Assembly: GCA_026991575.1 (NCBI GenBank)
Contig: JALXBF010000138.1
Span: forward strand, 75,099 to 116,149
Direction: 5' to 3'
Length of the DNA stretch: 41,051 nt
Source of the DNA: Planctomycetota bacterium
GTDB taxonomy: Bacteria > Planctomycetota > Planctomycetia > JALXBF01
The notes under the pieces were generated by a model. The model saw only the letters and a program-made list of their open reading frames with translations. It was not told the DNA's origin and made no database searches. A program made the translations under genes and the position numbers. Below are positions 1 to 41,051 of this stretch, one piece after another. Position 1 is the stretch's first letter; each line of letters begins with the position of its first letter.

Positions 1-2
1 CG

Positions 3-533
3 TTCGATCGTCACGTGGCCACGCCGGAGCGCTTGTTCCTTTACCGACGCTACGTGCGCGAACGACATGGCGATGCCGAACGGTTAGTGGCCATGACCGG
101 CTCAGCGGATGAATTCGTCAGCTTCCTGTGCGTTACTGGCGGCAACGAGGATGGGCTGGCGCGATGTGTTGAGTTTCGCAACGGCTCGCATCTGGTGGCC
201 GTGGGGGTCTACGACGAGTTGCCCGAGGCGTATAGTGCTGTGTACTGCTATTTCGATCCGGACGAAGCACGACGTTCGCCCGGCACGTTCAACATCCTTT
301 GGCTACTTGAGCAGGCGCGTCGCACTGGCCGCCGCTACGTGTACCTGGGCTACTACGTGGCACAGTGCCGCAAGATGAACTACAAAGCGCGGTTCCGACC
401 GTGCGAGTTGTGGACGCCGGGGAAGGGCTGGCTGCCGCTGGAGAGAGCCGCGGTTGCTGAGGGCGAGGCAGGCCAGGAGCGGGACTATGGAGCCGACGGA
501 CAAGCCACCGCTGCGAGTGGTCCAGCTCAGTGA
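3..533 (+). CDS. bpt: Aspartate/glutamate leucyltransferase (Bpt/Ate1-like), 5' part missing
   Basis: The visible part matches the C-terminal half of the arginyl/leucyl-tRNA--protein transferase family. These enzymes move an amino acid from aminoacyl-tRNA to the N-terminus of proteins with acidic N-termini, marking them for ClpSAP in the N-degron pathway. The family signature is clear: SAVYCYFDP, then GTFNILW, then YLYLGYY-like YVYLGYYV, then CRKMNYKARFRP. The reading frame is open to the window edge, so the gene starts upstream; the GTG at 15 is internal. Residues after the conserved block (about the last 40) are a non-conserved Ala/Gly/Glu-rich tail. The 3' end overlaps the next gene by 47 bp, suggesting cotranscription. 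The catalytic N-terminal Cys cluster of the family lies outside the window and cannot be checked. Family call is firm; Asp/Glu-leucyl rather than arginyl specificity is inferred from bacterial members. Confidence 0.9.
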   Translation, partial: FDRHVATPERLFLYRRYVRERHGDAERLVAMTGSADEFVSFLCVTGGNEDGLARCVEFRNGSHLVAVGVYDELPEAYSAVYCYFDPDEARRSPGTFNILWLLEQARRTGRRYVYLGYYVAQCRKMNYKARFRPCELWTPGKGWLPLERAAVAEGEAGQERDYGADGQATAASGPAQ

Positions 534-1332
534 TCCGCACCTGCTGGCGGACCGCCACGGCAGTCTGCGGCGTGTGGTCGTCTACGATCAGCTTCGTGCC
601 AGCGTCAAGTTGATCCAGCGGCTACGACCGGACGTTGTCGTCTGCACCGGGGACATTGCCCACGACTTATCCCGGCAGGCTTACCGCCTGTTTCGCGAAG
701 CGATCGCAGGCCTGAATACCCCGGTGCTGGCTGTGCCCGGAAACCACGACGACAGGGCTCACATGGCCACGGAGCTGACCACGATGTGCCGCGCACTCCC
801 CAGCGGCCACGTGGTGTTCCGGTGGCAATCGGGCCCATGGCTGCTGATCGGCCTGGACAGCCAGATCCCCGGGGAAATAGCCGGTGAGCTGGCGGCCGAA
901 CAGCTGGCGTGGCTGCGGGAGGAGGCGGTAAGCTTTGGGCCGCACGGCAAGCTGGTGCTGTTCATGCACCATCCTCCCGGTTCGGTAGCCTCGCCATGGA
1001 TGGACGCGGTCATCCTACGTAATCGAGACCTGGTAGCGAAGGCACTGGAGCGGACCGGCGTCGTTGCCGTCTTCTGCGGGCATACGCATTTTGAACATCG
1101 CGGCCTCGTGGGCAACGTGCCCTTCTACACGACACCGGCCACGTCGTTCCAGTTCGATCGGTTCCAGCCAGTTGTTTTCAGCCGCGAACCGGCCGTGCGC
1201 GTGATCGACCTGTACGAGCATGACTGGTTCACGCAGGTCTGGACTGTGAGCCATCGCGAACGGCTGTGCCTGAGCGAGGAGGAGCGTATTGAGTTGCCGA
1301 AAGCCGGTGATCCTGATCGTGGCCGGATCTGA
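487..1332 (+). CDS. CpdA-like metallophosphoesterase (class III cyclic nucleotide phosphodiesterase family)
   Basis: A calcineurin-like phosphoesterase of 281 residues with the full dinuclear metal signature in order: SDPHL near the N-terminus, GDIAHD, GNHDD, the MHHPP histidine block and CGHTHFEH. Length and motif spacing fit the CpdA/Icc family (3',5'-cAMP phosphodiesterase), although many members act on other phosphodiesters, so the substrate is not established. No signal peptide, so cytoplasmic. The ATG at 487 is chosen because a GGAG element sits about 8 bases upstream and the SDPH motif then falls at the usual distance from the N-terminus; an in-frame TTG at 454 would add 11 non-conserved residues. 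It overlaps bpt by 47 bp and thiD by 44 bp, so the three genes are probably translated from one message. Confidence 0.85.
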   Translation: MEPTDKPPLRVVQLSDPHLLADRHGSLRRVVVYDQLRASVKLIQRLRPDVVVCTGDIAHDLSRQAYRLFREAIAGLNTPVLAVPGNHDDRAHMATELTTMCRALPSGHVVFRWQSGPWLLIGLDSQIPGEIAGELAAEQLAWLREEAVSFGPHGKLVLFMHHPPGSVASPWMDAVILRNRDLVAKALERTGVVAVFCGHTHFEHRGLVGNVPFYTTPATSFQFDRFQPVVFSREPAVRVIDLYEHDWFTQVWTVSHRERLCLSEEERIELPKAGDPDRGRI

Positions 1333-2089
1333 TCCGTGTGGGGGCGCCGGCCTGCAAGCCGACCTCAAGACCGTGTCGGCTCTCGGAGCCTACGGCATGA
1401 CGGCCGTGACCGCGATCACCGTCCAGAACACCTGTCGGGTCGAGGCCGTGCATCCGCTGGCCCCGGGACTCGTGGCCGACCAGATCCGCATTTGCTGCGA
1501 GGACGTCAAACCCGATGCGGTCAAAGTCGGCATGCTTGCGACCGCCGAAGTGGTGGCCGCAGTAGCGGAAGCGTTACGTGCCCTGGATAACGTCCCCGTA
1601 GTCGTCGATCCGGTACTGAACGCAAGCGTTGGTGCGGAGCTAGCCGACGCCGCAGTTCCCGAAGCGCTGGTCGGGTGCCTCTTCCCGCTAGCCACCGTGG
1701 TCACCCCGAACGTTCCCGAGGCCGAGCGGCTGGTGGGTGTTCGCATCCAATCGGCAGCCGACGCACAAGCGGCAGCGGTGGCGCTTTACCGGAAAGGACC
1801 AAAGGCCGTGGTTGTGACAGGAGGCCACCTGACCGGCCCAGACCGGACCGACGTGCTCTACGACGGCCTGCGGCACTATGAGATCCGTGGCGAGTGGGTG
1901 CAGGGCAAGCATGACCATGGCACCGGCTGCTGCTACAGCGCGGCGTTTGCCGTCGCCCTTGCACGCGGACTGCCGCTCGTATCCGCAGCACGTTTTGCGC
2001 AGCAGTGCGTCCGCAAAGCCCTCCGCCACGGCCTAGCACTCGGCACAGGCCGCGGACCCGTAGACCCAATGGCCTGCTACGGAGACTGA
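1289..2089 (+). CDS. thiD: Hydroxymethylpyrimidine / phosphomethylpyrimidine kinase
   Basis: ThiD phosphorylates 4-amino-5-hydroxymethyl-2-methylpyrimidine twice to give the pyrimidine diphosphate used by thiamine phosphate synthase. The 266-residue protein shows the ribokinase-like features of the family: IVAGSDPCGGAGLQADLKT at the N-terminus, TAITVQNT, KVGML, VDPVLNAS (usual VDPVMVA/KS-like block), TPNVPEA and the anion-hole segment HGTGCCYSAA with the reactive cysteine. The TTG at 1289 is chosen because an AGGAGGAG Shine-Dalgarno (1277-1284) lies just upstream; a GTG at 1307 would trim six residues. The gene starts inside the phosphoesterase gene (44-bp overlap). Its 3' end faces the convergent zinc-ribbon gene with only 24 bp between stops and no visible terminator. 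No other thiamine gene is in the window. Confidence 0.93.
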   Translation: MSCRKPVILIVAGSDPCGGAGLQADLKTVSALGAYGMTAVTAITVQNTCRVEAVHPLAPGLVADQIRICCEDVKPDAVKVGMLATAEVVAAVAEALRALDNVPVVVDPVLNASVGAELADAAVPEALVGCLFPLATVVTPNVPEAERLVGVRIQSAADAQAAAVALYRKGPKAVVVTGGHLTGPDRTDVLYDGLRHYEIRGEWVQGKHDHGTGCCYSAAFAVALARGLPLVSAARFAQQCVRKALRHGLALGTGRGPVDPMACYGD

Positions 2090-2113
2090 GTGGCCGTGAC
2101 CGTGACGACGACC

Positions 2114-3988
2114 TTACTCGGGAGCACGCGGTTCGGAAGGCTTATCCTTGGGGAAGCCCGAACCGCCCGGAAATCCCGGTGCTGGCGCGGTCGAGCCCGG
2201 GAAGCCTGACGCAGCACCTCCCGGTGATGGACCGGTTCCCTGGGGGGGGCCGGGTGCAGCCTGACTCTGGCTTGCGGTCGCGGCGCGCTCAGCCGACTGC
2301 TTCATGAGCGCGACGAGTAGGCCGGAAATCGCTTCGGGGGCCAGGTCCATGCTGGCCAGCACCAGCTTGCCTTTGACGGTGATCTCCATCCCATCGATTG
2401 CCTTGCGCAGGGCCTCCAAGGCCGCAACCACGCGCGGGTCGGTGCCCTGCGATCCGTTCCCTGCCGCCTGTTCGCCGGTCGGCGCGCCGTCGGTGGCCGC
2501 CGCTGCTACCGCCTGCTGCGGCTGCCGCAGTTGGGCAAGCTGCTGCTCAAGACCGGGGATCAGCATCTTGATCGAGCCTAGCTGCAGTTGCAGTTGCCCG
2601 GCAACCGCCTCGTCCTTGCAGAACACGGCCAGCTGAAACCCAAAGATATCGGTTGCCTTTGCGGCAAGAACACCCGCTCGGATCGCGTCTGGACTTAGAG
2701 CCAGCTGAGGGCCCACGCCGCCAAGGCCTGGCATTCCGCCAGGTACGCCCTGGCCGGGGAAGACGCCGGACTGGGGCTGCGTCGCGCCGCCGGGCGAACC
2801 GCCAGGCGGGGAGCCCTGTGCGGCCGGGGCTGCGCCTGCTTGCGCCTGAGCCGGTTGGGCCTGCTGACCAGCTTGGCTGAAGAGCTTCAGCATCTCGGGA
2901 CCGAACCGGACTGCAAGCAAAAGGGTCGCTTCGCCAACGCCTTCTGCCCCGCCGAGAGCCATCAGCAGATCGTTGGGCAACGGCTGCTGGGCACGTTTTC
3001 CATTGATCAGCGCCCGGATCCATTCCTCAGAACCACTAACCAGTGTGCTCCCGTCCAAGAGCCACGTTGCCAAGGTTTGCTGCCGGAACATGGCGGCTGC
3101 CGGTCCCACAGCGGCAACGGCATCGTTTGGTACCGGCGTCGCCATCCGATAGTACGTGGTCCCGCCGTACTTAACCGCCTCCGCATTCTCCCGAACCTTC
3201 TCCTCGGGGACAGGGATGTTACTTCGGGTGGCGAGCAGCAGGATATGACCGCTGTTGCTATCGCCTGCTCCGGGTGCCCGAGCAACGGCAACAACAAAGT
3301 CTTGGATTTGGTCGGGCGGTACACCGAGTTCTTGCTGCATCTGCAGCACGAGCGTCTGCCACACGAGGCTCACCGGTGCCAGCGCCTTACGGAACGCCGT
3401 ACTCTTTAGCAGCACGGCGGGTTTGACGGCAAAGAGAAACTCCGTCTGCTCCGGTAAGTACTCGACATACCATCCGAGGGCCTTCGGGGCCAGCGGTTGG
3501 ATGGACGGTTCAGGCTGCCGCTGCGGCTGCTGCGGTGCTGGTGGCTGCGTGGCGGCACTCGCCTGGGCTGCGTGCGTAGGGACCGTCGGCTCCCCGCCGG
3601 ATTCACTCGGCCACAGCAACCAGACGGTTGTGCCAACCAGTAGCAGCAGGGCTACGCCGCCCGTTGCTAACCCGGCGTAGAGCCAAGTCCGGTTTGTAGC
3701 TCCACCTGACCGCGCCGCGCCGCGACTTGCCCGACCTTGCCGCGCGGTCGTTGCCTGCGGCAGCACCGGATGCTCAGGAGCTTGGCCGAAGATTTCCTCC
3801 AGACTCGCACTCCCCGACACCATGGCCTCGGACTCGCCGCTGGCCGACGCAGCTGCACTGGCCGGCTCGCGTGGCACGTACCTGCCGATCGTCTGGCACT
3901 TCGGGCATCGGAATTTGGTCGAACCGGAACGAAGGGGCACACGCAACTTGGCCCCGCAGCCCGGGCAGGTTACCAAGGCGGTTGACAT
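2114..3988 (-). CDS. Zinc-ribbon / single-pass membrane protein with large extracytoplasmic domain
   Basis: Not a characterised gene. The 624-residue protein begins with a CxxC-16-CxxC zinc ribbon (C8, C11, C28, C31; MJ0042-like), followed by an Ala/Ser linker with the short motif SLEEIFG (62-68), one membrane helix (about 101-126, flanked by RTW and WPSES), a Gln/Pro linker and a large domain of about 400 residues on the far side, ending in a Gly/Pro tail. The zinc ribbon should face the cytoplasm. The architecture parallels the protein at 32196-34565, which has the same ribbon, a similar LDDVFG motif and one helix. The start at 3988 is preferred over an upstream ATG at 4132 because the latter would run back into the tRNA gene; a TATAAT box at 4040-4045 fits the 3988 start. 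Function unknown. Confidence 0.85.
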   Translation of the reverse strand: MSTALVTCPGCGAKLRVPLRSGSTKFRCPKCQTIGRYVPREPASAAASASGESEAMVSGSASLEEIFGQAPEHPVLPQATTARQGRASRGAARSGGATNRTWLYAGLATGGVALLLLVGTTVWLLWPSESGGEPTVPTHAAQASAATQPPAPQQPQRQPEPSIQPLAPKALGWYVEYLPEQTEFLFAVKPAVLLKSTAFRKALAPVSLVWQTLVLQMQQELGVPPDQIQDFVVAVARAPGAGDSNSGHILLLATRSNIPVPEEKVRENAEAVKYGGTTYYRMATPVPNDAVAAVGPAAAMFRQQTLATWLLDGSTLVSGSEEWIRALINGKRAQQPLPNDLLMALGGAEGVGEATLLLAVRFGPEMLKLFSQAGQQAQPAQAQAGAAPAAQGSPPGGSPGGATQPQSGVFPGQGVPGGMPGLGGVGPQLALSPDAIRAGVLAAKATDIFGFQLAVFCKDEAVAGQLQLQLGSIKMLIPGLEQQLAQLRQPQQAVAAAATDGAPTGEQAAGNGSQGTDPRVVAALEALRKAIDGMEITVKGKLVLASMDLAPEAISGLLVALMKQSAERAATASQSQAAPGPPQGTGPSPGGAASGFPGSTAPAPGFPGGSGFPKDKPSEPRAPE

Positions 3989-4039
3989 CGTTCTCTCCGA
4001 CTGTTGCGTGGACGAGATGTATTCGCCGTGCCGAGTGCC

Positions 4040-4045
4040 ATTATA
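4040..4045 (-). promoter_or_regulatory. Putative -10 box for the zinc-ribbon gene
   Basis: On the minus strand the sequence reads TATAATGG, a perfect -10 hexamer followed by GG, about 45 bases before the ATG at 3988 once a start point 7 bases downstream is assumed. The region at -35 is T-rich from the tRNA terminator but has no convincing TTGACA. It lies between the tRNA terminator and the gene, so the gene likely has its own promoter. Confidence 0.5.
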
Positions 4046-4059
4046 GATCGGGGGCAATG

Positions 4060-4088
4060 AAAAACGCGAGCAGCCACAGGCTGCTCGC
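4060..4088 (-). terminator. Rho-independent terminator of the tRNA-Met gene
   Basis: A perfect 10-bp stem (GCGAGCAGCC / GGCTGCTCGC, 4066-4075 with 4079-4088) with a 3-base loop is followed on the minus strand by GTTTTTC. It sits 15 bases after the tRNA 3' end and before the -10 box of the next gene. This is the only classic intrinsic terminator I found in the window. Confidence 0.85.
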
Positions 4089-4102
4089 GGGGACGCGGAC
4101 AG

Positions 4103-4175
4103 TAGCGGCGGGTGGATTCGAACCACCGACACGCGGCTTATGAAGCCGCTGCTCTAACCCCTGAGCTACGCCGCC
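4103..4175 (-). tRNA. tRNA-Met (CAT), probably elongator
   Basis: A 73-base cloverleaf reads on the minus strand: acceptor GGCGGCG pairing with CGCCGCT (first pair G-U), D stem GCTC/GAGC, anticodon stem GCGGC/GCCGC with loop TTCATAA, T arm GGTGG-TTCGAAT-CCACC and discriminator A. CCA is not encoded. It is not an initiator: position 1-72 is paired and the anticodon stem lacks the three G-C pairs of initiator tRNAs. A CAT anticodon could also be tRNA-Ile2 (lysidine-modified); the sequence alone does not exclude this. Confidence 0.95.
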
Positions 4176-4191
4176 GTCTGTTGCTCACTAA

Positions 4192-4221
4192 AGCCTACCG
4201 CGAGGCCCTTGCTCGGGTCAA
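4192..4221 (-). promoter_or_regulatory. Putative sigma70-type promoter of the tRNA-Met gene
   Basis: On the minus strand TTGACC (4216-4221) is followed after 18 bases by TAGGCT (4192-4197), ending 16 bases before the tRNA 5' end. The -35 is 5/6 to consensus and the -10 keeps the T, A and final T. Position fits a stand-alone tRNA unit with its terminator at 4060-4088. Confidence 0.5.
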
Positions 4222-4507
4222 GCCGGCGGTCTTAACGACGCCGTGCCGCGAGCCTTATCACCGCAGCCAACGTCCCCAAGGCTAGCGGCTGCGCCGCCAA
4301 GCGCATAAGGCGACTGACCGACGGCGCCGACCCACCAGGGATGGAGATCCGGGACCTGCAAGGGGGGAACGGCCTTCGCGGGTTGCCTAAGACCACGCCC
4401 CCTCGATACCACACGACGACACTTCCCCCCACGGGCCCCGTCGAGGCCTGCGGATTGGTCCTAGCGCATGGCAAAGCTCCGGGTGCAGATCCGGCGGGGA
4501 CACGGAT
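4222..4507. other. Non-coding stretch between tRNA promoter and sialidase-fold gene
   Basis: No supported gene. The only structure seen is a 7-bp inverted repeat (AGATCCG at 4487-4493 with CGGATCT at 4503-4509) that overlaps the stop codon of the sialidase-fold gene. It could form a small hairpin at the transcript end but has no T-run, so I do not call it an intrinsic terminator. Confidence 0.4.
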
Positions 4508-5536
4508 CTACTCGGCGAGTTCAATCTCAGCGAAGTAAATCTTCGACTTGCCCTCGTGGCTCGAATAGTACAGCACATAGAGCCGGCCGTTGTGAAACAC
4601 CATGCCCGGATAGCTGGTGTCGCCGCCGCTGGGCAGCACAAGCAGCTCGGTGAGCTTGGCCGAGGCCGGATCGATCTGCCACAGCACCGTGCGCGGGCCT
4701 TCCTTACCCAGCCGCCGGCCGCAGACGAGCCATGTGCCTTTGGGGGTCCGCAGCAAGTCGGGGCCCCCGATGTACAGTCCCAGGTCCCGCCACTGCCACT
4801 TCGTATACGGAGGGTCGGACACTCCGAAATACGCCGTGTTCGAATACCGTCCGCGACGGTCACGGCGGTGAACGCAATAGGCGCGGCCATCTGGCCCGAA
4901 CCGGACCGTGGCTTCTGTTGGCCAACCCTCGTCCAGTAGGCTGGGCACCACAGGCTTGAAGGCGATGCCGTCGGAGGAAACCAGAAGCTCGGATGCCTTC
5001 TTCGCATCGCCGCGATCAGCGTACGAGACGCCATAGGCTTTGCCACGGAACCAGGTCACGCGCCAGAGCCACCGGTGTGGCCGAGTCACGAACCGCAGCG
5101 GGGTCCAGGTTCGACCGTCGTTGCTAAAGGCTGCCATGGTCTGGACATACAGTCGCCTGCCTTCTGCGACCGAGCACCGCGTGGCACCGCACAGCAGCAT
5201 CAACCGGCCGTCCGGCGTGATGGATAGCTTGGAATCGCGCAGGTCACGATCCGGGTGTACCAGATGGGCCTCATTCCGCCACCGGCGGCCGTCGACGGAA
5301 GAGAGCACACGGATCGTGCCATCAAACGACCCGTGCCCCTTACCCTCACGAAACGTCGCGAAGAACCGTCCCTGCCACCGAACCAGGTCGCCGAAGGCGT
5401 TGTGTGGCGCCTTGTCCCAGATCATGCGACAGTCGATCAAGCGAGCACGAACTTCGGCCGCACCGACATCCGCGGCCGACACCAAGGAGCTGAGCAAACC
5501 TGCGATGAGCAGGCAATGTGCCAAGCGTGCCATCAT
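4508..5536 (-). CDS. Exported sialidase-superfamily (BNR/six-bladed propeller) protein
   Basis: A 342-residue protein with an N-terminal signal peptide (hydrophobic core about 6-18, likely cleavage after SLVSA) and a sialidase-type propeller: repeated Asp-box-like turns such as SSVDGRRWRNEAHL, SNDGRTWTPLRF and SSDGIAFKPV, with intervening phrases RDSKLSITPDGRLML and ATVRFGPDGRAYCV. An early arginine in FFATFREGKGH could correspond to the first sialidase arginine, but I cannot confirm a complete Arg triad, so the enzyme activity and sugar are unknown. Planctomycetes carry many such proteins for degradation of external polysaccharides. Two adjacent ATGs (5536, 5533) are possible; AGGAG lies 4 bases from the first and 7 from the second, favouring 5533. 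It is transcribed alone from the promoter at 5666-5694. Confidence 0.8.
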   Translation of the reverse strand: MMARLAHCLLIAGLLSSLVSAADVGAAEVRARLIDCRMIWDKAPHNAFGDLVRWQGRFFATFREGKGHGSFDGTIRVLSSVDGRRWRNEAHLVHPDRDLRDSKLSITPDGRLMLLCGATRCSVAEGRRLYVQTMAAFSNDGRTWTPLRFVTRPHRWLWRVTWFRGKAYGVSYADRGDAKKASELLVSSDGIAFKPVVPSLLDEGWPTEATVRFGPDGRAYCVHRRDRRGRYSNTAYFGVSDPPYTKWQWRDLGLYIGGPDLLRTPKGTWLVCGRRLGKEGPRTVLWQIDPASAKLTELLVLPSGGDTSYPGMVFHNGRLYVLYYSSHEGKSKIYFAEIELAE

Positions 5537-5665
5537 GGATCTCCTAGTTGCCGTCTCGCTCGACGTTCGAGTCGCGCGTGCCTCAAGAACTTTGATGCCA
5601 ATTTCTGCCCAGTTGCCCGGCGTTCAGGCCAGGGCTGCCATGGGGGGGGCATGCTGACCTCCCCT

Positions 5666-5694
5666 ATGATAGCCGCCACACCAGCGTGCTACAA
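5666..5694 (-). promoter_or_regulatory. Putative promoter of the sialidase-fold gene
   Basis: Minus strand: TTGTAG (5689-5694), 17-base spacer, TATCAT (5666-5671). The -10 is 5/6 and the -35 keeps TTG. It would give a leader of about 125 bases before the start codon. Confidence 0.45.
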
Positions 5695-6109
5695 CGCACT
5701 GCCAAGAAGATGGGTCCAGTCGAGCTGACGCGCCCGCCGGTACTGCCGAGACGGCATCTGACACTCGTAGGAGGCGCGGGTTCGGTTGAACGGTTTCCCC
5801 CCGGTTGTGCTGCTGCAGCCGATCGCCCTGCCAACACGACAACTCAGCACGCTCGATCATCCTGGATCGACCGCTTCGCGGGATCGGGGCCGATCACGTG
5901 CAAGAGCGTCCGATTCAGCAGATGGCGTCTGCCGATTCCCTGGTGGGCGGCCTGTGCGCCGGGGCAAATAGGAAAGACTACCGGACCCGCACGGAACCCA
6001 TCTGCGCCGGACGACAGCACGAAACGTCAAACGGGCACCGCCGCCGGCTGTCCGGCAGGGTGAACGCTTGCGCAGGGTGAACGCTCGCAGAGGGGAACAG
6101 CAGCCGACG
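5695..6109. other. Non-coding gap with a short direct repeat
   Basis: No open frame here shows family signatures, Shine-Dalgarno support or sensible composition; the frames that exist look like GC-driven noise. The only structure is a tandem repeat of a 17-base unit with two mismatches (6056-6072 and 6073-6089, each beginning CAGGGTGAACGCT), 20 bases downstream of the LOG gene stop. Confidence 0.5.
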
Positions 6110-7195
6110 TCAACCGCAGCGACAGGGTCCGTCCGTAGCAGGCGACCGGTTCGGGTGTCGATGCAAGGCTGTGATTTCTTCGGCCACCCGCGACAGCTCT
6201 TCTGCGGGCACGTGTTCGTGGCCGTTGTGCCAGTCGGTAACCGGAGTCGGTCTGCGGCGACGTCTCCGCATGGCCCGCTCCTGCTGCGCCTGCTCGCGGT
6301 AGAAGTCCACGATTGCCTGCCAGGCTTCTTCGGCGGTTTCCACGTACGTTACCAGACGGGCGTGCTCGGGATCGATTGTGCCTTCGTCCACCAGGAATTC
6401 CAGGTCTACGGCGCGACGCCAGAACCGTTCGCCGAACAGGATCACTGGAATGCGCGGCATCTTGCGGGTCTGGATCAGTGTGAGAGCGTCGAAGAGTTCG
6501 TCGATGGTGCCGAAGCCTCCCGGGAAGATGGCCACGGCCTTGGCCCGCAGCAGAAAGTGCAGTTTTCGGATTGCGAAGTACCGGAACTGGAAGCAGAGCC
6601 CGGGTGTGATGTACGGGTTCGGTTCTTGCTCCTCGGGCAGCGTGATGTTCAAGCCGATACTCGGGGCGCCTACTTCCCACGCGCCCCGGTTGCCTGCCTC
6701 CATGATTCCCGGGCCGCCGCCGGTGATGACCACGAAGTCGCAGGCACCTTCCAGCGAGCAGGAGCGTGACACGATGCGTGCGAACTTACGTGCTTCGTCG
6801 TAGTAGTGTGCCTTCTCGAGCAGCTTCTTGGCTCCGGCGAGCTTGCGCCGCAGCTCTTCGTTGTCGGGGTCCTTGCGCAGCGCCGCCTCAAGCCGTGCGA
6901 TCCGTTGTCGGATCTTGGGCACCGGCTGGATCCTGGTTCCGCCCCAGAGCACGACCGTCGAGCGGATCCCGTGCTCTTCCAGGATCCGTTCCGGTTTGAG
7001 CATCTCGAGCATCAGCCGGACGGGACGCAGCTCATCGCGATTGAGGAACGAGCGGTCCTCGAAGGCGAGCCGATAGGATGCTGACCGCTTCAGCGCCTCC
7101 ACGCGGGCACGTTCCTCGCGGGCCGACAGTGCTCGGTTGGTCCATTTCTGTGCTGGGCCACGCGTCTTGGTGCGGGCAGGTTTCTTGTTCTTCAT
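6110..7195 (-). CDS. LOG-family (TIGR00730-like) nucleotide 5'-monophosphate phosphoribohydrolase-like protein
   Basis: Rossmann-fold protein of the LOG / lysine-decarboxylase-like superfamily, whose characterised members hydrolyse the N-glycosidic bond of nucleoside 5'-monophosphates. Both signatures are present: GGGPGIMEAGNRGA (159-172) and PGGFGTIDE (225-233), with RK at 210-211 between them. At 361 residues it is longer than plant LOG (about 200) because of a basic N-terminal extension (1-150, with an Arg/Lys/Glu-rich probable coiled helix about 94-140) and a charged C-terminal tail. This layout resembles large bacterial members such as PpnN only in general outline. It starts 2 bases after the kbl stop, so it is the third gene of the tdh-kbl operon; no known pathway link explains this. 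True substrate unknown. Confidence 0.82.
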   Translation of the reverse strand: MKNKKPARTKTRGPAQKWTNRALSAREERARVEALKRSASYRLAFEDRSFLNRDELRPVRLMLEMLKPERILEEHGIRSTVVLWGGTRIQPVPKIRQRIARLEAALRKDPDNEELRRKLAGAKKLLEKAHYYDEARKFARIVSRSCSLEGACDFVVITGGGPGIMEAGNRGAWEVGAPSIGLNITLPEEQEPNPYITPGLCFQFRYFAIRKLHFLLRAKAVAIFPGGFGTIDELFDALTLIQTRKMPRIPVILFGERFWRRAVDLEFLVDEGTIDPEHARLVTYVETAEEAWQAIVDFYREQAQQERAMRRRRRRPTPVTDWHNGHEHVPAEELSRVAEEITALHRHPNRSPATDGPCRCG

Positions 7196-7197
7196 GG

Positions 7198-8439
7198 CTA
7201 TTCGCCGAATGCCGCGATGATCTCATCACGCGACTTGCCCAGTATGCCGTAGGAACGGCCGACTTCTTGAAAGGCTGCCAGGGCACGGTCGATGTGCTCC
7301 GGCTCGTGGGCCGCCGACAACTGCACGCGGATCCTTGCCTGGCCACGCGGGACGACCGGATAGAAGAACCCCACCACGTAAATGCCGCGCTCGTACAGAT
7401 CGCGCGCCATGCGCTGAGCCAGCACGGCATTGTAAAGCATCACGGGCACGATGGGATGGCTACCCGGTTTGATGTCGAAGCCGATCTCCTGGATCCGTTT
7501 GCGGAACCGCTCGGTGTTCTGCCACAGGCGCTGGCGTAGCTCGCCGGCTTGCTCAATGAGGTCCAGGGCCTTCAGTGCCGCGCCGACGATCACCGGTGGC
7601 AGACTGTTGGAGAACAGATAGGGGCGTGAGCGTTGCCGCAGTACGTCGATGATCTCCTGTCGACCTGAGGCGCACCCGCCGGTTGCCCCGCCCAGCGCTT
7701 TGCCCAGGGTGGTAGTGATGACGTCGACGCGGTCCATGACCCCGGCAAGCTCGTGAGTACCTCGCCCTCGAGGGCCGAGGAAACCGGTTGCGTGCGAGTC
7801 GTCGACCATGACCAGTGCGCCGTACTTGTCGGCCAGTTCACAAATGTCTGCCAGCGGTGCGATGTCGCCGTCCATGCTGAAGACACCATCCGTAGCGATC
7901 ATCTTCCGGCGCGCGCCGCGTGCTTCGGCGAGCTTTGTTTCCAGGTCCTTCATGTCCATGTGCTTGAAGACGTACCGCTTCGCTTTGCACAGCCGGATGC
8001 CGTCGATGATGGAGGCGTGGTTCAGCTCATCGCTGAAGACGGCGTCTTCCGGGCCGAGTAGCGCCTCGAACAACCCGCCGTTGGCGTCGAAGCAGGAGTT
8101 GTACAAGATGGTGGCCTCGGTGCCCAGGAACTCGCTCAAGCGGCGCTCGAGCTCGGTGTGAATGTCCTGGGTGCCGCAGATAAACCGTACGCTGGACAGA
8201 CCGTAGCCACGTTCGTCCAGTGCGCGGTGCGCGGCCTGAACGATCTCTGGATGGTTTGCCAGCCCCAGGTAGTTGTTCGCGCAGAAGTTGAGCACTTCAC
8301 GCGGAGGCGTACCCTCCGGGTACACAACCCCGATGCGTGCCCCCTGAGGGGAGACAATCGGTCGTTCCTCTTTGTACAGCCCTTGCTGGCGGATCTGGTC
8401 CAGTTCTGCCCGGAGCTGGTCGCGGATGGCGTACGCCAT
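7198..8439 (-). CDS. kbl: Glycine C-acetyltransferase (2-amino-3-ketobutyrate CoA ligase)
   Basis: PLP enzyme of the alpha-oxoamine synthase family that cleaves 2-amino-3-ketobutyrate with CoA to glycine and acetyl-CoA, the second step of threonine degradation. The 413 residues show [14 protein letters not shown], the aldehyde-stacking region HASIIDG (H141), DDSHATGF (D213-H216 region) and the PLP lysine K247 in TTLGKALGG. Length and motif spacing are close to E. coli Kbl (398 residues, PLP lysine 244). The family also includes serine palmitoyltransferase and 8-amino-7-oxononanoate synthase; the adjacent tdh argues strongly for Kbl. The ATG at 8439 has GGAGG eight bases upstream. The gene lies 52 bases after tdh and 2 bases before the LOG gene. 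Confidence 0.95.
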
Positions 8440-8491
8440 GGCACTGTCCTCCGATGCCGACGGTTGCTCGCACGGTGCGCCCCCGGGATGG

Positions 8492-9631
8492 TCAGCGGTG
8501 TACGTCTTTGCCGGTGATGCCCGGGTCAGTGGGCCGCCGTTCCGGTTTGGCCGGCTCGGCCGGGGCCGGCTCGCCGTGGGGCAACAACACCACTTTACAC
8601 GCTTCGCCGCGGCTCATCAGTTGCATGGCTTCTTCGATTTGATCGAAACCGATCCGGTGGCTGACCAATGGGCTCAAGTCGATGACGCCGTGCTCCAGCA
8701 ACCAGCGCGTCTTGTACCAGGTTTCGAAGATCTTGCGGCCGTTCAGCGCGCGGACGGTGAGGTTCTTGAAGATCAGGTTCTGGGCCACCTCAATCTCGAC
8801 CGGCTGCGACGGGATACCGAACAGCACGACCGTACCCCCGTTACGGACCGCGCGGAACGCATTGTTGATGGCAGCCGGTGCGCCACTCATCTCAAGCACC
8901 ACGTCGATCCCGTAGCCTTCGTTGGCGTCGATGAGCTGCTGCACGATGTCGCGGCCCCCTTCGGAGTTGATCGGGTCAAACACGGCGGTTGCCCCCATGC
9001 GCAGTGCCAGCTGTCGCCGGTACGGGATCGGGTCACAGGCATACACGTACGCGGCGCCGGAGGCTCGTGCTACCGCCACGGAGAACAGACCGATCGGTCC
9101 ACAGCCCATGATTGCTACCGACTGTCCGGTGATGTCCTGGTACAGCGTCGCGTAGACTGCGTTCCCGAACGGTTCCTGTAGCGTGGCGATGTGCGGTGGG
9201 ATGCGTTTGCGATCGTTATGCCAGATGACCTTTTCGGGAACGGCCACGTAGTGCGCAAAGGCACCGTCGCGATCGATGCCGAGGATTTCAGTACGCGGGC
9301 AGAGATGTGCTTGTCCGGTGCGGCAGTAGAAGCAGCGACCGCACGTGATGTGCGATTCGGCCGAGACATAGTCACCGACTTCGACATGCTCCACCCGCTC
9401 GCCCACCTCCACCACCGTTCCGGCAAACTCGTGGCCGAGCGTCAAGGGGGGACGCACACGCCCACGTGCCCATTCATCCCACTTCCAGATGTGCAGGTCC
9501 GTGCCACAGAACGAAGCTGCCTCGATGCGCACCAGCACCTCGTCCGGCTTGATCCGCGGCACCGGCACCTCGACAACCGTTAAGCCCGGTTCGTCCGCCA
9601 CTTTCCGCACGGCGAGCATGGTCTCAGGCAT
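8492..9631 (-). CDS. tdh: L-threonine 3-dehydrogenase (zinc-dependent MDR family)
   Basis: Medium-chain dehydrogenase that oxidises L-threonine to 2-amino-3-ketobutyrate with NAD. The 379-residue protein has the catalytic zinc ligands C42, H67 and E68 (CGTD; GHEFAG), the structural zinc cysteines C97, C100, C103 and C111, and the nucleotide loop GCGPIG. The segment [14 protein letters not shown] is characteristic of threonine dehydrogenases rather than alcohol dehydrogenases, and kbl follows. The ATG at 9631 is preferred to the frame start at 9676: GAGGTGG sits about nine bases upstream and MPETMLAV aligns with the family N-terminus. First gene of the tdh-kbl-LOG operon. The last 30 residues form a Pro/Glu-rich tail not usual in the family. 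Confidence 0.93.
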
Positions 9632-10027
9632 GGCAGCGCCACCTCTCGATACGGTCCGTTCCTGGATCGGCTTCACCGCGGCGGTATACAGCCCCCACGA
9701 CCGGCCGAACCGGAATTATTGGCTACGGGCGGAACGGAGTAAAAGTCGGCGCGCTGCGCTGGCCTGCTGGCAGCATACGAATGCCGAACGTGGCGAGCAG
9801 GAACCAGCCGAAAACCCGACAACTGGACAAATGGTAGGATAGAGTGCGGAGGAGGAACCGCACTGCGGAGGGGACGGTACCAGCAGCGGTGGCCAGCGAC
9901 CCCCCACGGAAACGTGTCAGAGATCGCTGTTCTCACGGGTCAGCTTAAGTAGCAGCCACCATCTTGGCTGGCGGGCCGAGAGGTTGTTGCGTGGCCTGTC
10001 CTGCGTCAACCCGCCCTTACTGCGCCC
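9632..10027. other. Divergent intergenic region, tdh / kinase
   Basis: No gene is supported. It must hold promoters for tdh (minus) and the kinase (plus). For the kinase a weak candidate reads CCGACA, 18 bases, TAGAGT, ending near 9847, which would leave a leader of about 170 bases; for tdh no convincing hexamer pair is seen. The kinase ATG has no Shine-Dalgarno. Confidence 0.4.
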
Positions 10028-11413
10028 ATGGCCACAAGAAACTGCCCACGGTGTGACAACCCGCTGCCGCAGTCGGCACTGAAGCCGGGCCAGCGCTTCC
10101 GCTGCCCGAAGTGCCGCGCGCGGTTGCGAGTCAAGGCTCGCCGTGGGGCCAGTACCCAATCGGTCAGCGCAACCAGCGACGGTGGCAGCGTGGAGCGGAA
10201 TGGTTCCCCTGTTGCGCCATCGGCGGCCGACACGAGTGAGGTTGCCGAGGCCAGTCGTAGCACAACGGGCCCGGTGCCTGAGCCAATGCGCCGGTTGCCC
10301 AAGGTAGGGCCCTATCGGCTCATCGCCGAACTTGGCCGCGGTGGTATGGGCGTGGTATACAAGGCGTACCATGAGCCCACGGGGGAGATCCGCGCGCTGA
10401 AGGTGTTGCGGGGCGAAGCGGCCCGCAGCAAGAAGGTGATCGCTCGCTTCGAGCGTGAGGCTGCCGCCGCCAGCTCGATTCGACACCCCCACATCGTGCG
10501 CGTTTACGAGTTTGCGCGGGATCCAGCACGGAAGTGCTACTACATGGCCATGGAATACCTCGAGGGAGGTTCCGTGTCGAAACTGATTCGGAGCCATGGC
10601 AGGATCCCGTGGCCGCGAGTTGTTCAGATTGCCAAGCAGGTCGCCAGCGCCCTGGAAGAACTGCAACGCCGTGGCCTGGTCCACCGCGACGTGAAGCCCT
10701 CCAACCTGCTGCTCGACAAGCACGGCAACGTGAAGCTGGCCGACATGGGCCTAGTGCGCCACGAGGCTGGCGAAGAGGACCATCAGCTGACCACCACCGG
10801 TGCCGTCATGGGCACGCTCGACTACATGGCGCCCGAGCAGATCGTTGACCCGCGTAACACCGACATCCGGTCGGATCTCTACGCCTTAGGTTGTACCCTA
10901 TTCCACATGCTCACAGGCCAGCCCCCCTTTCCGGAGGGGAATGCCTACCAGAAGATTCAGCAACACCTGTCGCATCCTCTACCGGAAATCGGCCCGCTCG
11001 TGCCCGACGTGGCCTCCCCCCTGGCACTCATCCTCAACCGACTTACCGCTAAGGATCCGGCCGAGCGGTTCCAGACCCCCGCTCAATTGATCGCTGCCCT
11101 GGAGACGCTCGAAAAGGAAATGCGCCTTGATCCAAGCAGCGGATCGGTAGCTGTGCCTGAGGAGCTTCGCAACGTGGTCGCACAGGCAGCCGAACAGCCG
11201 ACTGCTGCGCAACGCAGGCAGCGGTGGCGCGACTACGTCGTGCCCTGCCTGATCACCGCCGTCATCGCCCTCGCTGCACTTGCCATTCTCGCGGTCGTCT
11301 CTGGCGGCCAACACGGCACCGGCGACGGGGGGGCCAAGCAGAACAGCACGCCGCCGACGCCCGAACCGACGCACCACGAGGTGCGGTTGCCCAGGGCACC
11401 GTTCAGCCGCTAG
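10028..11413 (+). CDS. Membrane-anchored Ser/Thr protein kinase with N-terminal zinc ribbon
   Basis: Hanks-type kinase of 461 residues. Order: zinc ribbon C6-C9-C26-C29, a Ser/Thr-rich linker, kinase domain about 95-360, one membrane helix about 404-426, and a short polar tail outside. Visible kinase elements: glycine loop GRGGMG (103-108), ATP lysine K125 in ALKV, helix-C glutamate E144, HRDVKPSN (219-226) and the APE triplet (268-270) after GTLDYM. The usual DFG is DMG (239-241); the metal-binding aspartate is kept, and bacterial kinases often vary the middle residue, so it should be active. HRD arginine suggests activation-loop phosphorylation; the loop contains TTT before GAVMGT. No PASTA, WD40 or TPR sensor is present outside, so the zinc ribbon may be the input module. 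The 3' end overlaps the convergent 39-residue gene by 4 bases. Confidence 0.93.
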   Translation: MATRNCPRCDNPLPQSALKPGQRFRCPKCRARLRVKARRGASTQSVSATSDGGSVERNGSPVAPSAADTSEVAEASRSTTGPVPEPMRRLPKVGPYRLIAELGRGGMGVVYKAYHEPTGEIRALKVLRGEAARSKKVIARFEREAAAASSIRHPHIVRVYEFARDPARKCYYMAMEYLEGGSVSKLIRSHGRIPWPRVVQIAKQVASALEELQRRGLVHRDVKPSNLLLDKHGNVKLADMGLVRHEAGEEDHQLTTTGAVMGTLDYMAPEQIVDPRNTDIRSDLYALGCTLFHMLTGQPPFPEGNAYQKIQQHLSHPLPEIGPLVPDVASPLALILNRLTAKDPAERFQTPAQLIAALETLEKEMRLDPSSGSVAVPEELRNVVAQAAEQPTAAQRRQRWRDYVVPCLITAVIALAALAILAVVSGGQHGTGDGGAKQNSTPPTPEPTHHEVRLPRAPFSR

Positions 11414-11529
11414 CGGGTATCGTCCAGGATCCAGCGAACCACCCAGACAATGATCAGAACTACCAGCAGCAGGCCCCAGGTGAGGAAGGCCAAATGTCGC
11501 GGCTTCAGGCTTAACGCCAACAGCTCCAT
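11410..11529 (-). CDS. 39-residue single-pass membrane peptide downstream of copA
   Basis: A small frame not obvious from length cutoffs. It encodes MELLALSLKP, then a polar RH pair, then a strongly hydrophobic helix (about 13-34, ending WVVRWILDDTR). The ATG at 11529 has AGGAG five bases upstream, which is the main support. It lies 54 bases after the copA stop, in the same reading frame, and shares that operon. In size and topology it recalls small accessory peptides such as CcoS or other copper/oxidase-associated membrane peptides, but I see no sequence signature that proves this. It could also be a longer two-helix product if translation began at an upstream TTG at 11562, which has no Shine-Dalgarno. 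Its stop overlaps the convergent kinase stop. Confidence 0.5.
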   Translation of the reverse strand: MELLALSLKPRHLAFLTWGLLLVVLIIVWVVRWILDDTR

Positions 11530-11583
11530 CACTGCTCCTGCCGTCACAGCCAGCCCGAGCAACGCGGCGTTTCGCTGCTGCAG

Positions 11584-13803
11584 TTACCGTACCCGCCTCA
11601 GCCGCAGCGCATTGCTGACGACCGTCACCGAGCTCAGTGCCATGGCAAGTCCTGCCAAAGCCACCGGAACGTAGCCGAACGCAGCTCCCGGGATGAGCAA
11701 CGCGTTGTACGCGAACGCCCAGAACAGGTTCTGAGCGATGATCCGCCGTGCTTTTCGAATCAATCGGAAGCAGGCAAGCACCGGCTCCAGCCCGCGTTTC
11801 AGGACGACCACATCACCCGCTTCCCGCGCAATGTCCGACGCCTCCGCCACAGCTACGCCGACGTCGGCTGCAGCAAGGGCCGGAGCGTCATTAATACCGT
11901 CACCCACCACCGCCAACTGGCGTCCTTCCTTCCGCAAGGATTCGACCCAGGCCGCCTTCTCGTTCGGGGTCATGCCACCACGAGCGTGGTCCTCAGCGAT
12001 GCCAAGCTGCCGAGCAACCTGGCGTACGACCTCAGGGCGATCCCCCGAAGCAATGTAGAGCTCGTAGCCCATCCGCCGGAGTTGCTCGACGGCGCGCGGC
12101 GCCTCGGGGCGCAGCGGATCTTCGAGCAAGAATACCGCCAGCGGCTCCCCATCCAACGCCAGCCAGACCTCCGTGAGCCCGCTGGGCGCTGCGGCGAACG
12201 ATGGCGCCGCGCGGTCGCGGAGCACGAAGGCCCGGCTGCCGAGCTTCACCAGCCGGCCGCCAACCCTCGCCGAGACCCCCTTGCCCGGAAAGTTGATCAG
12301 ATGCTCGGCGCCCGCAGCGTTCGGCTCGACACCCCGCCGGCGGGCGTACGCCACGATGGCCGACGCCAGCGGATGGTTCGCTGCTGCCGCGACAGCCGCC
12401 GCCGACGCAAGCAGCGTGGCCTCGTCCCCCGCCGCGCGCATCTCAACAACCTGCGGCCGCCCCACCGTCAGTGTGCCGGTCTTGTCCAGCACGATGGCCC
12501 GCACGGCGCGCTCCAGCACCGACGGATTCCGTAGCAGGATGCCTAGCTCTGCGCCACGACCGGCGGCTACCTGTACCGCCACCGGTGTTGCCAGCCCCAG
12601 CGCACATGGGCACGCAACCAATAACACGGACCCGGCTGCCAGCAGAGCACGTTCCCAACCGGCAGACCCGACGATCAGGTGCCCGGCCAACGCAGTCAAC
12701 GCGATCGCTAATGTCACCGGTACGAAAATGCCGCTGATGCGATCGGCCATCCGCTCAATCTGGCTCTTGCGCGTCAGCGCTTCCTCAACGGTCTGGGCCA
12801 CTTGATAGATAACCGTCTCGGCACCCACTCGTCGCGTGCGGACGACGATGGCGCCGTCCACGTTCACCGTGCCGGCCAGCACCTGCGAGCCCGGCGCCAC
12901 GGCACGTGGTACCGGCTCCCCGGTAAGCAAAGCCTCCTGGACAGTCGACTGCCCCTCGACTACCTCGCCGTCCACCGGCACCTGTTCGCCCGGTCGGACC
13001 AGCACAAGGTCCCCCGGCTGGAGTTCGAACACCGACACCTCATGTGTCCGACGCCCTTCGTCGAGCCGCAGGGCCGTTTGCGGTGTCAGTTGCAGCAGGT
13101 GCTCGACCGCCTCGCCGGCCCGCAGCGTGGCACGGGCCTCTAGCCAGCGGCCGAAGGCAATCACCGTCAGCAGCAGGCACTGCTCGACAAGGTGTCCCAG
13201 CCCGGCCGGGATGGCTGCATTGCTCAGCATGAACCGGACCGCATGCCAGCTTCCCACGGCAAAGGCCACGCTGGTGCCCAGCGCTACCAGCGTGTCCATG
13301 TTCGCGCGGCGGCGGCGGAGCTGCGCGAACGCACCGCGATAGAACGGCAGCGCAACGTACGCCTGGGCAACTGCCGCGCACGTCAGTGCGAGCGCTACAG
13401 GCCAGATCCCGGTAACGAAGAAACGGCTGGCTACCAAGCACCCGACCACGACAGCCAACAGGGCTGCACCAGTGACGGTGCGCCGCGACCAGGTGCCGGC
13501 CTCCCTGAGGAGCGCGTCCCGGGCGCTGCGGCGCAGTCCATCCGCCACTCGTGCCCGATAGCCAGCTGCCTCCACGGCTCGCACCAACGCCTCGGCAGCC
13601 ACTGGCTTCTGCAGCCGCACGTTCGCCGCACGCGCTGCCAGACTGACGGTAACGTCTTCCACCCCCGGCACATCCCGCAGTGCCCGTTCAATGCGAGCCA
13701 CGCAGCTTGCGCAGTGCATCCCTTCGACGGCTAGGTGCACTTCACGCTCGGCTACCACCGCGGCTGAGTCGGTTTCGTGCCCGTGGCTGGATGTGTCACG
13801 CAT
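11584..13803 (-). CDS. copA: Cu(+)/Ag(+) exporting P1B-type ATPase
   Basis: Heavy-metal P-type ATPase of 739 residues. One N-terminal metal-binding domain with GMHCASC (C31, C34) follows a His-containing leader (HGHE). Then come the membrane helices, TGEP actuator motif, CPC in helix 6 (ACPCALGLATP), DKTGT phosphorylation site, the HP dipeptide (ANHPLASA) and GDGINDAPAL. Helix 7 contains YN and helix 8 reads MALSSVTVVSN, giving the MxxSS pattern; CPC plus YN plus MxxSS define the Cu(+) P1B-1 group. It pumps cytosolic copper outward. The ATG at 13803 is chosen because GGAG lies 8 bases upstream and the copper domain follows at the usual distance; the longer frame to 13911 adds an Arg-rich non-conserved stretch. 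No CsoR or CueR gene is next to it. Confidence 0.93.
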   Translation of the reverse strand: MRDTSSHGHETDSAAVVAEREVHLAVEGMHCASCVARIERALRDVPGVEDVTVSLAARAANVRLQKPVAAEALVRAVEAAGYRARVADGLRRSARDALLREAGTWSRRTVTGAALLAVVVGCLVASRFFVTGIWPVALALTCAAVAQAYVALPFYRGAFAQLRRRRANMDTLVALGTSVAFAVGSWHAVRFMLSNAAIPAGLGHLVEQCLLLTVIAFGRWLEARATLRAGEAVEHLLQLTPQTALRLDEGRRTHEVSVFELQPGDLVLVRPGEQVPVDGEVVEGQSTVQEALLTGEPVPRAVAPGSQVLAGTVNVDGAIVVRTRRVGAETVIYQVAQTVEEALTRKSQIERMADRISGIFVPVTLAIALTALAGHLIVGSAGWERALLAAGSVLLVACPCALGLATPVAVQVAAGRGAELGILLRNPSVLERAVRAIVLDKTGTLTVGRPQVVEMRAAGDEATLLASAAAVAAAANHPLASAIVAYARRRGVEPNAAGAEHLINFPGKGVSARVGGRLVKLGSRAFVLRDRAAPSFAAAPSGLTEVWLALDGEPLAVFLLEDPLRPEAPRAVEQLRRMGYELYIASGDRPEVVRQVARQLGIAEDHARGGMTPNEKAAWVESLRKEGRQLAVVGDGINDAPALAAADVGVAVAEASDIAREAGDVVVLKRGLEPVLACFRLIRKARRIIAQNLFWAFAYNALLIPGAAFGYVPVALAGLAMALSSVTVVSNALRLRRVR

Positions 13804-13904
13804 TCGTCGTCTCCATACTCGGGAGTGGGACGCAAGCCCTTGCCGCACATGAAGTCTATCGCGACTTGCCCCCATGACGTCGCTGGCCCAGATGCGGTGG
13901 GCCC

Positions 13905-13933
13905 TGGACAAGAGCGTGCGAAGACTCTATCCT
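13905..13933 (+). promoter_or_regulatory. Putative sigma70-type promoter of the toroid/beta-helix gene
   Basis: TGGACA (13905-13910), a 17-base spacer, then TATCCT (13928-13933). The -35 is 5/6 and the -10 4/6. Leader about 110 bases before the ATG at 14052. The region is divergent with copA, whose own promoter I could not read. Confidence 0.5.
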
Positions 13934-14051
13934 GCCAGTGTCTGTGACGTGGGCAAACGGCTCGGGGTGCGCGGGCAGCACATCCGGGGGCCGAGCGAGT
14001 ATGAGCCCGAAGCACCCAAGTGCCCCACTTGGGGTTCAGGGAGAGCAGGCC

Positions 14052-16307
14052 ATGAGAACGCATGCCTGGTCACGTGCCCTCATGCACGGTGCACTTGCCC
14101 TGCTGGCTGCTGTTGCGACGCTTGCGGCGCTCAGCGGCCTGGCCCGCGGTGCCAAGGAGGCGGGGGGCCCGGATCCGGAGAAGATACAGGAAGCCATTCG
14201 CCGGGGTATCCACTACTTGCGCGCCCAACAACAGGACGACGGTAGTTGGCGGTTTATCCGCGAGGTTCGCAAGAAGAACAAGAAAGAGGTTGAACGGCGG
14301 CACGACGCGGTCTACGACACCGGGCTAACTGCTCTAGCCGCCCTTGCCATGCTTGAGAACGGCGTGCCAGCCAGCGACCCGGCAATCCGCAAGGCTTACC
14401 GGTACGTCCGGCAAAAGGCTCCTCGCGAGACCAGGACCTACAATCTGGCCCTTTCGATCGTGCTTCTAGAACACCTCGGCAACGCCCGCGACCGCGTCCT
14501 CGTCCAGCAGATGGCCTACCGGTTGCTGGCCGGCCAACTGGACAGCGGCGGCTGGACATATGTCTGCCCCGTGAACCAGCGCCTGGAGCGGGACCCACGT
14601 GAGATCGCTCGCGCCAAGCGGCGTAAAGGCATCGGCGACAACTCGAACACTCAGTTCGCAGTGCTTGGTCTGTGGACAGCTCAGCGGATGCGGGCCTCGG
14701 TCCGCAGCGGATTCGAGCTGGTGGAGCAGCGTTTCCGAAACTCGCAGGCTCCCAAAGGGGGGTGGGACTACAAGAGTACTGGTGAATCGGACACCGCGAC
14801 CATGACGGCTGCCGGCTGCTTCGTGCTTGCCGTCACCTACGTTGCCCGCCAGCAGGCGGAGCTAGAAGGAGCCAGCGAGCCGCAAAGCGGGTTGGCCGGT
14901 CTGATGAAGGACGAAGTCTTTAAGAAGGCGTACGATCGCGTTGCCCAGTTTGCCCGTGGCATTCACCCACGCACCTCGCCATACCTGCTCTGGTCTATTG
15001 AGCGACTGGCCGTCGTGTTGGGAAGCCCGAAGCTGGGGGATGTCGACTGGTATGCGAAGGGGGCGGCCGCGCTGCTGGCTTCTCAGGACAGTGACGGAGC
15101 GTGGCGGATTTCGCACAAGGGGGTTGCAGACACCGCGCTGGCGCTGCTGTTCCTGAGCCGTGGTAACCTGGCCCGCGACCTGAGCTACGCTCTCCAAGGT
15201 GACCCGAACAAGCCATTCATGCGGATCCCCCGCAAAGGCAAGCCGGAGAGCTTCAAGGAATTCGGTGAGCTGGCCAGGCGGCTGCAAGACGGGGACATCG
15301 TCGAAATCCAGGGCAACGGACCGTTCGCGATCGCGGGCCAGGTGCTTAAGGCACGCGGTCTGACGATCCGAGCCGGCAAAGGCTATCGGCCGGTCATTGT
15401 GCGACGCGAGGACCCGCTGGACCATCCGGACTTCGTGCCCGAGATGCGCGCGATGTTCGTGGTCCGCGGCGGCCCTGTGGCGTTCGAAGGCCTCGAGTTC
15501 CGGGTCGATCCGGAATCGCCGGCCAAGCTGCCGTATTCGGCGATTGCCGTGGAAGCCGGCCAGGCCTTCATCACGCACTGCCGGTTTGGCAGTGAGCAGA
15601 AAGAGAACGTCATCGGGCTGGAGCTGACCGGCAGCGCTGCCGCGTCGCTTCAGGACAGCTTCTTCCTGGGCTTCGACCCTAGCATCCTGCTGCGCGACAT
15701 CGAGAACGCGCAGCTGGAGCTGTCCAACTGCTTGATCTTTGGCCGCACCGGCATTGCCGTTCGAACCGAAGAGGTCACCGCACGCTGTGCCATCCGCTTC
15801 GAGCACTGCACCGTGCACGTGGCTGACTCGGTCGTCGACTTCGGCGACTACTGGGGCGTTGCGTCGGTTGATGCAACCTGGAACGTGTTCCGCGCCGAGT
15901 GGCTCAGCAGGCGGTACCGGCCCACCGGGCTGCGGGTGCCGAGGCGATGGCGCGGTGAGGGCAACGCTTACGATGTTTTCCGCTGGGTGGGCGTGGAAGG
16001 ACGGGGCATCCGTGGCGTGCGCGATATGGAATCGTGGCGAAGGTACTGCCAGGGAGAGGACAATGAGAAGTATTCAGCCCGCGTCGAAGCGCGGTTCGTT
16101 ACCACACGCCTGCCTGCCGTTTTCCGGTACGAGATCCGACCGACCGATTGGGAGCTCAAGGAGCCGCGCCTCTTACCCGATGCCCCGGCCGATCTGACCG
16201 TCGGCTGCGATGTGTTCCGCATCGGACCGGGGCCATCCTATGAGCGGTTTCGCCTCGGGCAGCGCTACAGCCGCTGGCGCGCCCAAGTCGCGCATCGGCG
16301 GCCCTGA
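14052..16307 (+). CDS. Exported alpha/alpha-toroid (terpene cyclase/prenyltransferase-like repeat) protein with C-terminal beta-helix
   Basis: 751 residues. A signal peptide (about 1-33, hydrophobic ALMHGALALLAAVATLAALSG) is followed by a region of helical-hairpin repeats of the squalene cyclase/prenyltransferase toroid type (about 40-380): GIHYLRAQQQDDGSW, YDTGLTALAALAML, LLAGQLDSGGWTY, NTQFAVLGLW, KGGWDYKSTGESDTATMTAAG and LLASQDSDGAWRISHKGVADTALALLFLSRG. The repeats with QxxDGxW are clear, but the DxDD acid of squalene-hopene cyclases is not seen, so catalysis is not implied. The second half (about 400-640) reads as parallel beta-helix: short strands such as IVEIQGNGPFAIAGQ, LTIRAGKGYRPVI and VAFEGLEFRV. 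Such fused proteins occur in Planctomycetes with unknown roles. Start supported by GGGAGAG nine bases before the ATG and the promoter at 13905-13933. Confidence 0.85.
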   Translation: MRTHAWSRALMHGALALLAAVATLAALSGLARGAKEAGGPDPEKIQEAIRRGIHYLRAQQQDDGSWRFIREVRKKNKKEVERRHDAVYDTGLTALAALAMLENGVPASDPAIRKAYRYVRQKAPRETRTYNLALSIVLLEHLGNARDRVLVQQMAYRLLAGQLDSGGWTYVCPVNQRLERDPREIARAKRRKGIGDNSNTQFAVLGLWTAQRMRASVRSGFELVEQRFRNSQAPKGGWDYKSTGESDTATMTAAGCFVLAVTYVARQQAELEGASEPQSGLAGLMKDEVFKKAYDRVAQFARGIHPRTSPYLLWSIERLAVVLGSPKLGDVDWYAKGAAALLASQDSDGAWRISHKGVADTALALLFLSRGNLARDLSYALQGDPNKPFMRIPRKGKPESFKEFGELARRLQDGDIVEIQGNGPFAIAGQVLKARGLTIRAGKGYRPVIVRREDPLDHPDFVPEMRAMFVVRGGPVAFEGLEFRVDPESPAKLPYSAIAVEAGQAFITHCRFGSEQKENVIGLELTGSAAASLQDSFFLGFDPSILLRDIENAQLELSNCLIFGRTGIAVRTEEVTARCAIRFEHCTVHVADSVVDFGDYWGVASVDATWNVFRAEWLSRRYRPTGLRVPRRWRGEGNAYDVFRWVGVEGRGIRGVRDMESWRRYCQGEDNEKYSARVEARFVTTRLPAVFRYEIRPTDWELKEPRLLPDAPADLTVGCDVFRIGPGPSYERFRLGQRYSRWRAQVAHRRP

Positions 16308-16477
16308 TCGATCCCCTGTGGGCCCGTACTCCCTGCACGCCACGTGCTGGCAGAGCAACCTCTTTGTCGCCCGGCCCAGGCCTGGCCAGTCGCTCCGCAG
16401 CGTTCCACGGCGCGCTGCAGTAGTCCGGAACGCCCGGTCAGTCCTCCGGCCTGCTGCCACGCCGGCGGCCGCGCTAC

Positions 16478-17758
16478 CTAGTTCCGCTCGATGGCACGAA
16501 TCCAGATATTGCGGTACTCGAACGGGCCCGCGGCCAGTGCCACCGGACCGGTAGACTTCTCCAACCGCTCGCCCACTTGTGGCCCGACCGGTACGCGATC
16601 ACGGATCAGTACGCCGTTATGCAGCACCGTGATCCGGCCTCTCTTGAGCACCCGTCCGTCAGCTCCCACGCGAGGGGCGCGAAACACAATGTCGTAACTC
16701 TGCCACTGGCCAGGATCGCGCGGTGCCAGCGCAACCGTGCCATTGTCCAGGTGCCTCAGCCAGATGTTGCGGAACTGCACCAGGTTGCCGTGGTCCTGCA
16801 GCATCAACGGACCGGCCTGGCAGACGTTGTGGTCCAGTGCGCCGCCGGTTGGTCCACGCAGCGCCACATCGTCGTGCACAAGCACGCCGTTGTGAAACAC
16901 CGTCATCCGCCCCTGTGCCCGTACGTTCCCGCGATCATCACACTCCGGCGCGGTGAACAGAATGTCGTACGTTTGCCACTGACGCGGAGGCCGGCAGGCA
17001 TTGACCAAAGGCGGGTACTGGCCGTAGATCGCCGCGCACTGCCCGGTGAAATAGGTGCGATTCTTGTACGAATCGAGTACCTGAATCTCGTAGCGCCCCT
17101 GCACGTAGACCCCGCTGTTGCCACGTCCCTGACCGCGAGCTCTCGGCATGTACGGGGTTGCGAACTCAACGTGAAGCTGAACGCTGCCGAACTGCGTCTT
17201 GGTGATGATGTTGCCGCTGCCCGGCCGACAGCGGAGCACGCCGTCAACAAGTTGCCACTGGGCCGGTCGACCATCCGGATGAATCCACTCACTGAGCGTC
17301 GTTCCGTCGAAGAGCGCTACGGCGTCGGCTGGTGGAGCAGTGTCGTCCCTGCCAGGCTTGACCACCTTCCCAGCTCCAGAACCGGGCACTTCGTAGCGAC
17401 CGTGTAACCAGACCGGTGCGTGAGTTGCTGACCCGTCCAGTGCGCGGAACTCCACATGAAGCTGCACGTCGCCGAAGGCAACGCGGCTAACCAGCCGCTC
17501 GCCATCCCTGGGAGCACGCAACACGGCTCCGTCAATCTCCCAGCCATCGCGTGGCTGCCAGGCGTCCAGCGACGGATCTTTCCGATCAAGCAGGACGGTG
17601 GCATCGGACGGCGGGCCACCGGGCGGACCAGGATCCACGTACGGCGGCTCTTTCGCACCCTGGGCCAGCGCGCAGCCAGCCAAAATCATCAGGCCGCAGG
17701 CTAGTTCCCCGCAAATCACCACCAGATTCGCCGCTCGGTGCCAGATGCCTCTGCGCAT
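16478..17758 (-). CDS. Exported (likely lipoprotein) DUF1080 protein with one domain nested inside another
   Basis: DUF1080 (3-keto-disaccharide hydrolase, concanavalin-like fold), typical of Planctomycetes surface sugar metabolism. The 426-residue protein has a signal sequence with lipobox LAGC (26-29), although cleavage after ALAQG is also possible. A complete DUF1080 domain occupies about 145-337 (ALFDGTTLSEW, QFGSVQLHVEF, NSGVYVQGRYEIQVLDSY, WQTYDI, FRNIWLR). It is flanked by the two halves of a second copy: 54-123 (LLDRKDPSLDAW, AFGDVQLHVEF, PVWLHGRYEV) and 351-422 (WQSYDIVFRAP, GRITVLHNGV, EYRNIWIRAI). The insertion point lies between GRYE and WQxYDI. The ATG at 17758 has GGAGG eight bases upstream. 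A TACAAT box is at 17796. Converges with the toroid gene; no terminator seen between them. Confidence 0.88.
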   Translation of the reverse strand: MRRGIWHRAANLVVICGELACGLMILAGCALAQGAKEPPYVDPGPPGGPPSDATVLLDRKDPSLDAWQPRDGWEIDGAVLRAPRDGERLVSRVAFGDVQLHVEFRALDGSATHAPVWLHGRYEVPGSGAGKVVKPGRDDTAPPADAVALFDGTTLSEWIHPDGRPAQWQLVDGVLRCRPGSGNIITKTQFGSVQLHVEFATPYMPRARGQGRGNSGVYVQGRYEIQVLDSYKNRTYFTGQCAAIYGQYPPLVNACRPPRQWQTYDILFTAPECDDRGNVRAQGRMTVFHNGVLVHDDVALRGPTGGALDHNVCQAGPLMLQDHGNLVQFRNIWLRHLDNGTVALAPRDPGQWQSYDIVFRAPRVGADGRVLKRGRITVLHNGVLIRDRVPVGPQVGERLEKSTGPVALAAGPFEYRNIWIRAIERN

Positions 17759-17795
17759 CACAACTGCCTCCGGTTCGTCAAAAGGGGACAAACCC

Positions 17796-17801
17796 ATTGT
17801 A
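17796..17801 (-). promoter_or_regulatory. Putative -10 box for the DUF1080 gene
   Basis: Minus strand TACAATGG, 5/6 to consensus and followed by GG, about 38 bases before the ATG at 17758. No good -35 at the expected distance. Confidence 0.4.
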
Positions 17802-17905
17802 ACCCCGACTGACGTTGTCCCTGCGACATGTTCGAACGCGTGAGGCACCTGACCCCCCTTGCACATACCGACGGCCGGCGGGCGGAATAGTCTCCCAGGG
17901 GCCGA

Positions 17906-18934
17906 CTAAGCCGACGCTCTCAGTTGTTCGGCTGCCTGAGGCGCACCGTAGTCGCGTGGGGCCTGTATCGGACGCGGCAACGACGTGGCATCGCGCAGTA
18001 GGGCCTCGTCCAGGAAGGCGTCGCCCCCATCGCGCCGTTTCGCGCGCGCGCATCGACGCACCGCCTCCAGCCACGCCCGCAGCGTCGGCCATTGGCCGAC
18101 GACCAGAGCTGCGGTGAGTCGTAGCGCGGTGCAGGGGACGTAGCGGCACCAGAAGAGACGGCCGCAGGCATTGCGCAGCATGAACAGATGCGCGTTCCTG
18201 ATGGTCAGGTACTGGAGCTGTCCCCGGTGGTACGCTGCCCGGAATGCCTCGCTGCCGCCGTGATGCACTACGGCGCGCGGCTCGAATAGCGTCGGCCAGC
18301 CCCGCGCCCGCGCTGCCAGGCACAACTCCAGATCTTCATACCGACCTGGAAAGTAGGCGTCACGGTAACCGGACAGAGCCAGGAAGCGGTCCCGCCGGAC
18401 GGCGAGCACAACGCCGGAGGAAACCGTTTCCACAGGTGCATGTTGCAACGGTGGCACCGTGTGCTCGGTTCCCACCAGACCCCACCGAGGACGCAACCGC
18501 GAGCAGCAGCCTTCGTATTCACCGGTCGCCGCGGTGCGCACCAGTGGCCCTACGGCGAAGGCGTCCTGGTGACGAGCCAACGTGCTGACCAGGTGGACGA
18601 AAGCCGTCTGCTCCGGCGCGACGTCGTTATTGCACAGGATCAAGACCGGCTGCGGTACAGAACGAGCTACCGACGCAAAAGAGGCAAGCCCTCGGTTCGG
18701 CCCACGCCATAGGCCTACTCGTGGGTAGCGGCGGGCGAGCCAGTCCGCTGCGGCCGATTCAACTGAGTTATCGACAACCGATACGACGGCCTGTCCTGGG
18801 CCGAGTCGGTCGGCAGCACGCACGACAGCGGGCAGGTAGCGATGCAGCAGTCGTGTGCCACCGTAGTTCAGCACGAGCACGTGGCAGTGCTCATTGCCGC
18901 GGTCTGTTCGGCGTAACCATCGGCCTTGTGCCAT
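17906..18934 (-). CDS. GT2-family glycosyltransferase
   Basis: GT-A fold glycosyltransferase of family 2 (rhamnosyltransferase/WcaE-like subgroup), 342 residues, cytoplasmic. Visible elements: HVLVLNYGG at the start of the Rossmann half, VVDNSVES, NRGLASFASVA, the metal-site equivalent LILCNNDVAP (NND 102-104), SSGVVLAVRR, and the acceptor region FPGRYEDLELCLAARARGWP with GGSEAF after it. Many members make linkage-specific transfers onto lipid-linked sugars. The frame runs upstream to 19717 but that part lies antisense-free inside the previous gene and has no GT features; the ATG at 18934 has GAGG five bases upstream and overlaps the previous gene by 67 bases. Last gene of the four-gene operon. 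Donor sugar and acceptor cannot be told from sequence. Confidence 0.88.
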   Translation of the reverse strand: MAQGRWLRRTDRGNEHCHVLVLNYGGTRLLHRYLPAVVRAADRLGPGQAVVSVVDNSVESAAADWLARRYPRVGLWRGPNRGLASFASVARSVPQPVLILCNNDVAPEQTAFVHLVSTLARHQDAFAVGPLVRTAATGEYEGCCSRLRPRWGLVGTEHTVPPLQHAPVETVSSGVVLAVRRDRFLALSGYRDAYFPGRYEDLELCLAARARGWPTLFEPRAVVHHGGSEAFRAAYHRGQLQYLTIRNAHLFMLRNACGRLFWCRYVPCTALRLTAALVVGQWPTLRAWLEAVRRCARAKRRDGGDAFLDEALLRDATSLPRPIQAPRDYGAPQAAEQLRASA

Positions 18935-21426
18935 CGTTGCCTCATCGCTGCGGCTACTGTCAGTGCCGCCAGAATCGCACCGTTTGCCGAAAGGAACATC
19001 GCGTCGTTGAACAGCAGAGCCAGATGGTAGTTCCACGCAGCGGTGCCGTAAATGGCGAAGGCCGACGCGTTCACCAGGAGCCGCACGGAAACCAGCGTAA
19101 AGAGCCCGGCGAACGGTGCTCGTCCCGGGTGGCCGTGTACCACTGCGCCGGCCAGCGCGCCTGCCGTGACAAGCACAACCACGTAGCGGGTCCACACGGC
19201 CACTGCCGCAAGCAGCATCGAGAACTGCTGATCTGCCAGTTCGACCCCGACGGCGCCGCGGTACAGCGTGTTGATGGGCAGGAACGTGTCGCGGCCGTCG
19301 GAAAAGTGAAACAGGTGAACGGCCAGCAGGGCAGCCAGGATCGTCCCGGTAGCTGTGGTCGTGTCGAGCGTGAGGCTGCCGGGGTCTGTGGCACGAATCC
19401 GGCAGCGGGATAGCCACACCAGACTGCCGAAGATAACCCATTGTTGGGGACACGGCAGCGCCAGGAGCGCGGCCGCGTGCAGCGTAGCCAGTGGCAGGCC
19501 CCCGCCAGCCAGTTCGGCCACGCACAGTGGGCCGAGGCCAACCCATGCGATACGAGCGGCCATCGGATCCACGAAGCGTCCGATGCCGGCCAGAGCCATG
19601 ATCGCGATGCCACCGGCGGCAATCACCGCGCGGCGGTCTCGCGCCAGCTGCACCGCGATGGCCGTGCCAACGGCCAGTGCGCCCAGGGCCGTTGCAGCGG
19701 TTACCACCTCCTGCCACGGCGGGGCCAACGGTTCGTAGGAGAGCTTCTGCCCAACGGTTGCAATGGCTGCCAGCGCGGCAAGGGCACCGGCCTGACGGAT
19801 CGACAGCCTACCGGGTGGGAACCGGGAGTGCCATCGAAGCAAGCTCGACCGCACCGACTGGGCAACCAGGCAACCAGCGGCCCAGTAAAGCAGCAGGTCG
19901 TTGCGTGTCCGCAGCGGGGCAGTGGCCGCGGCAACCCCTGTGGCCACTGCGCCGGGGCGTACCGTGCTCGATCGCCTTGGCCATGCTAACGCTGCCGCCA
20001 GGCACACAACAAACAGGCCGGCGGCGCGAAGCGGATGGCTTCGCCAGGTGGCAAAGCGGAAGGTGGGTAGTGCATCTGCAGCAGCGAATCCATCCACACG
20101 TCCCACCGGTGGTAGGATCCGCTCGAGCGCCACCAGCGCAACGCCGGCACTGAGGGCCAGCAGGACGGAGCGCGGCGATGAGAGGCCAACCGTCCGCACA
20201 TGCCAGCAGCTTAGCGCCACGCCGCACAGAAGCCACAGAACCCATCCGACCCGTGCCCAAAGGCGGGCACGCGCTTCAAGATCATGCAGCAGGGCGGCAA
20301 CGTCGTGGCTATTGGCTGGCGGGAGCGTGCGGCGCTGGCCACGAGCTGCGATGCGTGCAAGCGGGGGGCAGCCTGCGCGTCTGAGGCGAGCTACGTAGAC
20401 GGACAGCAGCTCGCGGCCTCGCTCCGCTGCCGTGCCGGCCAACAGTGCCATGCTCGGCTTACCCGCGTATCCGCCTGGCAAGGGGATATCCAGCCACGCG
20501 GCCATCAGGAAGGGCCAGGCAGACTGCGCGATGCGAACGGACGCTGCCGGTGCGATTGGTACAGGGCCAGCCACGGCGAACGGAGCCCAGCACACCTCGG
20601 GGGGACCGTCGCTGGAATGGCCCCCATCGTCGCGCACGCCATGGTCCGATACCAGGACGGTCAGCGTCTGGGGCAAGCAGAGTTGTAGGAGGTGCGCCAG
20701 TTGTTGGTCTACCGCGGCCGCCGCCGCCACGTACTCTCGGCTTCTGGCGCCGTGGCGATGGGCGATGGCATCGAGTGTAGCCAGGTGGACGACGACGACA
20801 CGTGCCTGCGCCGCCGGCCGCTCCAGCAGGGCTGCTGCTGCGGCTACCGCGCGACGATCGTGCTCGGGGATCCGCGCCATGTCATCCAGCACCCAGACGT
20901 AGGCTGGCCTGGTGACGTCGTGGAGCCATGCGTGGCCGGACGCGGGTCCGGCAAACCACTTGGCCCCCGGCAGCGCATCCAGCCAGGTCTCCAGCGCTCG
21001 TGGTTTGGGGGAAAGGTCGTTGTAGACGTCCCAGAGCGTTGCTGGTCTGCCCGCGAAGAAAGCCTTGTAAAAGGAAGCGCTCACTGGGAATGGCCCAGTC
21101 CGGTGCCAACCGGCGCCGCCCCTGCTCGCGACCTCGTTCCAGGTCGGCATAATGCACCGATCACGGGCGATGTCGGCGCGGAGCGCATCGACGATGAAGA
21201 CCACCAGGCGCTGAACCGTACGCCAGTGATCTCGGTGGCGACGTGTGTGCTCGGCAGACGAAGGTGCCGGTGGTGCTGATGCCCGAGGAACAGGATCCGG
21301 TGAGGCAAGCCGCACGAACAGGCTTGCCCCCGCCGCAAGCCAGACCAGGGTAAGCACAGGCACCAGTGCGTCGTGCACCTTCGGCCAGGCAGCTGACTGT
21401 AGCTCGCGGCGGCGTGCCATGCTCAT
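18868..21426 (-). CDS. GPI ethanolamine-phosphate transferase-like (PIG-O type) membrane phosphotransferase
   Basis: 852 residues. One N-terminal helix (about 21-41), an extracytoplasmic alkaline-phosphatase-superfamily domain (about 70-330), then about ten or more membrane helices to the end. This is the architecture of eukaryotic PIG-O/PIG-G/Mcd4. The key sites correspond in order: FIVDALRAD (D80); GPFPVSASFYKAFFAG, equivalent to the Thr-rich nucleophile region of PIG-O, with S116 or S118 as candidate nucleophile; HLATLDAIAHRHG (D219, H223); and VSDHGVRDDGGHSSD (D261, H262, H270). All expected metal ligands are present. The family moves phosphoethanolamine from phosphatidylethanolamine to a glycolipid. 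The ATG at 21426 overlaps the stop of the preceding gene (ATGA), implying coupled translation. True donor and acceptor are unknown; a phosphodiesterase is the main alternative. Confidence 0.8.
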   Translation of the reverse strand: MSMARRRELQSAAWPKVHDALVPVLTLVWLAAGASLFVRLASPDPVPRASAPPAPSSAEHTRRHRDHWRTVQRLVVFIVDALRADIARDRCIMPTWNEVASRGGAGWHRTGPFPVSASFYKAFFAGRPATLWDVYNDLSPKPRALETWLDALPGAKWFAGPASGHAWLHDVTRPAYVWVLDDMARIPEHDRRAVAAAAALLERPAAQARVVVVHLATLDAIAHRHGARSREYVAAAAAVDQQLAHLLQLCLPQTLTVLVSDHGVRDDGGHSSDGPPEVCWAPFAVAGPVPIAPAASVRIAQSAWPFLMAAWLDIPLPGGYAGKPSMALLAGTAAERGRELLSVYVARLRRAGCPPLARIAARGQRRTLPPANSHDVAALLHDLEARARLWARVGWVLWLLCGVALSCWHVRTVGLSSPRSVLLALSAGVALVALERILPPVGRVDGFAAADALPTFRFATWRSHPLRAAGLFVVCLAAALAWPRRSSTVRPGAVATGVAAATAPLRTRNDLLLYWAAGCLVAQSVRSSLLRWHSRFPPGRLSIRQAGALAALAAIATVGQKLSYEPLAPPWQEVVTAATALGALAVGTAIAVQLARDRRAVIAAGGIAIMALAGIGRFVDPMAARIAWVGLGPLCVAELAGGGLPLATLHAAALLALPCPQQWVIFGSLVWLSRCRIRATDPGSLTLDTTTATGTILAALLAVHLFHFSDGRDTFLPINTLYRGAVGVELADQQFSMLLAAVAVWTRYVVVLVTAGALAGAVVHGHPGRAPFAGLFTLVSVRLLVNASAFAIYGTAAWNYHLALLFNDAMFLSANGAILAALTVAAAMRQRWHKADGYAEQTAAMSTATCSC

Positions 21427-22307
21427 GCCGTCTGACCCCCTGGGTCCACCGCCTGGCACTCGCGCTCGACATGCCCACCACGTGCCCAGCGCAACAGCCT
21501 GGCGCCGCGCGTTATCGGGACGGCGATCGCAAGGGCCAGTAGCCAGCACGTACGAACTGTGCCAAACAGCGGTGGGCACAGCAGCCAGACGCCAGCCACG
21601 GCGGCCAACTGAGGCAACAGGTTTGGTACTTCTGTGATCCACAGCAGCCGTCGTGCCATGCGGCCGGCCGGTTCAGACCGTGACGACATCTGCCTCGATC
21701 GACTCCATGACTGTCTGCTGCCGGTCCTGTGGTAGAGAAATGCCTTGGCCACGGCTGCGCCGTGAGCTTCCGCCAGGAGGCCGCCGAGAAAAAGGGCCGT
21801 CGAGCTAGCCATGGCCACCGGGCCGAACAACCGGGCCAGAGCACCGTGCAGCGATTCGGCCAGGGCCCACCAGAGGGCCACGTGGACGACGAAATGCATG
21901 AGAAAATCGAGGTACGCACCAGTCAGAGACGCTTGCCCGGTGACGCGGGCCACCTGGCCGTCCACGTGGTCCAGCCAGTACCACACCCACAGCAGCAGCA
22001 CACCCAATGAGAAGCTCCATCCACTGCCGTTGGCGATGAAGGGCGCTGCGGCCAACCCAACGACGGCGGCGATCAACGTCACAACTGCCGGAGGTACCCC
22101 TAGCCGGCACAGCAGCCAGCTCAGCGGCAGTGCAGCGGGACGAGCGAACCAGCGTGCCAGGGGATAGCCAATCGACGGATCCTGCGGTTTGTAGGCACGC
22201 TGGCGGAACCGACGCCAACGCTGAAGGCCTGGCATCGGGCGGCGCCGCCGACGGGCGAACGTCTTTGTGGATCGCATGCCGTGTGCTGTCGTTCCTGGCG
22301 ACGCCAT
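21423..22307 (-). CDS. CDP-alcohol phosphatidyltransferase family protein with altered signature
   Basis: 294 residues with an Arg-rich cytosolic N-terminus and about six membrane helices. The family joins a CDP-activated lipid or alcohol to an alcohol acceptor. The signature D-x2-DG-x2-AR-x8-G-x3-D-x3-D appears with exact spacing (D113, D116-G117, A120-R121, G130, D134) except that the fourth aspartate, regarded as the catalytic base, is H138. A preceding RPAALPLSWLLCRLGVPPAVVT is the usual amphipathic and first-helix region. The ATG at 22307 is chosen because it begins 9 bases after the flippase stop; ATG 22277 is the alternative. The larger frame to 22838 is antisense-like noise inside the flippase gene. 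Coupled by ATGA overlap to the phosphotransferase gene, so it may make that enzyme's donor or acceptor lipid. Confidence 0.85.
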   Translation of the reverse strand: MASPGTTAHGMRSTKTFARRRRRPMPGLQRWRRFRQRAYKPQDPSIGYPLARWFARPAALPLSWLLCRLGVPPAVVTLIAAVVGLAAAPFIANGSGWSFSLGVLLLWVWYWLDHVDGQVARVTGQASLTGAYLDFLMHFVVHVALWWALAESLHGALARLFGPVAMASSTALFLGGLLAEAHGAAVAKAFLYHRTGSRQSWSRSRQMSSRSEPAGRMARRLLWITEVPNLLPQLAAVAGVWLLCPPLFGTVRTCWLLALAIAVPITRGARLLRWARGGHVERECQAVDPGGQTA

Positions 22308-22315
22308 CTGAGGCA

Positions 22316-23863
22316 CTACTCCCGCTCGGCTGCCTGGGTCGCCATCGAAGAGGCACGCCCTGGGCCGAGCCCGGGCTGCCGGGGCTGGCTGTACCAGACC
22401 CACAACAGCGTCACGCCCGGGGGCATGGACGCAATCGTGGCGCCGGTCACAACGTGCCACCAGCTGAAGCCGGCCAGCCAGCTGAGGGCCGCTAGCACAG
22501 CCGCGGCGTACAGGATCGCCAGCACCAGAGCGGCGAAGCTCGGCAGCAGGCGTCGTCTGGACCAAGTCGTGGCGACGCCTAAGAGCAGGCCGGCAGCCAG
22601 CGAGCTGAGTGCTGCCGCCCACCCGATGGCCGGCAGGGAGCCGGGCAGAAGCCGCAAGGCTGCGAAGGTGCCGGATGCGCCAGCGATCGCAGCGAACGCA
22701 TACGCGGCACACATGCGCCAGGAATGGCCCAGCGTGACCAGTGCGTGGCGCAAGGGCAGCGTTCCCCCAACGATGGTTGCTGCCGCAAGGGCCCCCCAGA
22801 CAGCCTCCAGCCCGACGCGGTATCGGGGCAAGAGCCACGCCGTCAGCGGGACACCGACCACTGCTGCTCCCGCCGCGATCGGAACCAAGAGCATCGTCAG
22901 CAGCGTTGCCCCGCGGAGGCCGAGCTCCAGCACCTGATCCGTGTCATTGGTCTCGGCCAGACGGATGCCCATCCGAGGGAAGAGGACGTTCGAAACCAGG
23001 TTCGCCTGGTCGAAGACGCGGCTGGCAATCAACAGCGACGTGGTGTACAGTCCCAGCAGTACTTCCCCATCCGCTGCGCACAGAATGACCATGGCACGCT
23101 CCGCGGAGCGGACGGCCATCAGGGCCAGTGCTCCGGCCGCCAGCGGCGCCCCCTGGCGCACCAGCCTGGCAGCTGTCTGACGGTGCCAGCGTGGCCAGAG
23201 GCTCAACCGTCGCGCCCGTAGCACAAACGTCAGGTTCGCGATCTCGGCCGCAATCGCGCCTGCCAGCAGTCCCACCAGGCCAAAGGCGACCGCACCGCCG
23301 GCCAGAAGGAACAACTCCAGCACCGCTCCGACGATCCGGGACCAGGCCGGCACGGTGAAGTCGAGCGAGGAACGGAGCGTGGTCAGGGCAAGCGTCAGGG
23401 CACGCCGTACGAACAGAAGCACGGCCGTGGCCACGAAGGCCAGTGCCCAATCTGGGCGACCGCGTAGTTGGCTGACCGCCGCAGCAACCAACAGCAGCAC
23501 ACTGACCACGCTGGCGGCCGCAACCTCAATGGCCATGGTGGTGTGCACGGTACGCTCTGCTCGGGTGCGATCGCCGCCGCCGGTCGCCACCGCAATCTCC
23601 ACCGCAGCGGCACGGGCAGCGCCCAGATCGGCGAAGCCCGCATAGTCCAGCACCAGGCGCACCGCCGACCAGATTCCCACCAACCCGGGGGTCAACGTGT
23701 GGCGTACGACATAGCTGGTAACGACGCCCAGGGCCGTCGCCACGTGGGAACTGGTCAGCACGGTCCAGCAATCCCGCAGAAAGCTGCGCCGAGCCGGGCG
23801 AGCGCTGCTGCTCGGTCCGCTCTCCGGCGCGCGTTGTGACGGCTGCTGCAAAGTGGCACTCAC
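22316..23863 (-). CDS. Wzx-like lipid-linked polysaccharide flippase (MOP superfamily)
   Basis: 515 residues with roughly 12-14 hydrophobic segments and the look of the polysaccharide-exporter branch of the MOP superfamily: N-terminal SFLRDCWTVLTSSHVATALGV, GIWSAVRLVLDYAGFADLG in the first repeat, then VRQGAPLAAGALALMAVRSAERAMVIL and LYTTSLLIASRVFDQANLVSNVLFPRM in the second. These transporters move undecaprenyl-linked glycans across the inner membrane. The GTG at 23863 is the only start near the first helix; Shine-Dalgarno is weak (TAGG). First gene of the operon, read from the promoter at 23907-23935. No Wzy or Wzz gene is in the window, which argues for export of a short unit rather than a polymer. 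Substrate unknown. Confidence 0.82.
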   Translation of the reverse strand: MSATLQQPSQRAPESGPSSSARPARRSFLRDCWTVLTSSHVATALGVVTSYVVRHTLTPGLVGIWSAVRLVLDYAGFADLGAARAAAVEIAVATGGGDRTRAERTVHTTMAIEVAAASVVSVLLLVAAAVSQLRGRPDWALAFVATAVLLFVRRALTLALTTLRSSLDFTVPAWSRIVGAVLELFLLAGGAVAFGLVGLLAGAIAAEIANLTFVLRARRLSLWPRWHRQTAARLVRQGAPLAAGALALMAVRSAERAMVILCAADGEVLLGLYTTSLLIASRVFDQANLVSNVLFPRMGIRLAETNDTDQVLELGLRGATLLTMLLVPIAAGAAVVGVPLTAWLLPRYRVGLEAVWGALAAATIVGGTLPLRHALVTLGHSWRMCAAYAFAAIAGASGTFAALRLLPGSLPAIGWAAALSSLAAGLLLGVATTWSRRRLLPSFAALVLAILYAAAVLAALSWLAGFSWWHVVTGATIASMPPGVTLLWVWYSQPRQPGLGPGRASSMATQAAERE

Positions 23864-23906
23864 GGAAACCTACGTCTGTCTTCCAAGACCACGCCCTCTC
23901 CGCCCT

Positions 23907-23935
23907 ATCTCACCGCCTTCGAATCATCCCGTCAA
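23907..23935 (-). promoter_or_regulatory. Putative promoter of the flippase-led operon
   Basis: Minus strand TTGACG (23930-23935), 17-base spacer, TGAGAT (23907-23912), about 40 bases before the GTG. Strong -35, weak -10. A TTCGAA palindrome lies in the spacer. It faces away from the promoter at 23967-23995. Confidence 0.45.
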
Positions 23936-23966
23936 CTTCGATCGTTCGCTGCGGCGTAAGCCAGCA

Positions 23967-23995
23967 TTGGCACCGAACAGAGGACCTGCTCTAAT
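23967..23995 (+). promoter_or_regulatory. Putative sigma70-type promoter of the YfhO-like gene
   Basis: TTGGCA (23967-23972), exactly 17 bases, TCTAAT (23990-23995), followed by GG. Both hexamers are 5/6 to consensus, making this the best promoter in the window by eye. Leader about 65 bases to the GTG at 24067. Confidence 0.6.
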
Positions 23996-24066
23996 GGACA
24001 GGCTGTCGGCTGAGATGCCACCCGCTCTAAGCACAAACCGCCCACCGAGCACGGGGGAACGCAGCG

Positions 24067-26547
24067 GTGTCGACCACGCCGGGCCTCGGCCACGGTGGCC
24101 TGGGGAGTTCCACAAGCGAACTGTTCCTGCAAGCATGTAGCGGTCGGCTCCGCGCAGCGGCGACCTTCCTCGGGCCATGGCTGCCGGTGGTGGTGGCCGC
24201 TGCCGTTGCCATGGCGCTACTGTCGCCGGCTCTGTTCTGCGGCTATGTGCTGAGCCCGGCGGATGTGATCCTGGTTGGCGAGGGGTTTATCGGACCGACC
24301 CACGAGCCGGCCAACCGGCTGCTGACCGACGTGGCGTTCGCCTTCGAGCCATGGCTGATCGAGGCCCGGCGTCAGCTCCGCGTCGGGCAATGGCCCTGGC
24401 TCAATCCCTACGCAGGGCTCGGTGCCCCCCTATTCGGAAACCTCCAGTCTGCTCTGCTGTGCCCGTTCAACTGGCCGTTCCTGCTGACCGGCAGCCCGCG
24501 AGCGTTCGCGTGGCAAGCGCTTGCGAAGCTGCTCTGCGCCGCCGCGGGGGTCGTGCTCCTGAGCCGACATCTAGCGTTGGGTCGCTCGGCCCAGACGCTA
24601 GCCGCCGTCTGCTACATGCTGGGCGGCTTCATGAGCTGTTGGCTGCTCTACCCGCTTGCCTCGTCGGCTGCCTGGTTCCCGTGGCTGTGCTGGTCCCTAC
24701 TTGGACTGGTACGACGGCCCAGCACCCGTCAAGTGGCAATCGTCGCTGTAACGGTGGCGCTGGCGTGGCTCGGGGGACACCCTGAGACTGTCATGCACAG
24801 CGTCCTCGGCGCAGCCCTGTTTGCGGTCATGGCGTTCCGGCCCCTGCGGCCGCGCACCGCGACGATCGCCGCTGTGAGTGCCGTGTTGCTGGGCACTGCT
24901 GTCGCCGCCGTCCAACTGGTGCCGTTCTTCAGTTACTTGAGCGTGAGCAATGTCTGGGAGCGTGGCTCGGCCACGGGTCGAACGCAGCCTGCCAGACGGC
25001 TGATGATCAGCGCAGCCTCAACGGTCTGTATGCTCGTGCCGTTTGCCTACGGGAGCTACGGCAGGAGAGACGCTCACGTCGAAAAGGCACTGGGATTGGA
25101 GAACTTCAACGAAATCGCTTCCGGCTACTGTGGCGTCCTCATTCCGGCGTTAGCCCTTCTTGCCGTGCTCGGTCGCAACCGGGCGCCACGCTGGGTGCGG
25201 GCGGCCGGCATGCTGGCGGTGCTTGGTTGGTTGGTGGGGTACCGATGGTTTCCCTTTTACGATGCGTTGCATCTTGTGCCTGGTGTTGCGCACGTGCAAC
25301 ACCAACGTCTGCTTCTGTGGCCGACGCTCTTCGCCCCACTGGTGGCTGCGTATGGTCTGCATCAACTTTCGACGGTGACGACTTACCACCGCCCGATCAG
25401 GGTCGTGACGCTGGCCTATGCGGTGCTTTGCACGACGCTAGCTCTCGGCGCTGTGGCGGTCGTCGCTGCCGGGCCGAGGCTCTACGCACATGCCCGTGAG
25501 CATTACGAGAACCTTGTCCGGCAGGGACTGCTGGACAGGCACACCGCACGGCTGAGGCTTGAGCAGCAGGGGAGGCGAGCCCCGCGGGCGCTTGCTGCTC
25601 ACTACCTGCATGCGTCCGCCCTGATGGCACTGGCCGTGAACGTGCTGTGGGCGAGCAGCGCTGCGGCGTCTACGGACGGCAAGAAGCGTTGGGTTCGGAA
25701 ACTAGGCCTGGGACCGTTGTGGCTGCTAGTGGTCATCGACCTGGCCAGCTTCAGTCTGAAGCAGTGGCCGTTCATACGCCCCGGTCAGTGGTTCCCGCCT
25801 CCGGCAGCTTCGCTTTCGGATGCCAGCCCCTTGGACCGCACGCTGTTCCTCCAGGACGTGATGCCCCCGAATGCAGCGACAGTTTACGGTGTCAGTGATC
25901 CGCGACTGTATGACGGCATGGAACATGCTGGGCTGGATCGGCTGTTTCGCTGCCTTGATCCGGCATCGGCCGGTACGGCCGACGTGCGCGGCCAGCAGCT
26001 GCTGCGGCGGCACGACTGGCGGCACAAGCTGCTGGCGGTCCTGGGCGTGAAGTGGATCGTGGCGCGCAGCCCGGCGGAGACGGCACCTTGTCTGAGGCGG
26101 GCTGGCTCGTTTGGCCGGGCCACGGTCTGGCAACTTGCCTGCCAACGTGATACCGGGCTATGGCTGCTGCCCCCCGCAAAGCGCGAGCCGCAGACCGAGC
26201 TTGACTGGCCAGAACTCGTACAACAGCTACGGCCACTGGACGTGGCGGAGCTGCACTGGGTGTCGGCCAACAAGCTTGTGGCCCACTTGGCCCCACAGGC
26301 CGGCGGTATTCCTGAGGGGACCGTTGTTCTGGGCATGTTGTGGCTTCCGGGCTGGCAGGCGCGGGCCGGCGGTGTAGCCGCGGAGTTGAGACCCGTGGCC
26401 GGTACCCTGATCGGCGTAGAAGTTACTCCGGGCACGCAGCAGCTTGAGCTCTCGTATCGGCCTCCCGGTCTGGGCCTGGCAGCAGCCGTGACGCTACTGG
26501 GCTTGGCCGCCTCGTGCGCGCTGTTTCGTTACGATAGGCAACTCTGA
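24067..26547 (+). CDS. YfhO-like multi-pass membrane protein (GT-C-type)
   Basis: 826 residues with about 12-13 membrane helices and a large C-terminal extracytoplasmic part. The N-terminal loop has the features of the YfhO / GT-C group: LLTDVAFAFEPWLIEARRQLRVGQWPWLNPYAGLGAPLFGNLQSALLCPFNWPF is summarised here as an acidic residue (LLTD) before a WPWLNPYxGxGxP block. Further on come GGFMSCWLLYP, SSAAWFPW and LAWLGGHPETVMH. The C-terminal region (PRLYDGMEHAG, VKWIVARSPAE, LWLLPPA) is the beta-rich domain seen in YfhO proteins. Firmicute YfhO adds sugars to lipoteichoic acid using a polyprenyl-phosphate sugar made by a GT2 partner. Divergent from the flippase operon, which contains a GT2. The GTG at 24067 lacks a good Shine-Dalgarno; later starts would cut the first helix. 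Confidence 0.75.
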   Translation: MSTTPGLGHGGLGSSTSELFLQACSGRLRAAATFLGPWLPVVVAAAVAMALLSPALFCGYVLSPADVILVGEGFIGPTHEPANRLLTDVAFAFEPWLIEARRQLRVGQWPWLNPYAGLGAPLFGNLQSALLCPFNWPFLLTGSPRAFAWQALAKLLCAAAGVVLLSRHLALGRSAQTLAAVCYMLGGFMSCWLLYPLASSAAWFPWLCWSLLGLVRRPSTRQVAIVAVTVALAWLGGHPETVMHSVLGAALFAVMAFRPLRPRTATIAAVSAVLLGTAVAAVQLVPFFSYLSVSNVWERGSATGRTQPARRLMISAASTVCMLVPFAYGSYGRRDAHVEKALGLENFNEIASGYCGVLIPALALLAVLGRNRAPRWVRAAGMLAVLGWLVGYRWFPFYDALHLVPGVAHVQHQRLLLWPTLFAPLVAAYGLHQLSTVTTYHRPIRVVTLAYAVLCTTLALGAVAVVAAGPRLYAHAREHYENLVRQGLLDRHTARLRLEQQGRRAPRALAAHYLHASALMALAVNVLWASSAAASTDGKKRWVRKLGLGPLWLLVVIDLASFSLKQWPFIRPGQWFPPPAASLSDASPLDRTLFLQDVMPPNAATVYGVSDPRLYDGMEHAGLDRLFRCLDPASAGTADVRGQQLLRRHDWRHKLLAVLGVKWIVARSPAETAPCLRRAGSFGRATVWQLACQRDTGLWLLPPAKREPQTELDWPELVQQLRPLDVAELHWVSANKLVAHLAPQAGGIPEGTVVLGMLWLPGWQARAGGVAAELRPVAGTLIGVEVTPGTQQLELSYRPPGLGLAAAVTLLGLAASCALFRYDRQL

Positions 26548-26576
26548 CAGGCGGGACAGCGGTTCTTACGGGAGGC

Positions 26577-28358
26577 ATGACTTTGCTGGCGTTCATCGCG
26601 CTGTTGCCCATTCTCTCGGTAGGCGTTCTGCTGGTCGGGCTCAGGCTGCCCGCGTCGGTTGCGATGCCGATCTGTTATCTGGTGACTGCAGGGGCAGCGC
26701 TGATGGTATGGCAGGTGCCTCTGGCCCGGGTGGCGGCTGCTAGCCTGCGCGGCGTGCTGATCGCGGTCGACCTGCTCTGGATCATCTTCGGGGCGCTGTT
26801 GCTGCTGGCGACGTTGGACCAGAGCGGTGCGCTGAACGCGATCCGGGGGGGGTTCACACAGCTGACCGGTGATCGACGCCTGCAGGTGTTGATCATCGCC
26901 TGGCTGTTCGGAGCATTCATTGAGGGGGCTGCCGGTTTCGGGACACCAGCGGCCGTGACCGTGCCGCTGATGGCCGGCATCGGCTTCCCACCCATGGGTG
27001 CGGTAACTGCCGGCATGTTGATCCAGAGCACGCCGGTGTCGTTCGGTGCCGTTGGGACTCCGATCCTGGTCGGTGTGAACCGCGGTCTTGGTGAGTCACC
27101 GCTGGTCACCGCGTACATGGCGGAGGTGGGCATTGAGTCGTGGGACAGCTTACTGCGTGCCATTGCCGCACGCGTTGCGGTGCTCCATGCAGCCGTTGGC
27201 TGGTCGATGCCGTTGATCATCCTGATGCTGATGACCAGGCTGTTCGGCAGTCGCCGCAGCGTTGCGGACGGAGTGCGTGCGTGGCCGATGGGCCTGGTGG
27301 CCGCGCTGGCGTTGCTCGTCCCCTATGTGGCTGCCGGTGTGCTGCTTGGCCCGGAGTTCCCGTCGCTAATGGGGGGGCTGTGCGGCCTGGCCGTCATGGT
27401 GCTCATCGTGCGGCTGGTCACCAGAAGGACGACCAGGGGGGCAACCGCGTGGGAGTTCCGGGATCGAACTGACTGGCCAGAGGAGTGGATCGGATCCATC
27501 GATCTGCGGTCGACCGGGGCCGGGCAAAGCATCCGCCCGGCCCTGGCATGGCTTCCCTACGTACTTGTCGCGGCGTTGCTCGTAGTGACGCGCGTGAAGG
27601 CTTTCGGCGTGTACGACCTGCTGCAGAAGGCGACGATTCAGTTCTCGGGCGTGTTCGGCCAGGAAGATATCGTCTTCCGGCACAACCCGCTGTACCTGCC
27701 AGGCACGATATTCGTGGCTGTCGCGCTGGTTACGGCCGTGCTACACGGGATGAGCTGGCAGCAGGTTCGTGCCGCTTGGGCGGCCACGGGGCGGTCCCTG
27801 GTGGGTGCCTCCAAAGCACTGATCTTTACCGTCCCAATGGTCCAGGTGTTCCTTTTCAGCGACCAGGGCGCGATGGGCTATGCGAAGATGCCCACCGTGC
27901 TGGCCGAGGCCACGGCTCGCCTGGCCGGCAGCTACTGGCCCCTGTGCGCGCCGTACATCGGCGGATTCGGCGCATTCGTGGCCGGGTCAAACACGATCAG
28001 CAACATGATGTTCAGCCTGTTCCAGTTCGACGTGGCGCTGCGGATCGGAGCGGACCCACTCTGGGTCGTTGCCCTTCAAGCAGTTGGTGGGGCTGCCGGG
28101 AACGTGATCTGTGTCCACAACGTCGTGGCAGCATGCGCCGTTGTGGGGTTGCTGGGCAGGGAAGGCACCGTCATCCGCAAGACGCTCCTGCCGTTCGTGT
28201 GGTACGCGGGGCTGGCGGGGGCCATAGGCTACGGCGTGATCGCGTACGAACAGGCCGGCCCGGCTAATCTGGGCTTCGTCCTTGCCGTGGTTGCTGTCGC
28301 TGGCTTCGTCGCGTTCGGGTCATGGGCGTTGTGGCGCGACGATGGTGCGCAACGATAG
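26577..28358 (+). CDS. lldP: L-lactate permease (LctP family)
   Basis: Multi-pass proton-coupled lactate/glycolate permease, 593 residues, slightly longer than the usual 530-565. Signatures: GAFIEGAAGFGTPAAVTVPLMAGIG in the first half, GMLIQSTPVSFGAVGTPI just after it, and APYIGGFGAFVAGSNTISNMMFSLFQ in the second half, then GGAAGNVICVHNVVAACA. About 13 helices. The start is debatable: GGAGG at 26571-26575 is only one base from the ATG at 26577 but seven bases from an in-frame TTG at 26583, so the real start may be that TTG (shorter by two residues). It follows the YfhO-like gene by 29 bases and may be read through from it, though no functional link is evident. No lactate dehydrogenase gene is nearby. 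Confidence 0.92.
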   Translation: MTLLAFIALLPILSVGVLLVGLRLPASVAMPICYLVTAGAALMVWQVPLARVAAASLRGVLIAVDLLWIIFGALLLLATLDQSGALNAIRGGFTQLTGDRRLQVLIIAWLFGAFIEGAAGFGTPAAVTVPLMAGIGFPPMGAVTAGMLIQSTPVSFGAVGTPILVGVNRGLGESPLVTAYMAEVGIESWDSLLRAIAARVAVLHAAVGWSMPLIILMLMTRLFGSRRSVADGVRAWPMGLVAALALLVPYVAAGVLLGPEFPSLMGGLCGLAVMVLIVRLVTRRTTRGATAWEFRDRTDWPEEWIGSIDLRSTGAGQSIRPALAWLPYVLVAALLVVTRVKAFGVYDLLQKATIQFSGVFGQEDIVFRHNPLYLPGTIFVAVALVTAVLHGMSWQQVRAAWAATGRSLVGASKALIFTVPMVQVFLFSDQGAMGYAKMPTVLAEATARLAGSYWPLCAPYIGGFGAFVAGSNTISNMMFSLFQFDVALRIGADPLWVVALQAVGGAAGNVICVHNVVAACAVVGLLGREGTVIRKTLLPFVWYAGLAGAIGYGVIAYEQAGPANLGFVLAVVAVAGFVAFGSWALWRDDGAQR

Positions 28359-28400
28359 CCGATTGCCCGGCTACGTGTCGGCCCCCGTACCCGGCAACGC

Positions 28401-28430
28401 TTCGGAGTGGCTTGGGCAACACGGTACACT
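28401..28430 (+). promoter_or_regulatory. Putative promoter of the TPR membrane protein
   Basis: TTCGGA, 18-base spacer, TACACT (28425-28430), followed by GG. The block TACACTGGATATGG recurs with one change before the MBL gene (36667-36680). Leader about 115 bases. Confidence 0.35.
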
Positions 28431-28550
28431 GGATATGGGGAAGGCGGGCGGTCGGTATTGCGGCTGGTGAGCCGACCGGAAGGGCGAGTTGGGCGTGCGT
28501 TCGGTTCTCCAGGTTGTTTCCGGTCTTGCTCAGATCCCGTAACGCTCGCG

Positions 28551-29735
28551 ATGGTGGTGCATGGGATGTCCCACGGTCCGAAGCAAACCGACGCCGGCCA
28601 CAGCGGTGTTCAACAGGAGCAGGCGCCGCAAGGCGCAACGGATCGGGACGCGTTACTTCGCCAACTGGCCGAGCCGGTGCAGGCGCTTGCCAACGCGCTG
28701 GTGACGCGTGGCTACCGCTCGTCCGCGGCTGGTGGGACGCTGGCACTCGTGGAGCAACTGGCTGCGGTCGAGTTGGTTCCTCAGGACCTGGCCGCGCGGT
28801 ACCGGGATCTCTACCACGCGGTGCGGTACGCGCCGACTGCCCCGGACGCTGCCGCCGTGCGCGACATCGCAGAAGCGATCGCCAACGCGCTGCCGTCCGT
28901 TGACACTGCGGTCGCGAAGCTGTGCCGGTCGCAAGCGGTTGCGTCCGAGTCTGGGCCGCCGGCGGCGGAGCATGTTCAGGCGACGCCGCGCCGTGGTGCG
29001 GGCTGGAGCAGGCCCCCATATCAGCCGACGACGTCGACGGACGTGGCGCTGCTGGAAGCGGAAGCGCCGCGGCGGGTGACCGTTGATGCACGCATCTGGC
29101 GCCGCTTCCTGCTCAGCCTGTTGATCTGTGCGCTACTACTCGGTTGGTCGGCTACCGTGGCGGCCGTTACCTTCTACTTCCACGAACCGCTGGCCCGTCT
29201 GGCCTACCGGATCAAGCACGGCCGCTGGCCCAGGCCGGCCGTGGATCGCTACACGCAACAGTTGCTCGAACGGGTCAGTGCTCCGGAGCTTTCCGAGGAG
29301 GAGCGGGCCAGGGTGATGCTGGAGCTCGCACAGCGCTTCTATGAGCTGGGCGAGTGGGTGAAGGCCGAGCACTTCTACCGGGCCGCGCTTGAACGGCGAC
29401 CAAACGACCCGGAGATCATGAACAACCTTGCGTGGCTCCTGTTAACACGCGGCGACCGCTGGTTCCAGGATGTCAAACAAGGATTTCGGCTAGCCAAGCG
29501 CGCCGCAGAGCTCAAGCCGGCCCCACACATTCGGGACACGCTAGCGGAGGCCTACTACTTGATGGGCCAGTATGAGGAGGCGGTGCGGATCGAGGAAGGG
29601 GTGCTCCGTGACGAACCAGGCAATCCGTTCTACAAGGAGCAGCTGAAGAAGTTCCGGCGAGCGTTGGAGGCGGCGCGGGGCAAGAAGGCGAACGGCCAGG
29701 GGGAGCAGCCGGGCCGTGGCCACGAGCCGGTCTGA
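28551..29735 (+). CDS. Membrane-anchored TPR-repeat protein
   Basis: 394 residues. N-terminal cytosolic helical region about 20-150 of unknown type (ALLRQLAEPVQALANALVTRG, VRDIAEAIANALPSVDTAV), a low-complexity linker, one membrane helix about 184-208 (RFLLSLLICALLLGWSATVAAVTFYF), then an extracytoplasmic TPR-like part with helical pairs: ARVMLELAQRFYELGEWVKAEHFYRAALERRPNDPEIMNNLAWLLL summarised as one full TPR, then HIRDTLAEAYYLMGQYEEAVRIEEGVL. The C-terminus is Lys/Gly-rich. TPRs scaffold protein contacts; partner unknown. The start is uncertain: ATG 28551 is used, ATG 28566 has a GGTGG nine bases upstream, and the frame runs back to 28407 without features. The stop is 16 bases from the convergent DUF218 gene. 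Confidence 0.75.
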   Translation: MVVHGMSHGPKQTDAGHSGVQQEQAPQGATDRDALLRQLAEPVQALANALVTRGYRSSAAGGTLALVEQLAAVELVPQDLAARYRDLYHAVRYAPTAPDAAAVRDIAEAIANALPSVDTAVAKLCRSQAVASESGPPAAEHVQATPRRGAGWSRPPYQPTTSTDVALLEAEAPRRVTVDARIWRRFLLSLLICALLLGWSATVAAVTFYFHEPLARLAYRIKHGRWPRPAVDRYTQQLLERVSAPELSEEERARVMLELAQRFYELGEWVKAEHFYRAALERRPNDPEIMNNLAWLLLTRGDRWFQDVKQGFRLAKRAAELKPAPHIRDTLAEAYYLMGQYEEAVRIEEGVLRDEPGNPFYKEQLKKFRRALEAARGKKANGQGEQPGRGHEPV

Positions 29736-29750
29736 CCAGCCCGCGTCCGG

Positions 29751-30476
29751 TCACTCCAGCCATGCCCGCAACTCATACCACAGCGCCCCGATCAGCTCAT
29801 GTGCCAGCCACTCATTGCGTCGAATCGTGGTGCCGTCCGGCAGGAGTTCGTGCCACAGAGGGGATGCCGTGACGAAGTCGCACGCCGCAGGGATGACGCT
29901 CAAGCCTTGCCTGCGGAACGCGCGCGCCGCACGCGGCATATGGTAGACCTGAGTTACCAGGACAATCCGGTGCCACCCTCGCTCTTTCAGCAGTCTGGCC
30001 GAAAAGCGCGCGTTCTGCCACGTGTTCCGCGCCCGCCGCTCAAGAACGATACGGTCGCGCGGCACACCCAGGGCCATCAGCAGATCTGCCATTACCTCTG
30101 CTTCGCCACCACCACCGGTCACCACCACCGGCCTGCCGCGCAGTGTCGCATACAGCCGGGCAGCATGGAGGCAGCGCAGATACGTCTTGTGGCTGGCTTG
30201 CAGTTTCCGCGGCTGGTGCGGCTCCCCCGAGTAGACGCCGCCCCCCAGCACAACGATCGCCTGCGCAGTTGCTGCCTCAGCCGGGAGCGGTTCGTAGAGG
30301 CGCTCAATGGGCCAGACCGCCAGCCAATGCACCGGCGGAAGGGACCAGAGCAGGATGCCGATCACGCCGGCGACAGCCAGACGCATCGCACGCCTGTTAC
30401 CGCGACGGAGCCCGAACCAGGCCCCCAACAAAGCCACGACCAGCAGCGCCGGAAAGACTGGCTGGGTGTAAGTCAA
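29751..30476 (-). CDS. YdcF/ElyC/SanA-like DUF218 membrane protein
   Basis: About 241 residues. Two N-terminal membrane helices (FPALLVVALLGAWFGL and LAVAGVIGILLWSLPPVHWLAV) precede a DUF218 domain with AIVVLGGGVY, the loop PVVVTGGGGEAEVMADLLMALGVPRDRIVLERRARNTWQNA given here as TGGG..EA.VM...L...GVP...I..E..A.NT..NA, and IVLVTQVYHMPRA. ElyC and SanA members affect envelope integrity and undecaprenyl-phosphate use; the exact reaction is unknown. The TTG at 30476 is chosen because GGGGAG lies nine bases upstream and the first helix then starts at residue 9. The frame extends to an ATG at 30608, but that stretch is Arg-rich without a ribosome site. Upstream, 30477-30753 holds no gene I can support. 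Confidence 0.8.
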   Translation of the reverse strand: MTYTQPVFPALLVVALLGAWFGLRRGNRRAMRLAVAGVIGILLWSLPPVHWLAVWPIERLYEPLPAEAATAQAIVVLGGGVYSGEPHQPRKLQASHKTYLRCLHAARLYATLRGRPVVVTGGGGEAEVMADLLMALGVPRDRIVLERRARNTWQNARFSARLLKERGWHRIVLVTQVYHMPRAARAFRRQGLSVIPAACDFVTASPLWHELLPDGTTIRRNEWLAHELIGALWYELRAWLE

Positions 30477-30753
30477 GCGTACACTCTCCCCAGATGTTAC
30501 CGATGCAGGGTGAAACCCACGCTGCCGCCACACGCACGGCCATCGAACCGACACGCGTCGCGCTCGGGCAAGGGTACGTTTGTATGCCTCCGGCCTTGGC
30601 ACGGCCATGCCACCGGCTCGAGGCGAGAGTGCGGGGCTGCATTACGGGCCCGCCGGTGAGCCGGAACGGAGCACCACCTGCGCTACGTCCCGCCGGAAGT
30701 GGTCATCGAGGGCGGCTTCCCGCCGGAACGGCGCCGCCTACGCCATAACCGGA

Positions 30754-32199
30754 CTACCCTGCCTCCTCAAGCTCCTCACGTAACGTTTTCAACCCGCTCA
30801 TGTAGAAGTGCCACTCCTGTTCGAGCTTGCTCAGGTCCTTACCGAAGACTTCTTTGAACACTTTCAGCAGCAGTTCCTCGGGCAGAGGCATATCTGCCGG
30901 GAGTCTGGACAGGGCGTCATAGTATTCCATGAACTTGTCGAACTTCTTGTTCATCAAGAAATGGGTGAGGGCCCAGGATGGTCCGTAAGCTGCGTCCTTG
31001 GCGGCGACCGTTGCAGCACGCGTGAAGATGCGGTCGCTGGTGATGAATTCGAGGGTGCAGATATCCTTGAGCTTCTTGAGAGCGCGATAGGTCTCTATCC
31101 GCCGTTCATTAACGGCACCGATACCCGCCCAAGCAGCGTCACCCGGTGTTTCGAAGAATGCCGCGAGCCCTTCGTGGACCCAGATTGGCGTGGACACCTG
31201 CGGCGGCAGCAGACCGCTGTTTCCGGCAAGCTGATGACACCCTTCGTGGGTTACCACTTCGATTTCATCGCCTTCGAAAATGATATCCAGAAGCAGTTTC
31301 AAGCTGTTGTGCCTGCGGATCAGTTCGCCGGTGCCCGGAGCGCGTTGCCGTTTTGCCTCCTCTATTTCTTTCTCTTGCTCGCGCAGTAACTTGCGCAGCT
31401 CCTTGCGGAATTCCGTCGTGTCCTGGGCGTAGTAGACGGCCACGTTGTGGAACGAAGACCAGAAGCCGGCGGCCATGCGCAGTTCGGGATCCGTGCGGTT
31501 GACCATGAGCATGTAGTTGTCGTAGTCGCCGTACAGAGTTACCATTAGCTTCTGGTCGGGGAAGTCGAGCTCTCGGCCCTTCAAGTAGAACCAAAGATAG
31601 AAGCTCTCGTAGACCTGTTCCATCAACTCCAGGCGAATCTGCGCCCGTTCCTTGCCAGGAGGATCGTGTGCCAGGAGGTAGTGGTCACTGGTGATGAATT
31701 CCATGCCGCTGCCGACAACTTCGATGATGTGCTCGCGCTGGCCGGGTTTTTCAGGAAGCGGCTGCTTGACCTTTTGCCAGAACGCCTTCAGTTTCTGCAC
31801 CCTTTCGTCATCGGGTGCTTTCTCTTCCATGACTGCGAGAACTTCCTCGAAATGTTGCTTCGTGAGTCCGCGCTGCGCCACCCAGAGAGCCAGCTCGAAG
31901 CAATCATCCAGGGTGCCTTTGCGTGCCGCCTTGAGTTTCCGGTTGTAAAGCTGCTTGCGTGACGGCGCCTTGATGATCTCATCGACGTAGGCGGTTTCGC
32001 CCGTGGCATTCAGCTTGAGGATCAGCTTCCGCTTCAGGTCCGGCAGGTCGATCGAGACCATCCGGCCCGGCAGCACGCGGGCTCGTCCTTCGATCCAGTG
32101 CGGGTGCCCCAGAATCATCAGCCGGATGTAGTCGGCCTGAGCTGAACTGACAAATATCAGACACGCTGACAGGGCCAGCGCTAGCGCCCGCCACATCAT
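30754..32199 (-). CDS. Exported DUF1570-type gluzincin metallopeptidase-like protein
   Basis: 481 residues with a signal peptide (cleavage likely after SSAQA, about residue 22). The C-terminal half carries a zinc-peptidase pattern: HEGCH (318-322) as HExxH and E343 in WVHEGLAAFFE as third ligand, 21 residues further on, the gluzincin spacing. This matches DUF1570 proteins, common in Planctomycetes and uncharacterised. The N-terminal part (LMILGHPHWIEGRARV, MVSIDLPDLKRKL) looks like a small beta domain, followed by charged helices. ATG 32199 overlaps the stop of the upstream gene (ATGA, with a second ATG next to it) and has GGAGG nine bases upstream, so translation is probably coupled to the zinc-ribbon/DUF1559 gene. 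The pair may act together outside the membrane. Substrate unknown. Confidence 0.82.
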   Translation of the reverse strand: MMWRALALALSACLIFVSSAQADYIRLMILGHPHWIEGRARVLPGRMVSIDLPDLKRKLILKLNATGETAYVDEIIKAPSRKQLYNRKLKAARKGTLDDCFELALWVAQRGLTKQHFEEVLAVMEEKAPDDERVQKLKAFWQKVKQPLPEKPGQREHIIEVVGSGMEFITSDHYLLAHDPPGKERAQIRLELMEQVYESFYLWFYLKGRELDFPDQKLMVTLYGDYDNYMLMVNRTDPELRMAAGFWSSFHNVAVYYAQDTTEFRKELRKLLREQEKEIEEAKRQRAPGTGELIRRHNSLKLLLDIIFEGDEIEVVTHEGCHQLAGNSGLLPPQVSTPIWVHEGLAAFFETPGDAAWAGIGAVNERRIETYRALKKLKDICTLEFITSDRIFTRAATVAAKDAAYGPSWALTHFLMNKKFDKFMEYYDALSRLPADMPLPEELLLKVFKEVFGKDLSKLEQEWHFYMSGLKTLREELEEAG

Positions 32200-34565
32200 T
32201 GCTGACCGCCTCCACCTTGTGGGGTCTGCTTCAGGGTTCCGGTGCTGACCTTGAGCCCGTTGTCCAGCGTTTCGTCCGCAAGCGTCAGTTCCACACGCTC
32301 GCCGCCGGCGATCGTACACAGGGCTTCGAACACTTTGCTATCGATCGACTTGCTCAGGAACCGCACCGATCCGTCGGCCATCAGCACGTAGACTCCCTCG
32401 GGATCACCCGGAGAGCCAAACGCACCGGTGACGCAAATGTATGGTGCCCGCTGGGCGGGCCGCACGGACGCACCGCCGCCGACTGCCCACGGACCATAAA
32501 CGTCATAAACCTCGATGAGCAAGATTGTGTGGCTGGATCCGTCCTTGATATCGCTGGCCTTCGTGGTCCGGTCGTAGCCAAAGATTCCGGCTCGAGGATG
32601 GTCGGCTGGGAGCCGTGGTGCGTCGTAGCCGACACCGGCCATGCCGACGAAGTGGGTAAGGGCCAGACCGAGGTACGGGTCACTCTGGCCACGACGCACA
32701 GGTACGCGCGGATCGAGGAATTCGTCGATAACGGTCATGGCGGCGCGGATGTTAACTGGGTCGCTCCACGGTTTCTGCAGGTCAAGGCTGTCGTGGAGGT
32801 TTTGCCGCCCAATGTACGGCAAGATGTGCACGAACCAGCTGAATCGCCGGAAGTAAAGCTCGCCGTAGCCCTTCAGCCTTGAGGCCTTGACCTTGATCGT
32901 CCCTGCCGGGAAGACCTGTTTATGGTCTGTCAGGTAGTGACCAATCCCGCTGCGAAGCCGGTCCAACGAGCCGGAGTAAGGCCAGCTCAGTGTTACGTCG
33001 CTGGCAAGTGCGGCCGACAGGGGATTGGTGAGCAGTTCCAGGCGGTTGGTGATCCAGTCCTGGCTGGTGGGGACCTTGGTCCGCACAACGACGACGTTCC
33101 CGCTCTGGTGCACGCTGGCATCGCGCCAGATGCCGGCCAGCGCGGCGACAGCCCCGGCAAACTGGCTGCGGCGGTAGCGTGCTGGATCTTCTACCTCGTT
33201 CTTGCGCTGGCCGCGGCGCCTGGCTTGCTCACTCTTGCGCACGTCCTCTTGCAGACGGCGGGCAAAATCGGGCAGGCCACCCATCCACCGGGCGAACGTC
33301 TCGGCTTCGCCTTTGGTCTTGCACTCAAAGAGCAGTTCGAGCGTAGCGTTTCGCTGGGCCACTCTCAGGACCATGCCGGTGTTGACCGGCCGCTGCATGG
33401 CGTCGCGGATCTCCTCCCGCTGCCGCTCCACGACAAACGACAGAGCCTTGGTCAGCTCCGATCGCATCAAGTCTGAGGGCAGCCACAGGAACGCCGGTAC
33501 GGTGGCCAGCTCGTTCTTAAGCATCTGCTGTAGGACCTTCGGCCAGGGAGGATTGCTTGCTGAGCTGGCCGCCTGTAGCGCCTCAGAGACCAACGTTTTC
33601 GAGCCGGCGAGCATCTGGACCGGGGATGGGAACGCGACCGCGTTGGGGGCGCCGTCCGGGGCCCGGCTGGGTAGTACGTAGATCGGCACATCCACCACCG
33701 GCTCGGCCTGCTTGGCCCGCCACTGCGTGACGACGCGCTGGACGGAGATCGGCTTGGCGGTTTCGTAAGCGACGAGGGTGGCTTTGTCCCGGCCGACGAT
33801 CCACAACTCGGTCACCTCACCAATCAGTGGCGTGACCGGCTGTAGAAGCGGGGACAGTGCTGCCTGCAGTTCTTCGTACCAGATCGCCTCCTGTGGCAGG
33901 GCCTTCAGGTTGAAGTGGCCCAGGACCGCAGCATTAGCGGGCGTAAAACGCATGAGGGGACGCTTCTGCGCGGGGGCATGGGGTTGTTGGCCCGCGGGCG
34001 GGCCAGCTTGGGCTGGTGGCTGGTTGGCTGCCGGCGGCTTGGCTTGGGCAGCAGGCGGCTGCCCCTGTGACGGCGGCAGTCCTTGTTGCAGAGCACGCTC
34101 ACCGGGACTTGTTGCACCGGCCACTGGCGAGGGGGACGGCAAGGTTGTCCTCGTCGGTTCATTCCTGCCGCCCGACAGCGCGATGACTGCGATGATCACG
34201 AGCGTCAGAACGGCGACGGCGCCCCCGCCGCCAAGACCGAGCCAGAGGGCTAGGTTGGGTGAGCCCTTTTGCTGTTTTCTCCTCCGCGCGCGCTGCCGCG
34301 TGACCCCTGCGGCTGGAAGTGCCGGACCGGTCGCCGCAGCGGCTGCGTCCATCAGCTCGCTCGGGATGCCGGCCCCAAAGACGTCATCCAGACCGGATGC
34401 CCCTGAGGCTGCATCCGTGGCGGTCTGCTGCGCTGGAGCCGATCCACCGCCAGGGCTGCCCGGAGTAAACACCGTTCGACAAGAGGCAACCGGACAGCGT
34501 ACCGGCCGTCCTACGGCCTGAACCTTAAGCTTCTTGCCGCAGCCGGGGCAGATCACGATCGGCAT
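32196..34565 (-). CDS. Zinc-ribbon / membrane / DUF1559-type protein
   Basis: 789 residues. Order: zinc ribbon C6, C9, C24, C29 (second pair is C-x4-C), Gln/Ala linker with GLDDVFGAG (58-66), Arg/Lys-rich segment (90-101), one membrane helix (about 104-130), a long Pro/Gln/Ala linker (about 135-205), a beta-rich region, and a C-terminal part with the DUF1559 look: RRFSWFVHILPYIGRQNLHDSLDLQKPW summarised as SWFVHILPYIGRQNL, HFVGMAGVGYDAPRL, then IKDGSSHTILLIEVYD and VYVLMADGSVRFLSKSID. Canonical DUF1559 proteins have a pilin-like N-terminus; here that is replaced by ribbon plus helix. First gene of a coupled pair with the DUF1570 gene. Shares its front end with the protein at 2114-3988. Start ATG 34565 places the ribbon at residue 6, as in the paralogues. 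Function unknown. Confidence 0.87.
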   Translation of the reverse strand: MPIVICPGCGKKLKVQAVGRPVRCPVASCRTVFTPGSPGGGSAPAQQTATDAASGASGLDDVFGAGIPSELMDAAAAATGPALPAAGVTRQRARRRKQQKGSPNLALWLGLGGGGAVAVLTLVIIAVIALSGGRNEPTRTTLPSPSPVAGATSPGERALQQGLPPSQGQPPAAQAKPPAANQPPAQAGPPAGQQPHAPAQKRPLMRFTPANAAVLGHFNLKALPQEAIWYEELQAALSPLLQPVTPLIGEVTELWIVGRDKATLVAYETAKPISVQRVVTQWRAKQAEPVVDVPIYVLPSRAPDGAPNAVAFPSPVQMLAGSKTLVSEALQAASSASNPPWPKVLQQMLKNELATVPAFLWLPSDLMRSELTKALSFVVERQREEIRDAMQRPVNTGMVLRVAQRNATLELLFECKTKGEAETFARWMGGLPDFARRLQEDVRKSEQARRRGQRKNEVEDPARYRRSQFAGAVAALAGIWRDASVHQSGNVVVVRTKVPTSQDWITNRLELLTNPLSAALASDVTLSWPYSGSLDRLRSGIGHYLTDHKQVFPAGTIKVKASRLKGYGELYFRRFSWFVHILPYIGRQNLHDSLDLQKPWSDPVNIRAAMTVIDEFLDPRVPVRRGQSDPYLGLALTHFVGMAGVGYDAPRLPADHPRAGIFGYDRTTKASDIKDGSSHTILLIEVYDVYGPWAVGGGASVRPAQRAPYICVTGAFGSPGDPEGVYVLMADGSVRFLSKSIDSKVFEALCTIAGGERVELTLADETLDNGLKVSTGTLKQTPQGGGGQQ

Positions 34566-34733
34566 GGCTGACTCCCGTACGCATGAAGCCGTACCGCTGC
34601 CTGCGTCGGGCGCATTGCGCTCTGACCCGGGAACGGCTCAGTCTGAGGTGGGACCCACGCACCAGTCTGCAACCAACCGATGCGTCGAAGCCGTCGTGGC
34701 GGGCGTTGTCCCTTCAACCGCCGCATGCCCGTG

Positions 34734-35555
34734 TCACTCGCGCCGCTGCGAGCCCTTGCACAAGCGCTCGTAGTAATCGTACAGGCCCAGCTCACGCAAT
34801 TCCTCGGCAATCATCTCCTGGGAATCCGTGCCGAGCGACTGGCGAACCTCTGCCACAATATGCATCAACAGCTTGGCCCGTGCGCGTTCCAGGAGCTTGC
34901 GGTAGTACGTTTCATTCACCTCCTTGCCGATGTGCCGGGACAGACGCGCGGCAAGCTCGTTGGATCGGGCACGCGGGTAGCGGTGCTTCAGCCGCAAAGC
35001 CACGAAGTAGATGGGCACCTTCTTCTTGCGTTCCTCGTCGGCGAACCGCTGCCAGGCAGCCTCCAGCAACTGCTTCTTCCACTCGCGCGTGAACCGATCC
35101 TCCAGATCTGCGTCCCGTGCGCCCATTGTGTCGAGCAACTCCGGCGACCGCCAGCGAGCAAACCAGCGCTTGCGCTTGCGGTGGTAGTCGGCAACCAGAT
35201 TGTCCAGGATGCCTTTGATGTAGTACCGGAACGGCCCCCGCGGCTTCTTGGTCCCGATCTTCTTCTCGATGAACTGGATCATGAACTCCTGGAACACGTC
35301 CTGGACCGCATCGGCTGACGGAAGCCGCGAGTGCAGATAGCGGAGGATCGCGCGCCGGTACCGCATGACGACTTCCGTCATCGCCTCCTTGGCCTTGTCG
35401 TCAGAGCCGTAGGCAGCCTTCAACACACTCCAGTGCGTACTGATCTGGCCCAGCTGATCCGGCGGATGGCTCTGCTCCACCTCGGGAGCCAGCTCAAACG
35501 AGGCCCCGTCCAGATGCGCCGGAGCTGGATTGCTGTCGTAGATCTGATCGAGCAT
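34734..35555 (-). CDS. ECF-like RNA polymerase sigma factor (Planctomycetes type)
   Basis: About 273 residues. Region 2 is visible as MTEVVMRYRRAILRYLHSRLP, then SADAVQDVFQEFMIQFIEKK, then a GPFRYYIKGILDNLVADYHRKRKR core in which the helix before the basic KRKR would bind the -10 element. A region-4-like part follows (ARSNELAARLSRHIGKEVNETYYRKLLERARAKLLMHIV summarised as NELAARLSRHIG..VNETYYRKLLERARAKL) where NETYYRKLLERARAKL is the usual recognition-helix end. Length exceeds normal ECF (about 190) due to a 55-residue acidic N-terminus and a C-terminal tail. No anti-sigma gene adjoins it. ATG 35555 is used; a GTG at 35621 would add 22 residues. Promoter 35670-35697. Ends 168 bases before the zinc-ribbon/DUF1559 gene, which it may precede in one transcript. 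Confidence 0.85.
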   Translation of the reverse strand: MLDQIYDSNPAPAHLDGASFELAPEVEQSHPPDQLGQISTHWSVLKAAYGSDDKAKEAMTEVVMRYRRAILRYLHSRLPSADAVQDVFQEFMIQFIEKKIGTKKPRGPFRYYIKGILDNLVADYHRKRKRWFARWRSPELLDTMGARDADLEDRFTREWKKQLLEAAWQRFADEERKKKVPIYFVALRLKHRYPRARSNELAARLSRHIGKEVNETYYRKLLERARAKLLMHIVAEVRQSLGTDSQEMIAEELRELGLYDYYERLCKGSQRRE

Positions 35556-35669
35556 AGCGCTACGCGCACCCTCGTAACCTCCCGGGTGAAGCTCCGCTTC
35601 CAACCCCGGTGTCAAGTTCACACCCCAGTGCTTCTCCCCAGCACTACCACACTATCCCGCTAAGCTACC

Positions 35670-35697
35670 AGCTTATCCGCTCTGCGATCCCTGTCAA
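35670..35697 (-). promoter_or_regulatory. Putative promoter of the sigma-factor gene, with the -10 inside an inverted repeat
   Basis: Minus strand TTGACA (35692-35697, perfect), 16 bases, TAAGCT (35670-35675), then GG. The -10 hexamer is the left arm of TAAGCT-GGT-AGCTTA (35661-35675), a perfect 6-bp dyad, which could be an operator or an RNA hairpin at the very start of the transcript. Confidence 0.5.
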
Positions 35698-35914
35698 GGG
35701 GCAAATCCCGTACCACGTACCCACCAGTACCTAACGCCGCTTTCCCCCACCCTCCGGCGGCCCATCCCGGGGTCCCGCTCCCTCTGCCATCGACCCGCCC
35801 CAGGACGCCTCCAAGCAGCGTTTGCCAGCAAGTCGCACCGGGTTGCGTTCAGCCAGGCACCACAGCACTCGGTCGGCTCGCCTGCCGGTGCCAATCGACC
35901 CGAACCGCCCAACG

Positions 35915-35932
35915 TGTTGCCTGCAGGCAACA
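35915..35932. repeat. Perfect 18-bp palindrome after trmB
   Basis: The sequence TGTTGCCTGCAGGCAACA is identical on both strands with no central spacer. It begins 7 bases after the trmB stop. No T-run follows on either strand, so it is not a standard terminator; a dimeric regulator site is the better guess. Confidence 0.6.
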
Positions 35933-35938
35933 GCAGCG

Positions 35939-36571
35939 CTACCCGATGCGCTCGTAGCTACCCCGGAAGATCGGGCGCCCTTCCTTGCGATACTTCCGCT
36001 CAAAGTGCGTCAGGTAATCCAGGTCGTGCGTTGGCTCGTGTGGCGTTGGCGGGGGAAGCCTCCGCAAAGCGTCGGTCTCGTCGAGCAGCGTGAAAATCAC
36101 CTCCGCGTACTCGGCCACGTCCGTTGCCACGTGGAGCTTGCCCCCCGGCTCCAGCACGCGGACCACCTGAGCCACAAACTCAGGGGTGAACAACCTGCGC
36201 TTCTTGTGCCGCTTCTTCCACCACGGGTCCGGGAAATAGACGTGAACGGCCTGCACAGACGAACTCGGAATGCACTCCGCCAGCAAGAACCTTGCATCGG
36301 CTCGTGTCACACGCACGTTCCGCTCTACGCCGGCCTTCAGCACACGCTCTGCCGATGCCCGCGCATAGCGACCGCTCCAGTCGATGCCGAGGAAGTTGAC
36401 CTCCGGCCGCTCGCTGGCCGCCCGCACCAAGAACAGGCCCTTGCCGCAGCCGACATCCAGCTCCACGGGGTTATCGTTGCCGAACAGCAAGGCCCAGTCG
36501 ATCGGCCCGGTCAACTCCACGAGCACTCTCGCCAGTTCTTCGTCCGAGAATCGCGCCCTTCTGCGGCCCAT
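35939..36571 (-). CDS. trmB: tRNA (guanine-N7-)-methyltransferase
   Basis: SAM-dependent enzyme that makes m7G46 in the tRNA variable loop. 210 residues, the family size. Motifs: ELDVGCGKGLFL (SAM loop), NFLGIDWSGRYA, then the diagnostic block VHVYFPDPWWKKRHKKRRL, followed by VRVLEPGGKLHVATDVAEYAE. The C-terminus has THFERKYRKEGRPIFR as in TrmB. The start ATG 36571 gives the normal N-terminus; AGGAG lies eleven bases upstream, somewhat far. The frame continues to 37189 but that part is antisense to the MBL gene and not conserved. Transcribed away from the MBL gene, with 159 bases between starts. In-frame neighbours give no further pathway information. Confidence 0.95.
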   Translation of the reverse strand: MGRRRARFSDEELARVLVELTGPIDWALLFGNDNPVELDVGCGKGLFLVRAASERPEVNFLGIDWSGRYARASAERVLKAGVERNVRVTRADARFLLAECIPSSSVQAVHVYFPDPWWKKRHKKRRLFTPEFVAQVVRVLEPGGKLHVATDVAEYAEVIFTLLDETDALRRLPPPTPHEPTHDLDYLTHFERKYRKEGRPIFRGSYERIG

Positions 36572-36666
36572 CCCGCTAACCGCTCCTTTGGCTATCGCTA
36601 AGCCGGGCCATCGGCCCGAGTTCTTCGCCCGCCACGCCCGGCGCTCGGTGCCCCCACGCATCTCGC

Positions 36667-36680
36667 TACACTGGGTATGG
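36667..36680 (+). promoter_or_regulatory. Putative -10 region of the MBL/beta-CASP gene
   Basis: TACACTGGGTATGG: the hexamer TACACT followed by GG, and 13 of 14 positions shared with the block at 28425-28438. No clear -35. Leader about 50 bases to the ATG at 36731. Confidence 0.35.
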
Positions 36681-36730
36681 ACCGTGGCATCGGCAGATCC
36701 CGACGGGTGCGTGACCCGAGGAGGTTCACC

Positions 36731-38596
36731 ATGCGAGCGCCGGCCAAGCTTGCTCTGATTGCTGCCTTCCTCTGCGCCGCATGTGCGCCAGGTGCAGCCA
36801 CAGCCCAAAGACCGGATGCCCCCCGCATAACCCCGGACGAGGCACACCGCTACGTCGGGAAGTTCTGCATTGTAGAAGGACGAATCGTTGAGGTGAGCTG
36901 GCAACGGCGGGCTACGTTTCTGAACTACCAGCCATACCGCCGGGGCTCGCGCGATTTCTACCTGGTCATTGTCGGCCGAGATCGCGAGCGGTTCGACCGG
37001 CGGGAGGTCGAGAGTTGGGAGGGGAAGGTGTTGCGCGTGTACGGCCGGATCGAACTGTACCGGGGCCGGCCTCAGATCCGATTGCGGGATCCAGATCAGG
37101 TTGAGGTGATCGACGGACCACGGCCTCGAGGACCTCGTCGTGGTGGCCTGCACGACGAACGGCCGCGACAGCGCAGCCTGAAAGACCACGTGGTCATCAA
37201 GTTCCTGGGCGGGGCTCGCGAGATTGGTTCCTCGGCCATTCTCGTCAGCAATGGCCGCACCACGGTCCTCCTAGACTACGGCGCACCTTACGGCGAGCAG
37301 CAACGGAGGCGAGCGGCTAAGGGGCCCGAATTCGACCCGGACACGCTCGATGCCGTGATCCTCAGCCACGCGCATCTGGACCACATCGGTCGCATTCCGG
37401 AGCTGGTGGCGGCCGGGTATGACGGCAGGTTCTACGCGACCCGGGTTACGGGGAACCTGGCCCGCACCATGCTGGAAATGGCCGCCGACTTCGATGATCG
37501 ACCGGCTCACCAGGTGCCGGTAGCCCACGTGATCCGTCGGTTTGTGCCAGAAGACTACCACGAGGAGTTCCTCGTGGCGGACGACGTGGAGGTAACTTTC
37601 CTGGACGCGGGCCATATTCCCGGCTCAGCGGTGACCGTGTTGGAGATGAGCACGGCGGACGGCCCTGTCCGGATTGCATACACCGGGGACTACGGCAACG
37701 GGCTCAGCCCGTTGTTGCGGCGGCCTGAGAAAGTCCACGAGGCCGATGTGCTGATCATTGAAGCGACCTACGGCGGGCGGGTTCGAAAACGGGCCATTGG
37801 GGGGGTGGACGCCGTGTTTGAGCCGTTTGTTCGGGACCTTGCTGCGGCCGTGCGCGCGGGCAAGCGCGTGATCATTCCGGCGTTCGTGTTGGACCGTACT
37901 CAGAAGTTGCTATGGGTGATCGGGCGTGCACGTCGTCGCGGCATTCTGCCACGCAACGTGCCGGTTTACGTTACGAGCCGCAGGGCGCGGGAGATCACGG
38001 AGCGGTACGCCATGTTTTGGCACCGCCGCGATCAGTTTGCTCAGTATTTCTCGCAGCGCTGGTTGACCCAAGATCATCCGTTCTTTGGGCTCCGCTATCG
38101 CGCGGCGCCGCGCGGTGACGATGGCCCGCCGCCGCGGCCCTCGATCGTGATTGCTTCCTCGGCGGACGGCAGGCATGCGGCCAGTCGGGCGCTGATCGAG
38201 CGGCTGGCCGGCGATCGCCACACGGCGTTTTTCATCGTGGGTTATGCACCGCCCGAGACGCCCGTAGGGCAGCTGGCGGCCATCGCCACCGGACGGCGAC
38301 CGGAGCGTTGGATCAAAGTGGACGGGCGGTCGTTGATGGTGCAGGCTGATGTGAGGAAGTACAGCATGTTCTCCGCGCATGCGGATCGAGAGCAGATGGT
38401 GGAGTTTGTCACGGCGTGTCGGAACTGGAGACATGTCTTTGTCGTACATGGAGAAAAACGCAGTTGTCTGGCGCTGGTTGACCGCATCCGCGAGGAGTTT
38501 CCGCAGCGGGCCGACCGGGTTGTCGCGCCACGCCGCCTTGAGTCGTTCCGTGTCGAACCTGCGCCGGTCCGCCCTCGGGCCGCGTTACGTCCCTGA
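36731..38596 (+). CDS. Exported OB-like domain fused to MBL/beta-CASP nuclease-type domain
   Basis: 621 residues. A signal peptide (about 1-25, core LALIAAFLCAAC, cleavage after AATA likely; a lipobox-like CAAC is imperfect) precedes an OB-fold-like domain (about 33-126: ITPDEAHRYVGKFCIVEGRIVEV, YLVIVGRDRERF, KVLRVYGRIELYRGRPQI). After a basic linker comes a metallo-beta-lactamase plus beta-CASP domain of the CPSF73/RNase J class: D182, HAHLDH (213-218), H295 in GHIPGS, D320 in YTGDYG, motif A E344 in IIEATYGG, motif B in FSAHADREQ and motif C in VVHGEK. All metal and CASP residues are kept, so nuclease activity is plausible. The ATG at 36731 has AGGAGG seven bases upstream, which makes the signal peptide the true N-terminus. 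Five bases separate it from manA. Confidence 0.88.
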   Translation: MRAPAKLALIAAFLCAACAPGAATAQRPDAPRITPDEAHRYVGKFCIVEGRIVEVSWQRRATFLNYQPYRRGSRDFYLVIVGRDRERFDRREVESWEGKVLRVYGRIELYRGRPQIRLRDPDQVEVIDGPRPRGPRRGGLHDERPRQRSLKDHVVIKFLGGAREIGSSAILVSNGRTTVLLDYGAPYGEQQRRRAAKGPEFDPDTLDAVILSHAHLDHIGRIPELVAAGYDGRFYATRVTGNLARTMLEMAADFDDRPAHQVPVAHVIRRFVPEDYHEEFLVADDVEVTFLDAGHIPGSAVTVLEMSTADGPVRIAYTGDYGNGLSPLLRRPEKVHEADVLIIEATYGGRVRKRAIGGVDAVFEPFVRDLAAAVRAGKRVIIPAFVLDRTQKLLWVIGRARRRGILPRNVPVYVTSRRAREITERYAMFWHRRDQFAQYFSQRWLTQDHPFFGLRYRAAPRGDDGPPPRPSIVIASSADGRHAASRALIERLAGDRHTAFFIVGYAPPETPVGQLAAIATGRRPERWIKVDGRSLMVQADVRKYSMFSAHADREQMVEFVTACRNWRHVFVVHGEKRSCLALVDRIREEFPQRADRVVAPRRLESFRVEPAPVRPRAALRP

Positions 38597-38601
38597 GCAG
38601 C

Positions 38602-39681
38602 GTGACTCCAGCGCGAATGATGACGCAGTTCTCCGCGCGCAGCCTGATGGCACAGAACGGCACATGGTCCAACCGACTTCTCCGCTTCGAGCCGGTCTTG
38701 AAAGAACGGATCTGGGGCGGTCGACGGCTCGCGCAGCTTTTTGGCAAGGCAGCCGCGCCGGAGCGGCGCATCGGCGAGAGCTGGGAGCTGTTCGCGTTTG
38801 CGGGCGACAGCGTGCGGGTCAGCGCAGGGGGGGGCGGAGGCGACGGCGCACCGCTCGCCGAACTGATTCGCCGACGCTGTGTTCCAGTCGACGACCACTC
38901 CGTGCAGACGGGCTCGTTCCCCTTGCTGTTCAAGTGGATCGACGCTGCCGAGGACCTTTCGGTACAGGTACACCCCCCTGACGGCCACCCGCTCGTGCCT
39001 GCGGGGCATCGGGGCAAGACAGAGTGCTGGGCAGTGGTCTCTGCGGAGCCCGGTGCCAGCCTGTACGTAGGCCTGAAGCCGGGGGTGAAGCCGGAGGAAG
39101 TTGCCGACGGCGTACGCACGGGCCAGGTGGCGGAGTTGTTGCAGCGGTACCCGGCGGTACCCGGGGAGGTGTTCTTCGTGCCGGCTGGCACGGTGCACGC
39201 CATCGGCCGTGGCGTGACGCTGGCGGAGATTCAGCAGGCCAGCGATGTGACCTTCCGGCTTTACGACTGGGACCGGATCGACCCGAGCACCGGAGTTCGG
39301 CGCCCGTTGCACGTCGAACCGGCGCTGGCATGTCTGGCCGATCACCCGGCGGCAGGGCGAGTGACGCCGCGGTGCACGCTCCGTGCTGACGCGGTGGTGG
39401 TCGAGCAGTTGGTGTCGGCCAGCTGTTGTCACGCATTCGTGCTGGATCGTGTCACGGTGCGTTGCCGTGTGCAAGGTACAATCCCACGACCGTGGAGCGT
39501 GTGGATGGTCACGGAGGGCAGGGCGGTCGTGGCGATCCGCGATCGAAAGGAGTGGCTGCGGCCAGGCGATACGGTACTGGTGCTGGGTGAGGCGGAGCTT
39601 CAGATCGAGCCGATTGCCTCGCCCCTGGTGCTGCTGGAAACCCGCCTACCGAACACCGGCTCAACGGCGTGGCTTGGTTGA
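38602..39681 (+). CDS. manA: Class I mannose-6-phosphate isomerase
   Basis: Zinc isomerase interconverting mannose 6-phosphate and fructose 6-phosphate, linking glycolysis with GDP-mannose synthesis. About 359 residues of cupin fold, similar to short bacterial ManA. Ligand motifs in order: LSVQVHPPD (Gln and His), GKTECW (Glu) and PAGTVHAIG (His), with KERIWGGRRL and GESWEL at the N-terminus as expected. A Gly-rich loop after AGDSVRVSA is encoded over a run of eight G (38827-38834). The start is uncertain: GTG 38602 gives the longest product, but ATG 38617, 38620 or 38647 would fit as well; none has a good Shine-Dalgarno, perhaps because translation is coupled to the MBL gene 5 bases upstream. 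Downstream, 57 bases lead to the HAD gene. Confidence 0.93.
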   Translation: MTPARMMTQFSARSLMAQNGTWSNRLLRFEPVLKERIWGGRRLAQLFGKAAAPERRIGESWELFAFAGDSVRVSAGGGGGDGAPLAELIRRRCVPVDDHSVQTGSFPLLFKWIDAAEDLSVQVHPPDGHPLVPAGHRGKTECWAVVSAEPGASLYVGLKPGVKPEEVADGVRTGQVAELLQRYPAVPGEVFFVPAGTVHAIGRGVTLAEIQQASDVTFRLYDWDRIDPSTGVRRPLHVEPALACLADHPAAGRVTPRCTLRADAVVVEQLVSASCCHAFVLDRVTVRCRVQGTIPRPWSVWMVTEGRAVVAIRDRKEWLRPGDTVLVLGEAELQIEPIASPLVLLETRLPNTGSTAWLG

Positions 39682-39738
39682 GGGGGCTACGCCACGCAGC
39701 ACCGCAACGATCCGCGTGTGACGTCAGCGGGGGAATCG

Positions 39739-40716
39739 ATGCCGATAAGTTTGCACGAGTACGCCGACTGGCTCGACAACCGCACCGATCTCTTCTGGCC
39801 CAAACCACCTCAGGTCCATGCTCCCAAGGTCAAACCACTGTTGCGCCGGTTGCGCGGTATTCGCCTGGTGACGTTCAACACGTACGGCACGCTGATCGCT
39901 ATTCGCGGCGGCGAGCTCAGGCTGGTGGAGCCGAACCGCTTGATCATGGAAACGGCCCTGGAGAAGACGATTCAGGAGTTCAAGATGTGGCCGTCGATGA
40001 CCCGTAAGCCGGGCAAGCCCTCCGAGTACATGATGCAGCAGTACCAGCAGCTGCTCGATGAGGCCAAGCTCCGGCCAGCCGTTGGCGAGCGTTACCCGGA
40101 GATCCGCGTCGAGGAGATCTGGGAGAAGATCATCAACCGCCTGATGAAGAAGGAGTACACCTTTGACGTCAACTTCTACGGGTCGCTCACGCAGTTTGCC
40201 CGCTGCGTTGCGTTCTTCTTCCACGCTAGTCTGCAGGGGTACGGTCCCCAGCCGGGGGCTCTGGCTACGCTGCGTGCGCTGAAGCGGCTCGGCTTCCGCC
40301 TGGGCATCATTGGCGATGGGCAGGCGTTCACGCGGGTGCAGTTACTGAGGGCGTTGCGGCAGGAGGGGGAACTGACGTCGCTCAATGAGCTGTTCGATGA
40401 GGCGTTCATTGCGATTTCTGCGGAGGTCGGAGCACGCCGGCCGTCAGAAACGCTTTTCCGCAAAGTGGTCAGCGCGGCAGCCGAGCGGGGCATTCCGGCC
40501 ACGTCCATCCTGCACGTGGGCAACAGCCTGGAGTTGGATGTGGCCCCGGCCAAGCGATTGCACCTACGCACCGCGCTGTACGCCGGGGACAAGGAAGCGG
40601 TGCAGGCCAATAAGGAGCAGCTAGCGGACAAGGCGACGCGGCCGGACGTGCTACTGGCTGAGCTCCGCCAGCTGGTGCCGTGCCTACGTGAGAACGCCCC
40701 CGCCGCTACCACCTAG
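39739..40716 (+). CDS. HAD-superfamily protein lacking the catalytic aspartates
   Basis: 325 residues with the HAD layout: motif I region LVTFNTYGTLI (44-53), a helical cap about 60-165, motif II region LGIIGDGQ (188-195), motif III-like ARRPSETLF, and motif IV region ILHVGNSLELDVAPA. In active HAD enzymes motif I is DxDxT or DxxGT and motif IV is GDSxxxD. Here the nucleophile is N47 and the next acid is Y49, and motif IV reads GNS with one later Asp (D267). Phosphatase activity by the usual route is therefore unlikely; a binding or regulatory role is possible. The ATG at 39739 has GGGGGA five bases upstream; a GTG at 39718 is the alternative. Between manA and the FabZ-like gene, all on the plus strand. 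Confidence 0.8.
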   Translation: MPISLHEYADWLDNRTDLFWPKPPQVHAPKVKPLLRRLRGIRLVTFNTYGTLIAIRGGELRLVEPNRLIMETALEKTIQEFKMWPSMTRKPGKPSEYMMQQYQQLLDEAKLRPAVGERYPEIRVEEIWEKIINRLMKKEYTFDVNFYGSLTQFARCVAFFFHASLQGYGPQPGALATLRALKRLGFRLGIIGDGQAFTRVQLLRALRQEGELTSLNELFDEAFIAISAEVGARRPSETLFRKVVSAAAERGIPATSILHVGNSLELDVAPAKRLHLRTALYAGDKEAVQANKEQLADKATRPDVLLAELRQLVPCLRENAPAATT

Positions 40717-40804
40717 TCATTGATCGATGCGCTGGAGACTGGTCTAGCGGGTCCGCGCCGTCATAGCATAGACGTTCGCTGGAGGCTCACAGCGGGAAGG
40801 GACA

Positions 40805-41051
40805 ATGCCACCACCAGCCATCATTGACGTCACGCAATTCGATTACGACAACCCGGTGGTTGACCTGGAAGGGATCCGGGCGGTCCTACCGCAGCGTTAC
40901 GAGATGGAACAGCTGACCGGGATCGTGTACCTGGACGAAGAATCCAAGGTCATCGTCGGGTTCAAGGATGTGCGGCATGATGAGTTCTGGGTACGTGGCC
41001 ACATGCCGGATTACCCGCTGATGCCCGGCGTGCTGATGTGCGAAGCGGCTG
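40805..41051 (+). CDS. FabZ-like 3-hydroxyacyl-ACP dehydratase, 3' end cut by window
   Basis: The first 82 residues are visible. Hot-dog-fold dehydratase features: LPQRYEMEQLTGIVYLD corresponds to the LPHRYPFLLVDRV block, and FWVRGHMPDYPLMPGVLMCEA to FFxGHFPxxPIMPGVLMIEA, with the catalytic histidine in GHMP. The catalytic Glu/Asp pair partner should come soon after the window end. FabZ removes water from 3-hydroxyacyl-ACP in fatty acid synthesis; Planctomycetes encode several paralogues, and the changed LPHRYPF block suggests this is not the housekeeping copy. The ATG at 40805 has a GGAAGG element four to five bases upstream. Upstream 88 bases hold no clear promoter. Confidence 0.85.
   Translation, partial: MPPPAIIDVTQFDYDNPVVDLEGIRAVLPQRYEMEQLTGIVYLDEESKVIVGFKDVRHDEFWVRGHMPDYPLMPGVLMCEAA

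Follow-up and report, generated by a model that had tools for sequence, protein, structure and literature searches.

Gene content of the locus

The window, by which we mean the whole 41,051-nucleotide stretch of DNA analysed, belongs to a 4.96 Mb planctomycete assembly that is the sole genome of its order in our comparison set. We found all five genes that a sequence-only reading had proposed as one cassette, each as an open reading frame at the expected position, and with early start codons the spacings of +8, −4 and −67 bases between the minus-strand genes and the 203-bp divergent gap were reproduced (Table 1). The family assignments of that reading held above the Pfam cut-offs for the Wzx flippase (Polysacc_synt_3, 5.1e-11, 42.8 bits against a cut-off of 23), the phosphodiesterase-type AlkP domain of the PIG-O-like protein (Phosphodiest, 8.7e-9), the CDP-alcohol phosphotransferase (CDP-AT; CDP-OH_P_transf, 4e-5, 24.6 bits against 22) and the GT2 glycosyltransferase (Glyco_tranf_2_3, 5e-9), whereas the match of the YfhO-like protein fell below its cut-off (22.7 bits against 28.5) and covered the C-terminal 49 residues only. 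The genes flanking the five, a 3-keto-disaccharide hydrolase and a lactate-permease-like transporter according to Pfam, look unrelated to the cassette. The four minus-strand genes may be transcribed from one promoter; a promoter scan of the divergent region detected no sigma-70-like site, an absence that is uninformative in Planctomycetota.

Table 1 Genes and intergenic region of the cassette in window coordinates
Feature	Coordinates	Strand	Description
Wzx/polysaccharide-type lipid flippase	22316..23863 (ORF 23863-22316)	-	515 aa, leads the minus-strand run; PF13440
His-type CDP-alcohol phosphotransferase (CDP-AT)	21423..22307	-	294 aa; D113, D116 and D134 kept, fourth Asp replaced by H138; PF01066
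PIG-O-like membrane protein	18868..21426	-	852 aa; N-terminal TM, AlkP-superfamily domain and multi-pass C-terminal half; PF01663
GT2 glycosyltransferase	17906..18934	-	342 aa counted from the early ATG; PF13641
YfhO-like multi-pass protein	24067..26547	+	826 aa, divergent, possible GT-C; PF09586 below cut-off
Divergent intergenic region	23864..24066	.	203 bp; coordinates from the flanking ORFs

The 67-base overlap between the GT2 and PIG-O-like genes depends on the choice of the early ATG. Since the orthologues of the GT2 begin at the first strand (MRVAILILNYNG...), its true start is probably the GTG near 18880, which would shorten the overlap to about 13 bases. Hydropathy analysis gave no transmembrane segment in this protein, which is of the soluble Glyco_tranf_2_3 type and not of the membrane-anchored CsbB/GtrB type that makes C55-P-sugar.

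A His-type subfamily of CDP-alcohol phosphotransferases

The window CDP-AT carries the motif D113-x2-D116-G-x2-A-R...D134-x3-H138 and departs from the complete family signature, D1xxD2G..AR..G..D3xxxD4, at the fourth aspartate, which is H138. Histidine occupied this position in all 42 aligned rows of the subfamily, while the third position was Asp or Glu, the position after D4 (139) was F, H, M or L, and the site of E226 was acidic (E or D) in 41 of the 42. Profile searches found the subfamily in 22 of 392 sampled genomes of the phylum and in about 48 of 398 sampled genomes of the class, with a gap in E-value from 1e-30 to 7e-22 separating it from the next CDP-ATs; a scan of genome contigs with the single sequence gave no match. 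On the tree the His type required one or two origins, compared with 17.9 when the labels were shuffled, and the window protein, which shares 33-35% identity with its nearest relative, branched off first within the class clade, with moderate support (90/80). The window CDP-AT thus belongs to a distinct, non-canonical His-type subfamily within the CDP-AT fold family. We found no description of this subfamily, or of the planctomycete operon that contains it, in the open-access papers searched.

The AF2 model of the window CDP-AT (mean pLDDT 87.4) matched AF2299 best, with a Z score of 17.2 and an rmsd of 3.6 over 226 residues, followed by the A. fulgidus IPCT-DIPPS (Z 15.4) and the PIP synthase PgsA1 of mycobacteria (Z 14.8). 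These enzymes share with it the fold, the D1xxD2G..AR motif and D3, and the motif spacing is identical to that of PgsA1 (68/71/89/93 against 113/116/134/138). In contrast to the window subfamily, they carry the fourth Asp, and their basic residues for inositol-phosphate binding are not kept in it. In PIPS, D4 serves as the catalytic base and the D93N variant is almost inactive (PMC4634129), D93 being the presumed base in PgsA1 of M. tuberculosis (PMC4634129, PMC6506517), and the residue directly after D4 is always K or R (PMC6506517). Apart from R35 and the motif residue R121, no Arg or Lys column was kept in at least 75% of the 42 rows, and by sequence alignment, as distinct from structural superposition, there were no conserved equivalents of R155 and R195 of PIP synthase. 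The inositol-type NCBIfam equivalogs scored far below their cut-offs (43.4 against 180, 38.7 against 170 and 25.5 against 580 bits). Neither these scores, nor the residue after D4, nor the arginines place the protein among PIP or DIPP synthases. Inositol phosphate as the acceptor was set aside after this conserved-residue test.

A histidine base is known from eukaryotic members of the fold. CHPT1 and CEPT1 share the CDP-AP fold with the window model (Z 13.4 and 11.1), and in CHPT1, which has a lipid acceptor, His133 paired with the acidic Glu129 acts as the base (PMC10182977). The CHPT1 histidine differs in lying at D3+1 with D4 retained, whereas the histidine of the window CDP-AT replaces D4. 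By analogy, H138 may act as the catalytic base. The same replacement could instead signify loss of the normal CDP-AP chemistry.

Conserved gene order around His-type CDP-ATs

We surveyed the neighbourhoods of 41 other His-type CDP-AT loci. A Wzx homologue lay in the same-strand cluster at about 20 of them, immediately upstream on the same strand in 11 (L060, L075, L077, L079, L083, L094-L097, L123 and L126); at L078 it adjoined the CDP-AT on the opposite strand. In family f95 a PMT-like GT-C gene was immediately upstream of the CDP-AT at all 16 loci (L090, L108-L122), and at nine of these Wzx preceded it, giving the order Wzx, GT-C, CDP-AT. At L123-L126, which represent four other families of the class, the gene directly after the CDP-AT was orthologous to the window GT2; next came a second CDP-AT with the ordinary Asp, another GT2, a deacetylase-like protein, GT4, GT9 and a PMT-like GT-C. 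Wzx or GT2 thus stands in the same order relative to the CDP-AT in four class families as in the window. The association of Wzx and CDP-AT, with or without GT2, is not due to chance, as the order recurs across families. In the source genome itself, GT2, GT4, GT9 and PMT-like GT-C genes lie together on another contig (C152) and match the rest of the L123 operon; because these counterparts are found there, the window holds half of a conserved operon that is split over two contigs.

At L061 the genes for the His-type CDP-AT and a MobA-like nucleotidyltransferase overlap by 4 bp, which is consistent with a soluble CDP-alcohol as the donor; no cytidylyltransferase gene was present within the window cassette. 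By Pfam, a NodU-type carbamoyltransferase gene was close to several of the phylum-level copies of the CDP-AT. Related operons encode a protein of 600 residues in which, by eye only, motifs resembling GT-B/capsule or glycerophosphotransferase enzymes were seen.

These companion genes recall Wzx/Wzy-type O-antigen or LPS-core loci, which likewise combine a Wzx flippase with GT2, GT4, GT9 and PMT-like GT-C enzymes; here, in contrast, a His-type CDP-AT is central and a polymerase was not identified. The proposal of an envelope glycoconjugate pathway in which a flippase and a GT2 work together with a CDP-AT was supported for the part that is conserved, and the gene order was kept in relatives for Wzx, CDP-AT and GT2 but not for the PIG-O-like and YfhO-like genes.

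The only YfhO match among the related loci was weak and distant (4e-4), several kilobases from the CDP-AT of L095. On present evidence the YfhO-like gene is left outside the system; its product may be an extra GT-C for the same or another polymer. In Bacillus subtilis, CsbB and YfhO glycosylate LTA, and the window resembles that system in having a GT2 near a YfhO-like multi-pass protein. The analogy, drawn in the sequence-only reading, did not survive comparison (PMC5836110), since the window YfhO match is below the cut-off and on the opposite strand and the GT2 has no TM helix and is not of the CsbB/GtrB type. It is improbable that the genes make a teichoic-like polyol-phosphate polymer to which sugars are added extracellularly, in the manner of Firmicutes. 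Such a polymer would account for the co-location of a CDP-AT, a flippase and a YfhO-like protein, and perhaps for the 600-residue protein of the related operons with its motifs judged by eye, but Pfam found neither LtaS nor TagF domains in the cassette, the YfhO-like gene is not a conserved neighbour, the soluble GT2 is unlike the CsbB/GtrB type that supplies C55-P-sugar, and the companion GT9, GT4 and PMT genes resemble those that assemble oligosaccharides or LPS cores.

The PIG-O-like gene as a local addition

Alignment with relatives predicted D80, S116 (nucleophile), D219, H223, D261, H262 and H270 as the ligands of the PIG-O-like protein, S116 standing where the relatives carry Thr. About 9-10 TM segments follow the AlkP domain, and this domain, the full metal-ligand set and the multi-pass C-terminal half together give the architecture of PIG-O, PIG-N and PIG-G (Mcd4, Gpi13 and Gpi7), in which an N-terminal TM and an extracytoplasmic AlkP domain likewise precede many C-terminal TMs. 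The name given to the protein in the first reading therefore suits the architecture but does not extend to the Pfam family of the C-terminal half, PF19316 (PIGO_PIGG). No match to PF19316 was obtained in the source genome at E<=10, where controls gave none either and absence is thus not proven, nor for the isolated C-terminal halves of the window protein and its relatives in family f61. As no member matches PF19316, the protein is, judged by its sequence, not filed as PIG-O; it further differs from PIG-O/N/G in the Ser at the nucleophile position and in having no GPI pathway around it. A C-terminal motif resembles PIG-O, which we take as a lead only. The AF2 model, built from a 6-row alignment, reached a pLDDT of 43.

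In the tree the AlkP domain clustered with membrane-fused AlkPs and apart from plain phosphodiesterases (90/89), as the first reading required. The sister (90/84) was a 659-aa protein of genome G454, encoded in an unrelated region about 4.8 Mb from that genome's own His-type CDP-AT. Close architectural relatives were otherwise confined to family f61 (12 of 17 genomes sampled from its class), where they adjoin UvrA/LOG genes without the cassette, and they were dropped as a guide to the cassette for that reason. Between the C-terminal halves of the window and f61 proteins the alignment was mostly compositional (bias 54 bits), and we do not claim homology there. Since an AlkP gene was near none of the 41 other His-type CDP-ATs and the relatives of the PIG-O-like gene lie in unrelated contexts, the proposal that the five genes form one unit was not upheld; the PIG-O-like gene looks like a sporadic, lineage-specific local add-on and not the core of the system.

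Whether the added gene serves the pathway can be weighed on several points. Its absence from all 41 comparable loci, the placement of its relatives beside UvrA and other unrelated genes or in the unrelated region of G454, and the plain phosphodiesterases that are the closest solved sequences would fit the insertion of an unrelated gene among those of a glycan operon, encoding a periplasmic phosphodiesterase or phosphatase that works elsewhere. However, the gene lies on the same strand as its neighbours and overlaps both the CDP-AT gene (by 4 bp) and the GT2 gene, which implies co-transcription and translational coupling, and a membrane-fused protein with its full set of ligands does not resemble a soluble phosphodiesterase. 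We consider such an insertion rather unlikely.

A true GPI-like pathway, in which the CDP-AT would make phosphatidylinositol or its phosphate, the GT2 would add a sugar, Wzx would flip the product and the PIG-O-like protein would add phosphoethanolamine, appears to us a poor prospect. The architecture of the PIG-O-like protein fits it, among NCBIfam and PDB entries the CDP-AT best matches enzymes of the inositol type, a gene for a myo-inositol-1-phosphate synthase is present in the genome, and neither of the genome's other two CDP-ATs, both with ordinary motifs, was assigned to inositol. On the other hand, every NCBIfam score is far under its cut-off, the residue after D4 is F, H, M or L instead of the K or R of PIPS (PMC6506517) and no column of the R155/R195 type is kept, the Ino1 gene lies on another contig with a UbiA and a TIM-barrel gene, PIGO_PIGG is unmatched, and no AlkP gene accompanies the other His-type CDP-ATs. 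The GPI link that had been suggested is thus weak for both proteins, given the missing PIGO_PIGG match and the basic residues that are not conserved in the CDP-AT.

Discussion

We favour, with about even confidence, a reading in which the minus-strand genes belong to a pathway, conserved among Planctomycetota, that makes a surface glycan bearing phosphate and anchored by a lipid; its CDP-AT would use H138 as the base, and the PIG-O-like head-group step would be confined to this lineage. Judged from the gene families, the product would be a phospho-glycolipid or a molecule of the LPS/oligosaccharide type. In the proposed sequence of steps, the GT2 and other cytoplasmic glycosyltransferases would assemble a short lipid-linked glycan. 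The His-type CDP-AT would then transfer a phospho-alcohol from a soluble CDP-alcohol to a hydroxyl of the lipid or glycolipid, with H138 as the base, perhaps paired with the acidic E226 as His133 is with Glu129 in CHPT1, and Wzx would flip the product of the CDP-AT. In the window lineage alone, the PIG-O-like enzyme, whose catalytic domain would lie outside the membrane, would add or swap a phospho-head group, possibly phosphoethanolamine or a similar group taken from a phospholipid through an intermediate bound to Ser116. It is a bolder and distinctly tentative suggestion, which we think has a modest chance of being right, that this is an undescribed phospho-glycolipid, made through a new catalytic class of CDP-AT with His for the fourth Asp and finished extracellularly, in this lineage, by a bacterial counterpart of the eukaryotic GPI phosphoethanolamine transferases.

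If this is correct, the invariant His at D4 would be a second solution to CDP-AT chemistry, spread across a bacterial phylum, and the link of the His-type CDP-AT with flippase and glycosyltransferase genes would indicate that Planctomycetota make an envelope lipid not known so far. Bacterial models of the PIG-O-like architecture are also provided by the AlkP relatives that are fused to membrane segments.

Genes accompanying the glycan operon and its CDP-alcohol phosphotransferases

Upstream of the glycan operon, L123–L126, comparison loci from other genomes, encode a conserved soluble protein of roughly 600 aa. A Pfam search of the L123 copy gave no match, and the motifs HPR and S-S-x-G-I-E-A suggest a protein of the GT-B or capsule/phosphotransferase type. 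A NodU-family carbamoyltransferase gene repeatedly adjoined or lay near the Wzx/His-type CDP-alcohol phosphotransferase (CDP-AT) pair (L060, L081, L082, L083, L092, L095, L096 and L097), the assignment being made by Pfam for the L083 copy and from the sequence start only for the others. The window carries a DUF218/ElyC-like gene of the envelope biogenesis type a few kb downstream of the YfhO-like gene. The side-by-side PIG-O-like genes of genome G162 are an apparent tandem duplication.

On contig C152 of the window's genome, the operon half with GT9 and GT-C is followed a few kb downstream by a myo-inositol-1-phosphate synthase gene; together with the TIM-barrel and UbiA genes that come next, this gene makes up an ebo-like group. 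A candidate inositol-lipid locus is present in genome G020, from a different planctomycete, where a gene of apparent Ino1 type and one for a canonical Asp-type CDP-AT are near neighbours.

Of 42 aligned His-type CDP-ATs, 41 have an acidic residue (E or D) at the position of E226 in the window enzyme, a possible partner of H138. In class operons, a second CDP-AT with the ordinary Asp at position 4 adjoins the His-type enzyme, so that both chemistries are found together in one locus.

Coordinates of the genes described
Locus	Position	Feature
L123	12229-14127	Roughly 600-aa protein
L124	10385-12901	Roughly 600-aa protein
L125	10669-12666	Roughly 600-aa protein
L126	11782-13551	Roughly 600-aa protein
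Window	29751-30608	DUF218/ElyC-like
L053 (G162)	9174-15101	Two PIG-O-like membrane-fused AlkP genes
L151 (C152)	8800-10056	myo-Inositol-1-phosphate synthase
L151 (C152)	11123-12984	TIM-barrel (AP_endonuc_2), UbiA prenyltransferase
L084 (G020)	3-1157	Apparent Ino1-type
L084 (G020)	1995-3080	Asp-type CDP-AT
Window	21423-22307 (-)	His-type CDP-AT
L123	7419-8261	Second CDP-AT
L125	7774-8568	Second CDP-AT

Follow-up and report, generated by a model that had tools for sequence, protein, structure and literature searches.

In the window, by which we mean the whole 41,051-nucleotide stretch of Planctomycetota DNA that was analysed, a gene for a large polytopic membrane protein lies on the minus strand between genes for a CDP-alcohol phosphotransferase and a family 2 glycosyltransferase (GT2), with a flippase-like gene upstream of all three. 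The features discussed below are as follows.

17906..18880, minus strand: family 2 glycosyltransferase, GT2 (Pfam)
18868..21426, minus strand: polytopic membrane protein with an AP-superfamily (PF01663) catalytic domain, 852 amino acids (open reading frame, Pfam, alignments)
18871..20316, minus strand: C-terminal polytopic membrane region of the same protein, nine hydrophobic segments (hydropathy; no Pfam family at E<=10)
20527..21249, minus strand: catalytic core spanning residues 60-300, with an NPP-like fold and, where modelled best, pLDDT 70-89 (AlphaFold model, structure comparison)
21079..21087, minus strand: codons of residues 114-116 (P-V-S), with S116 in the nucleophile column (profile alignment)
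21423..22277, minus strand: CDP-alcohol phosphotransferase whose fourth motif Asp is replaced by His, DHVDGQVAR..GAYLDFLMH (Pfam, NCBIfam, reading)
22316..23863, minus strand: polysaccharide flippase-like protein, PF13440 (Pfam)

Results

The gene and its neighbours

The 852-residue reading frame at 18868-21426 has no internal stop, and its start, its stop and residues D80, S116, S118, D219, H223, D261, H262 and H270 all lie where a preliminary description of this DNA had placed them. Since its G+C content by codon position (0.728/0.566/0.725) is near that of the neighbouring genes and similar in both halves, this transferase-like gene is coding throughout. It has a single copy in the genome, whose 191 contigs total 4.96 Mb.

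The stop codon of the phosphotransferase gene and the start codon of the transferase-like gene overlap in the sequence ATGA (21423-21426); at its 3′ end the transferase-like gene overlaps the GT2 gene, whose latest possible start lies within it. The usual motif of CDP-alcohol phosphotransferases has a fourth Asp; the His variant encoded here recurs in 15 of 16 homologous proteins, drawn from 15 loci. The best NCBIfam matches of the window phosphotransferase, all far below cut-off, are to archaetidylinositol-phosphate (1.1e-11) and phosphatidylinositol-phosphate (4.1e-10) synthases, and its homologues occur in 41 of 198 genomes of the class at E<=1e-10, of which 39 are in family f2. A flippase homologue is nearby at 6 of the 15 loci and a GT2 homologue at one, L100 of genome G109. 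There the flippase, the His-variant phosphotransferase and GT2 occur together with no transferase-like gene between them, so that this gene is not an obligatory part of the module. The translations around L100 include further glycosyltransferase-like and polysaccharide-type reading frames, and by its sequence the locus looks like an envelope-polysaccharide region. Elsewhere the genome that carries the window encodes a phosphatidylserine decarboxylase (PF02666, 139.3 bits) beside a second CDP-alcohol phosphotransferase; phosphatidylethanolamine is therefore probably available as a donor.

Metal ligands and nucleophile

The gene was originally described as encoding a near-complete active-site pattern of the eukaryotic GPI ethanolamine-phosphate transferases. 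In an alignment of 33 bacterial proteins including that of the window, D219, H223, D261 and H262 are invariant, soluble proteins included. The H270 column holds His in 28 of the 33 (three Gly, two gaps), and the D80 column holds Asp in all 27 filled rows (six gaps). The pattern is not specific to GPI transferases: the same set of D, S/T, D..H, DH and H is found in a solved nucleotide pyrophosphatase/phosphodiesterase (NPP) and in soluble bacterial PF01663 proteins. Because it is common to a large superfamily, it does not demonstrate a special link to eukaryotes. The compact third His, eight residues after H262, also occurs in soluble bacterial hydrolases.

The preliminary description further held that a PVSAS sequence replaces the Thr-rich nucleophile block and that one of its serines might do the work of the threonine. 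Of the two serines, S116 fits this proposal. In a profile alignment of the catalytic domain it falls in the nucleophile column, aligned with the Thr of Xanthomonas (Xac) NPP and the Ser of ENPP6, and for this reason it is plausibly the catalytic nucleophile. S118 is ruled out, since of the 30 filled rows in its column 22 have Pro and only 3 have Ser. A reading of serine as unusual at the nucleophile position was rejected. The nucleophile column of the 33 bacterial rows contains 13 Ser, 17 Thr and three unaligned positions, and parsimony places five Ser/Thr changes on the tree over 34 rows (15 Ser, 19 Thr), which include two provisional eukaryotic sequences, taken from no database, and two PDB stretches. 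Given also the Ser of ENPP6, serine is an ordinary alternative at this position. PIG-N/Mcd4 presumably carries Ser there too, in agreement with the provisional PIG-N sequence. At D137 the window protein has Asp in a column that is Asn in 25 of 30 filled rows, a difference that may alter the chemistry of the enzyme.

Family and fold of the catalytic core

The window protein matches PF01663 (type I phosphodiesterase) over residues 182-265 with E 7.5e-9; at 36.1 bits, where the cut-off is 23, this is not a chance match, and no other Pfam family scores above cut-off. PF00884, the sulfatase type to which EptA and LtaS belong, gave no match to the protein at E<=1; its 25-bit cut-off is passed by 5 of 10 scanned relatives. 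A phmmer search of PDB sequences with the window protein returned ENPP6 as the sole match (E 0.2), and the family profile (A3) found Xanthomonas NPP at 7.6e-18 and ENPP7 at 1.6e-13. A viral library gave one catalytic-domain match at E<=0.001; viral contigs searched with the single window protein yielded no relative.

The AlphaFold model of the window protein has a mean pLDDT of 45.8 and is poor outside the core (the model of an f80 family protein, described below, averages 58.7). Over the core only, it superimposes on the NPP chain 7mw8_C with Z 19.9 and rmsd 3.3 for 225 aligned residues, and among the matches listed the closest solved folds of the modelled core are nucleotide pyrophosphatases. 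The PDB matches of the model also take in a T79S mutant of the alkaline phosphatase PafA. The Foldseek and VIA-align matches listed contain no structure of a GPI transferase, and the best 60 of 94 PDB sequence matches to the family profile contain no GPI transferase either; neither result is evidence of absence. The window protein thus shares its catalytic fold and active-site positions with the NPP/ENPP group (Xanthomonas NPP 2gsn/7mw8; ENPP1-7; PF01663), and differs from it in two respects. In Xac NPP the third His lies in a separate segment roughly 95-100 residues past DHG, whereas in the window protein the long NPP/ENPP-type insertion between DHG and this His is absent. The NPP chains among the matches listed, unlike the window protein, have no polytopic half.

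Bacterial relatives

A search with the window protein by itself found credible matches in 2 of 397 genomes of the class, its own and G098. A match in G353 was taken as chance: it covers only window residues 385-496 and contains two internal stops, and the long reading frames there read as unrelated proteins. The G098 protein (L026:8358-10334:-) is 31% identical to the window protein over 223 residues and likewise has a Ser nucleophile and a polytopic C-terminus; it is shorter (659 against 852 amino acids). A profile built from these two proteins matched 11 of 397 class genomes at E<=1e-8, exceeding 50 bits only in the two source genomes, and 21 of 392 genomes of the phylum at E<=1e-9.

A single family-level group, f80, accounts for twelve of those 21. 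With a profile of its own the f80 gene is found in all 12 f80 genomes and in none of five genomes of family f36 of the same class. The f80 proteins (e.g., L048 and L055) are about 900 residues long, share the architecture of the window protein, and keep PTLTAPCVR..LLTG-, DHAGH- and DHGVS.MGTHGGGE-like motifs. Over 285 residues their catalytic domain and that of the window protein are 29% identical (L034, which is the L055 gene; E 1e-16), and on this alignment the two domains are clearly homologous. The nucleophile is Thr in 11 of 12 f80 rows and Ser in one, as against Ser in the window protein, and all 12 have Asn in place of D137. Homologues of the genes that neighbour the transferase-like gene in the window were not found beside the other transferase-like proteins, those of f80 and G098 included (24 loci, E<=1e-4). 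Pfam and NCBIfam name nothing beyond the catalytic core in either the window-type or the f80-type proteins, and in those parts of the literature on GPI transferases, the AP superfamily, origins, Planctomycetes and CDP-alcohol phosphotransferases that were accessible to us, we found no report of this enzyme family.

The membrane half

The multi-helix C-terminus noted at the outset is borne out by hydropathy, which gives the window protein ten hydrophobic segments, one N-terminal and about nine C-terminal; f80 members have 12-17 in all. The C-terminal half has no Pfam match at E<=10, the families PF19316 and PF04987 included, and PF19316 was not found in G000. Human PIG-O itself, in the provisional sequence, scores 19.4 against a PF19316 cut-off of 27. 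Against the f80 profile the C-terminal half of the window protein scores -24.5 bits, and shuffled sequences reach -4.5; the C-terminal half of the provisional PIG-O sequence scores within the range of its shuffles. The membrane halves of the window and f80 proteins are therefore not recognisably homologous by profile.

An f80 C-terminal motif, FHAMGFEESFSTLDVGQAF, had been likened by eye to the window protein and the provisional PIG-O sequence. This likeness was dropped because the profile scores are at the level of 500 shuffles each of the window protein and PIG-O. Motif 1 gave a score in 389 window and 302 PIG-O shuffles, with the real score reached by 253 and 10, respectively; motif 2 in 487 and 420, with the real score reached by 255 and 237; and the whole C-terminal stretch in 500 and 458, with the real score reached by 226 and 105. 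The PIG-O value of 10 in 500 with motif 1 reflects a match elsewhere in PIG-O, not at the motif.

Comparison with eukaryotic GPI transferases

No eukaryotic GPI transferase turned up in the collections searched; the human PIG-O sequence and the PIG-N catalytic segment used in these comparisons are provisional and come from no database record, so that the results are leads. The f80-only profile gives 83.8 bits to the N-terminal part of PIG-O, 60.8 to PIG-N and 66.3 to Xac NPP; the best other bacterial membrane-fused protein scores 87.2, and the window protein 72.2 when whole and 93.3 over its first 370 residues. With the window and G098 profile, the solved bacterial NPP (Xac, 58.9 bits) scores as highly as PIG-N (58.7) and PIG-O (52.5). 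Three of the 37 aligned rows, L065, L066 and L067, have no aligned nucleophile region and were dropped from the catalytic-domain tree, which left 34; the f80 member of G507 (L043), which has lost its N-terminus, and second or duplicate matches were also left out. In this tree PIG-O stands beside f80 at 89/73. The window protein joins that of G098 (90/81) and then the NPPs (80/86), and PIG-O and PIG-N do not group together; none of these supported branches is starred. For six groupings AU tests gave p values between 0.163 and 0.361 and rejected none, a single clade of window, G098, f80 and PIG-O among them (p-AU 0.242). The shared ancestry with GPI transferases raised in the preliminary description thus holds at the level of the superfamily, and beyond that level a specific common descent is possible, with none of the tested groupings rejected.

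PIG-N/Mcd4, PIG-O/Gpi13 and PIG-G/Gpi7 have the order N-terminal helix, catalytic domain and polytopic C-terminus that is also found in the window protein, an order that is not specific, and the provisional eukaryotic sequences have the same compact DHG..G.H motif. Their membrane half has no detectable similarity to that of the window protein, which shows no close grouping with the provisional sequences in tree or profile scores. On these comparisons the window protein appears to be an ordinary member of the superfamily, for which a link to the eukaryotic enzymes is possible and not specific to it; the f80 family seems the better candidate for kinship with PIG-O.

Discussion

Because the transferase-like gene overlaps the genes for a CDP-alcohol phosphotransferase and GT2 and lies downstream of a flippase gene, the most probable role of its product is to transfer or edit the phospho-headgroup of a glycan or glycolipid of the envelope. 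More specifically, we propose, with roughly even confidence, that it is an active membrane-anchored AP-superfamily metalloenzyme whose periplasmic NPP-type core transfers a phospho-alcohol to an envelope glycan or glycolipid of its own operon. The retained metal ligands and Ser/Thr nucleophile, the PF01663 core, the polytopic half, the overlapping operon and the envelope-like trio at L100 all speak for such a role; D137, the absence of the gene from the G109 trio and the low mean pLDDT of the model speak against it. As we picture the reaction, the core would face the periplasm, anchored by the membrane segments, with two metal ions held by D80, D219, H223, D261, H262 and H270. S116, together with the metals, would attack a phosphodiester to form a phospho-serine-type intermediate, from which the phospho-alcohol would pass to an acceptor. 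The likeliest donor would be phosphatidylethanolamine. The most probable acceptor is the glycan or glycolipid that the CDP-alcohol phosphotransferase and GT2 of the same operon would build and that the neighbouring flippase would carry across the membrane.

The protein could instead be a phosphodiesterase, bound to the membrane and active in the periplasm, that removes headgroups from phospholipids or envelope glycans by hydrolysis rather than transferring them. The nearest solved folds among the matches listed are NPP/ENPP hydrolases, and among the bacterial homologues are soluble PF01663 proteins that look secreted and carry these same residues; however, the gene sits in a biosynthetic-looking operon with overlapping genes, and a simple hydrolase has no need of a polytopic half of more than 450 residues. 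We consider simple hydrolysis somewhat unlikely. A catalytically dead regulator or lipid sensor resembling PbgA/YejM is brought to mind by the YejM/PbgA periplasmic domains among the structural matches to the model. PbgA/YejM is not known to have a full active site, and the window protein retains all of its metal ligands and a Ser/Thr nucleophile, which makes a role of this kind very improbable.

A further alternative is that the protein is a true bacterial relative of the GPI ethanolamine-phosphate transferases, with a catalytic and a membrane domain shared with PIG-O by descent. The domain order, the compact third His, the pairing of the similarly built f80 family with the provisional PIG-O sequence and the unrejected clade that unites them with the window and G098 proteins would all accord with such descent. 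Nevertheless, the window protein itself falls with that of G098 and, weakly, with the NPPs; its C-terminal half gives no signal against the f80 profile, and that of PIG-O scores among its own shuffles; and the compact His is common to soluble hydrolases. We regard descent of this kind as unlikely. A bolder speculation, which we hold to be a long shot, is that the f80-type family, universal in one family-level lineage of Planctomycetota, is the bacterial sister of PIG-O, and that the window protein is a serine-type offshoot acting on a glycolipid of inositol or alditol phosphate that its operon produces; the system would then parallel part of the GPI pathway in bacteria or have given rise to it.

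If the GPI transferases do have membrane-fused relatives in bacteria, ordinary phylogenetics and biochemistry could test how one step of GPI synthesis arose in eukaryotes. Even if they do not, the comparison marks out uncharacterised envelope enzymes in Planctomycetota, here tied to a His-variant CDP-alcohol phosphotransferase. The window also contains genes of the DUF1559, DUF1570 and 3-keto-disaccharide hydrolase families, which are linked to planctomycetes.

Discussion

Since the membrane-fused gene is carried by every genome of one Planctomycetota family (12/12, group f80) and by none of the five genomes of f36, a family-level group of the same class, its distribution suggests a core function in the f80 lineage.

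L027:7578-10055 and L027:10101-13598, f80-type genes, a tandem pair in genome G550
L056:3182-4018, stand-alone catalytic domain, Leptolyngbyaceae (cyanobacterial) MAG

The nucleophile position of the tandem pair holds Ser in the shorter copy and Thr in the longer, a paired comparison of the nucleophile residue supplied by nature. The cyanobacterial domain, an open frame of 279 residues without the membrane half, combines Ser at the nucleophile with the compact third His, the metal ligand that soon follows the DHG motif.

Window 21423-22277 (-) and loci L086-L100, CDP-alcohol phosphotransferase, His-variant subfamily (His at the fourth motif Asp, GxYxDYxMHH-like)
Window 24067-26547, large membrane protein, YfhO-like by a weak match that scores under the cut-off

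Homologues of the window's His-variant phosphotransferase occur in 41 of the 198 genomes of the class. Among the translations read (loci L086-L100), His replaces the fourth motif Asp in 15 of 16 homologues. The YfhO-like protein may belong to the same pathway as the flippase operon; its gene is oriented divergently from that operon.
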